Below are positions 1 to 64,000 of a DNA stretch of 64,000 bases, piece by piece. A program made the translations under genes and the position numbers. How positions within the stretch are numbered: the stretch's first letter is position 1; every line of letters begins with the position of its first letter. Origin of the DNA: Neckera pumila (Eukaryota; Streptophyta; Bryopsida; Hypnales; Neckeraceae); assembly GCA_963969595.1 (NCBI GenBank), contig OZ018410.1:38607413-38671412 (forward strand), in the 5' to 3' direction. Under the pieces are notes generated by a model, which saw nothing but the letters and a program-made list of their open reading frames with translations, did not search any database and was not told the DNA's origin.

Positions 1-1472
1 GACTGGTGCCTCATGGCCTCGGGTACGCAAATCTTGCCATTCATTAACATTGATTTAGTTTTCGTACTAGATTTGCTGTCACGACTCTTGTTTCCACAAA
101 GAAATTGAAAAGAGCTTCAAAAGTTGAATCGAATGGGAGTGGCGATGGGTACGCAAATGGACAAATTACAGCACTCTGAAATCAAGTGATTGACATGGCA
201 TCTTGGAGGAGAGTGGAGTGGATTATGTGATTTTGTGTTGCCTGTGCTGTCAGATTAAGAACGCGTAATGACAATTTAACGATTAAAACGTAGGATTTTT
301 AGGGTATAGGGTGTGGGAATCGCAGAAATTTCACGAAATTTCGATCCAGGTTACATCCGTTCCTCAGAGCGTTACTTGCTTGAATGTCACGACTTTGACG
401 CTCTGAATGATAAGGCCAAACAGCACAGTTTTCTGAAATATTGCAGAAAAAATTTCGTATCACGGCTAATTCCAGTGAAAAATATTTTAATCGCTGCTCG
501 CTATTCCGACTGAAATGCTGAAATGAAAAACAACCTTATAATTATGACGGAAATAGAGAAAAAGTCCTTATTAGTATAGATGAATTAAGCAAAATTTGTC
601 GATAAAAAAGTTTTCTCAAGCGTTTTTCCCCAAATCTCAATACGAAGAAAAATCTATTGAATCCCCTCACTGTCAACAATCTGCAAAGTAAATGAAAATA
701 GAATGAACGAGACGGTTAGCTTTGATAGGAATTAGGCACTCATGGACTTTTCGTGCTTCCGAATTAGCTCCTGATGCATAGTCGCTGAGTCCTCTACCAC
801 CCTGAAATGTGTAAACACTTCCGACCAGCCATTGACACTGGCCCGATGTTCTTGTACTCGAATACCTGAATGTCATGATCCAACCAACTTGATGAGATTG
901 GAAAAAGCAGATCAAGTCATGCTTACAAACCCTAAACTCCCCACCCCACCCCGCTTGCAGGTTCCTACAACGGCAACCAAAGCAACCCTTCTCCCCCTTC
1001 CGCGTGGTGCAAAGTCGACCAACAATGGGTGACCGTCACCGCCATCTCCACCACCACTGCAGTCTCCCTCCCGGACATAAAGACCGGTCACTCGGTCGTA
1101 AAGCTGCATTCCCCTGGCGCCCCATCCACCGAGTATTGGCTCGTCGAGAATCGTCACGCAGTGGGACGGGACTCTGACCTTCCTGGCGACGGCCTCCTAG
1201 TGTGGCACATCGACGATGCGTTGACGAGTAACGACAGTGAGCAGACGCATTACAAAGTGGGGTTGGTGCAAGCGGACGGGAGGAGGGATTTGGAGAGGAA
1301 TGAGGATCGGGGGGATAACGGGGACCCCTTCCCGGGAGTGGGAAAAGTGAGGGCGATCGGGGCGGGGACGACGCCGAGTACGAATGCGTATAGTGCGAGT
1401 GCGACAGGGGGGTTTGGGTTGAGTGGGATTAGCGACCCCGCGGCCACCATGACGTTCACCGTCACCATGTAG
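1..1472 (+). CDS. M6-family (immune inhibitor A-like) metalloprotease, 3' end of gene
   Basis: This is the C-terminal part of a secreted-type M6 peptidase; the gene begins upstream of the window. Two exons are visible: 1-22 and 961-1472 ending in TAG. The intron (23-960) starts GTACGC and ends TTGCAG, and splicing restores the codon for Gly in LMASG-SYNGN. The 177 residues show the M6 signatures downstream of the zinc site: DWCLMASGSYNG, then PSAWCKV..QWV, EYWLVENR, DGLLVWHIDD, HYKVGLVQADGRRDLE and GDNGDPFPG, ending in a beta-rich tail. The HExxH catalytic motif would lie in earlier exons and is not in the window. The exon is far GC-richer than its surroundings. M6 enzymes are known mainly from bacteria and some protists, so an intron-bearing plant copy suggests old horizontal transfer (inference). 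Family call is firm; activity cannot be judged. Confidence 0.85.
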
Positions 1473-2382
1473 GCAGTCGTCGCGGATCTCCCTAGTGAAG
1501 CGCGACGAGCGTGACGAGCATTACGAGCATTCTTTGGAGGGCAAAAAACTAGAAAATTTGCTCCAAACAGGAACTTATTATTTATTAGGGATGATAAAAT
1601 TTGGGAAATTTGAATTCATATTTGGAATCAAGGTTGCTGAAATGGCTTGGGAGAGGTTGAGAAATACTAAATTAACTTAGTAAGGATGTTGAGGACTTGT
1701 TTTAAGTATTCGATGAATGACTTTTACCGAAACTATAGAAAGAAATAATGCACTCTTATTCATTATGAGATTTGGTAAAATTTAGCCAACTACCTTGCTT
1801 GGTGGTGGAGTTGCATCCTTCTAGATGAAGTGTTTCAAATAGGGGATAGGGCTATATTCCTATCTCCAAACAATATAGAGAAAAAGTTGTTATCAATATG
1901 GAATGTTAGTTGTATATCTTATACAACTTATAGTGGTCTTGCATTTGCAACCATATGGAACTTCTTTCTTGGTATGAGGGGCTTTGTCCCTTTAGCACTA
2001 AGTAAGCTCGCTTTTCAAATAAGGTCCTACTTCCATTTTCAAATATGGAATCTTGTAAAGCTTTTACCCTTCACTCCAAAGCCAATAAATTATATAAGGT
2101 TTGGATTCTAAACATTTAAATTTGAAATGAATAATACTTCTATCCCAAAATGATCTTCCAGTTGGACACTAACTTTCCAATGAGAACCAAAAGATCATTT
2201 TGAGACAAATCGATTAATATTTAATAAAATGTTCATTCCAAATTCATTCAATTGGTATATAAGGTCTCAATTTATTCAAATCATATATTATATTAATGGA
2301 CAAAAGGAGGAAAACTATACATGAATAAGAAAAATAGAAATTTAAGAGGAAATACAAATTTTGATTGTGATTATTAATTTTT
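1473..2382. other. intergenic, AT-rich, no gene seen
   Basis: The stretch downstream of the M6 gene is AT-rich and only short, composition-driven open frames occur. One hairpin is listed separately. Confidence 0.6.
2146..2202. repeat. 12-bp perfect inverted repeat (hairpin)
   Basis: CAAAATGATCTT at 2146-2157 is exactly complementary to AAGATCATTTTG at 2191-2202, with a 33-base loop. It may be a small fold-back element or chance in AT-rich DNA. Confidence 0.45.
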
Positions 2383-2816
2383 CTTGTTGACTTTTCATGT
2401 TGGGTCATGAAGAATATCCAATTGAATTTGTACTCTTGCAATTGTTTGTCTTTACGTAAATGAGAAGTTATTAAGAAAAACAGATCACAAAATATGCTAT
2501 TTTAGTATATTTTGGGAAGTTGTTGCTTTATGCTCTAAATTTGCACATTTCTCTACAAAATGACAAAAATTATATTTTTGGAGTTTGAACCCAACTAAAA
2601 TCTACAATTTTCCACAAAAAATTCTAAAATTTTGAAAAAAAAATTCAAAAATCCTTCAAAATTCCATTACAGACAAAATATTATCAATTTTTGTGAAGTA
2701 AAGAAGACATGTAATTTCATCTCTTAAAATAAACATAAATTTTTTCATATATCCAGATGCAAAATTGCAACAAACTGAGTAGCAGTGGTCATATGTAGGC
2801 CCATCATTTCAGGGAT
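2383..2816. repeat. dispersed repeat Q, copy 1
   Basis: About 430 bp match a second copy at 16390-17937. The left part (TTGGGTCATGAAGAATATCC) and the right part (GTGAAGTAAAGAAGACATG to GGTCATATGTAGGCC) are both shared. Both copies stop just short of a gene: here the 3' end of the RS-like gene, there the 5' end of the ureidoglycolate lyase gene. No coding frame was recognised. Confidence 0.75.
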
Positions 2817-2855
2817 AATTGGACTCAAAGTATTTGGTGACCTTTCCTCTACTTA

Positions 2856-3762
2856 TTAGACTCGTACTAGCTTGTCGCGGTCCCTCTCAGGCTGCATGCT
2901 GTCACGATCCCTCTTTGGATTCCCGCGCCTTTTGCTGTTCTTCTCTATGTCATACTCGTATCTATCATCTGGCCAGTCCCTTGCAATGGCGTCCCAGTCC
3001 GATCGCCCTCCTCTGCGATCATCGGGAATTCGAGAGCCTGTCGCAGCTTAATTTGCTACTCCTATGACCTCTCCGATCATCGGGACTTCGAGAGGCGGTT
3101 ACCGCATTGCTACTTCGATATCCTCCTCTCCGATCACCAGGGCTTCGAGAGGTTGCGAAAGTATTACCACTTCTATGACCCCTTCGATCATTCGGACTCC
3201 GAGAGCTTATCACAGCTTTACCACTTTTATAAGACTCTCTGCGACCATCGGGGTTTCGAGAGGACGTCGCAGCTTTACTGAACGTGTTTCCCTTTCAGCT
3301 TGCCTCCATCATCAGACAAATCCGGACCGTTACCTCTTCCAATTCCCTTAACCGTACCTACTAAACCCTCAACCTTACTTCCACCCAACCTTGTCTCATA
3401 GAATAAATCCCTTGACGCTGTCTCCTTTCCTTTCTCTTCTCCCGATCTTAACCTTCTTCCAATTCACCTTCAATCTTGCTTCCGTCTTCGACATCTTCCA
3501 ACTCCGGCTTGTCTCTGCTCTGATCGAAATGGCCGTATTCTTCCTTCCAGTCTCTGCCCACTCTTTCTCTGTGATGTGTGATTTTCTGCCATTCATCGAA
3601 CTCTTCCCTCTCCAGTCTCTCTTTCACCCTCCGATGACGTTCAGGCCTCTCCTGCTCTCTACCTCCTGGGTTCGCCTCTGCACTTGGTCCAAGTTTCTCA
3701 ATATCCTGGGACACGTCATACATAGCCGCTGGTTCACTTTCCCCTAGTTTCTCAAGAACTGC
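2856..3762 (-). pseudogene. damaged 3' continuation of the RS-like gene, with RS-type repeats
   Basis: Reading on past the TAA at 3763-3765 in the same frame gives another 105 codons of the same charged composition (AMYDVSQDIEKLG onward) until a TAA at 3445-3447. A second frame then stays open to about 3264 (GGSKVEGLVGTVKG). After that come about five imperfect repeats of roughly 55 bp encoding SRSPxDRRGxxRS-like units, with one more frame change near 3020. The reading ends at TAA 2856-2858 after RDRDKLVRV. The homogeneous composition argues that this was one coding region. It is now broken by at least two stops and two frame changes, unless unrecognised introns remove them (for example a GTAAGC donor at 3766). 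Confidence 0.55.
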
Positions 3763-5344
3763 TTACTTGTTCCCCTCTTCCGCTTCTTCACTCACGGTTT
3801 CTCGAAGCACAATTTCTCGTTCCTCCTCCAACCTGAGCGTGTCCTCCTCAGGCTCGTTCCATTTGCTCTCTGTCCCCTCTGCTCCATTTCCCCCTCGCGG
3901 ATCCTTTTCTATCACCGGTTCTGTGACCTCTTCCAGCACGGGGTCAGGTTTATCCCATCGAGAAGATGCTCTGTCTTTTCGACGACCATGACTCGCGCTC
4001 CCTTTCTCACCCCTGCTCTCTGAAATATTTTCGTAGGGCGTAGGAGGATCCCTTACCTCTTCCCGATGATCAAACCTCGCCACGACCCTTTCTTCATCGC
4101 TCCGTTCAGCACTACTGGCCCTATCCTTCTTGCTCTCTTCCCGCTCGCTTTTGTCCCCGCGACTCTTCCCACTACCATTGCGCTTACGGTCCCATTTATG
4201 TCTGGAATCCGTTAAATCGGCAGCCCCTTCCAGACCAACGATCACCTCTCCTGGCCTATCTCTGTCATGTGGACCTCTGTCCCGGCCAACATTTTCTCTG
4301 CCCTTCTCGTTTCGACTTGAACTGCGAGGGTGATTATCGAGCTCAGAACTCTCAACATATCGCTCACCTCCCTCTGCTTGCAACTCTACATCCCTGGTAT
4401 CTCTCTCATCATAAATGCGACCAACAACTCTTTCTGATTCCTTTTCCTCGACGTGTTTCCGGCTCTTTGAATGACTTGGATCCACGCCAGAGCTTTTGAT
4501 GGAACCCCTACCAGCTCTTATCTCGAAGTTGGTTTCATCGTCATTATCGTGATATCTGTCAACCTTATAATCTCCTTTCCTAGATCTGAGGCTGTCGTGG
4601 TACTCATAAATTCTCTCAGCCCTCGAATCAACATTCAAATCAACCCTCTGGTAATCCACCACGTCGCCATTCTGGGATTCCTCCACATAGGTCTCACTTC
4701 GCCGCATCGTTTCATCGTCGGAAAATCTCTCTGCCGCCCTGCTTTCAAACTTCCGCGAGTCCGCTTCCACGTAGTCACGACCTCTCTCAGCTCTACTATT
4801 CTCCTTCTTCCACAACCTCTCTTCTTCTTTTCCGTCGTGCCTGTCTCGATGGGAGCTTCGCTTCCTTGCAGAGTCTTCATCAAGTGCTTCAAGATCGTCT
4901 TGATGCAATTCGGGCTCTGCACAGTCGCCCGGTGCTGCAGGTTGAGCAGAATCTTGATGCAATTCGGGTTCTGGACATTCGCCCAGTGGAGGTTTTCCGG
5001 CCAACATGTTTTTCCACTGTGCGAGGAGAGAGAACTGTGCCATGCAGAATCGTGAGCTAGCTAGCAACGTGAAATGAAATCAAGAAGAAATAAAAATGAA
5101 GTGAAGAAAAAAGTTAACGTGTACATACCTTGGATTCCACGCTTACCGTGGCTGGTGGGATGTAACTCCGGAACTTCGGGAATGGATTCGGTAACTCGGG
5201 ATAAGGCACTGGGCCGTTTGGAGTAATCCGCCGGTAGCGGTAGTCCTTAGCAGTGAATCGAGCAACCGACGGCAGCGTGTAGCGTAGATTCCGAGACTTG
5301 CCTTCCGAGGTTCCACCATCCTGATCCTCCTGTTTTTTTGCCAT
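3763..5344 (-). CDS. highly charged RS-like protein, function unknown
   Basis: Exon 1 is 5344-5129 (ATG in good context, 72 codons, donor AAG|GTATGT). Exon 2 is 5034-3763 (acceptor GCACAG, phase 0) and ends at TAA, giving 495 residues. I do not recognise the N-terminal segment (RNLRYTLPSVARF, then PNPFPKFRSYIPPATV). A duplicated unit, roughly PEPELHQDxxxP, follows near residues 90-125. The rest is an almost uninterrupted run of Glu, Arg, Asp, Lys and Ser with many SR, RD and ER pairs and no globular domain. This composition is typical of disordered nuclear RNA-binding or splicing-associated proteins (inference). The stop may be premature, because same-frame coding continues beyond it. Confidence 0.6.
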
Positions 5345-6035
5345 GCTAGCTTCGATGCCGATAGTATGCAGACAGAGATTGAAATGCATGCACGTACGTA
5401 AATCAAACCAGATCAGAGGGATTGAAAGCGCTTGATCTAACCAAATTGAATGCAAATTTTTGAGCAAAATCAGAGAATGGGTAGCTTGTACGTGGATACA
5501 GAAAGCACAAGGCGCCGAACGCATGCAGAGCTACAGAAGCAAGCCGGTTAAACAGCCGTTTGGTTCGTTCTTCAACATTTCAGGTGACATCGAATGTTTC
5601 GGAACATAATGCTGTTACCCATAAGAGAGCCGACGTGGATTATGAATGTTTGCAATACTTTAGACCGGGAGCATCATGAAATAGACGGAATACATTCAAG
5701 TATGGTGGAAAGACAATTTTTATTTAGTCTTCAACAATGTGACTAGTTTGGTCATGATTTTTGTGCGAGGTTCTCAATCAAATCTTGTAGAGATGGGAAG
5801 ACAAAGAAAATGGTGCAAAAATGATGATACTATGGCTAGACTCTTCTCAAGCCATAATTTGTTTTGTCTACAATGGGGGTACAATAAACTTACAAATTTT
5901 CCAATTAGTTTTTCTTAAAAAGTTCAACAACTTTAGGAAGTTCTAGCTTGCTCAAAAATGAACTCATTTTGAAACCGCAAATTGCATTGAAACTGCAATG
6001 AATTGCACTTGAACTTCATAATAACGGAGAAATGA
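5345..6035. other. 5' flank of the RS-like gene and intergenic DNA
   Basis: The first 180 bases hold the presumed 5' leader of the minus-strand RS-like gene. The remainder is AT-rich and holds nothing recognised. Confidence 0.5.
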
Positions 6036-6746
6036 ATGCAAGAAACACTTGTACTAATTTTTGTCACACCTTGCATGCTGATTTGTTTTTTATGCATAAC
6101 GTTTGCGTATTGAATCCAAATGACTTAAGATTTATAGAGAAGGTGCTCGTAACCACTATACACCCTGCCTAATTTTTTGGCAATTTGCGGTTTATTTTTT
6201 ACTAAATAAAAACAGACCCCAATTTTATGTCACAAATTCCAATTTGGAGGCTTTTAGTACTATTTTGTACCCAAAAAATTGAATTTGGAGCTGAAATTTG
6301 GAGGGAATGGTCTTCTAGTAGGCTTGTAGCTATTCTGGGAAGGAATTCTAAAATTACTTAATTTTGTATTGTGTGGAAGTCTACAAATAGAGCTTCTTTC
6401 TTCTTACATTTTAGAATATTTAAAATATTATTTTGGTGGTTCTTTTGGTGAATGACCATCTCCATAGAGTTGTTACAAATGGCCAGTTTTTATTTAATTT
6501 TTTTAATTTTTTTAATTTATTTTACTATTTTTAACTAATTAAAGCATCAAAATGTCTATTTTCTTTAAATTTGGCACTTTCTAGTTCTCCCACTTAGAGA
6601 ATTTTTCTATGCTTTTCCTTCCCAAGGTTTCTTCATTTTAAAGGTATATATATTGGCCATATTTAAAAAAAAAATTAAAAATTATTTTCTATGCTTAAAG
6701 TATCAAATAGTGAAAACGCAATAAATAGTACAAGTGTTTCTTGCAT
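6036..6746. mobile_element. non-autonomous TIR element R, copy 1
   Basis: ATGCAAGAAACACTTGTACT at the left end is repeated inverted at the right end (AGTACAAGTGTTTCTTGCAT), giving 711 bp with no coding capacity. The same termini bound 9830-10670, and the interior resembles 28363-29019. No clear target duplication was seen, so the superfamily is open. Confidence 0.7.
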
Positions 6747-9148
6747 TCACCCTAGTTCAAAATCATACAACTATTTGGATTTCTTTTATACACTATCTAC
6801 CCATTTGCATAGGAAACCTTTGGAAAACAATCAATGGTTTTTCTACTATGGGGTGAATAATATGCAAAAAATCATACAAGCAATTCAAGTGATATAGAAT
6901 CAAGTATCTCTAAATTAAGCAATTGTGAAGACTCTATTCTAATATATACCATTAAATAAAAGTTGTAGTTTTCACAAATGGTGGCAACACTAGATGGTAG
7001 ATAGTCTCTACAAAACATCAAACTTTTTGAATGATTTTCAATGATGATGAAGTAGACTTTAGTGTGATTCCAATGCACCTTTTAATTCAAAATTTTGTTC
7101 AGTTTTCAACGTACATAGGCCTCCCAAAGTTCCCCTAATCTTCGCGGGATCTAAAAATTTATAAGTTTTTTACACTCTTCTATACATTCTCCCTCCTACA
7201 AAGACCTCTTAGAAACTTACTTTGGTCCAAGTCCCTTTTTAAAAGAAATGCACATTTTTACTTGTATCTTCATGTAATTATGTTATTTATCTCAATTTCA
7301 TGGAATTCATCAGAATGCAAGGATTCTATTATTATTATTAAAGATCCAAGTGTTACTTTCAGGGAATATGAATTAACTTGGACAAAACATTCTACTCATT
7401 ATCTAAAATATGGAACTAAGAGCACTTCGATTTAAATTTGGAAGTTAAGAATCAAAATTCTTGAAATGAGATTAAATTTCCTTTAAGCCAATTACTTTCT
7501 TCTTTGTCTTCAATTCTTCTCAAGCTACCTCCAAATTTAAACCTATAAAGATAAGTATACACCTATGAAGTTTTACTTCAAAATCCTTCACTCTATATTT
7601 TCACATCTTAGGACGATTAACAAATGAATTTATTCTTCAAAGTGCAATTATGTTTCTTTTAGAAGCACAAAAATTTTAGACACTAACCTTGTAAAGATTT
7701 AAAATTATCAAGTTTGAAGAAAAGGTAAAGAAAATTCTTATCAAATATAAAATATATTTGAAATGTTCAAAATTTTCTCCATAGGTGCATGTAATAGTTT
7801 ACAACATCATGGAGTAAACCAAATTTTCACGTCATTATATAACTAGAAAATTAGCACTCCAGGAGTCCAGTGAGTTAGATCCAAAGTTTTTATTTACACT
7901 AAAATATCCAATTTCAAGAAATTCTCAAATTTTCAAATAAAAAAAGGGAAGCTTAACTTGTTGAACTTCATATCATTAATTGAATCAAATTCAAAAATGA
8001 TCATTTCTTTTGTCTAAAATTCATATAAAAAACAAGGACTAGAACTTATTGTATTAAACTACAAATTAATTTGTGGATTAAGCATCTTCTATTGTAGAAA
8101 GACTAAAATACTACCATGATGGAATTCCCAACATCATCTATTGCAAATGCATTCAAACAACTCCACACAAAATATTGGATGAAAAATATAGCCTATGCAA
8201 TATGCAATTGAATACATGCAAAGTTCTTGGAGAAGAGCAAAATGACAACATGTATGACTTCAAAATTATATTTCCATTTGGATCATGTTAATCCTTAAAG
8301 AGCATTCCATTTCCTGTCTGGTCAAACTTTGTAAGTTTTCTACATTAAAATGTACTTTTACCAAAAGTTTGATACGTTTCTCATATTGCTATTTATTTTT
8401 ATATATATATAATTAATCTTCATTTTTTATAATTCAAAACATTAAAATCAAAATTTATATAAATTTTAAGGAAATTTCTTTGTAAAATAATGGTATTTAC
8501 AAAAAATCAAAATAAGTATGAATTTAAAAAAAAAAATTGGAGATCATAGTCATAGTGATAAACAGCATGGTATAATTAATGTACGTTTTGAGGCTATACA
8601 AAGAGAAGTTTACTAGAATAAGTTCAAAAATGGTGTATTTGAAGCTTTCAAGATGCTACCTTCAATGCATGACAATATCTAAAATTTCAGCAATTGAAAA
8701 AATGGAATAAAAAGCAAATTATTCTAGTTACATTTTTTTAGTTACTTAAGGTTTAAACCATTTAAAATCAAGAACTATGTCCCTTAGGTAGATTAGGTAG
8801 ATTACTCTTTTAAAGTTCAAGATCATGAAACCCTGATGTATGATTGCTCAAGCGATCAACAATGGCATAATACAAATGCAGAGCACATGTAAGAGATGCT
8901 CTAAGCTAGATCTAGAAGTCTCATTGTACGTAGTTGTTTTTGAATCAACCATTGTATCTCTTGATACATACGTTGTTCAGTCTTTGATATAATTATACAC
9001 ACTCTGTTTGGAAATATCCATTCTCAGTGGTAATTGCACTAAAAATGAGTATACTATTTCCAAACGTGGGTAGTAAATTATAAATATGAATTTAACTTCA
9101 AGGATCTTACTTATTGACTTTAAAAAGTTGAGCATGCCAAATGCAACT
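6747..9148. other. long AT-rich intergenic stretch, no gene seen
   Basis: About 2.4 kb with very low GC, many short homopolymer runs and only random short open frames. No TIR pair, tandem array or protein similarity was recognised. Confidence 0.6.
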
Positions 9149-9734
9149 TTAACCCTTTAATGACCGGTTGACCACTTTTTGGTCGAATTTTGGATTCTTT
9201 GTCTTTTATAGCCCTCAATACAGGGTATTTGAAAAAACTCATAGAGTAACGCAAATTAAGCTTTAACATGCGCTCCAAACAAATCCAATTTCAGAGAATT
9301 CTGTGCAGTAATAAGGTAGTTGTACTTGTCCAAAGACAAGAGGGCCGACTTGAGAAATACCATCTACGCTGCACATATGTATTCAGCAACTCATGTGATT
9401 CTATTTCAAATTGACGCCTAAGATCAATAGAAACATTGCTTAGCGATCCCATGAATTGTGGAGGCATGTTTTTAAAAGTTGTTGGCAATAATGTATTATG
9501 CTGCTTTAGCTGAAGGCTACTTTGATGCATTGCACTTAGAAGATCACTCACAACAAATTGCACAGTCAGATCATGTTCACTTTTTGTTTTTTTCACGGAT
9601 ATAGCCTATAACATCAATTCTACGATCTAATCTAGGATTACTTCCTTGGAATAGTGATGAAATTTTCCTTTTCCAAATTTGTATTAAAAAAATGCACTTG
9701 CCCCCAAAATCAACTATGGTCACTAAAAGATTAA
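9149..9734. mobile_element. degenerate TTAA-bounded element (P)
   Basis: The left end is TTAACCCTTTAATGACC and the right end is GGTCACTAAAAGATTAA, an imperfect inverted pair flanked by TTAA at both sides. It is 586 bp, shorter and more diverged than the 930-bp copies. It has no coding capacity. Confidence 0.5.
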
Positions 9735-9829
9735 CCCCGTAAAGATTGTTGGATAGTCAAGATTTCTAAAATTGTAAAGATATGTTATAAAATATAATTT
9801 AGAAGATCAATTTAATGATAATTGGATGA

Positions 9830-10670
9830 TTGCAAGAAACACTTGTACTATTTGTTGCGTTTTTTATTTTTAGTGTTTTAGTACTTTTCATATTACAAGT
9901 CACCTTCAATATTATTGGGGATATGGAATATAAAATCCAAACGGTCAATTAGATTTTAGTTCTATTATTTTGACAACTTCTGGTATTCATCATTGAATGG
10001 CAAGGGTGGATGGCAAAACTTAATCTGCCATAAAAAAGCAATTCATATTGACAAAGTGCTTCCAATATAGGCCTCCATCAAGTCTTATTGAGTCTTTTTG
10101 TATACCTTGAAGTACTATTTTTTGCCGCAAGGTACAATTTATGCTAGAAAATGAGACTTCCACATGTTTAGTTCTTAAAACTAGAAAATACTTAGAATTT
10201 TTTATTTTAAAAGTGATCATTGTTTTCAACTAAGAACAAAGAAGGAAGATCAAATCTAAAACTTAAAAATCATTCTTAATTTAATATAAATTCAACTTGA
10301 ATATATCACATTTTAGTTCAATGTAAAACACTCTTGGCACATGTTTATGGAAATTCCTATTTCAAGGAGGTGTATTTGTATTAGAAGAGCTAGCCTACCA
10401 GATTTGATAATGTAGCTCTTTAAAATAGGTACTCGATAGTACTAAGAACCACCAAAATCGCATGTGTGACATATATTCAAAATTCAATCTCACCTATTGA
10501 ACTACTAACTTTTGAAGAATTTGAAATAATTCAAATACATTTTAAATTGCTATAGGTAGCTTACTTCTAAATTTCATGTTCATTCAATCATTTTTGCAGT
10601 ACTTATGGCACAAAACAACTTTTGTAGACAGTGCATGTGTGATAGAAAATAGGACAAGTGTTTCTTGCAA
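9830..10670. mobile_element. non-autonomous TIR element R, copy 2
   Basis: The left end TTGCAAGAAACACTTGTACT and the inverted right end GGACAAGTGTTTCTTGCAA enclose 841 bp. The terminal 18-20 bases match copy 1 (6036-6746) with one or two differences. The interior is AT-rich and non-coding. Confidence 0.65.
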
Positions 10671-10976
10671 TTGTACAACCCTCAAACAATAGTTGTAAAA
10701 TATGTTATAGATATCTATAGGATTTGATCAATTAGTATACAAACAATATTTTTCAATAAAATTTGAAGTCAAAAAATTAAGAATTTCTTCTAAAAATGAT
10801 TGTCGTTTGAATATTTGTAATTTTTACAGGAATTTTTGAATTTAAGTTCAAAATATGAAGTTTTAATCATAGTGATTTTTGAAGATTTTTATTTTACTTC
10901 TTTATTTGAGTTGTTTCCGAAGGGTCATCTTTTGAATTGAAAAATACATTTTGAAGCTAGAACTATAAAGCTTCTT

Positions 10977-11905
10977 TTAACTCCAAAAGTTTCAAGACTA
11001 TGTAATCACCAAAAACACTCCAAAACTGCCATTTCTAATACAACTACCAAATTTTTGGAAAAAAACAGTTTTTGACACATGTAACCATAGGATCTTGTAG
11101 TATGATATTTTGAAAACATGTGGTAAGAACTTCAGAAATTTCCACCGTGTGGATCATAAGATATAAGCATTCAAAGTCTTGAAAACCATTTTTTCAATCC
11201 TGCAAAAAACCAGGCAGCTGCACTTTGCAAGCTCACTTTTCAATGAAAAAATGCCGATAAAGATGGTGCTTCTTTGAATTCAGTTTCCTAAACAAGTTGT
11301 CTATATGCTTGAAAAGTTTCACATCATTTGGAATTGTACAACATATAGGAAAAAAATAGTAAGTAGAAAGAAATAGAAAATGATTCAAAATACTAAATTG
11401 TTAAAAATTTAATCATGGAAATAAAAATTGCCAATCCCAACGGTTGCAATATTGTAATAATCTATGTACATCCTAGGATTTTATTCTTTTCCAAAAATAT
11501 TGAAAATTGAGTTAGATAAACGAATTTAAAGTTTTTTTTAGAGTAGAGAATCCTTAACTGCCCGCAATTCAAAAAACCTCACAACTTTTGACTCATTGAT
11601 TGAAATGGAATGACTCAAAGCTTTTTAAGTATGTATTAATGTAGGGAACCAATTTTAAAAAAAAAATTGGAAAAAATGATTTTTTCTGATTTGCCCAAAC
11701 TGCGCGGTTACGAAAAAAAGTAACATATTAGGTCACAACTTTTGACTCGTATTTTGAGATGTCATGAAACTTAATACATGTGAAGATATTCCTTGCCCCC
11801 ACCTTCTATTGAAATTTCAGCCTCAAATATGGATATCTCTAGTCACAAGTACTTGCCCAAAATTTCTATACGGCCAAAAAATGCATGTTGGTCCTTTGAG
11901 GTTAA
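10977..11905 (+). mobile_element. TTAA element, 929 bp (copy A)
   Basis: It starts TTAACTCCAAAAGTTTC and ends GGTCCTTTGAGGTTAA. It is collinear and very similar to 31896-32827, including CTGCCATTTCTAATACAACT near the left and TACGGCCAAAAAA near the right. No protein is encoded. It belongs to the piggyBac-like TTAA family of this window, in the subfamily with AAAGTTTC after the terminus. Confidence 0.8.
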
Positions 11906-14016
11906 ACTAAGATAAGTGTAAGAGAGAGTGAGGACATTTGAAATTACATTTTTTGGACCAAGTATGAATTAGTTCTAAACTTTTGAAGTAATCAGCCATA
12001 GGAATCTGTAGGCCACCTCATGACCAACAAAATCTGAATCCAATATGGTCATCTTCTTCCTTAATGCAATCACAACATTTTCAAACTTAAAAGACCTAAA
12101 AATTAGTTTTTACAAAGAATTTTATACTAAAAAGTTGGAAGTACCTATTGGAGTCACTAATTACTCTATAACTACTATGCAAGGCATTGATTGTGGTCTG
12201 AAAAACCACAATAGGGTCATTAGGTATCCATCATGGGCCATTTGACCTTATATACATGTCAATTATACACAGTAGATTATTAGCAAAGCCAAGTCTTCAA
12301 ATTCTTTGGCTTTCAAATGTGAACCCCTAATTTCCAGCTTTAAATAGTTAATCTTCTAGCTTAATTTTAGATTGTTACTCTGTAAGTCCATAAATATTTC
12401 CTGAATTGAAGGAAATTTCATTTTAAAAAATACGTATATGAGATTATTTTGAACTTTCCTTTAAATGTTTAGCGAAATTCTAAAAGGTTAGAATGTGCTT
12501 TAAATGTTGTATCTATAAAAAAATCTCTTATGGATAACATTAGATGTTATTTGGGGGCAGTAAAGGGCTCTTTTGGGCCTGCTCCACAATCTGTTCCCGA
12601 TGCAAGGAAGTAACGTCAATCTGCTGTCAAAATCCTAATTACCCAAAAAAAAAAAAAAATCTTCTGAAATAAAAAATTTTAAAAAATTTTAAATTTTAAA
12701 AAAAAAGTAATGGCCTCGGCCATGTCACACTGCTGTGCTGCACTATTGTGGCGCAGCCCAGCGCATTCCTTGTAGGCAGGAACTCGCAGCCCTTTGGGAG
12801 GGCCAAATCCCCTCTAATGAATCTCCCACCAACCCCCTAAAGCTCCAAGAGTGAGTCCCTTCAAAAGACTCTTGAACATTTGGGTACAAATATCTATGAT
12901 CTCAATTACTAGTAAGATTTTTTGAGCATTTTTTGAAGATAGGAAGTTGATTAGCTTTTTGGAAATACAATTTTTTATTGGAAATATTTTTTTTAAACTT
13001 TTTTATTTGATTATGAAAAAATTGATTAGTTTTTGGTGAAGAAAAACAAAAATTATGGTACAATAAGCCAAAAACAAGGAAAAAAGACAACCAAACTTTC
13101 CTACAAAAACTTGAAATAATTTAATTTAAGATTTATTTTTTATAAATTCATTTTGGTCTATGTTGACTTGTGGAGAGATCTGATTTATTCTATTTAAATA
13201 GAATAAAATGCAAAAATTATAAAGCTTCTTATTTTGTAAGCAATATAATCAACCTCTTGAGAAAATAATATATTGTACTTGTTTCTTCATTCTATTTTAA
13301 CAATTAAAAAAAATTGCACATGGTGCAAAAACAATTTTGCAAACAATTTTGCAATAACAATTGTTTTAGTAAATAAATGTGCTTACTAAAACAATTTTGC
13401 TGTTAAAATTAGTGTGTTTCAATTACATCTTAAAGCTGTCAAGAATTTAGTTTCCTTCTATCTAGTACCTATTTGTAACGATTTTTAAAGAATGGAAATT
13501 TCAGGGTTTTATGTTTATTTTTCCAAACTCTCAACTCAATTTTTCAACATAAGAAAATGATCACAGTTTGTGGTTCAAAAGTTTCAAGTTAAAAGAATTC
13601 AAATACTGATAATCTTGTCAGGCTAGAAATTAAAGGAATTCATTTTGGCTTTACTTTAAACGCTTATATTTTGTGATCGACACAGTCAAAGTTTTTGACA
13701 CCACTTTAAGATATTTTCATACTAGTCTTGCACAAGATGCTTTGCAACAAAAATGATTTAAAAAATTTCAAAATTTCAAAATATTAATTGCGTTGAAAAT
13801 GGCAGTTCTGAGTGGTTTTTGTCAAAATGATGGCCTTGGGACTTTAGGGGTTAATATTAACATCCATGAATTAAGGTTTCTTCTGTTCTCATGAACACTG
13901 AACACCACCCACGACTCAATTTTATTGACTAAGTTACTCAGTGCAATCAAATTATACAGCCAGATCTTGTTCATTTACAAACTGTCTCATTTGAGCCATT
14001 CAAAAAACTTTGTACA
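11906..14016. other. AT-rich DNA with a probable decayed TTAA element
   Basis: A reversed TTAA-family head ends at about 13856 (GGGACTTTAGGGGTTAA, preceded by a reversed CCACTCAGAACTGCCATT), so a decayed copy probably covers about 12930-13856. I could not place its other end. The segment at 12560-12800 is GC-richer but has no sustained reading frame. Confidence 0.45.
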
Positions 14017-14290
14017 ACCTCACCTTGTGGCCTCTGTGTGGCTCAAATTTGATAACATCTAGCTCCGCTCCAAGTTGTTAGCATCAAAGGAGGGTGGCAT
14101 TATCAAGTGGCAAGGGTGTGGCCGTCCCGTTTGTAATTTTATCTAGGGTTCTTTGGTTTCATTGGTTTCTTTGGTCCTTTTGCTCATATTCTCTTCATTG
14201 TCCCGCCTCACGGCTTGGCTGTTTTGTATTGTGGTTTTTTTTTAATGTAATGGGTTATCCCCATCTGTTGAAAAAAAAAAAAAAAAAAAA
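14017..14290 (+). mobile_element. 5'-truncated L1-type LINE insertion with poly(A)
   Basis: The insert ends in a run of about 21 A. It is flanked by the direct repeat AAAAAACTTTGTACA (14002-14016 and 14286-14300, partly shared with the A run). Its last 100 bases (CTTCATTGTCC, then CCTCACGGCTTGGCT, then TCTGTTG before the A run) match the 3' end of the longer LINE copy at 62764-63427. Only the 3' end is present. Confidence 0.75.
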
Positions 14291-14534
14291 ACTTTGTACA
14301 CTGTAGATTATAATTGGTATTTTTTTAGGTTGCATAATTATCATTGCATCCTTATGTAATCACAAGCAAGCTTACCAAATTTGAGTTTTGGAAAACCAAA
14401 ACTTCATTTTGGGTAAGTCTTTTTATTTAATTTTTGTGAATTTACATGATAATTTATTGAAAAATATTGGTGATGAGTCCTTTAAATTTGATTGCATGGG
14501 ATATGTAGGAAATATCTATATACACATCTTTTCT

Positions 14535-15448
14535 TTAATCCTTAAAGTCTCGAGAGGATTTTTCTTGTCAAAAGTGACTCAAAACTGCCAGTTCTATTGC
14601 GTTCATCTAAGAAAAGAGATTTTTTTTATTTTAGAATCTAACCATAGGATCTTGTACTTAATTTATCTTAGAACATGTGGTGAAAATTTTATAAAGTTTG
14701 ACTATACATATTAGAAGATATTAGCATTCAAAGTTAGAAAAATTTGATTTTTTGAACTCTAACTTATAAATTCTGATGACTTTGACCGCCATTTGTAAGA
14801 AAAAATTGCACTATAGACTTTCAACTTTTTTTTTTTGTTGAATAATTGAATTGAGAATCTAGGAAAAAAATACACTTGATTTTCATTCTTGAAAAAATTG
14901 TTAGGTAGAAGTAGGTTTAGATTGAAAGAAAAACTAAATCATCAATAGCTCTAAGATGAGATTAAAACACTATAATCCCATTGGTGTAATTGTTTTAGCA
15001 AGCAAACTTAGCCTTGTCAAACAAATCTTTCTGAAAATTGTGAAAATTGCATTCAGAAGTGAGTCCTACAAGTTCTTTCTCAAGAAGATGCTCTAATTGC
15101 TCAAAAAATAAGATTGTCCATAACTTTCACATAACAAATCCAAATGGAATGAATCAAAGCTTCCTATATAGATAATAATATAATCTATGAGAAAATAATT
15201 CTTTTAGTTTTTTTTAATTTTTTTTGTGTGAGAAGATTTCTGCCCGCCATATAAAAAAAGAAAAAACTTTTGTGCTATAACTTTTGCTCAAGGGCACTGA
15301 TTGAAATAAAAATTATACTACCATAAAGCTAATGTGTTTTTCTATCTTTACAAAAAGGTTCAAAAATTAATGATGAATATTGAAACTGTAGTAGCCTACC
15401 CGAAATCCATTTTGTCTCCCAAGGGGACAATGGGACTTTAGGAGTTAA
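14535..15448 (+). mobile_element. TTAA element, 914 bp (copy B)
   Basis: It starts TTAATCCTTAAAGTC and ends GACTTTAGGAGTTAA, so the termini are inverted to each other next to TTAA. The interior follows the family order: CTCAAAACTGCCAGTTCTA near the left, CATAACTTTTGCTC-like and AAGGGGACAATGGGAC near the right. It is non-coding. Confidence 0.75.
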
Positions 15449-16389
15449 CCTCTGTGCGTCAGAGGGGACGTTTTTCAAACGCTCAAGACCTGGATTCTTA
15501 GAAAACCATATTGATCAAACCTTATAATCTCAAAATCTACACGGTGGATCTTTCTGAAAATTGTTCATTTGCATACATCACTAAGTTGGCTGCAAATTGG
15601 AACGGTGAAACTTTTGTAGCCGAGTACCGTTGAAGTTATTCCATCTGCTCCGGAAAGTGCAGGAAAGCTATTCACTTTTGTTGTTTGCTCTGTGACAGAC
15701 AAGGGTTAATGTGCATCTCCAAAAAGGTTTCACAATTTTTTCTATAGAAATTTTGATCTTGGGTGACAATGCCTAAATTTTGTGAAATAGATATTTCTTT
15801 ATTGTAATTAGATTTTTCTATTTTGCCATTCATATGGTAACTAATTTTGTACATTCAAGCACAATGGTACAATTACTTTGCCAAAATCTAGTGAAAGTAT
15901 AGAGATATCCATTCTTTAAAGTTTGGTCATTCGAGACTTTTCATTGAATTATTCCTAGATCATTTCTTTGTTACGCAAGGAGGTATTTTTTACTAAATAT
16001 GTATGCATCAATGTTCTCTACATATATATGCAATTGAATTAAGAAAATTCATCACCAATTGTTTTCAATCCAATATTATGTAAAATATTAAAATTTGACT
16101 TTAAAATTCATCAAAAATAAAATTTTGCTTTTTTGAAATTGAAATTTGGTAAGCTTGATTGGGATTAGGTAAGAATTGAATATCCATTATGTAGAATAAA
16201 AAAAATACCAATTTAATTTATATAATATGTACAAATCTTTGAATGGCTCAAACAAGCAATTCATAAATGAATTGGGACTGATTCTACAACACATATATGA
16301 TGACCATGGAACATTGCGGGCGCCATTTTGTGGCGTTTTGATGACAAACCAATGAGAAGGAAAGAATTCTAAAGCATTTTATCATCCAT
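15449..16389. other. AT-rich intergenic, no gene seen
   Basis: About 0.9 kb between two repeats. Only short random open frames and no recognised repeat termini. Confidence 0.5.
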
Positions 16390-17937
16390 ATTTTTCTTGT
16401 TGACCTTTCATATTGGGTCATGAAGAATATCCAATTGAGTTTGTACTCTTGCAAGCGTTTGTCTTTAGGTAAAAGAGTAGTTATTAAAAAAATGGATTAC
16501 AAAATATATTGTTTTAGTATATTTTGGGAAGTTATTGCTTTGTGCTCAAAATCTGACATTTCTCCACAAAATGACAAAAATGATATTTTTGGAGTTTGAA
16601 CTTAACTAACAAAATGAAGGTCATCTACTCTAGTTTCTATTCCAACTCAAGTTTTGAAAAACTTCCTAATATTGAGAGCTTTATTGCAACATGAACTTTG
16701 GATGTATTTTCAATGTCTATTAACCCCTAAAGGACTAAGGTGATTTTTCTATCAAAAACCACTCAACACTGTCATTTCTATTGCAAAGAGAAAAGAACTT
16801 TAACTTATTATTTTTTTGCATATCCAACCTTAAGATCTTATATTTGACTAGTATATGAATATATGGAAGAAATTTCAAAAATTTTGACCATGCAAATTGC
16901 ATGATATATGCATTTAAAGTGAAGAAAACAATTTTTTTTGCACCTTGCTTGATTAGATGTTTTGGCTTTGCTTCTTTTTAGTTCAAATCTTTTGCACTAC
17001 TGATTTTGATTTTCTACTTATTTATGTTAAGTAGTTGACTTGAGAATCTACAAACAAATTTAGGAATAAAAGCACTTAATTTTCACTCATTAAAAAATTG
17101 TTAAGTAGATGTGGGTTCAAGATTGAAGAAAAAACTAAATTGTTAATAGCTTTTAGATGGAATTGAATCACAATAATTCCAATGGTGAGATTGTCTCTAG
17201 CAAGAAATCTAACCTTGTCTAACAAACTTTTTTGAAAAATTCTAAAAATTGCATTCAAAAATGAATTCTACAAGTTATTTTTCAAGAAGATGCATAGATT
17301 GCCCCAAAAAATAAGATTGTCCATAATTTTCTCATTATTAGTCCAAATTGAATGAAATAAAGCTTCACATGTGGAGAAAAATATAATCTTTGAGAAAAAG
17401 GTCTGAAAAAAAATATTTTGATTTTTTATGATTTTTTTTGTGCTGCTAGCCAAACTCCATTTTGCTTATTGTGCCATAATTTTTGATCCCGGGCATCAAT
17501 TAAAATAAAAGTTATATAGTCCCAAAGCTATCTCAAAAATACACGACCTCAAAAAATCCCAAAAAAATATCACTAAAATTTGATACGATAGGAACCTGCC
17601 CAGACCCAAATTGTCCCTCGAGGAGACAAACGGTCCTTTAGGGGTTAAACTCTAATTATAGAATGACATGGAAATTGAGTTTACACTATGATGTTTGCCA
17701 TTGTAAAATCTTCATTTCTTTTTAAACAATTTTCTATTTGATCAATGTGTTTTTTCTTCACTTTTTCTTCAAACTTCTCAAAGAAATCTTTTCCACAAAA
17801 AATCTAAATTTTCTGTGAAGTAAAGAAGACATGTAATTTCATCTCTTCAAAATAAACATAAATTTTTTCATATGTTTCCAGTTGCAAAATTGCAACAAAC
17901 TGAGTATCAGTGGTCATATGTAGGCCGTCATTTCATT
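16390..17937. repeat. dispersed repeat Q, copy 2, interrupted by TTAA element C
   Basis: The left part (16390-16616) and the right part (about 17806-17937) match copy 1 at 2383-2816 closely. The middle contains the complete TTAA element 16720-17648 plus about 250 bp not present in copy 1. The right edge lies about 70 bases before the first ATG of the ureidoglycolate lyase gene, so it may form part of its leader or promoter. Confidence 0.7.
16720..17648 (+). mobile_element. TTAA element, 929 bp (copy C)
   Basis: TTAACCCCTAAAGGACTAAGG at the left pairs with GGTCCTTTAGGGGTTAA at the right. The interior is collinear with copies 34174-35104 and (reversed) 41029-43967. There is no reading frame of note, so it is a non-autonomous, MITE-like copy. 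Confidence 0.85.
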
Positions 17938-18006
17938 ATGGAGAGTGCTGGACTGCTGGTGCTGAGGGTAAGTTAGCTCGGACGAAAACGGCCCCAGACA
18001 ACGGCG

Positions 18007-21000
18007 ATGGCGCATTGCCGTGCCAGCTGCAGCAGCGGCGCCTCGGCCTCGCCGCCGCCGCCGCCGCCGCTGCCTCGCATTGTGTCGCTGAAGGTCACTC
18101 CTTTGAACACCGACACGTTCGCCCCCTTCGGCCAAGTGATCGGACCCCAGCCCGACGGCGTCCCCTTCGGACCCGACGACGCGCAGCTCGAACTCAGCCG
18201 AGGCATTCCACGGTCGGTAATTACTTCTGCAGCTCTAGTCAATTATCTGTCAATACAACCCACGTTCAATTCTTCTCCATCTCATCAGTTTCAATTTTCA
18301 ATGCCAATCGGAATCCGTCTGTGTGATTGCTGAGAATTGCACTGCTCTTTTTCATTGTTCCATTGGGAGTGCTGTTTGACGCTTATATGTCTTTAGGTGT
18401 GTTTAGGTCAGAGAATGCGCTGGAGATATGCTTGAATTTGTATTACGCAGGTGCCATCCTTGAATAGTTATTACGGTGGGAATATATTTTAGGTCAACCC
18501 CTGAAGATACTGAAGGCCCCTAAATTGGGCTCATGGTTTTTTGGGTCACTTTAGGGTTTAGGTCGTTTAGGGACTTTCTTTTCTCTGATTCAGTTTATTA
18601 TTTGAACCTGAAAAATGCTTGAATCTCTCATACAAAACAATTCTTCTCATGTTCATCGCTATCACGTCAGTTTGAATTTTGCGTATCAATCTCAATCGGT
18701 TCTTTGTTATTTCTGAGAATTGCACTGCTCTTCTTCATCCTTGCATCAGAATTCTAGTCGAGGCTTATTTGTATTCAGGTGTATTTGGGTCAGAGAATTT
18801 GCTTGAACTTTTAATACGCTGCGATCGTTTTAGGTTAACCCCAACGACCTGAAGCCGTCCTGGCTTCTTTTTGGTCATTTTTTAGGTTATAGGTAATGGG
18901 GCCTTTCTTTGGTCTTATTCTGTTTATTTTCTTACCAACTGAATGCGCTGTTCTTCAGGTAAAGTAAGATTTCGCCCAGTCTGAATTATGGATTTCATCA
19001 ATCGATGATCAATCAAATTTCGGTTTTCATTATAAAACCATGAAAATTTCGGTCCGTGCGGGGATTTCTACTGAAATTCAGGGGTTTGCACTTTCTTCAT
19101 TGCGTAAGGTACGTCTTCCGGTATTTTTTGAGTGGATAATGAGTCCACCTGAGTTGAATTGAAGTCGAATTTAGATTTCTCCGCAGGACCTAGATGCTCA
19201 AATTGGACCCCACTTGTGTTGTAGCAGTTTCAGGAGGTCATATGTAGACTTTCTTGTTCAATTTCATTTTTTTATTGACCAGCACTTGCAGTGTTCTTCA
19301 CTGGTTCTGGAAATGTAAAGTTTGGCCCCATCTGATTCACTACGTCACAATATGCTGAATCAAGTTGGTCATTTTAACCATGAATCCTTCGTCCTCTAGG
19401 GGTTAAATGGAATGCAGTTGAAGTAGTGCATGGTAAGGAGAGTCTTCTTCTACAAAAGTGCTCCTGGTTTATTGCTAAGGTGTTTGCTTGTACATTAGGT
19501 TTTATTTGATGCGACTGAAAAACAGAACGTGGCAATTTGATGCAGTCACGCATCATGCGAACGCGACCCAGTGTTTAGGTTCTTTACATGGTCTACCGTG
19601 GTATATTGGAGTGGCTGGGTCTACCATTATTGGAGCTACAGAGAGGGTTGATCCTGACAAATGCTCACAGATTCTGAAAGCTGATGGTTACGAGTATCTA
19701 CCACCAGCTGTAGAGGATATCCGACTATTTAGGGTTGATGGTTCACGCTTTTTGAAGTTACATGTGGGCACTTGGCATGCTGCCCCTCTTTTCCAAGAAC
19801 CTTACATGGAGTTCTACAACCTCGAGCTCAGCAACACAAATGTAAGCTTTCGCTGACCTTGTGTTTTCAATTTGTATACACTCAACCCTCTCTAATGACA
19901 CTGCCTTGGGGGGTTGCAAATGGTAGCACTCTCATGCGTGTTTGCAGATTGAAATTTGGAGGTTGTTCAATCCGATGCGTTCACAACATGACAGATTCTG
20001 AAGATATACAGAGAATGTTTAATTATAGAGTGTGTGGTTGGAGAGGGTTTTAGTGTACCAGTGTTCTGCCAAACCTATTAAATCCTGATAATTCTCATTT
20101 CTCTTTATTATTACTATGGACTTCATAACGTTTGTGCCTCGCCTGCATGTTTGTTTGTGTGCGGTTCTTCTTTCCGTATTTATCTTGTTTTATATTACAA
20201 CTCAGAAGGTGATGACAGTTCCCCTTTTTCCCACCCTATGTGATTGCGAATAATAGATCTTTTGAATCACTTTTTTTGAGTTCCACGATCTTCTAGGTCT
20301 GGATTACTTACACGCGACTTTCACAGATCGGCATCCTTTTTAAATAAATTGTGCTGGCATCTCTTCAAGTCTGCTGCAATGCATAATAGAAATTTGCCTT
20401 GGAGTATTTTTTGAGTCGTTGCGCTTTCAGAGTGAATGGTACTCTAGTGACAGAATTAGGAAGTGAATGCCTGATGATTACTGCAAGAACGGAAATGTGA
20501 AAGATCTATTACGTTGAAGTCTAGCCTACAGCTGGGCTCCGTGCTGATCATGATCCAAAACTAGCACTACCTTATGAAGGCTCAAAATACTCAGTTCCCT
20601 TATGTTTTTTTATCCGCTGTATGTTTCAGAATGTAAGTGCTGGCAGTAAAATACGAGTTTAAGGTTATCACTTGAGTGTTTGACCTGTTTGGTCCCTATT
20701 TATGCAGAGCGAACCTTTCGGTTGCATTCGTTGTCACGTCTGTTAGTTCTGTAGAGTAGAGACTGTCAGGGTGGCACTGCTGTTTGAGACTGACCAGAAA
20801 CTAACTGGAAGAGTTTTGTTGATTGGTTCGAAACTTTCACAGTGAATCTCCAATTTTGATGTCACATGCTCATGTCTGGGTTCATCACATAAAACCATTT
20901 AGTGACCGACTTTTCTGGTGCTAAATGAGTGCTTGTGCATGAAATTGCAGGAGATTGATCATCCGAATTATTATTTCAAGAAAAGCAAGGGCATTGTTTT

Positions 21001-21028
21001 CGAAGTTGATAATCCATGTTCCTGCTGA
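18007..21028 (+). CDS. ureidoglycolate lyase (AllA) family protein
   Basis: Three exons give 208 residues: 18007-18212, 19499-19841 and 20951-21028 (TGA). All introns are GT-AG, and phases fit exactly (CCACG|G restores Arg in GIPR-FYLMRL). The first intron has donor GTCGGT. After a short Pro-rich leader encoded by a GCC run, the AllA fold is recognisable: PLNTDTFAPFGQVI at about 30-43, GIPRFYLMRL at about 66-75, THH..ATQCLGSLHGLPWYIGVA at about 83-110, LHVGTWHAAP near 150 and MEFYNLELSNTN near 170, ending in a Cys-containing tail. AllA enzymes split ureidoglycolate to glyoxylate and urea in purine breakdown. For plant members the physiological role is less certain, since plants also use a hydrolase. 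No organelle signal is evident. Confidence 0.85.
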
Positions 21029-21981
21029 TCTTCATTCTGATGTAATATCTAACCGTGATTTCGTCCGCAGGTAGTTGGTCCTGTCAGATATGTTTACTGT
21101 AAGCCCACAGAGAAAGCTTAGTTTACCCAGGACTTCTTTTTTCTTGCTAAGTTATCAGATTTGTTGAGTTGCCAGTAAGGGCCTGGTGAGGGAGTGGAAA
21201 TGCCACAATGTGCCAGAATGTCCACTGGTCTGTCAGAGTAGAAGTGTACTTACGAGAGTTTGGGCAGAAAAGAACCCAAATAGAAAAGAAAAGAAAATCT
21301 ACCCAAATAGAAATGAAGATGAAATCTTTTTAATGAAAATGTGGGGAAAAAATTTCAGCCCATTTTGACCACATTCCCTTCTTTTGAAAGGGTTCAGTGG
21401 ACCTTGAACCGTCTTGTGGAGTAAAATTGTTGGTCTGTACAAAATTGAGCCTCTACATTATACTGTTAGGTAGTCTCATGTCAAATTTAAGAAGTAAAAT
21501 AGGGTTTAAACTTACTCTAAATCTCCTTGCACTACAAAAAGGTCAAGTAAATTGGCAATACATTGTACCAAGATGGTTATTTAGTAAGGTTTAAATTATT
21601 TATCACAAGGATATACTATTCAACATTGGATGTATTTGTGGTGTTGTAGCATTTCTAGTGTGCAATTGTGGTGTCATTAGATTGGGCATCCTAATTCTTA
21701 TGCTAGCTAATTATCTACCCATACTAAATAACCATTTTGGTAGTCATTTTTTGATGATTTCTTATGTAGTGAGGAAACTTCTTGTTTGAAATCCAAATGG
21801 TGAAATCTTATAGACAAACATTTGAAATTTGTAGAACAAAAAAATGAAGAATTTTAAGGGTTCAAATTTCAAGATAATAGCATTTGTAGGTAAATCAAAA
21901 TACATTTTTTCAAACATGCCTAGTTAGGTTATTAGCATAACATTCATTAAGAGAGTAGTGGGCTGCCTTCCCTCGGACAGA
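21029..21981. other. 3' flank of the AllA-type gene and intergenic DNA
   Basis: No coding frame with family signatures occurs. The first 100-200 bases probably include the 3' UTR. The rest is AT-rich. Confidence 0.5.
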
Positions 21982-22047
21982 ATGGTGTGGTATATTCCAC
22001 ACCATCTCATCCAGCAGATGAAATGGTATGGAATATACCACACCATC
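21982..22047. repeat. two 24-bp palindromes in tandem
   Basis: ATGGTGTGG-TATATT-CCACACCAT (21982-22005) and ATGGTATGG-AATATA-CCACACCAT (22024-22047) are each self-complementary and also complementary to one another. They are separated by 18 bases. This could be a cruciform-forming insertion or a remnant of element ends. Confidence 0.6.
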
Positions 22048-22198
22048 ATTAGCTAATTTACACGCGTCAATTTTGTCAAAGAGTAAATCAAACAGCCAAC
22101 TGTACAACATACATTAAAAATTAAAACAAAGCCAAAGTTCATACACCCATTAAATCAAAATACACAATAACCAGCATTCTACACCTATACATTGTGTG

Positions 22199-22314
22199 TT
22201 TTGAAAACTCAAAATATTATTGGTTTTTTATGAATGCAAGCCAAAAATTTGGTTCATTATCCTTTTAACTTTTGGCTTGCATTTATATAAAACCAATAAT
22301 ATTTTGAGTTTTCA
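22199..22314. repeat. hairpin-forming inverted repeat
   Basis: A left arm containing AACTCAAAATATTATTGGTT and ATGCAAGCCAAAA pairs with a right arm TTTTGGCTTGCAT followed by AACCAATAATATTTTGAGTT. Arms are about 45 bp around a 20-base loop. It lies immediately beside the larger inverted repeat 22350-22884. Confidence 0.7.
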
Positions 22315-22349
22315 ATGGAAGAAAAAGCTATATATATACACTTGGAATG

Positions 22350-22884
22350 ATAGGAAGTAGAACAACCCATGTGGGATAAACAAGTTAGAATTTGTAGTTT
22401 GTGAAGCTCTCATAGTTAAGTCAAAAATTATTTTGTTAAAAGTGGAATTTCAGACCTCATTTAGGCATAGTAGAATAACTCTTCTCAAAAAACTTTGAAC
22501 TAAAAGAAGTTGGTAAATGAAGAAAAGTTTCACCTCCAAAAATCCGTTTGGCCTTTTGAATATCCAATCAAAAGTTATATACAATTTGAGAGAAGGGTTG
22601 GAAAAATGTTAAAGAATTTGTCCATCCCAACCCCTCTCTCAAATTTGTCTATAACTTTTGATTGGAGATTCAAAAGGCCAAACGGATTTTTGGAGGTGAA
22701 ACTTTTTTTTATTTACCAACTTCTTTTAGTTCAAGGTCTTTTGAGAAGAGTTATTCTACTATGCCTAAATGAGGTCTAAAATTCCACTTTTAACAAAATT
22801 ATTTGTTTTTGATTTAACTATGAGTGCTTCACAAACTACAAATTCTAATTTGTTTATCCCACATGGGTTGTTCTACCTCCTACC
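22350..22884. repeat. long inverted repeat (fold-back element), arms about 250 bp
   Basis: The left arm (22350-22601, TAGGAAGTAGAACAACCCATG to GAGAAGGGTTGG) is nearly perfectly complementary to the right arm (about 22626-22884, CCAACCCCTCTCTC to CATGGGTTGTTCTACCTCC). The loop is about 24 bases. Only a few mismatches and small indels were seen when reading the arms against each other. A transcript would fold into one long hairpin, the kind of substrate that yields small RNAs in plants. Confidence 0.85.
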
Positions 22885-23450
22885 ACCCCATTTGTATATG
22901 AAGAGTGTCTTCTCAATAGAAATTCCAAAATGAATTACCGATGGCAAATGGTAAGATTGCATTAGTGTATTACTCATTGGATTTTAAGTGTTTTTAGCAA
23001 ACCATCTTTCTCTACAAATATTTGTTGATTTGTATCTTTGGTCCTAAAATTAACAAAAGAAAATGGAGAATACCATAACTTATTGCCACTCTCCCGGTAC
23101 CAAAGCTTACATTAATGCTGAGAGGATGAATTCTGTGGATGAGGACTCCAGAGAGGAAAAGGCAGCCTCTCTAAAGGCTAATGAATGTTATGAGAGTTTT
23201 GGCTCTTCTTGCAATTAGATTTTGAACCATATTACTATTTTTTTTCTTACAATTGCATGTTATATCATGTTAATTATAGATATGCTGAATTTCAAAGTAG
23301 ATGAGGAATTTAGAAAAAGATGTCCAAACTATCCAAACTACTTGGATCTTTTGGGACAAGCATAACTATTAATTTAGGCATGCAATAGGAATTTGTTTTA
23401 CATTCCTACAAAAGAGGTGAATGTCTCCATCTTGTGTCAAAGATTCAGAA
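22885..23450. other. intergenic, no gene seen
   Basis: AT-rich DNA between the long inverted repeat and the tandem duplication, without a supported gene. Confidence 0.5.
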
Positions 23451-23882
23451 ACATCGGTTGACATTTTTATTTCGCAATCACCTACTTGAATTTCTAATGT
23501 CTGTTGAATAGACAATTGGTCTTGTACGAATTAGATCAGACCTGCCTAAAACATCCTACTCACTTGCTACCATAACATGATTATAGCATTAATGCTGATG
23601 TAAAAATATCCTATTATTAATTCTATATTAGTGGTATTTCATATAAGAGAATTACGATCCATAACAACATCGGTTGACATTTTTATTTCGCAATCACCTA
23701 CTTGAATTTCTAATGTCCATTGAATAGACAATTGGTCTTGTACGAATTAGATCTGACCTGCCTAAAACATCCTACTCACTTGCTACCATAACATGATTAT
23801 AGCATTAATGCTAATGTTAAAATATCCTATTATTAATTCTATATTAGTAGTATTTCATATAAGAGAATTACGATCCATAACA
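23451..23882. repeat. tandem duplication, 2 copies of 216 bp
   Basis: Copy 1 (23451-23666) and copy 2 (23667-23882) both begin ACATCGGTTGACATTTTTAT and are almost identical, differing at a few positions (for example ATGTCTGTTG against ATGTCCATTG). The near identity indicates a recent duplication. It is non-coding. Confidence 0.9.
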
Positions 23883-25309
23883 AAAAACATTCAAAGAATT
23901 GTGGCATTTTTGGACTAGCTTTAAACTTCCCTATTATTCCAAAAATAATTCTAACAAAAATAGAGCATATTCTTAAATAAAAATTTGCTTCTAAGTATAT
24001 TACTCATTTATATAGGGAAATTAGTTTATAAAGGTCGGAGGTTGTTTTGGAAGAGGTAAAAGCTCAAAACTGCAAATTTTTGATGCATTGTTTTAAATCA
24101 AAAATAATTTTTTTTTAATGAATTCCAACAATACAAAAGTGTATTAAACAAGTGAGTAAATGTGTAAAAAAAATTTCAGCCCATTTGACTATGTGGATTG
24201 AAAGATTATAATGTTTGAATGGAGATAAAAGACTTATTTTCATTACTGCAAAACAAAGTTAGCAGATTTTGAGCCGTTTTGGAGTAAAAATTTGGCTCTA
24301 TACAACAATGAGGATTTTCATCATTTATAAGTATATAATATTAGGTTCACTGATGCAAAATTTCAGAAGCAAATCTTTTGTCTAGCTTCTTCTAAATCAC
24401 CCTGCAATGGAAGGAAGCTAAATAAATTGGCAATACATTAATCATTTTTCGATGATTTCTTATGCAATGAAGAAATTTTAATATTTCTGGTTTCTAATCA
24501 AACATGAAATGTATGGGATAATTTCAAATAAGATAGAGTTAAAATTCTCATTTTATTAATGTAGTGATTTTATTCCTTGTACAATTTTAGACTTCATTTA
24601 TGCATAGTTTATTTTGTTTTTAATTCACAAAAAATGTAAAAAATTGAGTTGATTGTCAACTCTAGAAATGATATGTGAATTGAAGCATTCAATCAAAATC
24701 ATGAACAAAGTTCAAAGAGTGGACACGAAAATGTATTTCCTATCCTAAATTTTGTCAAATAACTTTTTATTGGAAGCTTCAAATCACTATAAGATTTTGC
24801 ATTTGAAGACTAACTCAATTATTTTGACTTGATTTTCTACATTTCTTTTGTTGATATTTTTTTACTAAACTTTGATCTACTAAAATTAAATGAAGTTTGA
24901 AATCCTACTAAAAATGCAATTATTGCTTTTTGAGATATCTCATGCAGATTGTTATACCTCTTATTAGTACCCACTTGTATAAACTATTTTCCTCCTTTCT
25001 TATTTTTGATTTCAAACATTAATGGGTTGAGTATTATAACAAAAAATGCCAATGGTAATATTATTATCCATTCATTATTATTCTCACCTATTCATACTAA
25101 CAATGATTTATCAAGGATAGATATTTTGTCATAGTCAAGGTAAAAGACAATCGTCACTTCACTATTTTGCAAAAAGGTAGGATCACCTTTTTGCAAGACA
25201 TATGTAATACAATTCATTCCAAATATCTAAATATTGAATTGGCCAACCAAACATATTATTAAATTGGTGATTTGACCAACATACATGAATATATTTTGTT
25301 GTCCTTGTT
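23883..25309. other. AT-rich intergenic, no gene seen
   Basis: About 1.4 kb of low-GC DNA with short random open frames only. No repeat termini were recognised. Confidence 0.55.
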
Positions 25310-25797
25310 TTAACCCCTTACAGATTTTGAATTGTAGATTCCATCTGTACATTTAGATGCACCAATGCTATCACCAATATTTTTTATAAATTTTCAAAGG
25401 AAAATTCAAATTCCCTCTAAATTTGATTAGTAACCAAAGGTTATTATTTTGTAAATAAAACTTGTTGGAATGGATTTGAAATGAGGTTTTCTTGACATGG
25501 TGAATTTTTGAACTTTTTGTATTTTCAAAATCTATGACCTCAATTTTGCAGATCCGCTTTTAAACTAGAGTCAATGCAATTTTGGCTACGTCAACCACTT
25601 GACATCCTTGCACACTTGTAATTTTAGAAAAATAATGTACTCTAGTAACACTAAATGCAACCATTAGATAGAAGAGCAACTTGATAAAGTATCTCCATCT
25701 ATTAGAATGACTTTCATCCAAGTGGTAATGGGAATGATACTTGACTTTCAATCTGTTCATTCTCCAAAAATTGAACATTGAAGTGCTTAGGGGTTAA
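25310..25797. mobile_element. short TTAA-bounded element (O)
   Basis: TTAACCCCTTAC at the left and GCTTAGGGGTTAA at the right form an imperfect inverted pair with TTAA at both ends, giving 488 bp. It has the family termini but a different interior from the 930-bp copies. It is non-coding. Confidence 0.5.
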
Positions 25798-25874
25798 TTC
25801 TACATCACTATAAAGTACACTAAAGCATAGGCTTTACCATCTTCATTTTCAGAGAAACTGTGTTGTAAATCTTG

Positions 25875-26479
25875 TTAACCTATAAATGCCCTAAGACGTT
25901 GTTGAGCTCCTCTAGTTTGGTCAAAACTACTCAGGACGCTTAAATTTTGATAAGTTTTATCAAATTTTTAAAATTGTAACCATATAAATTCAAACTAGAT
26001 GTATTATGAATCAAAAAGAAAAAAATCTAACAATATCACTTATGGATAAAAAGAATATAATATTTGATCAAGAAGGTGTTGAAATTGAGAAAGTGATTTG
26101 AAGTCTTTCAATCTTCTTTTTACATGTAGACTCTAAAATTGAGGTTATGAAAAAACATGCATTACCATAATTGATTTACAACTTTTCAAAATCTACTCTA
26201 CAATTTTAAAAAGAACTACCAATGTGATCCCCTTGAAATTATACTAATGTTTTTGAGACTCATCTTCAAGACTCTTTAACACAAAAAAATCCAAATTTGA
26301 AGTGCACACTCTTGCACAAAATCTTTGATAGAAAAATTATAAACAATTTGTTTTAAAATTATATTTTTAAGAATTATTCAACTAAAAAAATACCAAAAAT
26401 AATACTCCAATATGACTTTATTTCACTTCAAAATTTTAGTCAATTCCAAAATATGGTGGCTTGAGCATTTGAGGGTTAA
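25875..26479 (-). mobile_element. TTAA element, 605 bp (copy N)
   Basis: TTAACCTATAAATGCCC at the left pairs with GCATTTGAGGGTTAA at the right. Read in reverse, its interior matches the split element 40736-44315, for example TCTACTCTACAATTTTAA and ACCAATGTGAT beside the site where that copy is interrupted. It is non-coding. Confidence 0.65.
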
Positions 26480-27200
26480 ATGCTGTAGACATTCACTATT
26501 CAACAGCTTGGATAATTTCTCCCTACCTTTATTGGATTTTATAGAAGTCTAATTTTTTTCCAATAAAGTACATTTGTCTAGTATTGTAGATTGCCTATTA
26601 TATTTGTGTGGCTACTTGAAACCTTCAGGTGAATCTTCTAGACTAGATATGCGGCTTCTTGAAGCCTCCTAGTAACCTCTAGGATTTTTTAGTGCCTCTT
26701 TGAGACTCCTAGTTTTATGGGACAAATTTCAAGTTGTAGAAATAGTATATATTGAAGACAAGATGGAAGAAGCTTCAATCTTGCTAACACAAGTCTCGGA
26801 TCATTCTTGTTAAGCTTTGTATGACAACTGTAAATTAACACCTACACGCCCAGGATCTTTTGGAGATTAAAAACATCATTGCTTTTGAAGTGTTACAGGT
26901 CAAAATATTACTAAGATATAGAAATTTCAATCGTACAATCTTGCCAATTTAGCCCTAAATTGCCACCTTCATGGTGGGATTTTAGTATAAAATCAAAACT
27001 AGACCAAATACTGTACTAGATATGAAACAATCCTATTTTGGTTCTACACTCTTTTTATGGCATTTTATATACTTTTATCTACTTTAAATTGCAAACTTAA
27101 AAAAAAAAAAAAAAAATCTACAAGTCCCAAGTGACAAATTGGGAGCTCACATACCCCCATTTTTTTGTAGTGTAATAAAATAAGATTGAACTTTGCAAAT
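26480..27200. other. intergenic, 3' side of the J-domain gene
   Basis: No supported gene. A run of 18 A at about 27099-27116 lies downstream of the minus-strand J-domain gene. In that gene's orientation it reads as T, so it is not the tail of a retrocopy. Confidence 0.5.
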
Positions 27201-27854
27201 CTAAAATGGAGGTTGATAAGATCGAGCTTTACCCCAATTAAGAGGCAAAGAACCCAAAGATGGAGGTTGATATGATTGGGCAAAATTGAAAAATTGATAT
27301 TGATCACGTTCAAAATCAAGAAAATTGGCCATTGGAGGTTGGTGAAATTGGGTTTTGGGTTTAGGGGCATAAATAGTTGTACCATCCTTAAATGTAAACT
27401 TTCCACCATGCCTTCGCATGACAATCTGTGTAATCTCTTTTCTCAATTGCCTTGCCACATATTCTTCATATTCAGACTTTGCTTTATGCTCCATATTATG
27501 TTGTGCATTTTCTTTCTCCACAAGATTGTGCATCATCTTTTGACGCTTTGCACTCAACCTTCCTTGCCTCCTTTCCCGTTCTTTTTTTGCCTCATACATT
27601 ATATCATATGAAGCTCGAGTTTCCTCATTATTAAGGATGTCATATGTCCTACGCAATTTCATAAACTCTTCAGCATTCATTGGACTACCCTTATGTTTAT
27701 CTGGATGTAGCTCTAAAGCACGCTTGCGATACGCACTTCTAATGATAGCTTTCAAAACATGTGGTCCCCCGTCTTCTATTCCTAATACAATATACAAATC
27801 ATCATCCTTCATTTCCTTCAAGCTTGCCATATTGATAAATTTGGCTCTAGTCAC
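27201..27854 (-). CDS. J-domain protein, DNAJC17-like, intronless
   Basis: One uninterrupted frame of 217 residues. A J-domain occupies about residues 15-85: DDDLYIVLGI at its start, AYRKRALELHPDKHKG with the Hsp70-stimulating HPD, then EEFMKLRRTYDILNNEETRASYD. A basic and acidic helix follows (YEAKKERERRQGRLSAKRQK), the layout of DNAJC17, a nuclear J-protein linked to splicing. The RNA-recognition domain expected after the coiled coil is not evident. The C-terminus instead has two SYQPP units, created by a duplicated segment at DNA level. It may be a shortened paralogue or an isolated exon. J-proteins hand substrates to Hsp70; the client here is unknown. Confidence 0.7.
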   Translation of the reverse strand: MTRAKFINMASLKEMKDDDLYIVLGIEDGGPHVLKAIIRSAYRKRALELHPDKHKGSPMNAEEFMKLRRTYDILNNEETRASYDIMYEAKKERERRQGRLSAKRQKMMHNLVEKENAQHNMEHKAKSEYEEYVARQLRKEITQIVMRRHGGKFTFKDGTTIYAPKPKTQFHQPPMANFLDFERDQYQFFNFAQSYQPPSLGSLPLNWGKARSYQPPF

Positions 27855-28362
27855 TACTGATGGTCGTGATGAATGTTTGATTATATATATATTTACTCAA
27901 GAACTTACACCATAAATATATAAAGTATTGTGAGAAAAAAATTATATGTATTTATGTATATACAAGTGTAGCTCAAAGTAAAAGATTACAAAACTCCCCA
28001 TGTTCCCAAAGTAAAAGATAATTTAATTCAATTTTTAATTCCAAAACCACTCAAACTCTATAACTTTCACTTTGTAGTTATAAATGCAACGAAATAAAGT
28101 TCATGCACCCTTCTTCAATGAGAGCTTTCCAATGGTATCAAGAATGCGACTAGAAATTTATATGCATTTTAAAAAAAAATTAAAAACTAAATTAAATATT
28201 CTTTTACTTTGGAAATATCGGTGTTTATTATCTCTTACTAAGGCCAATGCAACAAGTATTTTTTAATCTCAAATTGTCCAAAATTAAAGATCTTTTACTT
28301 TTGATAATGGTTGTGGCAAAACCACACAAGGTATTATACCATGTCTTATTATACATCACACT
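27855..28362. other. 5' flank of the J-domain gene
   Basis: AT-rich DNA with a TATATATATA stretch at about 27883-27892, about 30-40 bases upstream of the minus-strand start. It could serve as a TATA region, but nothing else supports that. No gene was seen. Confidence 0.4.
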
Positions 28363-29019
28363 TTGCATGCTGATTTGTTTTTGGCCTTAACCTTTGCATT
28401 CTAGCTCCAGGTGACTCAAGATCTATAGAGAAGGTACTCATGACTTTTATTCACTTTTTTTGATTGTTTTAAATTTGAAAAAAAATTATAGTAAAAAATT
28501 AGCCCTTGATACTATGTCACAACTTGCTATATGGGAATTTTAAGTATTATTTAGTATCTAAATAATCAAATTTTGAACTGAAATTTAGAGGAGATGGTCT
28601 TCTAATACACTTATAGCTATCCCCTGAAAGAGTTCTAAAAATAGTTGATTGTATGTGGTTTGAAAGTCCACAAATGAAGCTTTTTTTTGCATTTTGATAC
28701 ATATTTTTTGATTGTTTTAGTGAGTTACATCTCTATACATTTTTTATAAATGGACCATTTTAATTTTAAAATTTTAAAATTTTTCCTATTTTTAAATAAT
28801 TGAAACATCTAAATATCTATTTTCTTGAGATTTAGCCGCCTTTTCTAATTCTCCTACTTAAAAGAAATTTTCTTTGCTTTTCCTTTGGTGGTTACCTTCA
28901 TCTTAAGAGTGTATATTTTAGCAATATTTTTTTAAAGTTATTTTTCTAATTTGAAAATACTCCATAAAAAATTTGTTAAAAATGCAACAAAATCAGCAAA
29001 TTTTTCTTGCAATCACCCA
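28363..29019. mobile_element. degenerate relative of TIR element R (copy 3)
   Basis: The interior follows 6036-6746: CACACTTTGCATGCTGATTTG near the left, AGATCTATAGAGAAGGTACTC, and a decayed terminus TTTTTCTTGCAATCACCC at the right. The left terminus is not identifiable. It is non-coding. Confidence 0.55.
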
Positions 29020-30014
29020 ACTAGTCTTGAATTTAAATTATTGAACCACTCTAAGAATAGTTTCTAGAATCATATGCTCTCAAAGGTTTAACTCCTAAAT
29101 GTTTTTGACTATATTTTCACCAAATCCAAAACTGTTGTCTCTAGTACAGGTACTAAATTTTAGAAAAAAATAAACTTTTGGATATATGTAAACACAAAGT
29201 CTTGTAGTATGCTTGTTTGAAAAGATGTGGAAAATATTTCAAAAACTTCCCCCATCTAGATTGCAAGATATTAGCATTTGAATTAGCAAAAAAAAAATTT
29301 TGTCCTTCAAAAATTGAGCAGTTGCACTTGATAGGGTCACATTAAAAAATGTCTATGTTGGTGGTTATTTTTTGGATTCATTCTTCAAGGCAAATTGGCT
29401 CCATATTTGAAAAAATTTAGATCATTCAGATTTGTACAATATAGGAGAAAAACAGTAAGTATAATGAAGTAGAGAATGATTCAAAATACTAAATTGTTAA
29501 GAATTTTGTTATAGAATTGAAGAATGCCAATCCCAAATGTTGTAACAAACAATCTATATCCTACAATTTTATTTTTTTCCATAAATATTGAAATTGGAGT
29601 TACAAAAAAAACTTCAAAGTTTATTCTAGAAGAAAGAATCTATCATTTGGAAAAAATTCAGCCCTCAAAGGGGCTATGAAAACCGCAGGGAACAGCAAGG
29701 AATGCTAGCTGAAAAACATTTCCAAAAAAATTAAAATTACTATTATCATTTTCTTGTTTTTTTTTCCTTCTTCTTCGACCAGCAAACTGCGAAGGCCTGA
29801 ACAGCATAGGACAGGTCAATTAAATAATTGTAAAATATACTTTAAAAATTAAAATAATAATAATATTAAAAGAAATATGAAATTACAAAATTTCAAATCT
29901 AATACTAGCATAAGTGGTGCCATGTCAAATTGTTGCTTCTGAATTAATCTTATTTTATTCCCTTTTTTTTTATTTCTAATATTTTTGAATTATAATTTTT
30001 GAATTTTTAAATTC

Positions 30015-31803
30015 ATTTAAATATTTAAGTATTCTTTAAATATTTAAATATTCTTTAAATATTTAAATATTCTTTAAATATTTAAATATTCTTTAAATAT
30101 TTAAATATTCTTTAAATACTTAAATATTCTTTAAATATTTAAATATTCTTTAAATATTTAAATATTCTTTAAATATTTAAATATTCTTTAAATATTTAAA
30201 TATTCTTTAAATATTTAAATATTCTTTAAATATTTAAATATTCTTTAAATATTTAAATATTCTTTAAATATTTAAATATTCTTTAAATATTTAAATATTC
30301 TTTAAATATTTAAATATTCTTTAAATATTTAAATATTCTTTAAATATTTAAATATTCTTTAAATATTTAAATATTCTTTAAATATTTAAATATTCTTTAA
30401 ATATTTAAATATTCTTTAAATATTTAAATATTCTTTAAATATTTAAATATTCTTTAAATATTTAAATATTCTTTAAATATTTAAATATTCTTTAAATATT
30501 TAAATATTCTTTAAATATTTAAATATTCTTTAAATATTTAAATATTCTTCAAATATTTAAATATGCTTTAAATATTTAAATATTCTTTAAATATTTAAAT
30601 ATTCTTTAAATATTTAAATATTCTTTAAATATTTAAAGCATATTTAAATATTTAAATATGCTTTAAATATTTAAATATTCTTTAAATATTTAACTACTCT
30701 TTAAATATTTAAATATTCTTTAAATATTTAAATATTCTTTAAATGTTTAAATATTCTTTAAATATTTAAAGCATATTTAAATATTTAAAGCATATTTAAA
30801 TATTTAAAGAATATTTAAATATTTAAATATTCTTTAAATATTTAAATATTCTTTAAATATTTAAATATTCTTTAAATATTTAAATATTCTTTAAATATTT
30901 AAATATTCTTTAAATATTTAAATATTCTTTAAATATTTAAATATTCTTTAAATATTTAAATATTCTTTAAATATTTAAATATTCTTTAAATATTTAAATA
31001 TTCTTTAAATATTTAAATATTCTTTAAATATTTAAATATTCTTTAAATATTTAAATATTCTTTAAATATTTAAATATTCTTTAAATATTTAAATATTCTT
31101 TAAATATTTAAATATTCTTTAAATATTTAAATATTCTTTAAATATTTAAAGAATATTTAAATATTTAAATATTCTTTAAATATTTAAATATGCTTTAAAT
31201 ATTTAAATATGCTTTAAATATTTAAATATGCTTTAAATATTTAAATATGCTTTAAATATTTAAATATGCTTTAAATATTTAAATATGCTTTAAATATTTA
31301 AATATGCTTTAAATATTTAAATATGCTTTAAATATTTAAATATGCTTTAAATATTTAAATATGCTTTAAATATTTAAATATGCTTTAAATATTTAAATAT
31401 GCTTTAAATATTTAAATATCCTTTAAATATTTAAATATCCTTTAAATATTTAAATATGCTTTAAATATTTAAATATGCTTTAAATATTTAAATATGCTTT
31501 AAATATTGAAATATTCTTTAAAATATTGAAATAGTCTTTAATTATTGAAATAGTCTTTAAGTATTGAAATATTCTTTAAATATTGAAATATTCTTTAAAT
31601 ATTGAAATATTCTTTGAATATTGAAATACTCTTTAAATATTTAAATATTCTTTGAATATTTAAATCTTCTTTGAATATTTAAATCTTCTTTGAATATTTA
31701 AATATTCTTTAAGTATTTAAATATTCTTTAACTATTCAAATATTCTTTAAATATTCAAATATTCTTTAAATATTCAAATATACTTTGAATATTCAAATAT
31801 TCT
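30015..31803. repeat. AT satellite, 19-bp unit, about 90 copies
   Basis: The unit TTTAAATATTTAAATATTC is repeated almost without error for about 1.8 kb. Its halves TTTAAATAT and TTAAATATTC are themselves related. A block at about 31190-31500 is homogenised to the variant ending ATGC. Local inversions (GAATATTTAAATATTTAAAG) occur near 30635, 30765, 30800 and 31150. The right edge degrades into GAAATA and CAAATA variants, as at the margin of an array. It contains no G or C outside the fixed position. Confidence 0.95.
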
Positions 31804-31895
31804 TGATTGTGATCATGATTCATCATTGATAATGAATAGGGGTTACTATTCATTGAGTTCTATTGAAGGGAATTTTCCTAAGGAAACTTGCCCCT

Positions 31896-32827
31896 TTAAC
31901 CCCTAAAGTTTCATGATTATGTTCTCACCAAAAATGCTCCCAAACTGCCATTTCTAATACAACTACCCAATTTTTGGGAAAAGACAATTTTTGACACATG
32001 TAACCATAGGATCTTGTAGTATGATATTTTGAAAACATGTGGTAAAAATTTCAGGAAATTCCACCGTGTGGATCATAAGATATAAGCATTCAAAGTCTTG
32101 AAAATCATTTTTTCAATCCTGCGAAAAACCGGGCAGCTGCACTTTGGAAGCTCACTTTTCAATGAAAAAATGCTGATAAAGGTGGTGCTTCTTTGAATTC
32201 AGTTTCCTAAACAAGTTGTCTATAAGCTTGAAAAATTTCACATCATTTGGAATTGTACAACATATAGGAAAAAAATAGTAAGTAGAAAGAAGTAGAAAAG
32301 GATTCAAAATACTAAATTGTTAAAATTTTAATCATGGAATTTAAAAATACCAATCCCAACGGTTGTAATGTTGTAATAATCAATTTACATCATAGGATTT
32401 TTTTTTTTTCCAAAAAAATTGAAAATTGAGTTAAACAAACGACTTTAAATTTTTTTTTAGAGTAGACAACCCATAATTGCCCGCAAACCAAAAACCCTCA
32501 TAACTTTTGACTCATTGATTGAAATGGAATGAATCAAAGCTTTTTAAGTATGTATAAATGTAGAGAACCAATTTCAAAAAAAAAATTCCAGAAAAAATGA
32601 TTTTTTCTGATCTGCCCAAACTGCCCGGTTACGAAAAAAAGCAACATATTAGGTTACAACTTTTGACTCGTATTTCAAAATGTCATAAAACTTGGTACAC
32701 ATGAAGATATTCCTTGCCCCCACCTTCTATTAAAATTTCAGCCTCAAATATGGATATCTCTAGTCACACATACCTGCCCAAAATTTCTATACGGCCAAAA
32801 AACGCATGTTGGTCCTTTAGGGGTTAA
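31896..32827 (+). mobile_element. TTAA element, 932 bp (copy A')
   Basis: TTAACCCCTAAAGTTTC at the left, GGTCCTTTAGGGGTTAA at the right. It is closely similar throughout to 10977-11905 and so of the same subfamily. It sits directly beside the right part of the split element L/K. Confidence 0.85.
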
Positions 32828-33216
32828 AGGCTCATTTTTCTCCTAATCAACTATCCTCAAACTAAAACTCTTTATAACTTTTATCTCATCAATCAAAATC
32901 GAATGATTGAAAGCTCTACACTTATATATAATCTAGAATATCAATTTCAAATTTTTATTTCTTAAAAAAGTGATTTTTAAAGAAAGTTTCTAAGCATCCG
33001 AAGTTGCCTGCCAAACAATGAAAATTACATATCATACAATAACTTTTAACCATATACTTAAAAGTTATGAAAATTATTGGGTCTTAAAGCTACTCTTTGG
33101 TACACGTTGTGAGGAAATTTCAAAGAAAAATAAATAAAATTTTCAATTAGAGTGAGCTGACCAAAATAGCTATGTTGCAAAAAAAAAACGGTGTCAATCG
33201 GGCATTTAGGGGTTAA

Positions 33217-34173
33217 ACACCTTACTTTACCTTCAAAAGAAAATCTATATAGAGAAAAAAATTTATTTGATAAAAGTTCATAGAATTGATGAAACTTAAT
33301 AGAGCAATGAAGCTTGGGCCTAAAGTATAACGATTCTTTTTTAAAGTGCCCATAGGGTTTGACATTTTTAATATAATCATTACCTACTAGAGGAATCAAT
33401 AAACATTTGCCTTGATGTTGTAAAAGAAAATTTTTTGTATTCACAAAGGCAAATGTACTTTATGCATTGTCAAATTAAAATGAATTTTTTTCACTTACGT
33501 GGGATGGCAAGTGAGAAAAAATAGAAGAATTTTGCATACATAACCTTTATTTTGTCAATGTCTAATGAAGTCCAAGAAAATGGATATGGAAATGATGAAA
33601 AAACTCATATACGCAACTTATTCCACCAAAATATTTAGGTAAATGTATAGCAAGGGAAATAAAGAATTATAATGGTACACACTCTCACATTTGACATTTA
33701 AAAGACAAAATTTGATGTGGAACTAATCAATCAAAAGCCTTTGATTGCTGAATTTTAGGATAAAGGGAATCATGCATGTGCCATGTCCATATTTTTTTCA
33801 TGGACGCCAATGAATATCTGATGGTTGGTAAATTGGTTTAGCTAAATTTGGTCTTGCAATTGTAATAGGAACAATAATAGGCAAGTAACAGTGTATTCAA
33901 TCAAAAATACAATTATAATTATTAAGACTGGAGTACAATGAAGTAAACTATAAATTTTCCATTTCAGGCAAAAATATTTGAACTTAATCTTTGAAGACCT
34001 TATAGAAGTTGCACACCAATTTATAATTTTTTTTTTAAAAACATTTCTAAGTGAATGCACTTACAATTAATGCTTATTTTTTGTAGCTAGTGCTGAAATT
34101 CAATACAATGCACATATATATTACAATAGGCATTTTCCTTCTTTGTGAGGCGATATTTTGAATTGGAGACCAT
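33217..34173. other. AT-rich intergenic, no gene seen
   Basis: About 0.95 kb between two TTAA elements, with short random open frames only. Confidence 0.55.
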
Positions 34174-35104
34174 TTAACCCCTAAAGGACCAAGGTGATTT
34201 TCCTACCAAAAACCACTGAAAACTGTCATTTCTATTGCAAAGATAAAAGAGTTTAGAAAATTGTTTTTTTTTTCATATCCAACCGTAAGATCTTATACTT
34301 GACTAGTATATGAATATGTAAAAGAAATTTTAGAAACTTTGATCAAGTAGATTGCAAGATATATGCATTTAAAGTGAAGAAAACAAGTTTTTTTCCACCT
34401 TGCTTGATTAGATTTTTTGGCTTTGAATCTTTTTAGTTCAAATTTTTTGCACTATTGATTTTGATTTTCTACTTATTTATGTTAAAATAGTTGAGTTGAG
34501 AATCTACCAAAAAAAATTAGGATAAAAATCACTTAATTTTCACTCATTAAAAAATTATTAAGTAGAGGTGGGTTCAAGATTAAAGAAAAAACTAAATTGT
34601 TAAGAGCTTTTAGATGGGATTGAATCACAATAATCCCAACACTGAGATTATTCTAGCAAAAAAATCTAATCGTGTTTAACAAAAAAATTCTAAAAATTCT
34701 AAATTTGCATTCAAAAATGAATTCTATAAGTTATTTTTTCAAGAAGATGCTTAGATTGCCCAAAAAACTAAGATTGTCTATAATTTTCTCATTATTAGTC
34801 CAAATTGAATGAACAAAGCTTTACATGTAGAGAAAAATATAGTCCTTGAGTCAAAACATTGAAAAAAAATTATTTTGACTTTTTGTGATTTTTTTGTGCT
34901 GCCCGCCAAATTCCATTTTTGCTTATTGTGCCACAACTTTTGCTCCTGGTCATCAATTAAAATAAAAACTATATATTCACAAAGCTCTCGCAAAAACATA
35001 CAACCTCAAAAAATCCCAAAAAATATTTCTAAAAATTGAGATAGTAGAAACTTGCCCGGACCCAAATTGTCCCCCGAGGGGACAACCGGTCCTTTAGGGG
35101 TTAA
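34174..35104 (+). mobile_element. TTAA element, 931 bp (copy D)
   Basis: This is the best preserved copy. TTAACCCCTAAAGGACCAAG at the left and CCGGTCCTTTAGGGGTTAA at the right are inverted repeats, with a sub-terminal palindrome CCCCCGAGGGG before the right end. Collinear with 16720-17648 and reversed 41029-43967. No protein is encoded. Confidence 0.9.
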
Positions 35105-36368
35105 ATACATAACATTCTTAATTGTTTGTTGTAGAGTCTTTATGTCTAAACCCTATTTATATGGATGTAGATTTATTTATTTTAATGGAATTTCCACACA
35201 TTTCGTCAACTAGAAGTCAAATCCCATTTGTTCCGCAGTTCAAAATCCACCCTATTTGAGCCCCTACGTTAATAGTATTGTACTTCTCTATGACCGAGAA
35301 CGCACAAAAGGGGCACAAATAGTCACATGGCACAAATGCAGCGAGCTTCTACATTGTACGTCATTCAAAGACTTTCACTTCCAAACCAAACAGTACCACT
35401 CAATAGTCGGTTACAGTACCAAATGATTTTTTTTGTGTCAGAACTACTTTATAAACCACTTTCTAAAAAGTACACACCCAGACTACCGCAAGCCTATCAC
35501 AAATAGATAATAATCTTCATACAACCTTACAACCTGTTTCTGTATTGGATACGGGAAGCTATGTATTGGATATGCAAGGAACCAGTCGATTTCGTTCATA
35601 TCATATGGCCTTATCGTGAATAATTGAATAATACTGATACGAACATTCTTTTCGAGGTTCGCCCACACTTATTCTTGTACAGATCCACAATGTAACCGAG
35701 AGGGGAGTGTAAGCTTTTCAAATTTCAAGTATTCAAGTTTTGAATTCCACAAAGCACAAAGAGACTGTTAAACTTACAAGATCGATTCTCGAAATATTCC
35801 TGGAACTGAGAGTGTCAGTGTCTAACCTTCGTCTCGACTTAACAGGCGTCGCCCCTTATATACAAATGTTGGCTGGTCCCTTATATACCAATGTCAGGTT
35901 TAAAATGTTAAGCAGAGAACGGCATTTTTCAATCTACAACCTCCTGAAATACTAATAAAACTCAGTCGAAGATTTGAGGATGGACTTCAGTTAATCCCGC
36001 CTCAAAACCGATTGTAAATAGCAGACAACCATTTCCAAATTCCTTGAATATTATTCTCAATATCAGAATGCTGCTACGGGGTTGGGCTTGTACCCGTCCA
36101 GAAGATCTCTGGCAATCTCGTTGCAATAAAGTTAAGCAAAGATATTTGTCAGAAACGATATGCAGATGGACTCTCACCAAATAGAAATGTGAGAGTGATT
36201 AGCATTTACTACAGATACACTACAACGCCAGCTCTGCTTCAGAGAATGCAAGGATATATCGAAGGTAAGTGGCAGCCTCCTTTCAATTGAAAATTGGTGG
36301 CTACAGCATAGTTACGATCACACATGGTTACTGGGAGACAAAAATGAATCGTCGAGTGCTACTCTGCG
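35105..36368. other. 3' flank of the desaturase gene and intergenic DNA
   Basis: No gene is supported. The part nearest 36368 is presumably 3' UTR of the minus-strand desaturase. GC rises somewhat from about 35700 onward. Confidence 0.5.
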
Positions 36369-39300
36369 TTAATTGGCAGCTGGCTGCTGATGTGCTGCGG
36401 CCTCAGCAACGTCCTTCAGTGTTTTCAGAACTCTATACGTTCCGGAAGCCATGCTCACGTCCTCATAGACCAGTCCATGCTTCTTGCACAGAGCCTCCAC
36501 CTGTGCAGAGATTTTGTTAAGATTATGTCTGGGCATTGTTGGAAACAAGTGGTGCTCAATTTGTCTGTTAAGACCTCCAGTGAACCAGTCGTTGAACCAG
36601 CCTGCTTTAATGTCTCGCGTTGATACAACCTGCGCAGCACAGGACACGATGCTTACAGAATAATCCAAAAACAAACTCCTTCCGAAGTAACGAACACTAT
36701 GCTCTACTTGAACAGAGACCTCCAGGTCTAGAAATTTCGTCACCAAATAGTAGTTCCTACAGATATTCCGGCTGCCATGTAAATTCCAAACGGCAGATCC
36801 AGCACCTACTTTATTACTTAGTGCCTGTAAGCACATGGGAAGGCGTACTTGGCTGTGCACATGATACTGCGTAGGCATGTGGGATAATGTATATCATACC
36901 TGAGCATTAACAAATTCTTTCGACGTGTTGTAGACCTCCATTCCGTTGTGACTGAGTACAAATACATATCCCAAGAGGAAACCAGACATGAGCTCGGTGA
37001 CCGCCATCCAAGCGACTGGCTTCCAACCAGGAAGTAGATAAAATGCACCACCGATGAACCAGATGTAGTGCACAAGCATCGTCCCCCACTCTAACCACTT
37101 TCTGCTGAGGGTCAGCGTGGGCTTGAAGGTGAAAACCGCACTCCACAGAAGCCAACTACCTCGAGCAAACATCAGAAGAACCAAGAAGAACAGATGTTGA
37201 TACTGAAGAACTCGCAACATAGACTTACTCCGGACAGTGGCCAGAAGATCCTTGCTCCAAGCAAGGAGGGGGAGAGTGTCAATGTCTTCATCTATAGGAG
37301 TGTATGTTTGATCACATTCATTAGGAGCAGCATGATGCATGTTGTGCTTTGTCTTCCACCATGACACACTAAACCCCAAAACAACGTTGCCGATTGCATA
37401 ACCAACAATATCATTGAGCCAACGAGTTTCAAAAACCTGAAAAAAATTGAAAAGCGAACCATCAGAAACATATGGTACTCATGCCAAATTGCTTGTAAGG
37501 TTGTTGAGTTGATGGTCTAGGGAGTAACAAAACTTCCAACCTAAAGAGTGCTAGTGACATTTCAGCACATAGGAAAGATTAGCAGCGACAAAACACTATC
37601 AAATGTAGGGAAGTTTAAACCACAAAATGCGAAATTCAGAAGGCAAGTTTACTAGACCTGATGGTGCAGGAAATCATGGGATAGCCATCCACACTGTTGG
37701 TAGAACAATCCCATCAAACTAGCTGATAAAAAGACAGCCCAGTAAGTCTTGAACAAACAGATTGACGCAATGCTTGCAGCCAGAATAGCTACAGTCGAAA
37801 GTGCTTTAAGAATGTAGTAAAATTTAGAGCTTTTGAAGAGCTGTTCTCTCAAGAAGAGAGCCCTTAATTCCCTGTAATCTTTCAATAATTCTGGAGTCGG
37901 TCCCTCCCTCTGCCACAGATACAAAGGAGATTAATCATGACCACAATTACGGTTTCATGTTGATAGATCCCTATCACCAGAAATCCGGGACAATTTCCAG
38001 TCTTACTCAGAAAATTACTAGTGAAGACAATTCGAATTGCAAAAGGCAATTAGGTCGGACTGTACAATAAAACTTCTTCAACAGAGGAAGAGCAGGTCGG
38101 AGATCTGGAACAAACAACTTACGACGAGGTCCCCGATGTAAAACGTTTGGAGGAGCTTCCAAGTGGTGGATGCATGGAAAGTAGAGAAAACATCGGTGGC
38201 ATCCCGACCGAAATAAGTGTTGATAACTGACCCTCCAGGATGCTGATCCGCAAATTTGCTGACGTCATAGACCTGGCATGAAGAATTTAAGTTACTGTAG
38301 TTTGAAAAGGTGAGTCACCTTCGACTTGTCCCGAATTTGAACAGGATGCCTGGCCATGCCTAGCATCAAGGCACCAAACCAAGGGATATCTACGTAAAAT
38401 ACCATAGTCTGCAACACCAAAGCAACCACTACAATTCTACATCCGAAGCTGTATTTTAAAATTGCTATCTGCAAGTGACACACCTTCTCTTTGATTACAA
38501 TCCAGCAGTCGTGGGGCTTATCGTGCGAAGCTACATCCTTCAGGAGGTAAGAAGCCGGCTTCCTATCCCGCACCGACCTCCGTCTAATTGGCTTCCCGTC
38601 TGTCTCAGCAAGAGTCTCCGATGCCCCCCGAGGAGTCGAATCCCTTTGGACTTCCGTCGAAATACTGTGTACAGAAGAGGCATCCGAAACATGCTTTTTA
38701 CCTGTCAGCTGCTTGAAAGCAAATTTGGTGGACAGACTCCACTTGCCCCAAGTCGTGCTCAGAACATCTAGGAAGTCACTGACGAGAGGCATAGTGGCAA
38801 AGTTCTCAACGTCGATGTTTTCTTCGAGAGAACCTGGTATATCAGCCGCAAGAAGATCTCATCAGTGCAATTAAATTGAAGGATCAAATATTGTGATTTA
38901 TCTAAGGAAGCTATCGCAATATCCACGCGTTGTCAGAAGAAGTATTTCAGGGCAATAGACGCCTCACTTTGGTAATGTACATCTTTTAAAATTGGTGAGG
39001 ACGCCATACAACTCCGGAAGTAATTGACTAAGTATAATATTGTCCTACGGGAAACCATTGGACAATGCAGTTTAAGATATTTCTCTCTAATCCTTAGTAC
39101 AGATCAATCTCTTCCGTGATGAGCGCGCATCAACGAGGCGTGAATAAATGCAAAGTGCTTTAAGCAGCACGCAGCCATTCGCAAACACGCCTTCCAACAA
39201 CATTGAAAGACCTAGATAGCGCGAGTCCCTGTGATTCTTAGACAACTTTACCAACGCGAGGGATAAGAGATTCTCGCATATACAATGCGAACTTGCACTA

Positions 39301-39533
39301 ACACCGTTATAGCAGGCTTTCAGGTTTCCTAGTCTCACTACACCGCATTAAAACGAATACAATGTCAATCTCTAACAATGCAATTTCTATTTTGCAGCCA
39401 TAAAAGTAGATCAAGCAATACAGAGTGACATTGAAAAAGAAGAAATGCCGAAGTAGGAGACACACATTCCACCACGGATCCAAAAGCGACACGATTGCTC
39501 ACCCTGCTGGCGTCCACCACCCGCGGACACCAT
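36369..39533 (-). CDS. cytochrome b5-fused front-end (delta-6 type) acyl-lipid desaturase
   Basis: Six exons, all GT-AG and phase-consistent: 39533-39503, 38833-38484, 38272-38123, 37909-37658, 37436-36900, 36629-36369 (stop). They encode 526 residues. The N-terminus ([20 protein letters not shown]) and the long extension match the moss delta-6 desaturase type. A cytochrome b5 domain at about 110-180 has the haem motif HPGG at 138-141. The three histidine boxes are HDFLHHQ (255-261), HNMHH (292-296) and QIEHH (463-467). The Gln-led third box marks front-end desaturases. Hydrophobic segments flank boxes 1 and 3, as expected for an ER membrane enzyme. It should insert a double bond at carbon 6 of C18 acyl chains on the way to arachidonic acid; a delta-5 or acetylenase variant cannot be excluded. 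No damage was seen. Confidence 0.93.
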
Positions 39534-40735
39534 TTCTTCAATAGATTTACAACTTCCTCGTCATGCACAGATATTCTGCACCAGCTATGTCCCCTGTCCA
39601 CGCACTCACTGCCTCTGCCTGCTCCGTTCTCCACACAATGCCAATGCCAATGCAATAAACACAAACGCACCACTCCCGCACTACGCCTACATCACTCCTA
39701 TTGCATCTCAGTCCACAAGCGAGCAAACGAAGCTCCTTCGTCGTCCTCAAAAATGCGCCACAAGAATGTCCTCCAAGGAGCTTCTCAATAGAGAGCACCT
39801 TCACACCAAATGTAACAAATTAACCGAACAAAACAGAGGCTCCTCCACCAGGAGCGACACACCGCCTCGAGAGAGCAATTTCGCAACTGCCTAGGGATCA
39901 AGAACTGAACGCGCACGTCCGGAGAGCAGAAGCGATGTATTTCAATAAAACACAAAACGGCTTGCCCCTGGGCCCTGGCAGCATTCGCCAATGCAATGCC
40001 CGAACGCGGAGAGTCGCCGCCTCTTCTCCGAAACCGTCCTACGCAATGCAGGTGGTCTGGGATCGGCGATGGCTGATCCGCGGACAGCAGCAGGGGCGAG
40101 GCGCATACAAGCAGAAGCAGCTGAACGGAGACCATATAAATGTATACGAGAGGAAACACACATCACAAGAAACACGGGCACCCGTCGGCTGGACCAGGCA
40201 AAGCCCGCTCCCGACGGGACAGAACCGGGCCAGACCGGGCCGGGCCGGGCCGGTTATCAAGCAATCGCGGCTCTCTTCCGTTCGTCGGAATGAGGGGGCC
40301 CCGAGATTTAGGTCGTAGTGCTAACCGGGCGACGGCTCCAAAGCGACCGGTGGGGCCCGCCACGAAAGTCCGGCCAGTGGCGGACGATATTTCCAAGGGG
40401 GGATTGTATGGCCCGAGCGCACGGGCCGGGCTGGGCCACTGCCGTTCCGTCCATTCCCATTTCTTATTATGCGGCATAGCCTTTTCAGCTTATAGACTGT
40501 CTGATTTTGGCCGACGGAGGCCACGTTCGTTGTCTCTTTTTCATCCGCAGTGGCATATTCTATCGACTTTTATTATTGGTGGGAACTGGATTTCTTTTTG
40601 TGTTACCGGTATTGGTGGGAACTGGGATATGTGTTAGCTGCAAATGGGCTAATTAAATTAGTGATTAGGCAGGGTTAATTTAGATTACCCACCCATATGT
40701 TGTCTTCTAAGGTCGGACCACCCATAGTCTACTAT
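39534..40735. other. 5' leader and promoter region of the desaturase gene
   Basis: This is the GC-rich part of the window, peaking at 39950-40450 with GGGCC repeats at about 40220-40250. Several overlapping open frames on both strands show no protein family and follow from the GC content. The minus strand should carry the desaturase 5' UTR and promoter here. No convincing TATA box was found on that strand. Confidence 0.5.
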
Positions 40736-41873
40736 TTAACCCCTAAATGCCTGAGGCACCAAATTTTGGTGTTGAAAATACTTTGAAGTTAAATAATATC
40801 CAACCAAATTGTTATTTTTAGAAGTTCATATTTTTGTAAATTTCTTTATGAAGTCTAGTTTTAGCATCAAAAATCCGATTTTGAAAATGATTGATTATAA
40901 TGTTTCTATTCTAGAATTTGTGCAAAGGTACCCATTGCAATCTTGACTTTCCGTAGTGTTATGAGCCCTTGAAAATGAGCCTCAAATGAGCCTAGATCTC
41001 GGAGGAAAAATCACATTAGAAATTCATTTTAACCTCTAAAGGACCATTTGTCTCCTCGGGGGACAATTTGGGTCCGGGCAGGTTCCTATTGTCTCAATTT
41101 TTAGTGACATTTTTTGGAATTTTTTGAGGTTATATATTTTTGTGAGAGCTTTGTAAATATATAATTTTTATTTTAATTGATGCCTAGTAGCAAAAGTTAT
41201 GGCACAATAAGCAAAAATGGAGTTTAGCGGGCAGCAAAAAAAATCACAAAAAAATAAAATAATTTTTTTTTCAATTTTTTTTTCAAAGATTATATTTTTG
41301 TCTACATGTGAAGCTTTGTTTCAGTCAATTTGGACTAATAATGAGAAAGTTATAGACAATCTTGGTTTTATGGGCAATTTAAGCATCTTCTAGAAAAAAT
41401 AACTTATAGAATTCATTTTTGAATGCAATTTTTAGAACTTTAAAAAATATTGTTAGACAAGGTTAGATTTTCTTGCTAGAACAATCTCATTGTTGGAAAT
41501 ATTGTGATTCAATTCCATCTAAAAGTTATTAACAGTTTAGTTTTTTCTTCAATCTTAAATCCACCTCTACTTTTAATGAGTGAAAATTAAGTGCTTTTCT
41601 TCCCAAATTTTTTTGTAGATTCTCAACTCAATTGCTTAACATAAATGAGTAGAAAATCAAAATCCATAGTGCAAAAAATTTGAACTAAAAAGATTCAAAG
41701 CCAAAAAATCTAGTCAAGTAAGGTGCAAAATAGCTTGTTTTCTTCACTTTAAATGCATATATCTTGCAATCTACTTGATCAAAGTTTCTAAAATTTCTTC
41801 CACGTATTCATATACAAGTCAAGTATAAGATCTTACGTTTGGATATGCAAAAGAAAACAATTCTTAAAGTTCT

Positions 41874-43900
41874 ATAAACATGTTTTTTGCGTGGCAACAT
41901 AACGACCCTCTAAAAATTCCTTAATCTCATCAACAACCTCATCTGTTTCTACAACGTTGCGATCTGGCCCTTTAAAAATATATTTATAGAGGTATTTCAC
42001 AGTTTTTATTGAACTGCAAACCTCCACATTAATATGACAATTAAAAACGGCCTATTAAATATGGATTGTATGGCACAACCCATCGATTGTCCAAGTGGAC
42101 AATTTGACCTCGCGTACATTTTTCAATATAGCAACTGTCATTTCGACGATGATACAAAACATAACCATCACCATCCATTTTGGTAATATCTCGAGATTGC
42201 ATTGAATAATGCTTGGAGCATTTTCCATCCTCCATGCATGGACAAATGGGATTATCCAAACCACATCGACCGTGCATCATGTGTTTAACAACTGCAACAT
42301 GAAGTTGCGGTTGCCTATTCAAATCTGGAATCTTAGCACATACAACTCTATCTACAAGGTCACAATTGTTGACCTTGTCTTTCAGCCAAAGAAGAATGTG
42401 AGCATGAGGGAGACCACGCTTTTGAAACTCAATAATATAACAAAAAACAATTGTCTCCCTCAATCCATTTTTTTTTGTGATTTTGTCCATCATTGCTTTT
42501 AATTTGAGCTCAAAGACACGCACTACAACATCTGGACGATCATGAGGACTTTGACCTTATTTAAGCTCATCAATGATTTCTAACCAATTTGGATTACATG
42601 TCATTGTGACAAATAAATCTGGTTTGCCTAAAATTCTAACTAAGACCATACTATCGCAAAAGAGTTTCTGCATGTATCGAGGAGATGCAATGAATGTTGT
42701 AAGTAAAACAATGCGGTGCCCAATGCATCCTGCACTGTTGTCGTGCATAGCATCTACAATGCCCTAATAACATTCTGCTCAAACTTCTGCTTGATGATAT
42801 CTAATGAAAAGCAAGTTTCCATGTTCTACGTGCAAATATTGATCTACTACATACTGTTGGAATAATCTAACGGCCCTATGCAGTACATTAGATTCGGGTC
42901 GCTTATGAAGCATATATTGGACAAACAACTTTAAAGTCACCCCAGTATTTGCTTTGAAAGTGATGACCACCTGCATCGACCATCCGGAAACAACAAATGA
43001 TAGAATAAAGCATCATAAGTTGGACGAATTTCCCTTATCCAATGTGAATCTCCACCATATTGGTGAAAAATAATATCTCGACTGGATTCTATATGCTGTC
43101 CATCAAGAACAACATCAACAACCTTTGGAACCACAGGTTGATTGTATCGACGACAATGTTCATTGGCAAGAGTCTCACCGGAGATACAAAGTTCCATGTT
43201 ATGTCCTCCCAAAAGAACATGACGTGAAAACTTAAACCCACAAACCAATGCATTGATTGATTATAAAACCTCTTGAATGCAATTAACGGTCTTACGATCA
43301 AGATCATCAAAAATCTCTAAACGACAATTGGTTTGCAAATCATCATCTAAAAAATAAATTTGCACAAATCTTGCACCATGATCTATTTCGGGTTCTAAAT
43401 CTCCAATGTACTGGCATAAATCTCCATTTACACAAAAAGTATATATTCCTCGATCCTTAGCCTAGCAAGAGTGAAATTTACTACACATACTTGTAAATGC
43501 AAATGCTTGATTATATTTACTAATGGATTTAAGAAATCCTCTAGAATTGGGTGTAATACCCATAGAAACTCATTGAGCATTGGATGAACGGTAGGATGGC
43601 TAACATATTCACTAGCAACTTTGCCATTGTAACAACAAATTGTTCCTTTTTTTCCTAAAACAAAATGCTAAATATTTCGGACATTGGATAGACATAGATC
43701 CATTACTATCAATGTCAACATCTACATAGTCATTGATTATAAACAAAGCCCAAGCCATAATCTACAAAAGATGACAATCTTGAATCCTAAAACTTACACT
43801 AAGTTAGAATGTAGAAACTTTTCAAATCACAAAAAGTCAATGGGTTTAGGAATTGCACCTCTATAACTTGGGTTATATAAGTTATATACACCTATATAAG
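41874..43900 (-). mobile_element. Helitron remnant inserted in element E
   Basis: The boundaries come from where copy E departs from and returns to the family sequence. The interior carries Rep-type coding remnants on the minus strand. A clear TC start, a CTRR end and a terminal hairpin were not identified, so exact ends could be off by several bases. No helicase region is present, so the copy is truncated and non-autonomous. Confidence 0.65.
42041..43310 (-). pseudogene. Helitron Rep (Helitron-like N domain) remnant
   Basis: Several overlapping minus-strand frames together read as the N-terminal Rep part of a plant Helitron protein. Upstream is SRDIIFHQYGGDSHWIREI, then PTYDALFYHLLFPDGRC (43248-42937). 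Next is ITFKANTGVTLKLFVQYML-like sequence (42976-42779) and FVTMTCNPNWLEI (42748-42557). Last is the HUH nuclease motif QKRGLPHAHILLWL (42523-42041) followed by HMMHGRCG and CMEDGKCSKHY. At least three frameshifts or stops separate these parts. The Pif1-like helicase that should follow is missing. Rep would nick and rejoin DNA in rolling-circle transposition; this copy cannot. Confidence 0.8.
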
Positions 43901-44315
43901 TTGCAATAGAAATGACAATTTTGAGTGGTTTTTGATAGGAAAATCACCTTGGTCCTTTAGGGGTTAAAAATTGTAGAGTAGATTTTGAGAAGCCATAAAT
44001 TGATTGGAGTTATACATATTAGGACCTTCAACCTCAAATTTTCTTGGTGACCAATTTTTGAGATGTGATATGCAAAAAAAGAATTGAAAGTTTTTCATAG
44101 TTTTGACACCCTCATGGTCAAATATTATAATCTTTCAATTTTCAAGTGATATTGTTGTGTTTTCTTTTCCTATGTAATCTCTAATATGTCTAGTTTGAAT
44201 TTGTACGGTTATAATTAAAAAGAAACTAGGACAACTTATCAGAATATTGGGGTTTTGTTCAAATTAGAGCAAATTCCTAGAGGCTAAACACAGGCCTTGG
44301 GTATTTAGGGATTAA

Positions 44316-46043
44316 GGTCAAAATACCCAGAATTGTCAATATAAGCAATTTACTATAGTCGGAGGTACTTTTTCCTAAAAATAATATTTTTGTAGTATTA
44401 GCAAGTGAAAATCATTAATATTAAAAAAAAATAGATTTTTTTGATTATAGTATGTATGATTTTTCAAAGTGGCAGCTCCCTGGGCCACTGAAACTGTCAC
44501 ATAGGTGGACCTTAAATTGAAATTTGCAAAAATTTGTAGTTAGCAAATGAGAGTTAGGTATATGTCCTTCAAATATGTCGGCAACTATTACAATTACGCA
44601 TTTCAAGGACATATTAATTGGAAATCTAGGGACAGATTTAGTGATAGTCTAAGATATAGGAATGGGAACAGGTGCACTAATGGGTGTTTCTACCTTAAGC
44701 GATTTTCACGTAGATTGTGAGCAATATGAGGCAAACAAAAAAAATTCTATGTAGGATGATAGAAAATATTGGGACTTCAAAATTTTCGGAATTTTATTCC
44801 CAAAATTGAAAATACTGTGATTTTTAGAAGCCAAAAACTTGTTCGGACTAAAAGCAAATGTCTAGACTCTTCTAATTCCGATCATGAATATTTACTTTCC
44901 TGCTCAGTACTTTGGAATATGTGTCATGACATTATTAGTTCCAACCTTGAAAAGAGAATAAAATACATTCTTTGCTTGGTTGGAAATCTGTTCCAACTTT
45001 GGTTGAAAAATAGTTGCACCCTACAAGTTAAATATGGCTCCCTAATTGGAAATACGTGGTCCGACCTTATATTTGTTTGTTGTATTTGATTGTTACACAG
45101 CAAAGGGGATTTGGGGGCCTTGGAAGGCTTCGAGTTCCTCTGCGTTTCCAGACTATGGGAACGCAGTTGTAGCAGCCGACTGATGTAGCACAGCGACTGC
45201 CATGTCATTTCTAAAGGAAAAAAATTGCTTAAAATGATATTTGAATTTATTGTTATTTTTTAAAATAATATGTTTTCTGCTAGCCCATATCACTGTTTAT
45301 AGAATCGGGCTAGGTTGGAGAATGGGCCTAAAATGACCCTCCAAGGCCTACGAATCCTATTTAATGAATGAGATCTCTAGAATTGTGTGTCCCTAGGTTG
45401 TGTTATTGGTGCCATCAAAAAGTTTTTTGTCTTTGTGAGGAAGGATGCACGGACTTGGTTTTGTGGCTCACAGCAAAACAAATATTGAATTTTGAAATTT
45501 TATTAAGAAACTAAAAATTTATAAATTATTTTTATTTTTTATTTTTATTTTTATTTTATTATACACTATGGCAATAGCACAAGGCTCACTGCAATAGAAC
45601 CTCTTTTAGTGCATATTGCCGGGACTATGCACAAAGAGAGGTTTTATGCACTAAGAGAGATGCAGTAATGACCATTGGCTAATGTGGCTTGTAACTACAT
45701 GGCTTCCAACTACTTTTCATAAGTAAATGCTTCAAATTACAAACTCTCTTACTGCATATTATGCACTAAGAGCATCTCATGGAGCCTTCTAAGTATCCCT
45801 TCTCCTCTAATTTTTGGATGATAAGCAATCAATTCTAGTATATGTCAAGCTTGACCTTCACTTTCTCCCCTCAAATAAGCCATATTTGAAAGGGTCACTA
45901 CTCGTCTACAAGCTATATATTCTCTTGGAATTAGCAAGTCGTTGTAATAAATGATAGGGTATTTATTGCTTTTGCAAGTTCTTTGACTTGTGATTGGTTG
46001 GAAGTATATTTTAGGGAGTTTTACTCTTGAGGATACAAGTGGC
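44316..46043. other. intergenic, no gene seen
   Basis: About 1.7 kb without supported genes. A hairpin at about 45599-45644 (AACCTCTTTTAGTGCATA against TATGCACAAAGAGAGGTT) resembles short sequence near 59870-59920. Otherwise AT-rich unique DNA. Confidence 0.5.
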
Positions 46044-46219
46044 CATTCCCTGAAAACACGTCACCTTGTTTTCATTGAGTTCTTGTTTAAAAACAAAGTG
46101 GAAAAGCCAAAAACGCAATTTTTTGCATTTTCCTGCGTTTTTTACGTTTTGACTTCGTTTTTCCTGCGTTTTGAAACAGGGAACTCAACGAAAATAAGGT
46201 GACGCGTTTTCAAGGAATG
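46044..46219. mobile_element. small fold-back MITE, 39-bp arms
   Basis: The left arm 46044-46082 (CATTCCCTGAAAACACGTCA onward) and right arm 46181-46219 (ending GCGTTTTCAAGGAATG) are complementary with four mismatches around a 98-base loop. The element is 176 bp, too short to encode anything. Confidence 0.65.
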
Positions 46220-46467
46220 TAACGCAGTTTTCTTCTAGTGCTCTAAATTGGACAGATCTCAATTGAAGGAGTCTGGCTAATTGGAGGGCTGCAAGAGATG
46301 CTTTAATCCGTTAAGGATTGTGGTTGATTTGGAGGGTGGGCAACCCACTTTTGTCGCATAACCAAAAAATAGAAATTACGATATATCAGCGGCTGTGTTA
46401 CGAAGATCTCACCGTACAGATGCATTGGGTGCATGGTGCATTTTACAAACATTTAAATTTCTTGACA

Positions 46468-46476
46468 GAAATTAGG
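46468..46476. repeat. left 9-bp target site duplication of the MULE
   Basis: GAAATTAGG here is repeated exactly, in the same orientation, at 59072-59080, just outside the inverted ends. Nine bases is the usual Mutator-type duplication. Confidence 0.75.
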
Positions 46477-46662
46477 CAACGACGCTAGTTTGTGAGCCTA
46501 AAAGCGCGAGCTTGAGAGCGGTGAGCATAGGTTTTGCGAGCCCTCGGATCTTTTGAAAATAAGTTGGATATTTCAGATTTTTTGGAAAAAAAACTTGGAT
46601 ACATTTTGGGTAAAAAACTGATTTTTTTTGCTATTAATGGTGAATTTGGGACCTATGACCGT
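46477..46662. repeat. left terminal inverted repeat of the MULE
   Basis: It begins CAACGACGCTAGTTTGTGAG and carries repeated GAGC/GAGCC motifs spaced 8-12 bases. A T-run and GACCTATGACCGT follow. It matches the right end in inverted order, with about 70 extra bases in the middle. The repeated GAGC motifs may be transposase-binding sites (inference). Confidence 0.7.
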
Positions 46663-47727
46663 ATACCCTATGATTGTGGATAAGTAAATATTTTATGTGG
46701 TGTTTGAATTCTTTGTAGTAGAAAAGAATCCTCCACATGGTGAGACCGAGAGTCATTTCTTTGGGAGGCTAATGTTTTGAAGAAACCTTGGCTCCCAAAA
46801 AAATGGGGAAGTCTGGTGGTGACCACGGGATTGTCCCCCAAAATGTAGAAAAATAAATGACGATGTCCTGTTGAGAGTGGGAGTCATTTCTTATTGAGTC
46901 TACCCTTAAGGTTTAGGGTCTGCATGGATTTCAAAAGGAAATGAAGAAAGGGTTTTGAACCAATTGAGGCAAAGTGTGTACATGCTTTATTTATTATTCT
47001 ATGTGTGCTTTATCTATACATGCTTCAGTTAGTATTTTCAACAAAATGACAGAGAACCAGTGGGAATATAATTCTCCACATAATGATGGAGAAAGGCTAT
47101 TCCCCCACATGGTACCTTGTTGTGTAAGACCATCGAAGGTGACACCTCTTATAGTGGCGCATTCTAGAATGCCAATCGTTATGGGACATATGAATAGGAA
47201 CCCTTGTCACTCTTCCCCGTTTTCAGCACTTATCACCACTTTGCGCTCACATACTAGCATTGTTGGTCAATGAATCGAAAAAATAGGAAAAAGGGATCTA
47301 AATGAAATGGGAGAGAAAATCAACAATAAATCAACAAAATTTATCTCATATTCATATTTTCACTGTTGGATTAGAGGTCTACATTGTAGTTTTGAGTCAT
47401 TTATACTTTCTTCTTCAAAACATTTGACAAATGAAAAATTCCAATATGTCATAAATAAATGAACATTTTTCAATTTTCAATCCATCCAAGGGTCTAAGTC
47501 ACATTCATTTGGCAAAATGGCACGTTGGACATAGAGTGAGGAATTCATTGACCTTGCTTGTAGGAAAGTCATTATCTACAAATTTAAATACACGTATAGT
47601 ACTTCAAAGAAGTAGATTTGGAATTCACAGTACTCGATATTGAAAGCCTAAGCTTCTACTTTGCCACATACAAGTATAGTATGTGGATTCAGTCACTAAC
47701 AATGTATTTTAGCTGAATACTAGCATT

Positions 47728-50700
47728 TCAAGCAATATTTCTCATCATCCCTGCCATTTGTAATAGTTTCATCACTTCATCCATACTGAAGCTTGGTGCG
47801 TGAATGAACTTGTCCTTCTTCTGGTCCACCTTGTACAAGTAACAAAAAATGTAGTACAGGTGTTTGCAATTGACATATTTCCCTCGCTTTTCAATGGATG
47901 CAGACAACATACCGCTGAAATACAAGCAAGTGCAAGCTGGGAAATTGGAGATGGTGACTCGATACACCATGTGATGAGGTTCGACGCCAAATTGTAATGT
48001 GATGACAGCTCCAATTCCCGGGTATGGCAAAATCTGAACTCTAAAAATATTCCCTGTAACATTTCAAGCGCTCTCTTACTGGTTCCGGTGATCATCAGTT
48101 GGCGCATTCTCATTTCTCCAAATGTTTTTTCCATTGCAAATGCATGGAGGCTTGTCCGCGTGAGGAGGTCTTGCGTAAGTTTATTCTACAACTTCAAAAA
48201 GCTTTGAAGACGTGAAGAGACGACGTGGAGACAAGGATGGTCATTCCTGCAGGTGGAAGCTAGCCTCTTCAAAGAAAATAATCTCGTCGGAAGAGAGGGC
48301 CGTACCAATCATCACTGGCCAGACAACAGGGATCTTTGGTCAATTGAGAACATGAGACCTCCTGGGGCCCATCACACGGCGTTGGATATCGTCTAGACAA
48401 AATTAGAATTCATCTATCTCCACTCTTGAACCTTTGTACTCGCGTCTTTGACCCTTGTATATTGGAGCAGCGGTGGCTTTTGACCCCTTAGCTATGATCA
48501 TCTTGCACTTCACCTCTATCTGAGACTAAATGGCATGGCACTTCCTCTTTGACTTCACAGAAATGCGGACTATGTGCCACTCGGAGCATCACAATCTGTC
48601 TCCAGAACATTCTTTGCATGAGGAAACACTGGTCCCAATCCCTCCACACTGGCAGTTGCAACTTCGGTGGACCTGAACTGGATTCTAGGGTGAGAGAAGT
48701 TCACTTTATCCGGGCAATGAGAATCACCTTCAAATCCAATGGGCACATCCAGTCTTTGTTTGGTTGACCCAAAAACTTCTTCTCCTTCTAAGTGTGGTAT
48801 ACGTGTGCATACTTCCTCGGCACTAGGCATACTGCACAAAGCGTCGGTAATTCTCTTCCCATCCATCAATGCTATTGCTCTCTTCAACTTCAAGCCATGT
48901 CTCGATGGTCCAAATCCAGATGGGCCGCCATTGAGGTACACCTGATAATTAGTCATTTGCATGAACGCCCGCACCCAATCATTACATGTCACAACGTATA
49001 AGTCCATCCTCTATTTCCCGGAAGCTTGCAACCACTTATTGTGAATTGTTTCGGAAAGGTTGCAGGACAAAATATGTGCCAATTCTTCTGCTGATAGATT
49101 ATGGACAAGCGACAGGAGAAGAAAGAGGTTCAATCCAAAAAGCACAGAAAGAACTCTAAGTATCATTGCATAGGAAGTAAATGCGAAACAAAAATCCTCC
49201 CAACCCCAAAAACCCATGAGGGGGCCCTCGGTGGCAAGGGGGTCCCTAAGGGAGCCAGACCTCGCAATAAAAAAAATGGAGAGGGATCTGATCCTTCTCC
49301 CCGAAACCAATCTTGTCTGTCTGGAAGCAATGCAAAACGAAAATCTTCCCAACCCCAAGAGCCCATGAAGGGGCCCTCGATGGCGAGGGGGGCCCTGAGG
49401 GTGTCGGACCTCGCAATTAAAAAAAGAACTCTAAATATCACTACACATGTAGTAAAAGAAGGAAGAAAGAAGGTCTTACAGTCTCCATGAAGCCACCCCA
49501 TTGACGGTATCTGAAGTGCCAGAACGCTAACCACAACTCCAGCTCCTTCAAGCTTTCTTCTGTTGCTGCCCCCAAGGAGTACCATCACGCCTTGATTTGA
49601 AGGTACCTGCTCTCTGCTTCATCTAGATTCTTGGCATCGTTGTAGTCTCTGCATAGCTTCATGTGTTGATTTTGAAACTCGCGCTTGATAAGTTTCTCTG
49701 TGTGCTGTTTCATTGAGGTAGCCCAATGAAAGAGGCAGGTGCATTCACGGTCCACCATCTTCATAGGAGGGTCGCCATAGTCGTAAACTATTTGAACAGC
49801 ATTCCAATTGGCTTATGCGATGTCTGCCATGAAGCCCTTAAAATTGGGATTGGGTAAGCCATTCTTCTCCATAACTCTATTGAGACATGTCTATATAATG
49901 ACTTGTCCATCAGTATCCTCCGACTGCAAATCGCAAATGGCAATAGTCATTACCTTACAGTAGCTGGAAACATAAACGTGGCATGCAATAGTAGTCCAGC
50001 CCTTGACCCGCTTTGCATGATCGAACATGAGCCAAAAATTTGCCAAATCCCCTCCAGGTTGCATCCGTCGTACAAGATCAACTCCGCTCCCTGGGCCATC
50101 TACGAGCATCTTGAACAGGTACACTTTCTGCTGGCCTTGACCCGGAAACACATTGTCGTGGATGAACTCAATCTTTGCTTGTTTTTTCGTTGCAAGTAGG
50201 CAGTCAATCTCTCCGCCTCCAACTCCAGTGCTACAGAAAGACGCAATAATATTTCTAACATTCGGGGAGCGCAGAACTTGGAACTTGTCCATGACGTCAT
50301 TCAAAGACTTGCCCCTCAGCCTTTCCCTAGGTCCGTCATCCGAGTGCACCAGGAATGTATCCAAGAACTCCTTGCTAGCATCCAATGCTATTGCAGAGGC
50401 TTTGGCCGTAGGTGTCTTTTCTACTTCTTTTGCAATGAGTCCTGATATGATGTCTACAGAATCTCGGCAGAGGCCATTGGACACCGGATGATTATGGGAG
50501 CCTAAATGAATGCAAGCTCTCAACATATCAGCTGCCCCTATGATATAGTAAATTCTTCCGTCGCAGAAATTGATGCAAGTGGGTGGCTGCTTGCAGACCT
50601 TGTATACTAACATAGAATCCTTTGGAGCAATCGATCCTACATTGAAAGGAGTACTAGTATTATCCGACCACTCCGTTTCATTTCTCTTGGTGCAGCGTTT

Positions 50701-51635
50701 CAAGTAATCGCATGCATCATTCGTGCATGCTAAGTGACAACACAATTGGACTTTCTGAATTTCAGACCATAATCGTTGTGAATGTTTGAGGTCGTAGTAC
50801 GACACTAGGCATGAGCATTGTAGTATTTGTCCATGCCGATCATGTTCTTAGAGGAACTGGAGGAAGCTAAAGACCGACATGGCGGAAGCTCTAAGACAAT
50901 GTCGCCGTCAAAACTAGTTGGCAGGAACTGAACCTTGTTGTATGTTATGGAATCAAAATCAATGGAAGCAAGCTCGTTCCTACACCCTCGAATAGTTTGT
51001 AACTTCTTAAGACATGTCATGACACTAGGGAATTGACGCTCTACTGGATAAAGAGGCGGTCTAGAGTGGATAGAGCTCCCAGCACTACTGTCACGTCCGC
51101 CAGCAGACTGGGTTGTGGGATCTCTTGCCGAACCGTCCGTGAGGTTCATTGGAGAAGAACGGTGACCAAAATTCCTTGTCTCATCCTCCGAATGACTGGA
51201 TAATTCTACAATTGGACTTAAGAACTGCTTCCCAGTAGGAAGGACCAATCCGCGACCACTTCCATTATCACTTTGAGAAGGACCTTTGGATTCTACTTTG
51301 ACGACTCGTAATATCGGATTCTGTGCAGTTGATGCATCAGACAAGGGAATCAATACATCCATTGAAGCAGCCATCACATCATCGCTTAATTTGAACGCTC
51401 TATAACGACCCGCCGATAAACTCCACAAGTAACCATGAACATTGCTAATCCTAGGAATGAAAACTACATGAAGCAACAACCCTGACTCTAAAAATATCTC
51501 TTCCTCAACATAGATTGAGGACTCCTTGAAACCATAACGGACAAGAATTAGGTCACTTGAGACCTCGGCTAGCCCGTGAACGTTCAAACGGAGAATAAAA
51601 GGCACCTCATGCTCAAGAGCTTTGATGGACGCCAT
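47728..51635 (-). pseudogene. MULE-type transposase with GCM1/WRKY-like zinc region, DDE-like core and SWIM finger
   Basis: The likely start is ATG at 51635 (MASIKALEHEVPF), 46 bases downstream of TATAAAT. A 290-residue N-terminal frame runs to 50805. A +1 shift then opens the next frame (CLVSYYDLKHSQRLW) with a Cys/His zinc region ending HLGSHNHPV, then FPGQGQQKVYLFKM and the core FWLMFDHAKRVKGWTT. Stops follow: TAG 49891-49893, TAA 49813-49815 (inside the second acidic motif GFMADIA-ANWNAV) and TGA 49585-49587. CLFHWATSMKQHT and FWHFRYRQWGGFMET precede a donor at about 49482. After an intron holding GC-rich repeats, frames resume (AESIHNKWLQ-like, then EVFGSTKQRLDVP). They end with a SWIM finger, CTCLYFSGM...GKYVNCKH. 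Domain order and SWIM are typical of MULE transposases. Three nonsense codons and several frameshifts mean it is inactive. Confidence 0.75.
49190..49430 (-). repeat. two copies of the 149-bp GC-rich repeat, reversed, in a transposase intron
   Basis: CCCTCGGTGGCAAGGGGGTCC (from about 49225) and CCCTCGATGGCGAGGGGGGCC (from about 49375) lie 150 bases apart. Reverse-complemented they match the array at 53013-54020, including CACCGAGGGCCCCCT, a GCTTCC-CAGA segment and TTTCGGGGAGAAGGATCAG-like sequence. Confidence 0.75.
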
Positions 51636-51680
51636 GGCGCATGGCAGTTGTGAAAGAGAATTTTTGTATCCGAACAATTT

Positions 51681-51687
51681 ATTTATA
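51681..51687 (-). promoter_or_regulatory. TATA box of the transposase gene
   Basis: On the minus strand GGTATAAATAAATTG stands 46 bases upstream of the ATG at 51635. It lies in the 0.6-kb spacer between the two divergent genes, which probably acts as a two-way promoter region. Confidence 0.45.
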
Positions 51688-52243
51688 CCGTTTTGATGAT
51701 GGATGTGTTATCAATGTGCAATCCTTAAGGAACTACATGTTCATCTGAAATTTGAAAAATCTCATCGCATCCGGAATGACAGTGTCTCAGTTGCTCACCT
51801 AATCAAATTTGAAGTGAAAGACTTAATTACCAAATATCCACAGAAATCAAGTATAGTAAGTACACTCTTTGCAATTTTTGAAACCACCAAATCTCATAAT
51901 CACGCTGGATATCCCAGCCATGAATTTTGAATCCAGAAGTAGTGACAGGGCCGCGCCCATCAAACTAACTTTCGTTAATTGTCTGTCATATTTTGAAACT
52001 AAAAACAATAAAATAAAGTACTTACACCACTAGTATATAATGCCACAATGTACTCAGTCATTTCATTCCTTCAGTGACGATTCACCATTTCATGATTCTA
52101 TTAGTGGTGTCATGTTTCCATGAATGTAGGACCTTGAATTATACTAGCGTTTAGGATAGATGCAAAAATCTGGGGTAGAGCTGAAGAAAAAGCAAAGGAG
52201 TACACTGCGTTTCAGTAATTCCAAGGAGATAAAGTGAAGCAGA

Positions 52244-52459
52244 ATGAAACGACAAAGAGATGTAAGCTATGGTACATCACTTGTAGAACCCAGACACTCA
52301 GGCATCCAAAAGGCTCACAGGAATTCCACCACCGCAAATCCGAGAAGGAACACCGCATTAGAATTTCCGGATCATGAATCCGAAGAGGAATCCAAGAAAG
52401 TCATTGTCAGACACGACCATCGTATTTTCATTGTGAGTGACCGTCATGAAATAGTTTGA
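52244..52459 (+). CDS. basic N-terminal open frame, possible first exon of the ParB/methyltransferase gene
   Basis: The frame starts with ATG (MKRQRDVSYGTSLVEPRH) and is rich in Arg, Lys, Ser and Glu (DHESEEESKKVIVRHDHR); it is the first sustained frame on the plus side of the divergent spacer. A GTAAGC donor lies early in it (52261). I do not recognise a domain. Its assignment to the downstream gene rests only on position and strand. Confidence 0.3.
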   Translation: MKRQRDVSYGTSLVEPRHSGIQKAHRNSTTANPRRNTALEFPDHESEEESKKVIVRHDHRIFIVSDRHEIV

Positions 52460-53012
52460 GAATTCATCAAATTTTTGTCATGTTTGATGTCCATTATGCT
52501 CTTTAGGGGATTTCAAAATTGATCAACCGGGAGGAGAATGTGTGGGAAATTTGAATGTGGGACTTGTGAATATGGAACCCACCGGTTATGGGGTCCCACC
52601 AAGAGGCGGGTATTGTGGGTGGCACAGCAACTGCCCCGATATCCTAAAACACCTATGCCTCTCGCCTCCTGTGTCGAAGGGGACCTCCGACTCTTCTTGC
52701 GTGTCGACCTCCTCCGCCTCGTCTCTTCTCCCTGGTAGCTTCGAGACACCACGATTTGCCTCCCTCTCTGTTCCACCTACTCCGGATTCTCATTTGGTTT
52801 CTTATTGTTGGAGCATTCTTCAGGCGCGCTTGTGCCGACTGAACTGACGTTGGAGTCAATGGAGACAAGGAGCAGACGCAATCTTGGCCAAAAAGAGGAG
52901 GCTCCTGTACACTAGTCAAGCCCAGATGCGCGACTTCAGGAAGTATGGATTTAACTCTTGTGGGGTTTGCACCTTTGAATATTTGTTGCTGAAGAATGCC
53001 TATCGACTTCTT

Positions 53013-54020
53013 TTCTTCATTTCTGTCGCAAGCGCCGATGAATTCCGGACCCCCCTCGCCATTGAAGTTCCCCTGCCGTAACCGCATTGTTGGAAACATT
53101 TTGGTTTCATGGAGCTTCCCAGCAGACAGATGTGCTTCGGGGAGGTGGTTTAGGACCCTCCCTTTTATTTTTTGTTTGCAAAGGCCGGTGCATTCTGGGA
53201 CCCCCCGCCACCGAGGGCCCCCTGCCATGACCTCATTGTTGGAAACATTTTGGTTTCATGGAGCTTCCCAGCAGACAGATTTGCATGGGGAGGGGGTTGT
53301 GATCCCTCCCCATTTCTTTTTGTTTGCAAAGTCCGGTGCATTTTGGGACCCCCTCGCCACCGAGGGCCCCCTACCATGACCGCATTGTTGGAAACATTTT
53401 GGTTTCATGGAGCTTCCCATCAGATAGATTTGCTTCAGGGAGGGGGTTGTGATCCCTCCCCATTTTTTTGGGTTTGCGAAGGCTGGTGCATTTTGGGACC
53501 CCCTTGCCACCGAGGGCCCCCTGCCATGACCTCATTGTTGGAAACATTATGGATTCATGGAGCTTCCCAGTAGACAGATTTGCTTCAGGAAGGGATTTAG
53601 GACCCTCCCTCTTTTCTTTCGTTTGCGAAGGCCGGTGCATTCGGGGACCCCCTCGCCACCGAGGGCCCCCTGCCGTGTTCGCATTGTTGGAAACATTATG
53701 GATTTATGGAGCTTCCCAGTAGATAGATTTGCTTCGGGAGGGGGTTCAGGACCCTCCCTCTTTTTTTTTGTTTGCGAAGGTCGATGCATTCGGGGACCCC
53801 CTCGTCACCGAGGGCCCCCTGCCGTGACCGCATTGTTGGAAACATTATGGATTCATGGAGCTTCCCAGTAGATAGATTTGCTTCGGGGAGGGGGTTCAGG
53901 ACCCTCCCTTTATTTTTTTGTTTGCAAAGGCCAATGCATTTGGGACCCCCTTGCCACCGATGGCCCTCTGCCGTGACCGCATTGTTGGAAACATTTTGGT
54001 ATCATGGAGATTTCCAATTC
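53013..54020 (+). repeat. tandem array, 7 copies of a GC-rich 149-bp unit
   Basis: The marker ATTGTTGGAAAC recurs at 53086, 53235, 53384, 53534, 53683, 53832 and 53981, a period of 149-150. Each unit holds GGACCCCCTCGCCACCGAGG, the marker, ATGGAGCTTCCCAGTAGA and GCTTCGGGGAGGGGGTT. The period is not a multiple of three and the open frames across it drift, so I read it as non-coding, probably intronic to the plus-strand gene. Confidence 0.9.
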
Positions 54021-54487
54021 ACAGACATTTTCTATTGTGTGATGGATTCTAGTTTTGATATACTGTGGTCTCATAGGTTCATCTAGCAGCTGTGAACGTA
54101 CATCATCCTGACGAACTTGTGGTGGATAGAATGAGTCTGCCACTACCTGCGAGGCACTTGGTAACCCTTGATGCTCTTTTGAGGGACCTTGACGGGGATT
54201 GGGACCCCCAATCTCCAGTGTCCTGTTGTGCGTCATTGGGCTCAAATGAAGAAGTTCACATCCTTCCTGATTCCCCAATGACAGTAGGACAAGAATTACA
54301 TAGTCCTCCTGAACTTCAAGGGTCCTCTAGCTCTTTGATTGGGAACAGGATACTGTGTCTGTATTGTAGGGATTGGAAGTCCATTCTCGAGACGTGTGTC
54401 TATAGACAGCATTAGGAATATAATATGTATCCAGATGCCAACCGGGCTAGTTGTGCTACTCACACTTATAAAGCTTGTGGTTTCTGA

Positions 54488-54769
54488 TTGTCATTCTTGT
54501 CCCCTATGTATGTGCTTGACTTCAAGAAGCCAAAAAATTCTCTGTCCAGACTCCAACTTACCAGTTTCATTTCTTGCATCCAGAATGAGGCAACGGTCAA
54601 TCAGGCCAACCGTGCCTCTTTGGCTTCGGAGCTTGTCACGACTTTGGAGCAAGTCCATTCCGATATTTCAATGGAAGGTAATCTTCAAGATGTCGTGCAC
54701 TGTGACCATCAGACGTGCGGCATTGACTCATACGAAGGCGAGGACGACATCAAGAGGCTCAAAAACTAG
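54488..54769 (+). CDS. possible upstream exon of the ParB/methyltransferase gene
   Basis: A 93-codon frame with protein-like composition (ANRASLASELVTTLEQVHSD, then GIDSYEGEDDIKRLKN) lies between the tandem array and the ParB-like part. Two other frames overlap it, so which is used is uncertain. No domain is recognised. Confidence 0.3.
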   Translation: MSFLSPMYVLDFKKPKNSLSRLQLTSFISCIQNEATVNQANRASLASELVTTLEQVHSDISMEGNLQDVVHCDHQTCGIDSYEGEDDIKRLKN

Positions 54770-54792
54770 ATTATGTTTCAACAATATCGAGT

Positions 54793-57700
54793 ATGAGAAT
54801 CAAACCACACCATCTCTTGCATTTGGACATCCTGTTATGTCGATTGGTTCCTATGCCCATGGTGAGGCCCACGCTAGACTGTGATCTGGTCCAACTCGAG
54901 ACGGATTACGTCCACGGCTATGAAGTTGGAGCTCGGGTTTTTTATGTTTCCATTTCGGACGAGGGAGGTCAAAGGGGTGTATTCTCTCCAACAGAGAAGT
55001 CTCAATGGGGTCCTATTTGGAACGCCGTCAATGACCAGTTCGATGGATATCTCAACAGTCAACCAAAGTTGAAGCACTTGGTGGACGCGAAGTTTTTTAT
55101 ATACAATGGAAACCACCGCCGTATAGCCTGGATGCAACATATCGAGCGACTTCATAGCAGTGATCCAAAGTGGCATGTCCGAGTGGATTCGATTGTATTA
55201 GATACGAAAGGAAGATTGGGTGCGACCATGCAGGTCATGCATGATATTAATCAGTGAGTTCCAATCCATGGTTGTGCTCTTTCAGTTTGGTTCTTGTGCT
55301 TTGTTCCATCTTACTAACTCTGATATTTTATTCATGACATTAGGCACACCAAGAATTTGCATGTCAAGACAAATCTTATCCACACCTTGTACCGTGTTCG
55401 CAAATATGGCACAATGCCAATTGAGAAGTTGTTTGAGCTTCTGAGCGAAGACAATGCTAAGGCTTGTTAGCAAACTGTTAGAAAGACGTGGTACACCCTG
55501 CCCATGGAGGTCTTTACATCCTTCATTTTCCAAGTGAGTTTCATTCACTTCCCTAGTTTTCTTATTTTCAAATGGATTGACTAATATATTATAGAACCTT
55601 GAAAGGTCCTTTCCTGTAAATCATTTGACAAACAATTCTCGCCCTCTTGTTGCAGCAAGAAATTTTGGCAGTAATTGATGCTGCCGTCCACAAGTACCAC
55701 AAGGATACTCCAATACAGGATGTCTCTCCGATTGGGGTTGCGGCGGCAAAGCGAGTTGCAACAAAGGAAGCAACTAGACTAAATGGCCAGAAGCTTTCCA
55801 AGATTCAGTCTGTTGCTAATCCGGTGTTAGGGGATGAGTGGCTCGAGGAGTGGCTTCAAGAGGTACGCGGTTCACATCAATTTTTGTTTTGGATTTATTG
55901 TGGTCAATCTTTAAACCATCTGTTATACTGAACTTTGCTTCTCTCACCTCAGATTGAACGGCACTAGAGCTTATATGCTGTCGAGGAGTTGACTTTGGAC
56001 AAACTCCAACTAATAGCTACTGCAAATGCTGACTCACATCACAAAGTGAAGTGGCTAAAGTGGATAAGTTCTTCCGCTCCTACTCGTGAGGCACGTCGTT
56101 TGCCACCAAGACCAGCAAATGATGATAAAATGATGACCTTCCTCTTGAAGGCCTGTTGGTATGCTGCGATAAGTTCTGTAGGTTCAGTCCTATTCCAATA
56201 TGCTTTTGACATTTGTAATCTATAGCTTTATCTAAATTAAATCTTCTTCCTCTCATTTTACAGATTGAAGACTCTGCCCTCGAGTTATACGAAAGTATCA
56301 TTAAAGCAAACAACATCCAAGTGAATATGGAGGTGTCTGCGGAGCCAATAACACTCTCTGACTACATTGGGGCTTGGTGGATGAAAGTGTGGGACCATGC
56401 ATATGTTGGAGTATTCAAGGGCGCTGACTTGTTCAAGAAGTTAGGGTCCTTCAAGGAATTCAAAGGCTCCGCCCTTGCGGTGAAGCGGATCCTTTATAGA
56501 TATAAGACCTAATCCATTCTCCTTGACAATCTATAATGGTTTTTCAGAATCAATTGGTGAGATTCTATTGCTAAACAACGTGTTTGTGACCAAATATTTC
56601 ATGTTCAAACTTTATGCAGAGAAAGCCATTTTTAAGACGGATTTACCGCCATTTTTGAAGACATGGCTAGATCAAACTTCAAATGATTGTATGTTCACTG
56701 CTGCCCAAGACAAGAATTGGCCCACTGGTCATCTTTAATCAGATGCGTGGTATCTGGACTGCAGCGGTAGATTCGTACCTGCTAAGGAAGAAGTTCTTTT
56801 CAAATCCATCAAAGAGAGCCCCCTGGTGGAGACCAAGTTACCAGAACTTGCAACCCTTGATGTTGATGCTAAGGAGAAGGCCTTGAAGAGGCGAGAGTTA
56901 GCTGATAAGAAGAAAGAAGAGAAGTGGGAAACGGCAAAGAGAAAATAAGAAGAGAACAAAGTGAAGAAGAGAGACCGCAAGGCAGAGAAGGCTAAAGTGG
57001 ATGCCAAAGTGAAGAAGAAGGGGAGGAAGAGGAAAGCGGACACTCTGGTGGCGGATCAAGCAACAAGTGAAGGAGCCGTGAAGGAAACTTCTTCAAGCTT
57101 TTCACTCACCCGGTCGCACCTATTGCATGGGCTACCACCTCCACTTCCAAATCTAAATGCCGTGGTCACTATTGACTAGTGCATCTTGAATGCTTCTGTC
57201 ACTACTCTCGTTGGGTCAAAACCATTCCAAGACGTGCTATCTCTTCTAGAAAAGGTACTATGTGCAACTTTGGTTGATTTTATATGTCTCTTTGTAACTT
57301 TGGACAACTTCCAAACTTGTTCTCTATCACACCATAGCAGGTCGTTCCATTTTTTTGTTTTAGTTCTCCTAATGGTTGTTCACTCTTACCTCTATGCAGC
57401 ATGCCTCAGACAAGAGATGCTTCTTTGATGAAGTGGTTACAGGCACAGCAGCCGTGGACTTGATAATTTTTTATGTCCCAGAGGGTTTACCGGTCCCAAT
57501 CGTTTCCACACCCCCAACATCCGTTCCAAAATGGAACACATTTTCCTCTTCAGATCTACAAGCCGTTTTTGACTTCACAAATAACTATCTACACGATGCT
57601 GGTGCTCTTCTTGTGATGTATCCTTTTAGCTGGGACATCAAGTCCTTCCTCTTGGGTGACTGCGAATCCTTTGGATTTAAATCTGAGATGGAGTGGTGGG

Positions 57701-58769
57701 TCGGGAATAGATTGCATTTGACATCGCCTATGGACCCCTCTGGCACGGTAAGTCCTCTAACATGGATGGTGGTCAATCTTTTCAACTGAATTTATGCTCA
57801 AATTTTGATCCTCGTCGAGATCTTCATGCAGGCCCTGCGCTTCAAAATGTTGCTATACGTGAAGGATACGACTGGGCGATCTACCTCTCAAGTCAAGTTC
57901 CAGCATGTTCTAGCTCATGCAGCAATTGACGTGGATGTTGGCAAAGACAACCTTTTTTGCAATTTCTGCAATAAGGAGGATCAAACTATGAATGGCAATA
58001 TCCCTTGGTGTGGGCCTTGAGAGAAAGCACGGCCCTTCATGCAAACGCTGATTGAAGAGACTACCTCACCTAGTGATGTCATCGTCGATTGCACTGCATC
58101 TATAGGTTAGTTTCTTTTTTCACCTAGAAACCAACATTTTGTGCTTTTCATTTGTTTTATTCTATGAATTTCTGAAATTGTTGCTTTGGCATCTGTTCCT
58201 CTCCGCAGGTGCTAGCATCTATGCTTGTCGAGCTACTAGGCGGCATACAGTGGCCTTGGAAGAGGATAAGCCTATTTTCAATGCCCTCCTTGCTCCGTTA
58301 AGCTGCCCGTTGCAAATCTTTCCCCTACACCACAAACCTCTAAAGCTTCTCAAGTTGATTTGGACGACAAGGAAGTGCCGATCCATAAAGTGACAAGGAC
58401 TAACCGATTTAGTAAGTATGTTTGCCCCTATACTTCTTAACCACTGCGAGAAGATTACTTGTTTAAACTTCTTCTCATATTTGTTTTTTGGACTCTTGTA
58501 GGCAAGGTTTGAAAGTGAAGATGCCATCACAGCCACCGTTCTTTGCAGATCCGAGATTCTTGCGCAATCCTCCCCAAACTTATCAGCTGCCCGTGTATGC
58601 CGAAGCAGCAGCCAAACACCTTGAGACTTCTGACCCAAACCTAGCTTCTAGGGTCCATAAGGTAGATCCACGCGTTTTAGTATTTATAGATCATTCTACA
58701 AAAGATTCCGTGGGTGAGTCATCAGACACTGATGAGAGCTATGCATCCGCATCTTCTAGCAGTTCCTAA
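54793..58769 (+). pseudogene. ParB-like plus beta-class methyltransferase-like protein carried by the MULE
   Basis: Exons by GT-AG and phase: 54793-55253, 55344-55533, 55656-55862, 55953 to about 56175, 56265 to 57255 (several frames), 57400-57747, 57832-58105, 58209 to about 58411, 58501-58769. The first has a ParB/sulfiredoxin-type motif, FFIYNGNHRRIAW. A Lys/Glu-rich stretch follows (KRRELADKKKEEKW). The C-terminal region begins VDLIIFYVPEGLP, at the place of methyltransferase motif IV, followed by FDFTNNYLHDAGALLVMYPF. Next come VIVDCTAS-GASIYACRA and TVALEEDKPIFNALLAPL, like the AdoMet-binding motif I with its acidic partner. The order IV then I is that of beta-class amino-methyltransferases. 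A catalytic (D/N/S)PP(Y/F/W) is not visible. Stops at 55468, 55965, 56946, 57177 and 58018, plus frameshifts near 56515, 56790 and 58330, show decay. A Ser-rich tail ends the frame. Confidence 0.6.
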
Positions 58770-58961
58770 ATCTGAGGAAATCCTCAAACTCTATCTATTG
58801 TATTTCCGTATACATATCTATATACTTCTGATGTTATCTCTCTGCATGGTATGTTGTCTTTTTTTAGTGGTCGCTCAAGCTTTTTATCCAAATAAGTCAC
58901 TTTAGAAGCCACAATAATTTTTGCCAACAAAAATTAGAAAACAATTTGATATTTGGAATCC

Positions 58962-59071
58962 ACGGTCATGGGTCCACAATCAAAAATTGCAAAAAAAAAA
59001 AAAAAATTCAGGCTCACAGGCTCTCCGGCTCTTGGGCTCATGCTCCAAGGCTCACAAAATAGCACCCCCCG
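58962..59071. repeat. right terminal inverted repeat of the MULE
   Basis: Read in reverse from 59071 it begins CGGGGGGTGCTATTTTGTGA and carries GAGCCT, GAGCCC, GAGCC repeats, a T-run and GACCCATGACCGT, matching the left end in order. The outermost bases differ (CGGGGGG against CAACGAC). Confidence 0.7.
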
Positions 59072-59080
59072 GAAATTAGG
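59072..59080. repeat. right 9-bp target site duplication of the MULE
   Basis: GAAATTAGG, identical to 46468-46476 and in direct orientation. Confidence 0.75.
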
Positions 59081-59283
59081 TGCCCATATCAACTTTTAGC
59101 AATAATTGCTTATTTACAACCACCCCTGTATTAGTATTTTGAATCCCATTTCCACATGGTAGCACAGATTGGCGTGATTCCTAACCCAGTGGATGTGGTT
59201 CTAAAACCCCTACACTTATTGCCTTTGGTCCTTCCCTACATTTTGCTCCAAACTCTGTCCACTAGGCTAAAAGTGCCCAGATT

Positions 59284-59380
59284 CCCAGGCCACTTGTGGC
59301 TGGGTGTTGTATTCTTTTTTCTTTGCAATGAAATCCCGTTTCATTTGTGTCAAAAAAAAAGGAAAAAAAAAAGAAATAAG
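59284..59380 (+). mobile_element. very short retroposon (LINE 3' end) with 15-bp target duplication
   Basis: AAAAGTGCCCAGATT at 59269-59283 is repeated exactly at 59381-59395. The 97 bases between end in an A-rich tail and contain CTTTGCAATGAAATCCCGTT-like 3' UTR sequence typical of plant LINEs. It is heavily 5'-truncated. Confidence 0.75.
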
Positions 59381-59395
59381 AAAAGTGCCCAGATT

Positions 59396-60525
59396 GATCA
59401 CAATATGGTCAATTGGTCCTTAAAGAGGAAAACCAATTGGTCCTTAAGGTAAACCAACCTAAAGCCGCCAACCTCCTATTTCCGCCATCCTATTTTTGGT
59501 CCCATTTCTGTCACTACACTCATCCAACTCCACTCACTTTCCTAACAAAATCAGAGCATTGATATCACCAAGACTAATGTGTCAATTTTTCATTGGTCCA
59601 TACTTACGTGCTAATAGATACATGGAAGGGTGGTTATGGGTTGTTGGTATGATGTTTATGACTCCAGTCTACAAGTGGTTTTGTAATTTCAGGATTGACA
59701 CTTCAAAAATTCGCAAAAATTACAATTTTGATTGAAAAATTATAATTCCACTTGGGTTTGATTCGCGAAACAAGCGCACACCTCTGAAAAATACATGCCC
59801 TTCTTGGAATTGGCCCCAATATACTCAGATTGCAAATCAGGGTGGTAATAGGCTTGTCTATCTTATGCAGTAAGAGAGTTTTTGTTTTTGTTTTTTTTGC
59901 AGTAAGAGAGGTTCTACTGTAGTTAGTTAGAACTTAGATCTAAACAAGGTTCCTGGTCAATTACTGGTCTGTTTCTAACAGTTCCGGTAATATTACGAAA
60001 TTCTGGGATCATGGACTTCTCTGAGTGTCAGTCCTACTGAAGTAGTTTCTTTTTTCTTTTCTTTTTACAATTTTTGAAAAAAAAAGTTATTTATTATTAT
60101 TATTTTTATTTTTATTTTTATAACAAGTGGAAACCAATTATTTTATTATTTGATCTTCCAAATTCGTTGATACTGTAGAAGCTAATAAGATATCAAAGAG
60201 TGACTGCAACTTGTGTAATAATGAGAACGGAAAGTCAAGTCTCCTGTCATTTTGTATTTGTTTTTTCGCCATCACTAAAATCTCCTGATATTTTCCTCTT
60301 CTAGATCAACAGTATTTATCACGAGAGTCGGTCGAAGCATTCAGTTGACCACAGGAAAAATTCTTTCCGCAAAAATTCTTCCGGAAAAATAGAAAATTGA
60401 ATTTTCATATTAATGGCCCTCTAAAGTCACTTCAAAGTTTTCAATGGTTGTATTTTAATGTTATTAACTAATCCTCAAATGACTGAAGAGCATCATGAAT
60501 GCATTACGTGCAAGGACCCTGCAAA
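59396..60525. other. intergenic, no gene seen
   Basis: AT-rich DNA. A short repeated ATTGGTCCTTAA occurs at about 59410-59450, and TTATTATTATT low-complexity sequence near 60090. No gene is supported. Confidence 0.55.
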
Positions 60526-62365
60526 TTAACCCCTACAGGCCCAAGGACTTTTTTCCTGCCAAAAAACACCCAATACTGTCATTTTTATAGCAAAGAGTAA
60601 AAGTATTTGAAATGTTTTTCCACATCTAACCATAGGATCTTATACCTAACTAGTATGAGAATGTGCAGAAAAAATTTCAGAATTTTTGACCGCACAAATT
60701 GCAAGATATATGTGTTTAACTCCTTAAGTCCCAAGGCCCTCTTTCCATCAAAAAACACTCAAAACTGCCATTTCTATAGCAAAGAGCAAAAAAAAAATTT
60801 GAATGTGTTTTTTGCATATTTAACCATAGGATCTTGTACTACACTAATGTAAGAATGTGTGGAAGAAACTTTAGAAACTTTGACCATGTAGATTGCAAGA
60901 TATTTGCATTTAAAGTGCAGGAATCAAGTTTTTTTGCACCTTGTTCAACTACATTTTTTGGCTTTGAACCTTCCTAACTTAAAATTTTTGATCAAACGAT
61001 TTTGAATTTCTAATTTTATATGATGAAGATTTGAGTCGAGGATCTAGGAAAAAAAACTCAAAAAATACACACTTAGTTTTCACTCATTAAAAATTTGTTA
61101 AGTCGAAGTAGGTTCAAAATTGAAAGAAAAATGAAACCATTAATAACTCTAAGATACGGTTGAATACACTAATCTCAATGGTGAGATTGTTCTAGCAAGA
61201 AATCTTAACCTCTTGAAACTTTTTTTTTTTAAATTGTCAAAAATGAGTTCAGAAATGAATCCTATAATGTTATTTTTTCAAGAAGATGCTCTAATTGTCC
61301 AAAAAATAAGATTGTCCATAACTTTTGCATAACAAATCTAAATGGAATGAATAAAATCTTTCCATGTAGATGAAAATAAAACCTATATGAAACAAATTTT
61401 TTAAATTTTTAAATTTAAAGTTTTTGTGAGGATTTTTTTCTGCATGCCGAACTAAAATTTGGAGTTTTTCTGCCATAACTTTTGCTACTGGGCACCGATT
61501 GAAATAAAAATTACATTTTCGGAAAGCTAATGTGATTCTCTATTTTCACAAAAAAATTCAGAAAATTATGACAAATATTGAGACCGTAGGAGCCTGCCCA
61601 AAATCCATTTTGTCCCTCGAGGGGACAATGGGACTTTAGGGGTTAAAGTGGAAAAAGAAAGTTTTTCAGTACATTGCAGGACTAGAATTTATGACTTTGA
61701 ACACTTTTGACTTAAATCTGTTGCACTACAGAGTTGAGGTTTAAACCTTTATAACAAAGAAGTGAATTAAGAGTAGGGGAAAAAGAAACTAAAAAAAAAA
61801 TTGATTTTCATTCTTAAAAAAATTATTAAGAAGAAGTAGACATGAGATAGAAGGAAATTCTAAAATATTAATATCTTTTAGATGGAATTTAAATGCACAA
61901 ATTCCAATGGTGAGATTATTCTAGCAAGCAAACTAAACCACGTGGAATTTTTTTTTGACAAACTATAAAAATTACATCCCAAAATGAATCCTACAAGTTA
62001 TTTTAATTTTCAAAAAGATGCTCAAATTTTCAAAACAAGATTGTCCATAACTTTCTCATAAAAAATCCAAATGAAATGAATTTAAGCTTTCCATATAGAC
62101 AAAAATATAATCTACAAAAAAAAAAGTTAAATTTAAATTTTTGCAATTTTTTTTGGATTCCCCCTTTCCCCTGTTTTGAGCTTATTTGGGCATAACTTTT
62201 GTTCGTGGGCACCAATTGAAAAAAATAAATTATAATCTAACAAAGCTTATCTGAATTTTTCTATCTTCAAAAAAGTTTCAGAAAATCACGACAAAAATTC
62301 AACCCATAGATACCTGCCCAAAATCCCATTTGTCCCTGAAGGGACAATGGGCCTTTAGGGGTTAA
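60526..62365 (+). mobile_element. TTAA element H (about 0.91 kb net), interrupted by element I
   Basis: The left part TTAACCCCTACAGGCCCAAGG (60526-60715) and the right part (61647-62365, ending GGGCCTTTAGGGGTTAA) form one family member. They meet at a TTAA: left flank GCAAGATATATGTG, right flank AGTGGAAAAAG. Copy D, uninterrupted, reads GCAAGATATATGCA-TTTAA-AGTGAAG at the same place. Confidence 0.85.
60716..61646 (+). mobile_element. TTAA element, 931 bp (copy I), nested in H
   Basis: It starts TTAACTCCTTAAGTCCCAAGG and ends GGGACTTTAGGGGTTAA. TTAA stands on both sides while the host element has a single TTAA at that position in other copies, so TTAA is the duplicated target. It is non-coding and full length. 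Confidence 0.88.
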
Positions 62366-62753
62366 GTAACTTTTGAACAATTGATAGGGAATTAGAAGTT
62401 GAGAGCGACATGATTGGAAGTACATCAAAAATTTCCCTTTGGAAGACAAAAAAAAATCCGGATTTGGACCTTGGACAACCTAAATATATCCCAATTGAAG
62501 CAAGCCAAAAGAAAAAAATTTAGGGATAGTCACATATAACTTTCTTGAATAGGAAGAACTAAATATACTTTCTACAATTATACTATAATATGAATGTGTT
62601 TGAGTTACAATAGCATGAATTGAGGAAAGTCTTTCATTCAAGAATTTTTGTACTAAATGATGATATGGTTTCATATGTTATGATTTGGTCAATAATGAGT
62701 GAGATGTTGTCACTCAAATGGTTTTGGCTTTCCTTCAATTACAAGGCTTCTTA
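62366..62753. other. intergenic, no gene seen
   Basis: AT-rich spacer between a TTAA element and a LINE insertion. Confidence 0.5.
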
Positions 62754-62763
62754 TAATAACTAT

Positions 62764-63427
62764 TTTTTCAACAAATAGAAGAATCCATTGCATTAAATAA
62801 AAAACAGAAACCAAATACAAATTAGCCAAGCCTCACTGCTGGACAATGAAGGGTTAGTGAGTTTAGAAATCAAAAGAAAGCCAAGGAAAAACAAATGAGA
62901 GGAAACACCTATACAAAAAAATAAGGAGGACAGCTATCTCTATTCCAGGTGATCACCCCATCTATCTTGCTAGCTAGCACTGGCGATTGAAGCCAAATTT
63001 TCTCAAAGCTAGCCCAAATATCTCCTGCTAGTTAGGGCCAATTGCGAGCCCCTCCTTGTGCCTTGATTAATGTTGCACGCCTTAAATCAAGTCATACTAC
63101 CCAAATAGCTTTATGGATACGCTTGCAGAACCTCAAATTTTGTATAAATACCTTTTTTTTCTAAATATCCACATGATCAGATTGAAATGCCTCTAACTAA
63201 GGACCAAACAGTTTTAAGGTGTAGAAACCTCCTTAGAAGTGGGGCACCAAATATACAGTGTGTGGAGCTAATTTTCATGTGTAAGATTGAAGTTGACTGG
63301 TCACCACATAAACAAATGAGGATAATTGAACAAATTCCTATACCTCCTGGGCTCAAAGGCAGTAGTAAAATCCATGGATGGGCGTCTCAAAGATATTAGT
63401 CTTGCAACAGTTACACCTAGCGTTATT
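62764..63427 (-). mobile_element. 5'-truncated L1-type LINE with ORF2 C-terminus
   Basis: TAATAACTAT flanks it at 62754-62763 and 63428-63437. On the minus strand it reads, with internal stops, CNCCKTNIFETPIHGFYYC (the zinc-binding segment that follows plant L1 reverse transcriptases), later NLRFCKRIHKAIWVV and RRATLIKAQGGARNW. It ends with a 3' UTR (GCAGTGAGGCTTGGCT, then ATTTGTTGAAAAAA). The reverse-transcriptase and endonuclease parts are absent, so it is a dead copy. Confidence 0.75.
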
Positions 63428-63437
63428 TAATAACTAT

Positions 63438-64000
63438 GTTTACTTCTTTGATTGGAAAGCCTGCAATTTAGGTTAAGAGTGAAGATGTTACTAGCAAAGG
63501 GTCCTATAATAGAAAGTTCAAGAATGTTATGTAAGAAACCATGCTTAACAAAGAAAAGAAAATCCATGCAAATGCTATGGCAAATCTTTGAATTGTATTG
63601 TACCACTTTAAAGTTTGTGCCTTGGAGCTTTCACCGGCATTTTCTTGGCTTAGGGAATTTCAACCTTTACGGTAATCTTCTTTGAATCAAATTTGTCTTA
63701 TCTCTCTCAAAAAAGGAAAAAGAAAATGTATTGTACCATTTGGATGATTTATTTTTCTTAGGCACAATTTGCTATGAATTGTTTATGGTTCTCTTATTTA
63801 TTGTTTGCTTCTAATGGAATCTTATGGCCGTAAATTTTTTTGTAATTTGAAGCTCTCAAATATTATTAGAAAATGTTAGGAGAAAATGATATTATGGAGT
63901 CTTTTATATCATTCTACCTTTTCATCTTTGTTTGGGCTTTGAACTTGGTTTGAATAGTTGAATAGTCACCTACATTACCAAGAAGTGCCACAAGTTTTCA
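63438..64000. other. right edge of the window, no gene supported
   Basis: Short open frames only. A segment near 63690-63720 (TTATCTCTCTCAAAAAAGG) may be another LINE 3' tail, but no target duplication could be assigned. Confidence 0.4.

Follow-up and report, generated by a model that had tools for sequence, protein, structure and literature searches.

The 64-kb window, the whole stretch of DNA analysed here, contains a copy of a Mutator-like (MULE) DNA transposon in which two multi-exon genes, A and B, diverge from an intergenic spacer (Table 1). Its limits were set by an exact 9-bp sequence, GAAATTAGG, which can be read directly on both sides, as the earlier note had seen, and which occurs twice on the plus strand and once on the minus strand of the entire window. 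We read this copy as the decayed representative of a Mutator-like family that is large and was recently active, and whose fuller copies carry two divergent genes.

Table 1. Features of the transposon copy and its flanks (positions within the window; sisters are the elements F1 and F2).
Feature	Position	Strand	Remarks
Left 9-bp target site duplication, GAAATTAGG	46468..46476	.	Direct reading
Transposon copy, 12,595 bp	46477..59071	.	Bounded by target site duplications; two sister elements repeat gene layout and end type
Left terminal inverted repeat, GAGC-rich	46477..46576	+	5 GAGC in first 90 bp
Gene A, SWIM-like zinc finger region	47731..48063	-	Pfam SWIM E=0.0059
Gene A, exon with ETIHNKW motif	48573..49088	-	Sisters 44% identity; stop at 49013
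Two inverted 149-bp spacer-type repeat units, in gene A intron	49170..49440	.
Gene A, catalytic exon	49483..50847	-	80 homologs E<=0.01; sisters 49-50% identity; stops at 49893, 49815, 49587; frameshift inferred near 50,830
Gene A, N-terminal exon	50805..51635	-	tblastn to both sisters, 29-30% identity, E ~1e-25
Spacer tandem array, 149 bp x 6.5	53051..54016	.
Gene B, probable N-terminal region, acidic, EGEDDI	54078..54769	+	Out of ParB-exon frame in window copy
Gene B, ParB-CTPase-fold exon, NGNHRR P-motif	54727..55253	+	192 homologs E<=0.01; model matches ParB/Noc
Gene B, middle exons	55344-55533, 55656-55862, 55953-56177, 56264-56508	+	Present in both sisters; stops at 55468, 55965
Gene B, Lys-rich linker exon	56622..57254	+	Stops at 56736, 56946, 57177
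Gene B, methyltransferase-like exon, motif IV region	57400..57747	+	YVPEG in window; DVPEG in sisters
Gene B, methyltransferase-like exons	57832-58105, 58209-58292	+	Motif I DCTASIGAS; stop at 58018
Right terminal inverted repeat, GAGC-rich	58972..59071	-	6 GAGC in first 90 bp
Right 9-bp target site duplication, GAAATTAGG	59072..59080	.	Direct reading

Sister elements and relatives

The ParB exon scored at 150 places in the 339.5-Mb genome to which the window belongs, many of them with stops within the match. Two of the 149 other places, F1 and F2, were fetched and examined, and both are 18-19-kb elements with the divergent gene pair, GAGC-rich ends and 9-bp duplications of their own. They are ~96% identical to each other, with a dN/dS of ~0.29 in gene B. 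Both genes thus occur jointly between inverted ends and duplications in 2/2 of the other copies examined, the outcome sought by the test that the earlier note had proposed, and their conservation in homolog searches and sister copies substantiates its two divergent multi-exon genes. Chance neighbourhood was rejected on the recurrence of the pair in these two copies, and a host gene lying beside a MULE was rejected because the duplications enclose both genes in 3/3 copies. Within 200 kb of the genome flanking the window, we found no copy of either protein and no match to the spacer unit.

Relatives also came from an assembly of an uncultured cyanobacterium, where ParB and the transposase were each found at a single place. 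The contigs concerned, L001 and L003, contain introns and are eukaryote-like, and we take them as contamination of that assembly; a search for ends shared between its ParB and transposase contigs gave none (score 21, with shuffles up to 37).

Terminal inverted repeats

The two element ends are the only places in the window with at least four GAGC per 90 bp on one strand; 200 kb of flanking genome hold three further GAGC clusters, which by eye are not end-like. At 46484-46519 and 59028-59063 lies an inverted pair of 36 nt that is 75% complementary, and a second collinear inverted block sits interior to it, matching the ordered blocks described before. The end-to-end score was reached in 4/1000 shuffles and 13/2908 window pairs under strict scoring, and in 1/2000 Markov controls and 17/4838 window pairs with loose gaps. 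Since controls reach it, the alignment score by itself is modest evidence for inverted ends. What settles them, and upholds the claim of ends related beyond chance, is that two sister copies have like GAGC-rich ends, each adjoining its own 9-bp duplication (AGGAAAAAC and CCATAATTG). The terminal repeats were aligned for the window copy and F1, and those of F2, when read, are of like kind; the duplication, of the MULE type (8-11 bp), is an exact 9 bp in all three copies examined. In the flanking 200 kb, the right end had one match of 25 bp, in L013, but this is a stretch of poly-T and was dismissed as an end. Several top window pairs in the loose-gap control touch an AT-rich satellite.

Gene A encodes a predicted Mutator-like transposase

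Gene A is a predicted RNase H-fold transposase of the Mutator-like type, in agreement with the earlier note. The fold comes from a model of the gene A homolog in L001 (strand order b1-b2-b3-a-b-a-b), and in structure searches the modelled catalytic region matches retroviral integrases, Hermes and, as top Foldseek match, the ISCth4 transposase. The latter, which we take to be of the IS256 family, is prokaryotic, unlike this element. A candidate catalytic Glu is presumably held by the ETIHNKW motif. The match to the SWIM zinc finger reaches 16.6 bits, below the cut-off of 19.6; the Pfam MULE domain profile did not match gene A, nor did the transposase alignment match any PDB entry by profile.

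Gene B joins a ParB-CTPase fold to a methyltransferase-like domain

Gene B combines a ParB-CTPase fold with a domain that resembles beta-class DNA methyltransferases but has diverged from them, and in 3/3 copies examined it lies within the MULE ends, as had been claimed. The ParB-CTPase fold is supported by comparison of a predicted structure (pLDDT 74.6) in which ParB/Noc structures rank first; sulfiredoxin (Srx) and SerK, members of the same fold, are also present in the lists. The GxxR P-motif takes the form GNHR in 115/120 listed homologs and in the window copy. None of the ParB sequence profiles matched gene B significantly, and the ParB alignment had one weak, unrelated match to PDB by profile. 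Unlike an 870-residue gene B query, with which no protein was found, the exon-sized ParB query found homologs; it had no relative in the genome contigs database, and neither it nor the transposase had one among viral contigs. We consider the acidic stretch upstream a probable N-terminal region of gene B, because in homologs such as P0081 a similar motif, E-DDIRRxQKLDxVSTISSLR, continues into the ParB exon.

A probable methyltransferase relation is supported by profiles. Exons within 57832..58292 match N6_N4_Mtase (E=0.03), CcrM (E=0.016), phrog_3008 (E=0.013) and DpnA from PDB (E=0.012), beta-class profiles over the motif X/I region giving E 0.012-0.04 in the window. With its exons joined, L003 matches PF01555 at E=1.6e-5 (25.4 bits, below the cut-off of 26.7); its methyltransferase exon alone had no profile match. 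A tblastn search of phages with the L003 region returned three records (best E 0.1), and the window region aligned pairwise with a phage protein from that search at E 0.09. The catalytic (D/N/S)PP(Y/F/W) is absent, with YVPE in the window and DVPE in F1, F2 and L003, the last three retaining the motif IV Asp. Likewise, TASxG replaces the SAM motif FxGxG in all four sequences (DCTASIGAS, DCTASTGSS, DITASTGAS). Given these altered signatures, gene B may not methylate. The bacterial or phage-style domains named in the earlier note were borne out; for the same reason, however, a structural or regulatory role appears more likely than the marking by methylation that it suggested.

Spacer palindromes and decay of the window copy

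The spacer, described earlier as short, measures ~3 kb here; in the sisters it is ~6 and ~7 kb long. Most of its 149-bp units contain the interrupted inverted repeat CCCTCG-CCAC-CGAGGG. The arrays of the two younger copies, F1 and F2, contain repeated perfect palindromes of 20-24 bp, and L003, from another organism, has a similar one; the window copy has no perfect palindrome of at least 18 bp. Rfam had no match at gathering score in the window. With six in-frame stops in the modelled exons of gene B, at least four in gene A, and inferred frameshifts besides, the window copy is dead, a pseudogene pair.

Discussion

What could gene B do for its element? Because the GxxR P-motif is kept, its ParB domain may act as an NTP-gated DNA clamp. 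Such a clamp would load at the spacer palindromes in the way that bacterial ParB loads at parS, then spread along the element and coat it, accompanied by the methyltransferase-like domain devoid of DPPY. Acting in cis and on sister elements, gene B might hold the common promoter region open or aid transposition, a role that would parallel that of VANC in VANDAL elements. The explanation as a whole (a decayed Mutator-like element, a ParB clamp at palindromes, and VANC-like anti-silencing or an aid to transposition) seems to us about equally likely to be right or wrong. More tentative, and in our judgement rather more apt to fail than to hold, is the proposal that this eukaryotic transposon has its own ParB-parS-like system, in which an NTP-gated clamp, fused to a repurposed methyltransferase fold, loads on the palindrome arrays between the two genes, spreads over the element and controls its chromatin or mobility. 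As the arrays are palindromic, the clamp model is directly testable in vitro.

The adjacency of gene B to the transposase in 3/3 copies examined would also suit a cofactor that binds element DNA for synapsis or integration and leaves silencing unaffected, similar to mudrB, a second MULE gene that seems to be required for integration according to the accessible part of PMC6446971. The candidate gene B sites lie in the spacer, however, and not at the ends, and we think this role unlikely, if a serious contender. A working, ParB-targeted methyltransferase that places N6-adenine or N4-cytosine methylation on the element as self-mark or protection could draw on the beta-class relation, the motif IV Asp retained in F1, F2 and L003, the enrichment of ParB and N6_N4 methyltransferase fusions in phages (PMC12704722, in part) and the active DNMTs encoded by retrotransposons elsewhere (PMC5890265, in part). 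The change of DPPY/SPPY to DVPE (YVPE in the window) and of FxGxG to TASxG, in 4/4 sequences, tells against such activity, which we think unlikely.

Could the ParB fold instead be an ATP-dependent enzyme in the style of sulfiredoxin or SerK? Both have this fold and were among the structural matches, and eukaryotic fold members are mostly Srx in the portion available of PMC12704722. Yet ParB/Noc structures rank at the top, and the fold is fused to a DNA-methyltransferase-like domain in a long protein within a transposon, which renders an enzyme of this kind very unlikely. Least credible, and in our view very improbable, is a captured, Pack-MULE-like passenger without function for the element. 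Capture of gene pieces is frequent in MULEs (PMC13317346, in part) and many of the 150 places carry stops; against this, gene B is multi-domain, recurs at those 150 scored places, has relatives elsewhere and shows the dN/dS given above.

Accessory genes as such are already known from MULEs. If the clamp model is true, a plant-type transposon would use a protein of the bacterial chromosome-partition type against silencing or for transposition, and the ParB fold would range more widely among eukaryotes than sulfiredoxin alone, by a large gene family. To our knowledge, no other sequence-specific ParB-type DNA clamp is known in a eukaryotic mobile element. The literature searched (subscription papers and Repbase excluded) yielded no account of any eukaryotic transposon in which a ParB-CTPase fold is joined to a methyltransferase-like domain, in keeping with the earlier note's view of the combination as undescribed; the available text of PMC12704722 has no occurrence of 'plant' or 'transpos', and that of PMC6446971 and PMC13317346 none of 'methyltransferase' or 'parb'.

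Among known systems, the Arabidopsis VANDALs with VANC share the MULE-type element plus extra gene and, as here, intronic and intergenic tandem repeats that vary fast from copy to copy (PMC5735166, in part). They are non-TIR MULEs (PMC13317346, in part), whereas the present element has inverted ends, and by description VANC is set apart from the ParB-fold, methyltransferase-like gene B. MuDR likewise pairs a transposase, mudrA, with a second gene, mudrB, described in the accessible part of PMC6446971 as a protein of unknown function; compared by description, gene B has identifiable domains. Transposon-encoded proteins of DNA-methyltransferase type are also found in Symbiodinium and charophytes, there as C5 cytosine DNMTs of retrotransposons (PMC5890265, in part), here as a beta-class amino-methyltransferase-like domain with ParB in a DNA transposon. 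Phage ParB-CTPase-N6_N4 methyltransferase fusions unite both of these domain types in one protein, as gene B does (PMC12704722, in part); those are prokaryotic, whereas gene B contains introns, resides in a eukaryotic-type DNA transposon and has altered methyltransferase motifs.

Results

Both sides of the element carry the 9-bp direct repeat GAAATTAGG, which sets its bounds. The two ends are related in inverted orientation, through a 36-nt pair (75%) and a further collinear block, and have five and six GAGC in their first 90 bp; beyond them, at least four GAGC on one strand in 90 bp occur nowhere in the window. Among shuffled controls, 4 of 1000 reached the end-to-end alignment score under strict scoring, as did 13 of 2908 pairs taken from the window; with loose gaps, 1 of 2000 Markov controls did so, against 17 of 4838 such pairs; from alignment scores alone, the evidence for inverted ends is modest. 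The element has the target-site duplication, inverted ends and fold of a MULE, and Pfam scores for a MULE-type assignment lay under the cut-offs. This copy is dead, with six in-frame stops in the modelled exons of gene B, the divergent partner of the Mutator-like transposase gene A, three in the catalytic exon of gene A and one in the next, and with inferred frameshifts.

Coordinates of the element, its sister copies and other features
Feature	Position	Strand	Description
Element	46477-59071		12,595 bp
Direct repeats	46468-46476; 59072-59080		9 bp
Gene B	about 54.1-54.9 kb to 58.8 kb	+	window
Inferred frameshifts	near 50,830, 54,760, 58,290		window copy
Spacer-repeat units	49170-49440		two, inverted, 149 bp apart
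F1	C5:15945975-15964161		18,187 bp
F2	C8:21312064-21331463		19,400 bp
CCAAGC-rich minisatellite (L026, L027)	F1 7235-7411
CCAAGC-rich minisatellite (L028, L029)	F2 8949-9178
AT-rich satellite	29998-31804		19 bp, about 95 copies, 96%
Tandem duplication	23450-23883		216-bp, 97%
Inverted pair	about 17107-17327 / 41248-41468		score 88.9
Open frame	3763-5079	-	438 residues, Arg/Glu/Ser-rich

Elsewhere in the window, the strong inverted pair, top among random window pairs, is possibly two copies of another repeat, and the 438-residue frame may be an exon from a host gene of SR-like type; the satellite and the tandem duplication are listed beside them.

A search with the ParB exon through 339,505,838 bp of the moss's own genome (18 contigs) scored 150 places from 451 candidates, about 60 of them (63 by hand count) having no stop in the match. 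Two of the 149 other places, the sister copies F1 and F2, were picked for long open ParB frames, their surroundings not yet seen; both passed the check proposed in the earlier note, that the two genes lie together between matching inverted ends with 8-11 bp duplications. F1 and F2 are about 96% identical, each has the transposase on the opposite strand to gene B, and each contains every queried gene B exon (the Lys-rich linker and last exon lay outside the query). Their alignment ends adjoin exact 9-bp duplications, AGGAAAAAC and CCATAATTG, and the ends, TGAGCGTTGCTAGCGCGTGAGC and, inverted, GGGGAATGCTGGCATGTGAGC, are of the same kind as those in the window. The compared pieces hold two stops in F1 and three in F2. 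Across aligned exon pieces, F1 and F2 differ in gene B by 13.5 non-synonymous changes at 1549 sites and 12.5 synonymous at 428 (dN/dS 0.29), and in gene A by 30 at 2754 and 15 at 789 (dN/dS 0.57), both ratios being based on two copies and small counts of changes.

For the first conserved exon of gene B, 192 homologs at E<=0.01 emerged from 789 candidates searched. GNHR is present in 115 of the 120 homologs listed and fits the GxxR P-motif, described for the ParB-CTPase fold in PMC12704722. With the predicted structure (pLDDT 74.6) as query, Foldseek ranks 1-11 were Noc, ParB, sulfiredoxin and PadC (best E 0.08), and VIA rows 1-12 were ParB/Noc/KorB/PadC. Sequence searches gave no ParB profile match: there was none in Pfam or in PDB, and the ParB-like phrog_1033 reached E=0.25 for L003, a contig with a gene B homolog from an uncultured cyanobacterium assembly. 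L001 and L003 are eukaryote-like transposon contigs with introns in a cyanobacterial genome record (isolate AVDCRST_MAG81), apparently contamination.

The last gene B exons are, as judged from sequence, related to beta-class DNA methyltransferases (E=0.012-0.04 in four libraries for the window); in the PDB list, thioredoxins come next after the methyltransferase (E=0.13). The L003 homolog is 32% identical to the window in this part (pairwise E=3e-34). Joined, its two exons match PF01555 (E=1.6e-5, just under the gathering score), CcrM (E=1.2e-4) and phrog_3008 (E=1.3e-4), and its 548-residue exon alone, which misses half of motif I, matches no methyltransferase profile. Read by eye from an alignment with a phage methyltransferase, SPPY corresponds to DVPE in L003 and to YVPE in the window; for motif I, the counterparts of DNFMGTG are DITASTG in L003 and DCTASIG in the window.

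A tandem array separates the two genes, measuring 149 bp x 6.5 in the window copy, 285 bp x 6.9 in F1 and 285 bp x 10.7 in F2. All perfect palindromes of at least 18 bp, four in F1 and six in F2, fall inside the array as GGTCTCTCGGGCCCGAGAGACC or a near form, in part of the units. L003 has a 107-bp array with GGGTCTCGGATCCGAGACCC upstream of gene B, and folding of two of its units is much stronger than that of shuffled sequences (z -6.1, -4.3). Inverted repeats in the window array are all interrupted, and the three units tested there show no such strong folding relative to shuffles (z -0.25 to -1.4). Since seven 18-bp palindromes lie in the window outside the array, palindrome length alone is no proof. 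In the window copy, an intron of gene A also contains two spacer-repeat units in inverted orientation. The sister-copy spacers hold a second, CCAAGC-rich minisatellite, separate from the 285-bp array.

Discussion

What might gene B do? Methylation would rank lower as its role, because the usual catalytic signature is missing from all four sequences seen. parS sites are palindromic. ParB proteins load at parS and then slide, as PMC12704722 describes, and the gene B product may be a ParB-type clamp that would load at the spacer palindromes. According to PMC5735166, the introns and intergenic regions of VANDAL elements contain rapidly evolving tandem repeats with motifs to which VANC proteins bind, reversing DNA methylation at the bound repeats; by analogy, gene B as such a clamp could play a role similar to that of VANC. 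We found no account of a ParB and N6_N4 methyltransferase fusion in a eukaryotic transposon in the open-access literature searched. In phages, this fusion is already known, as reported in PMC12704722.
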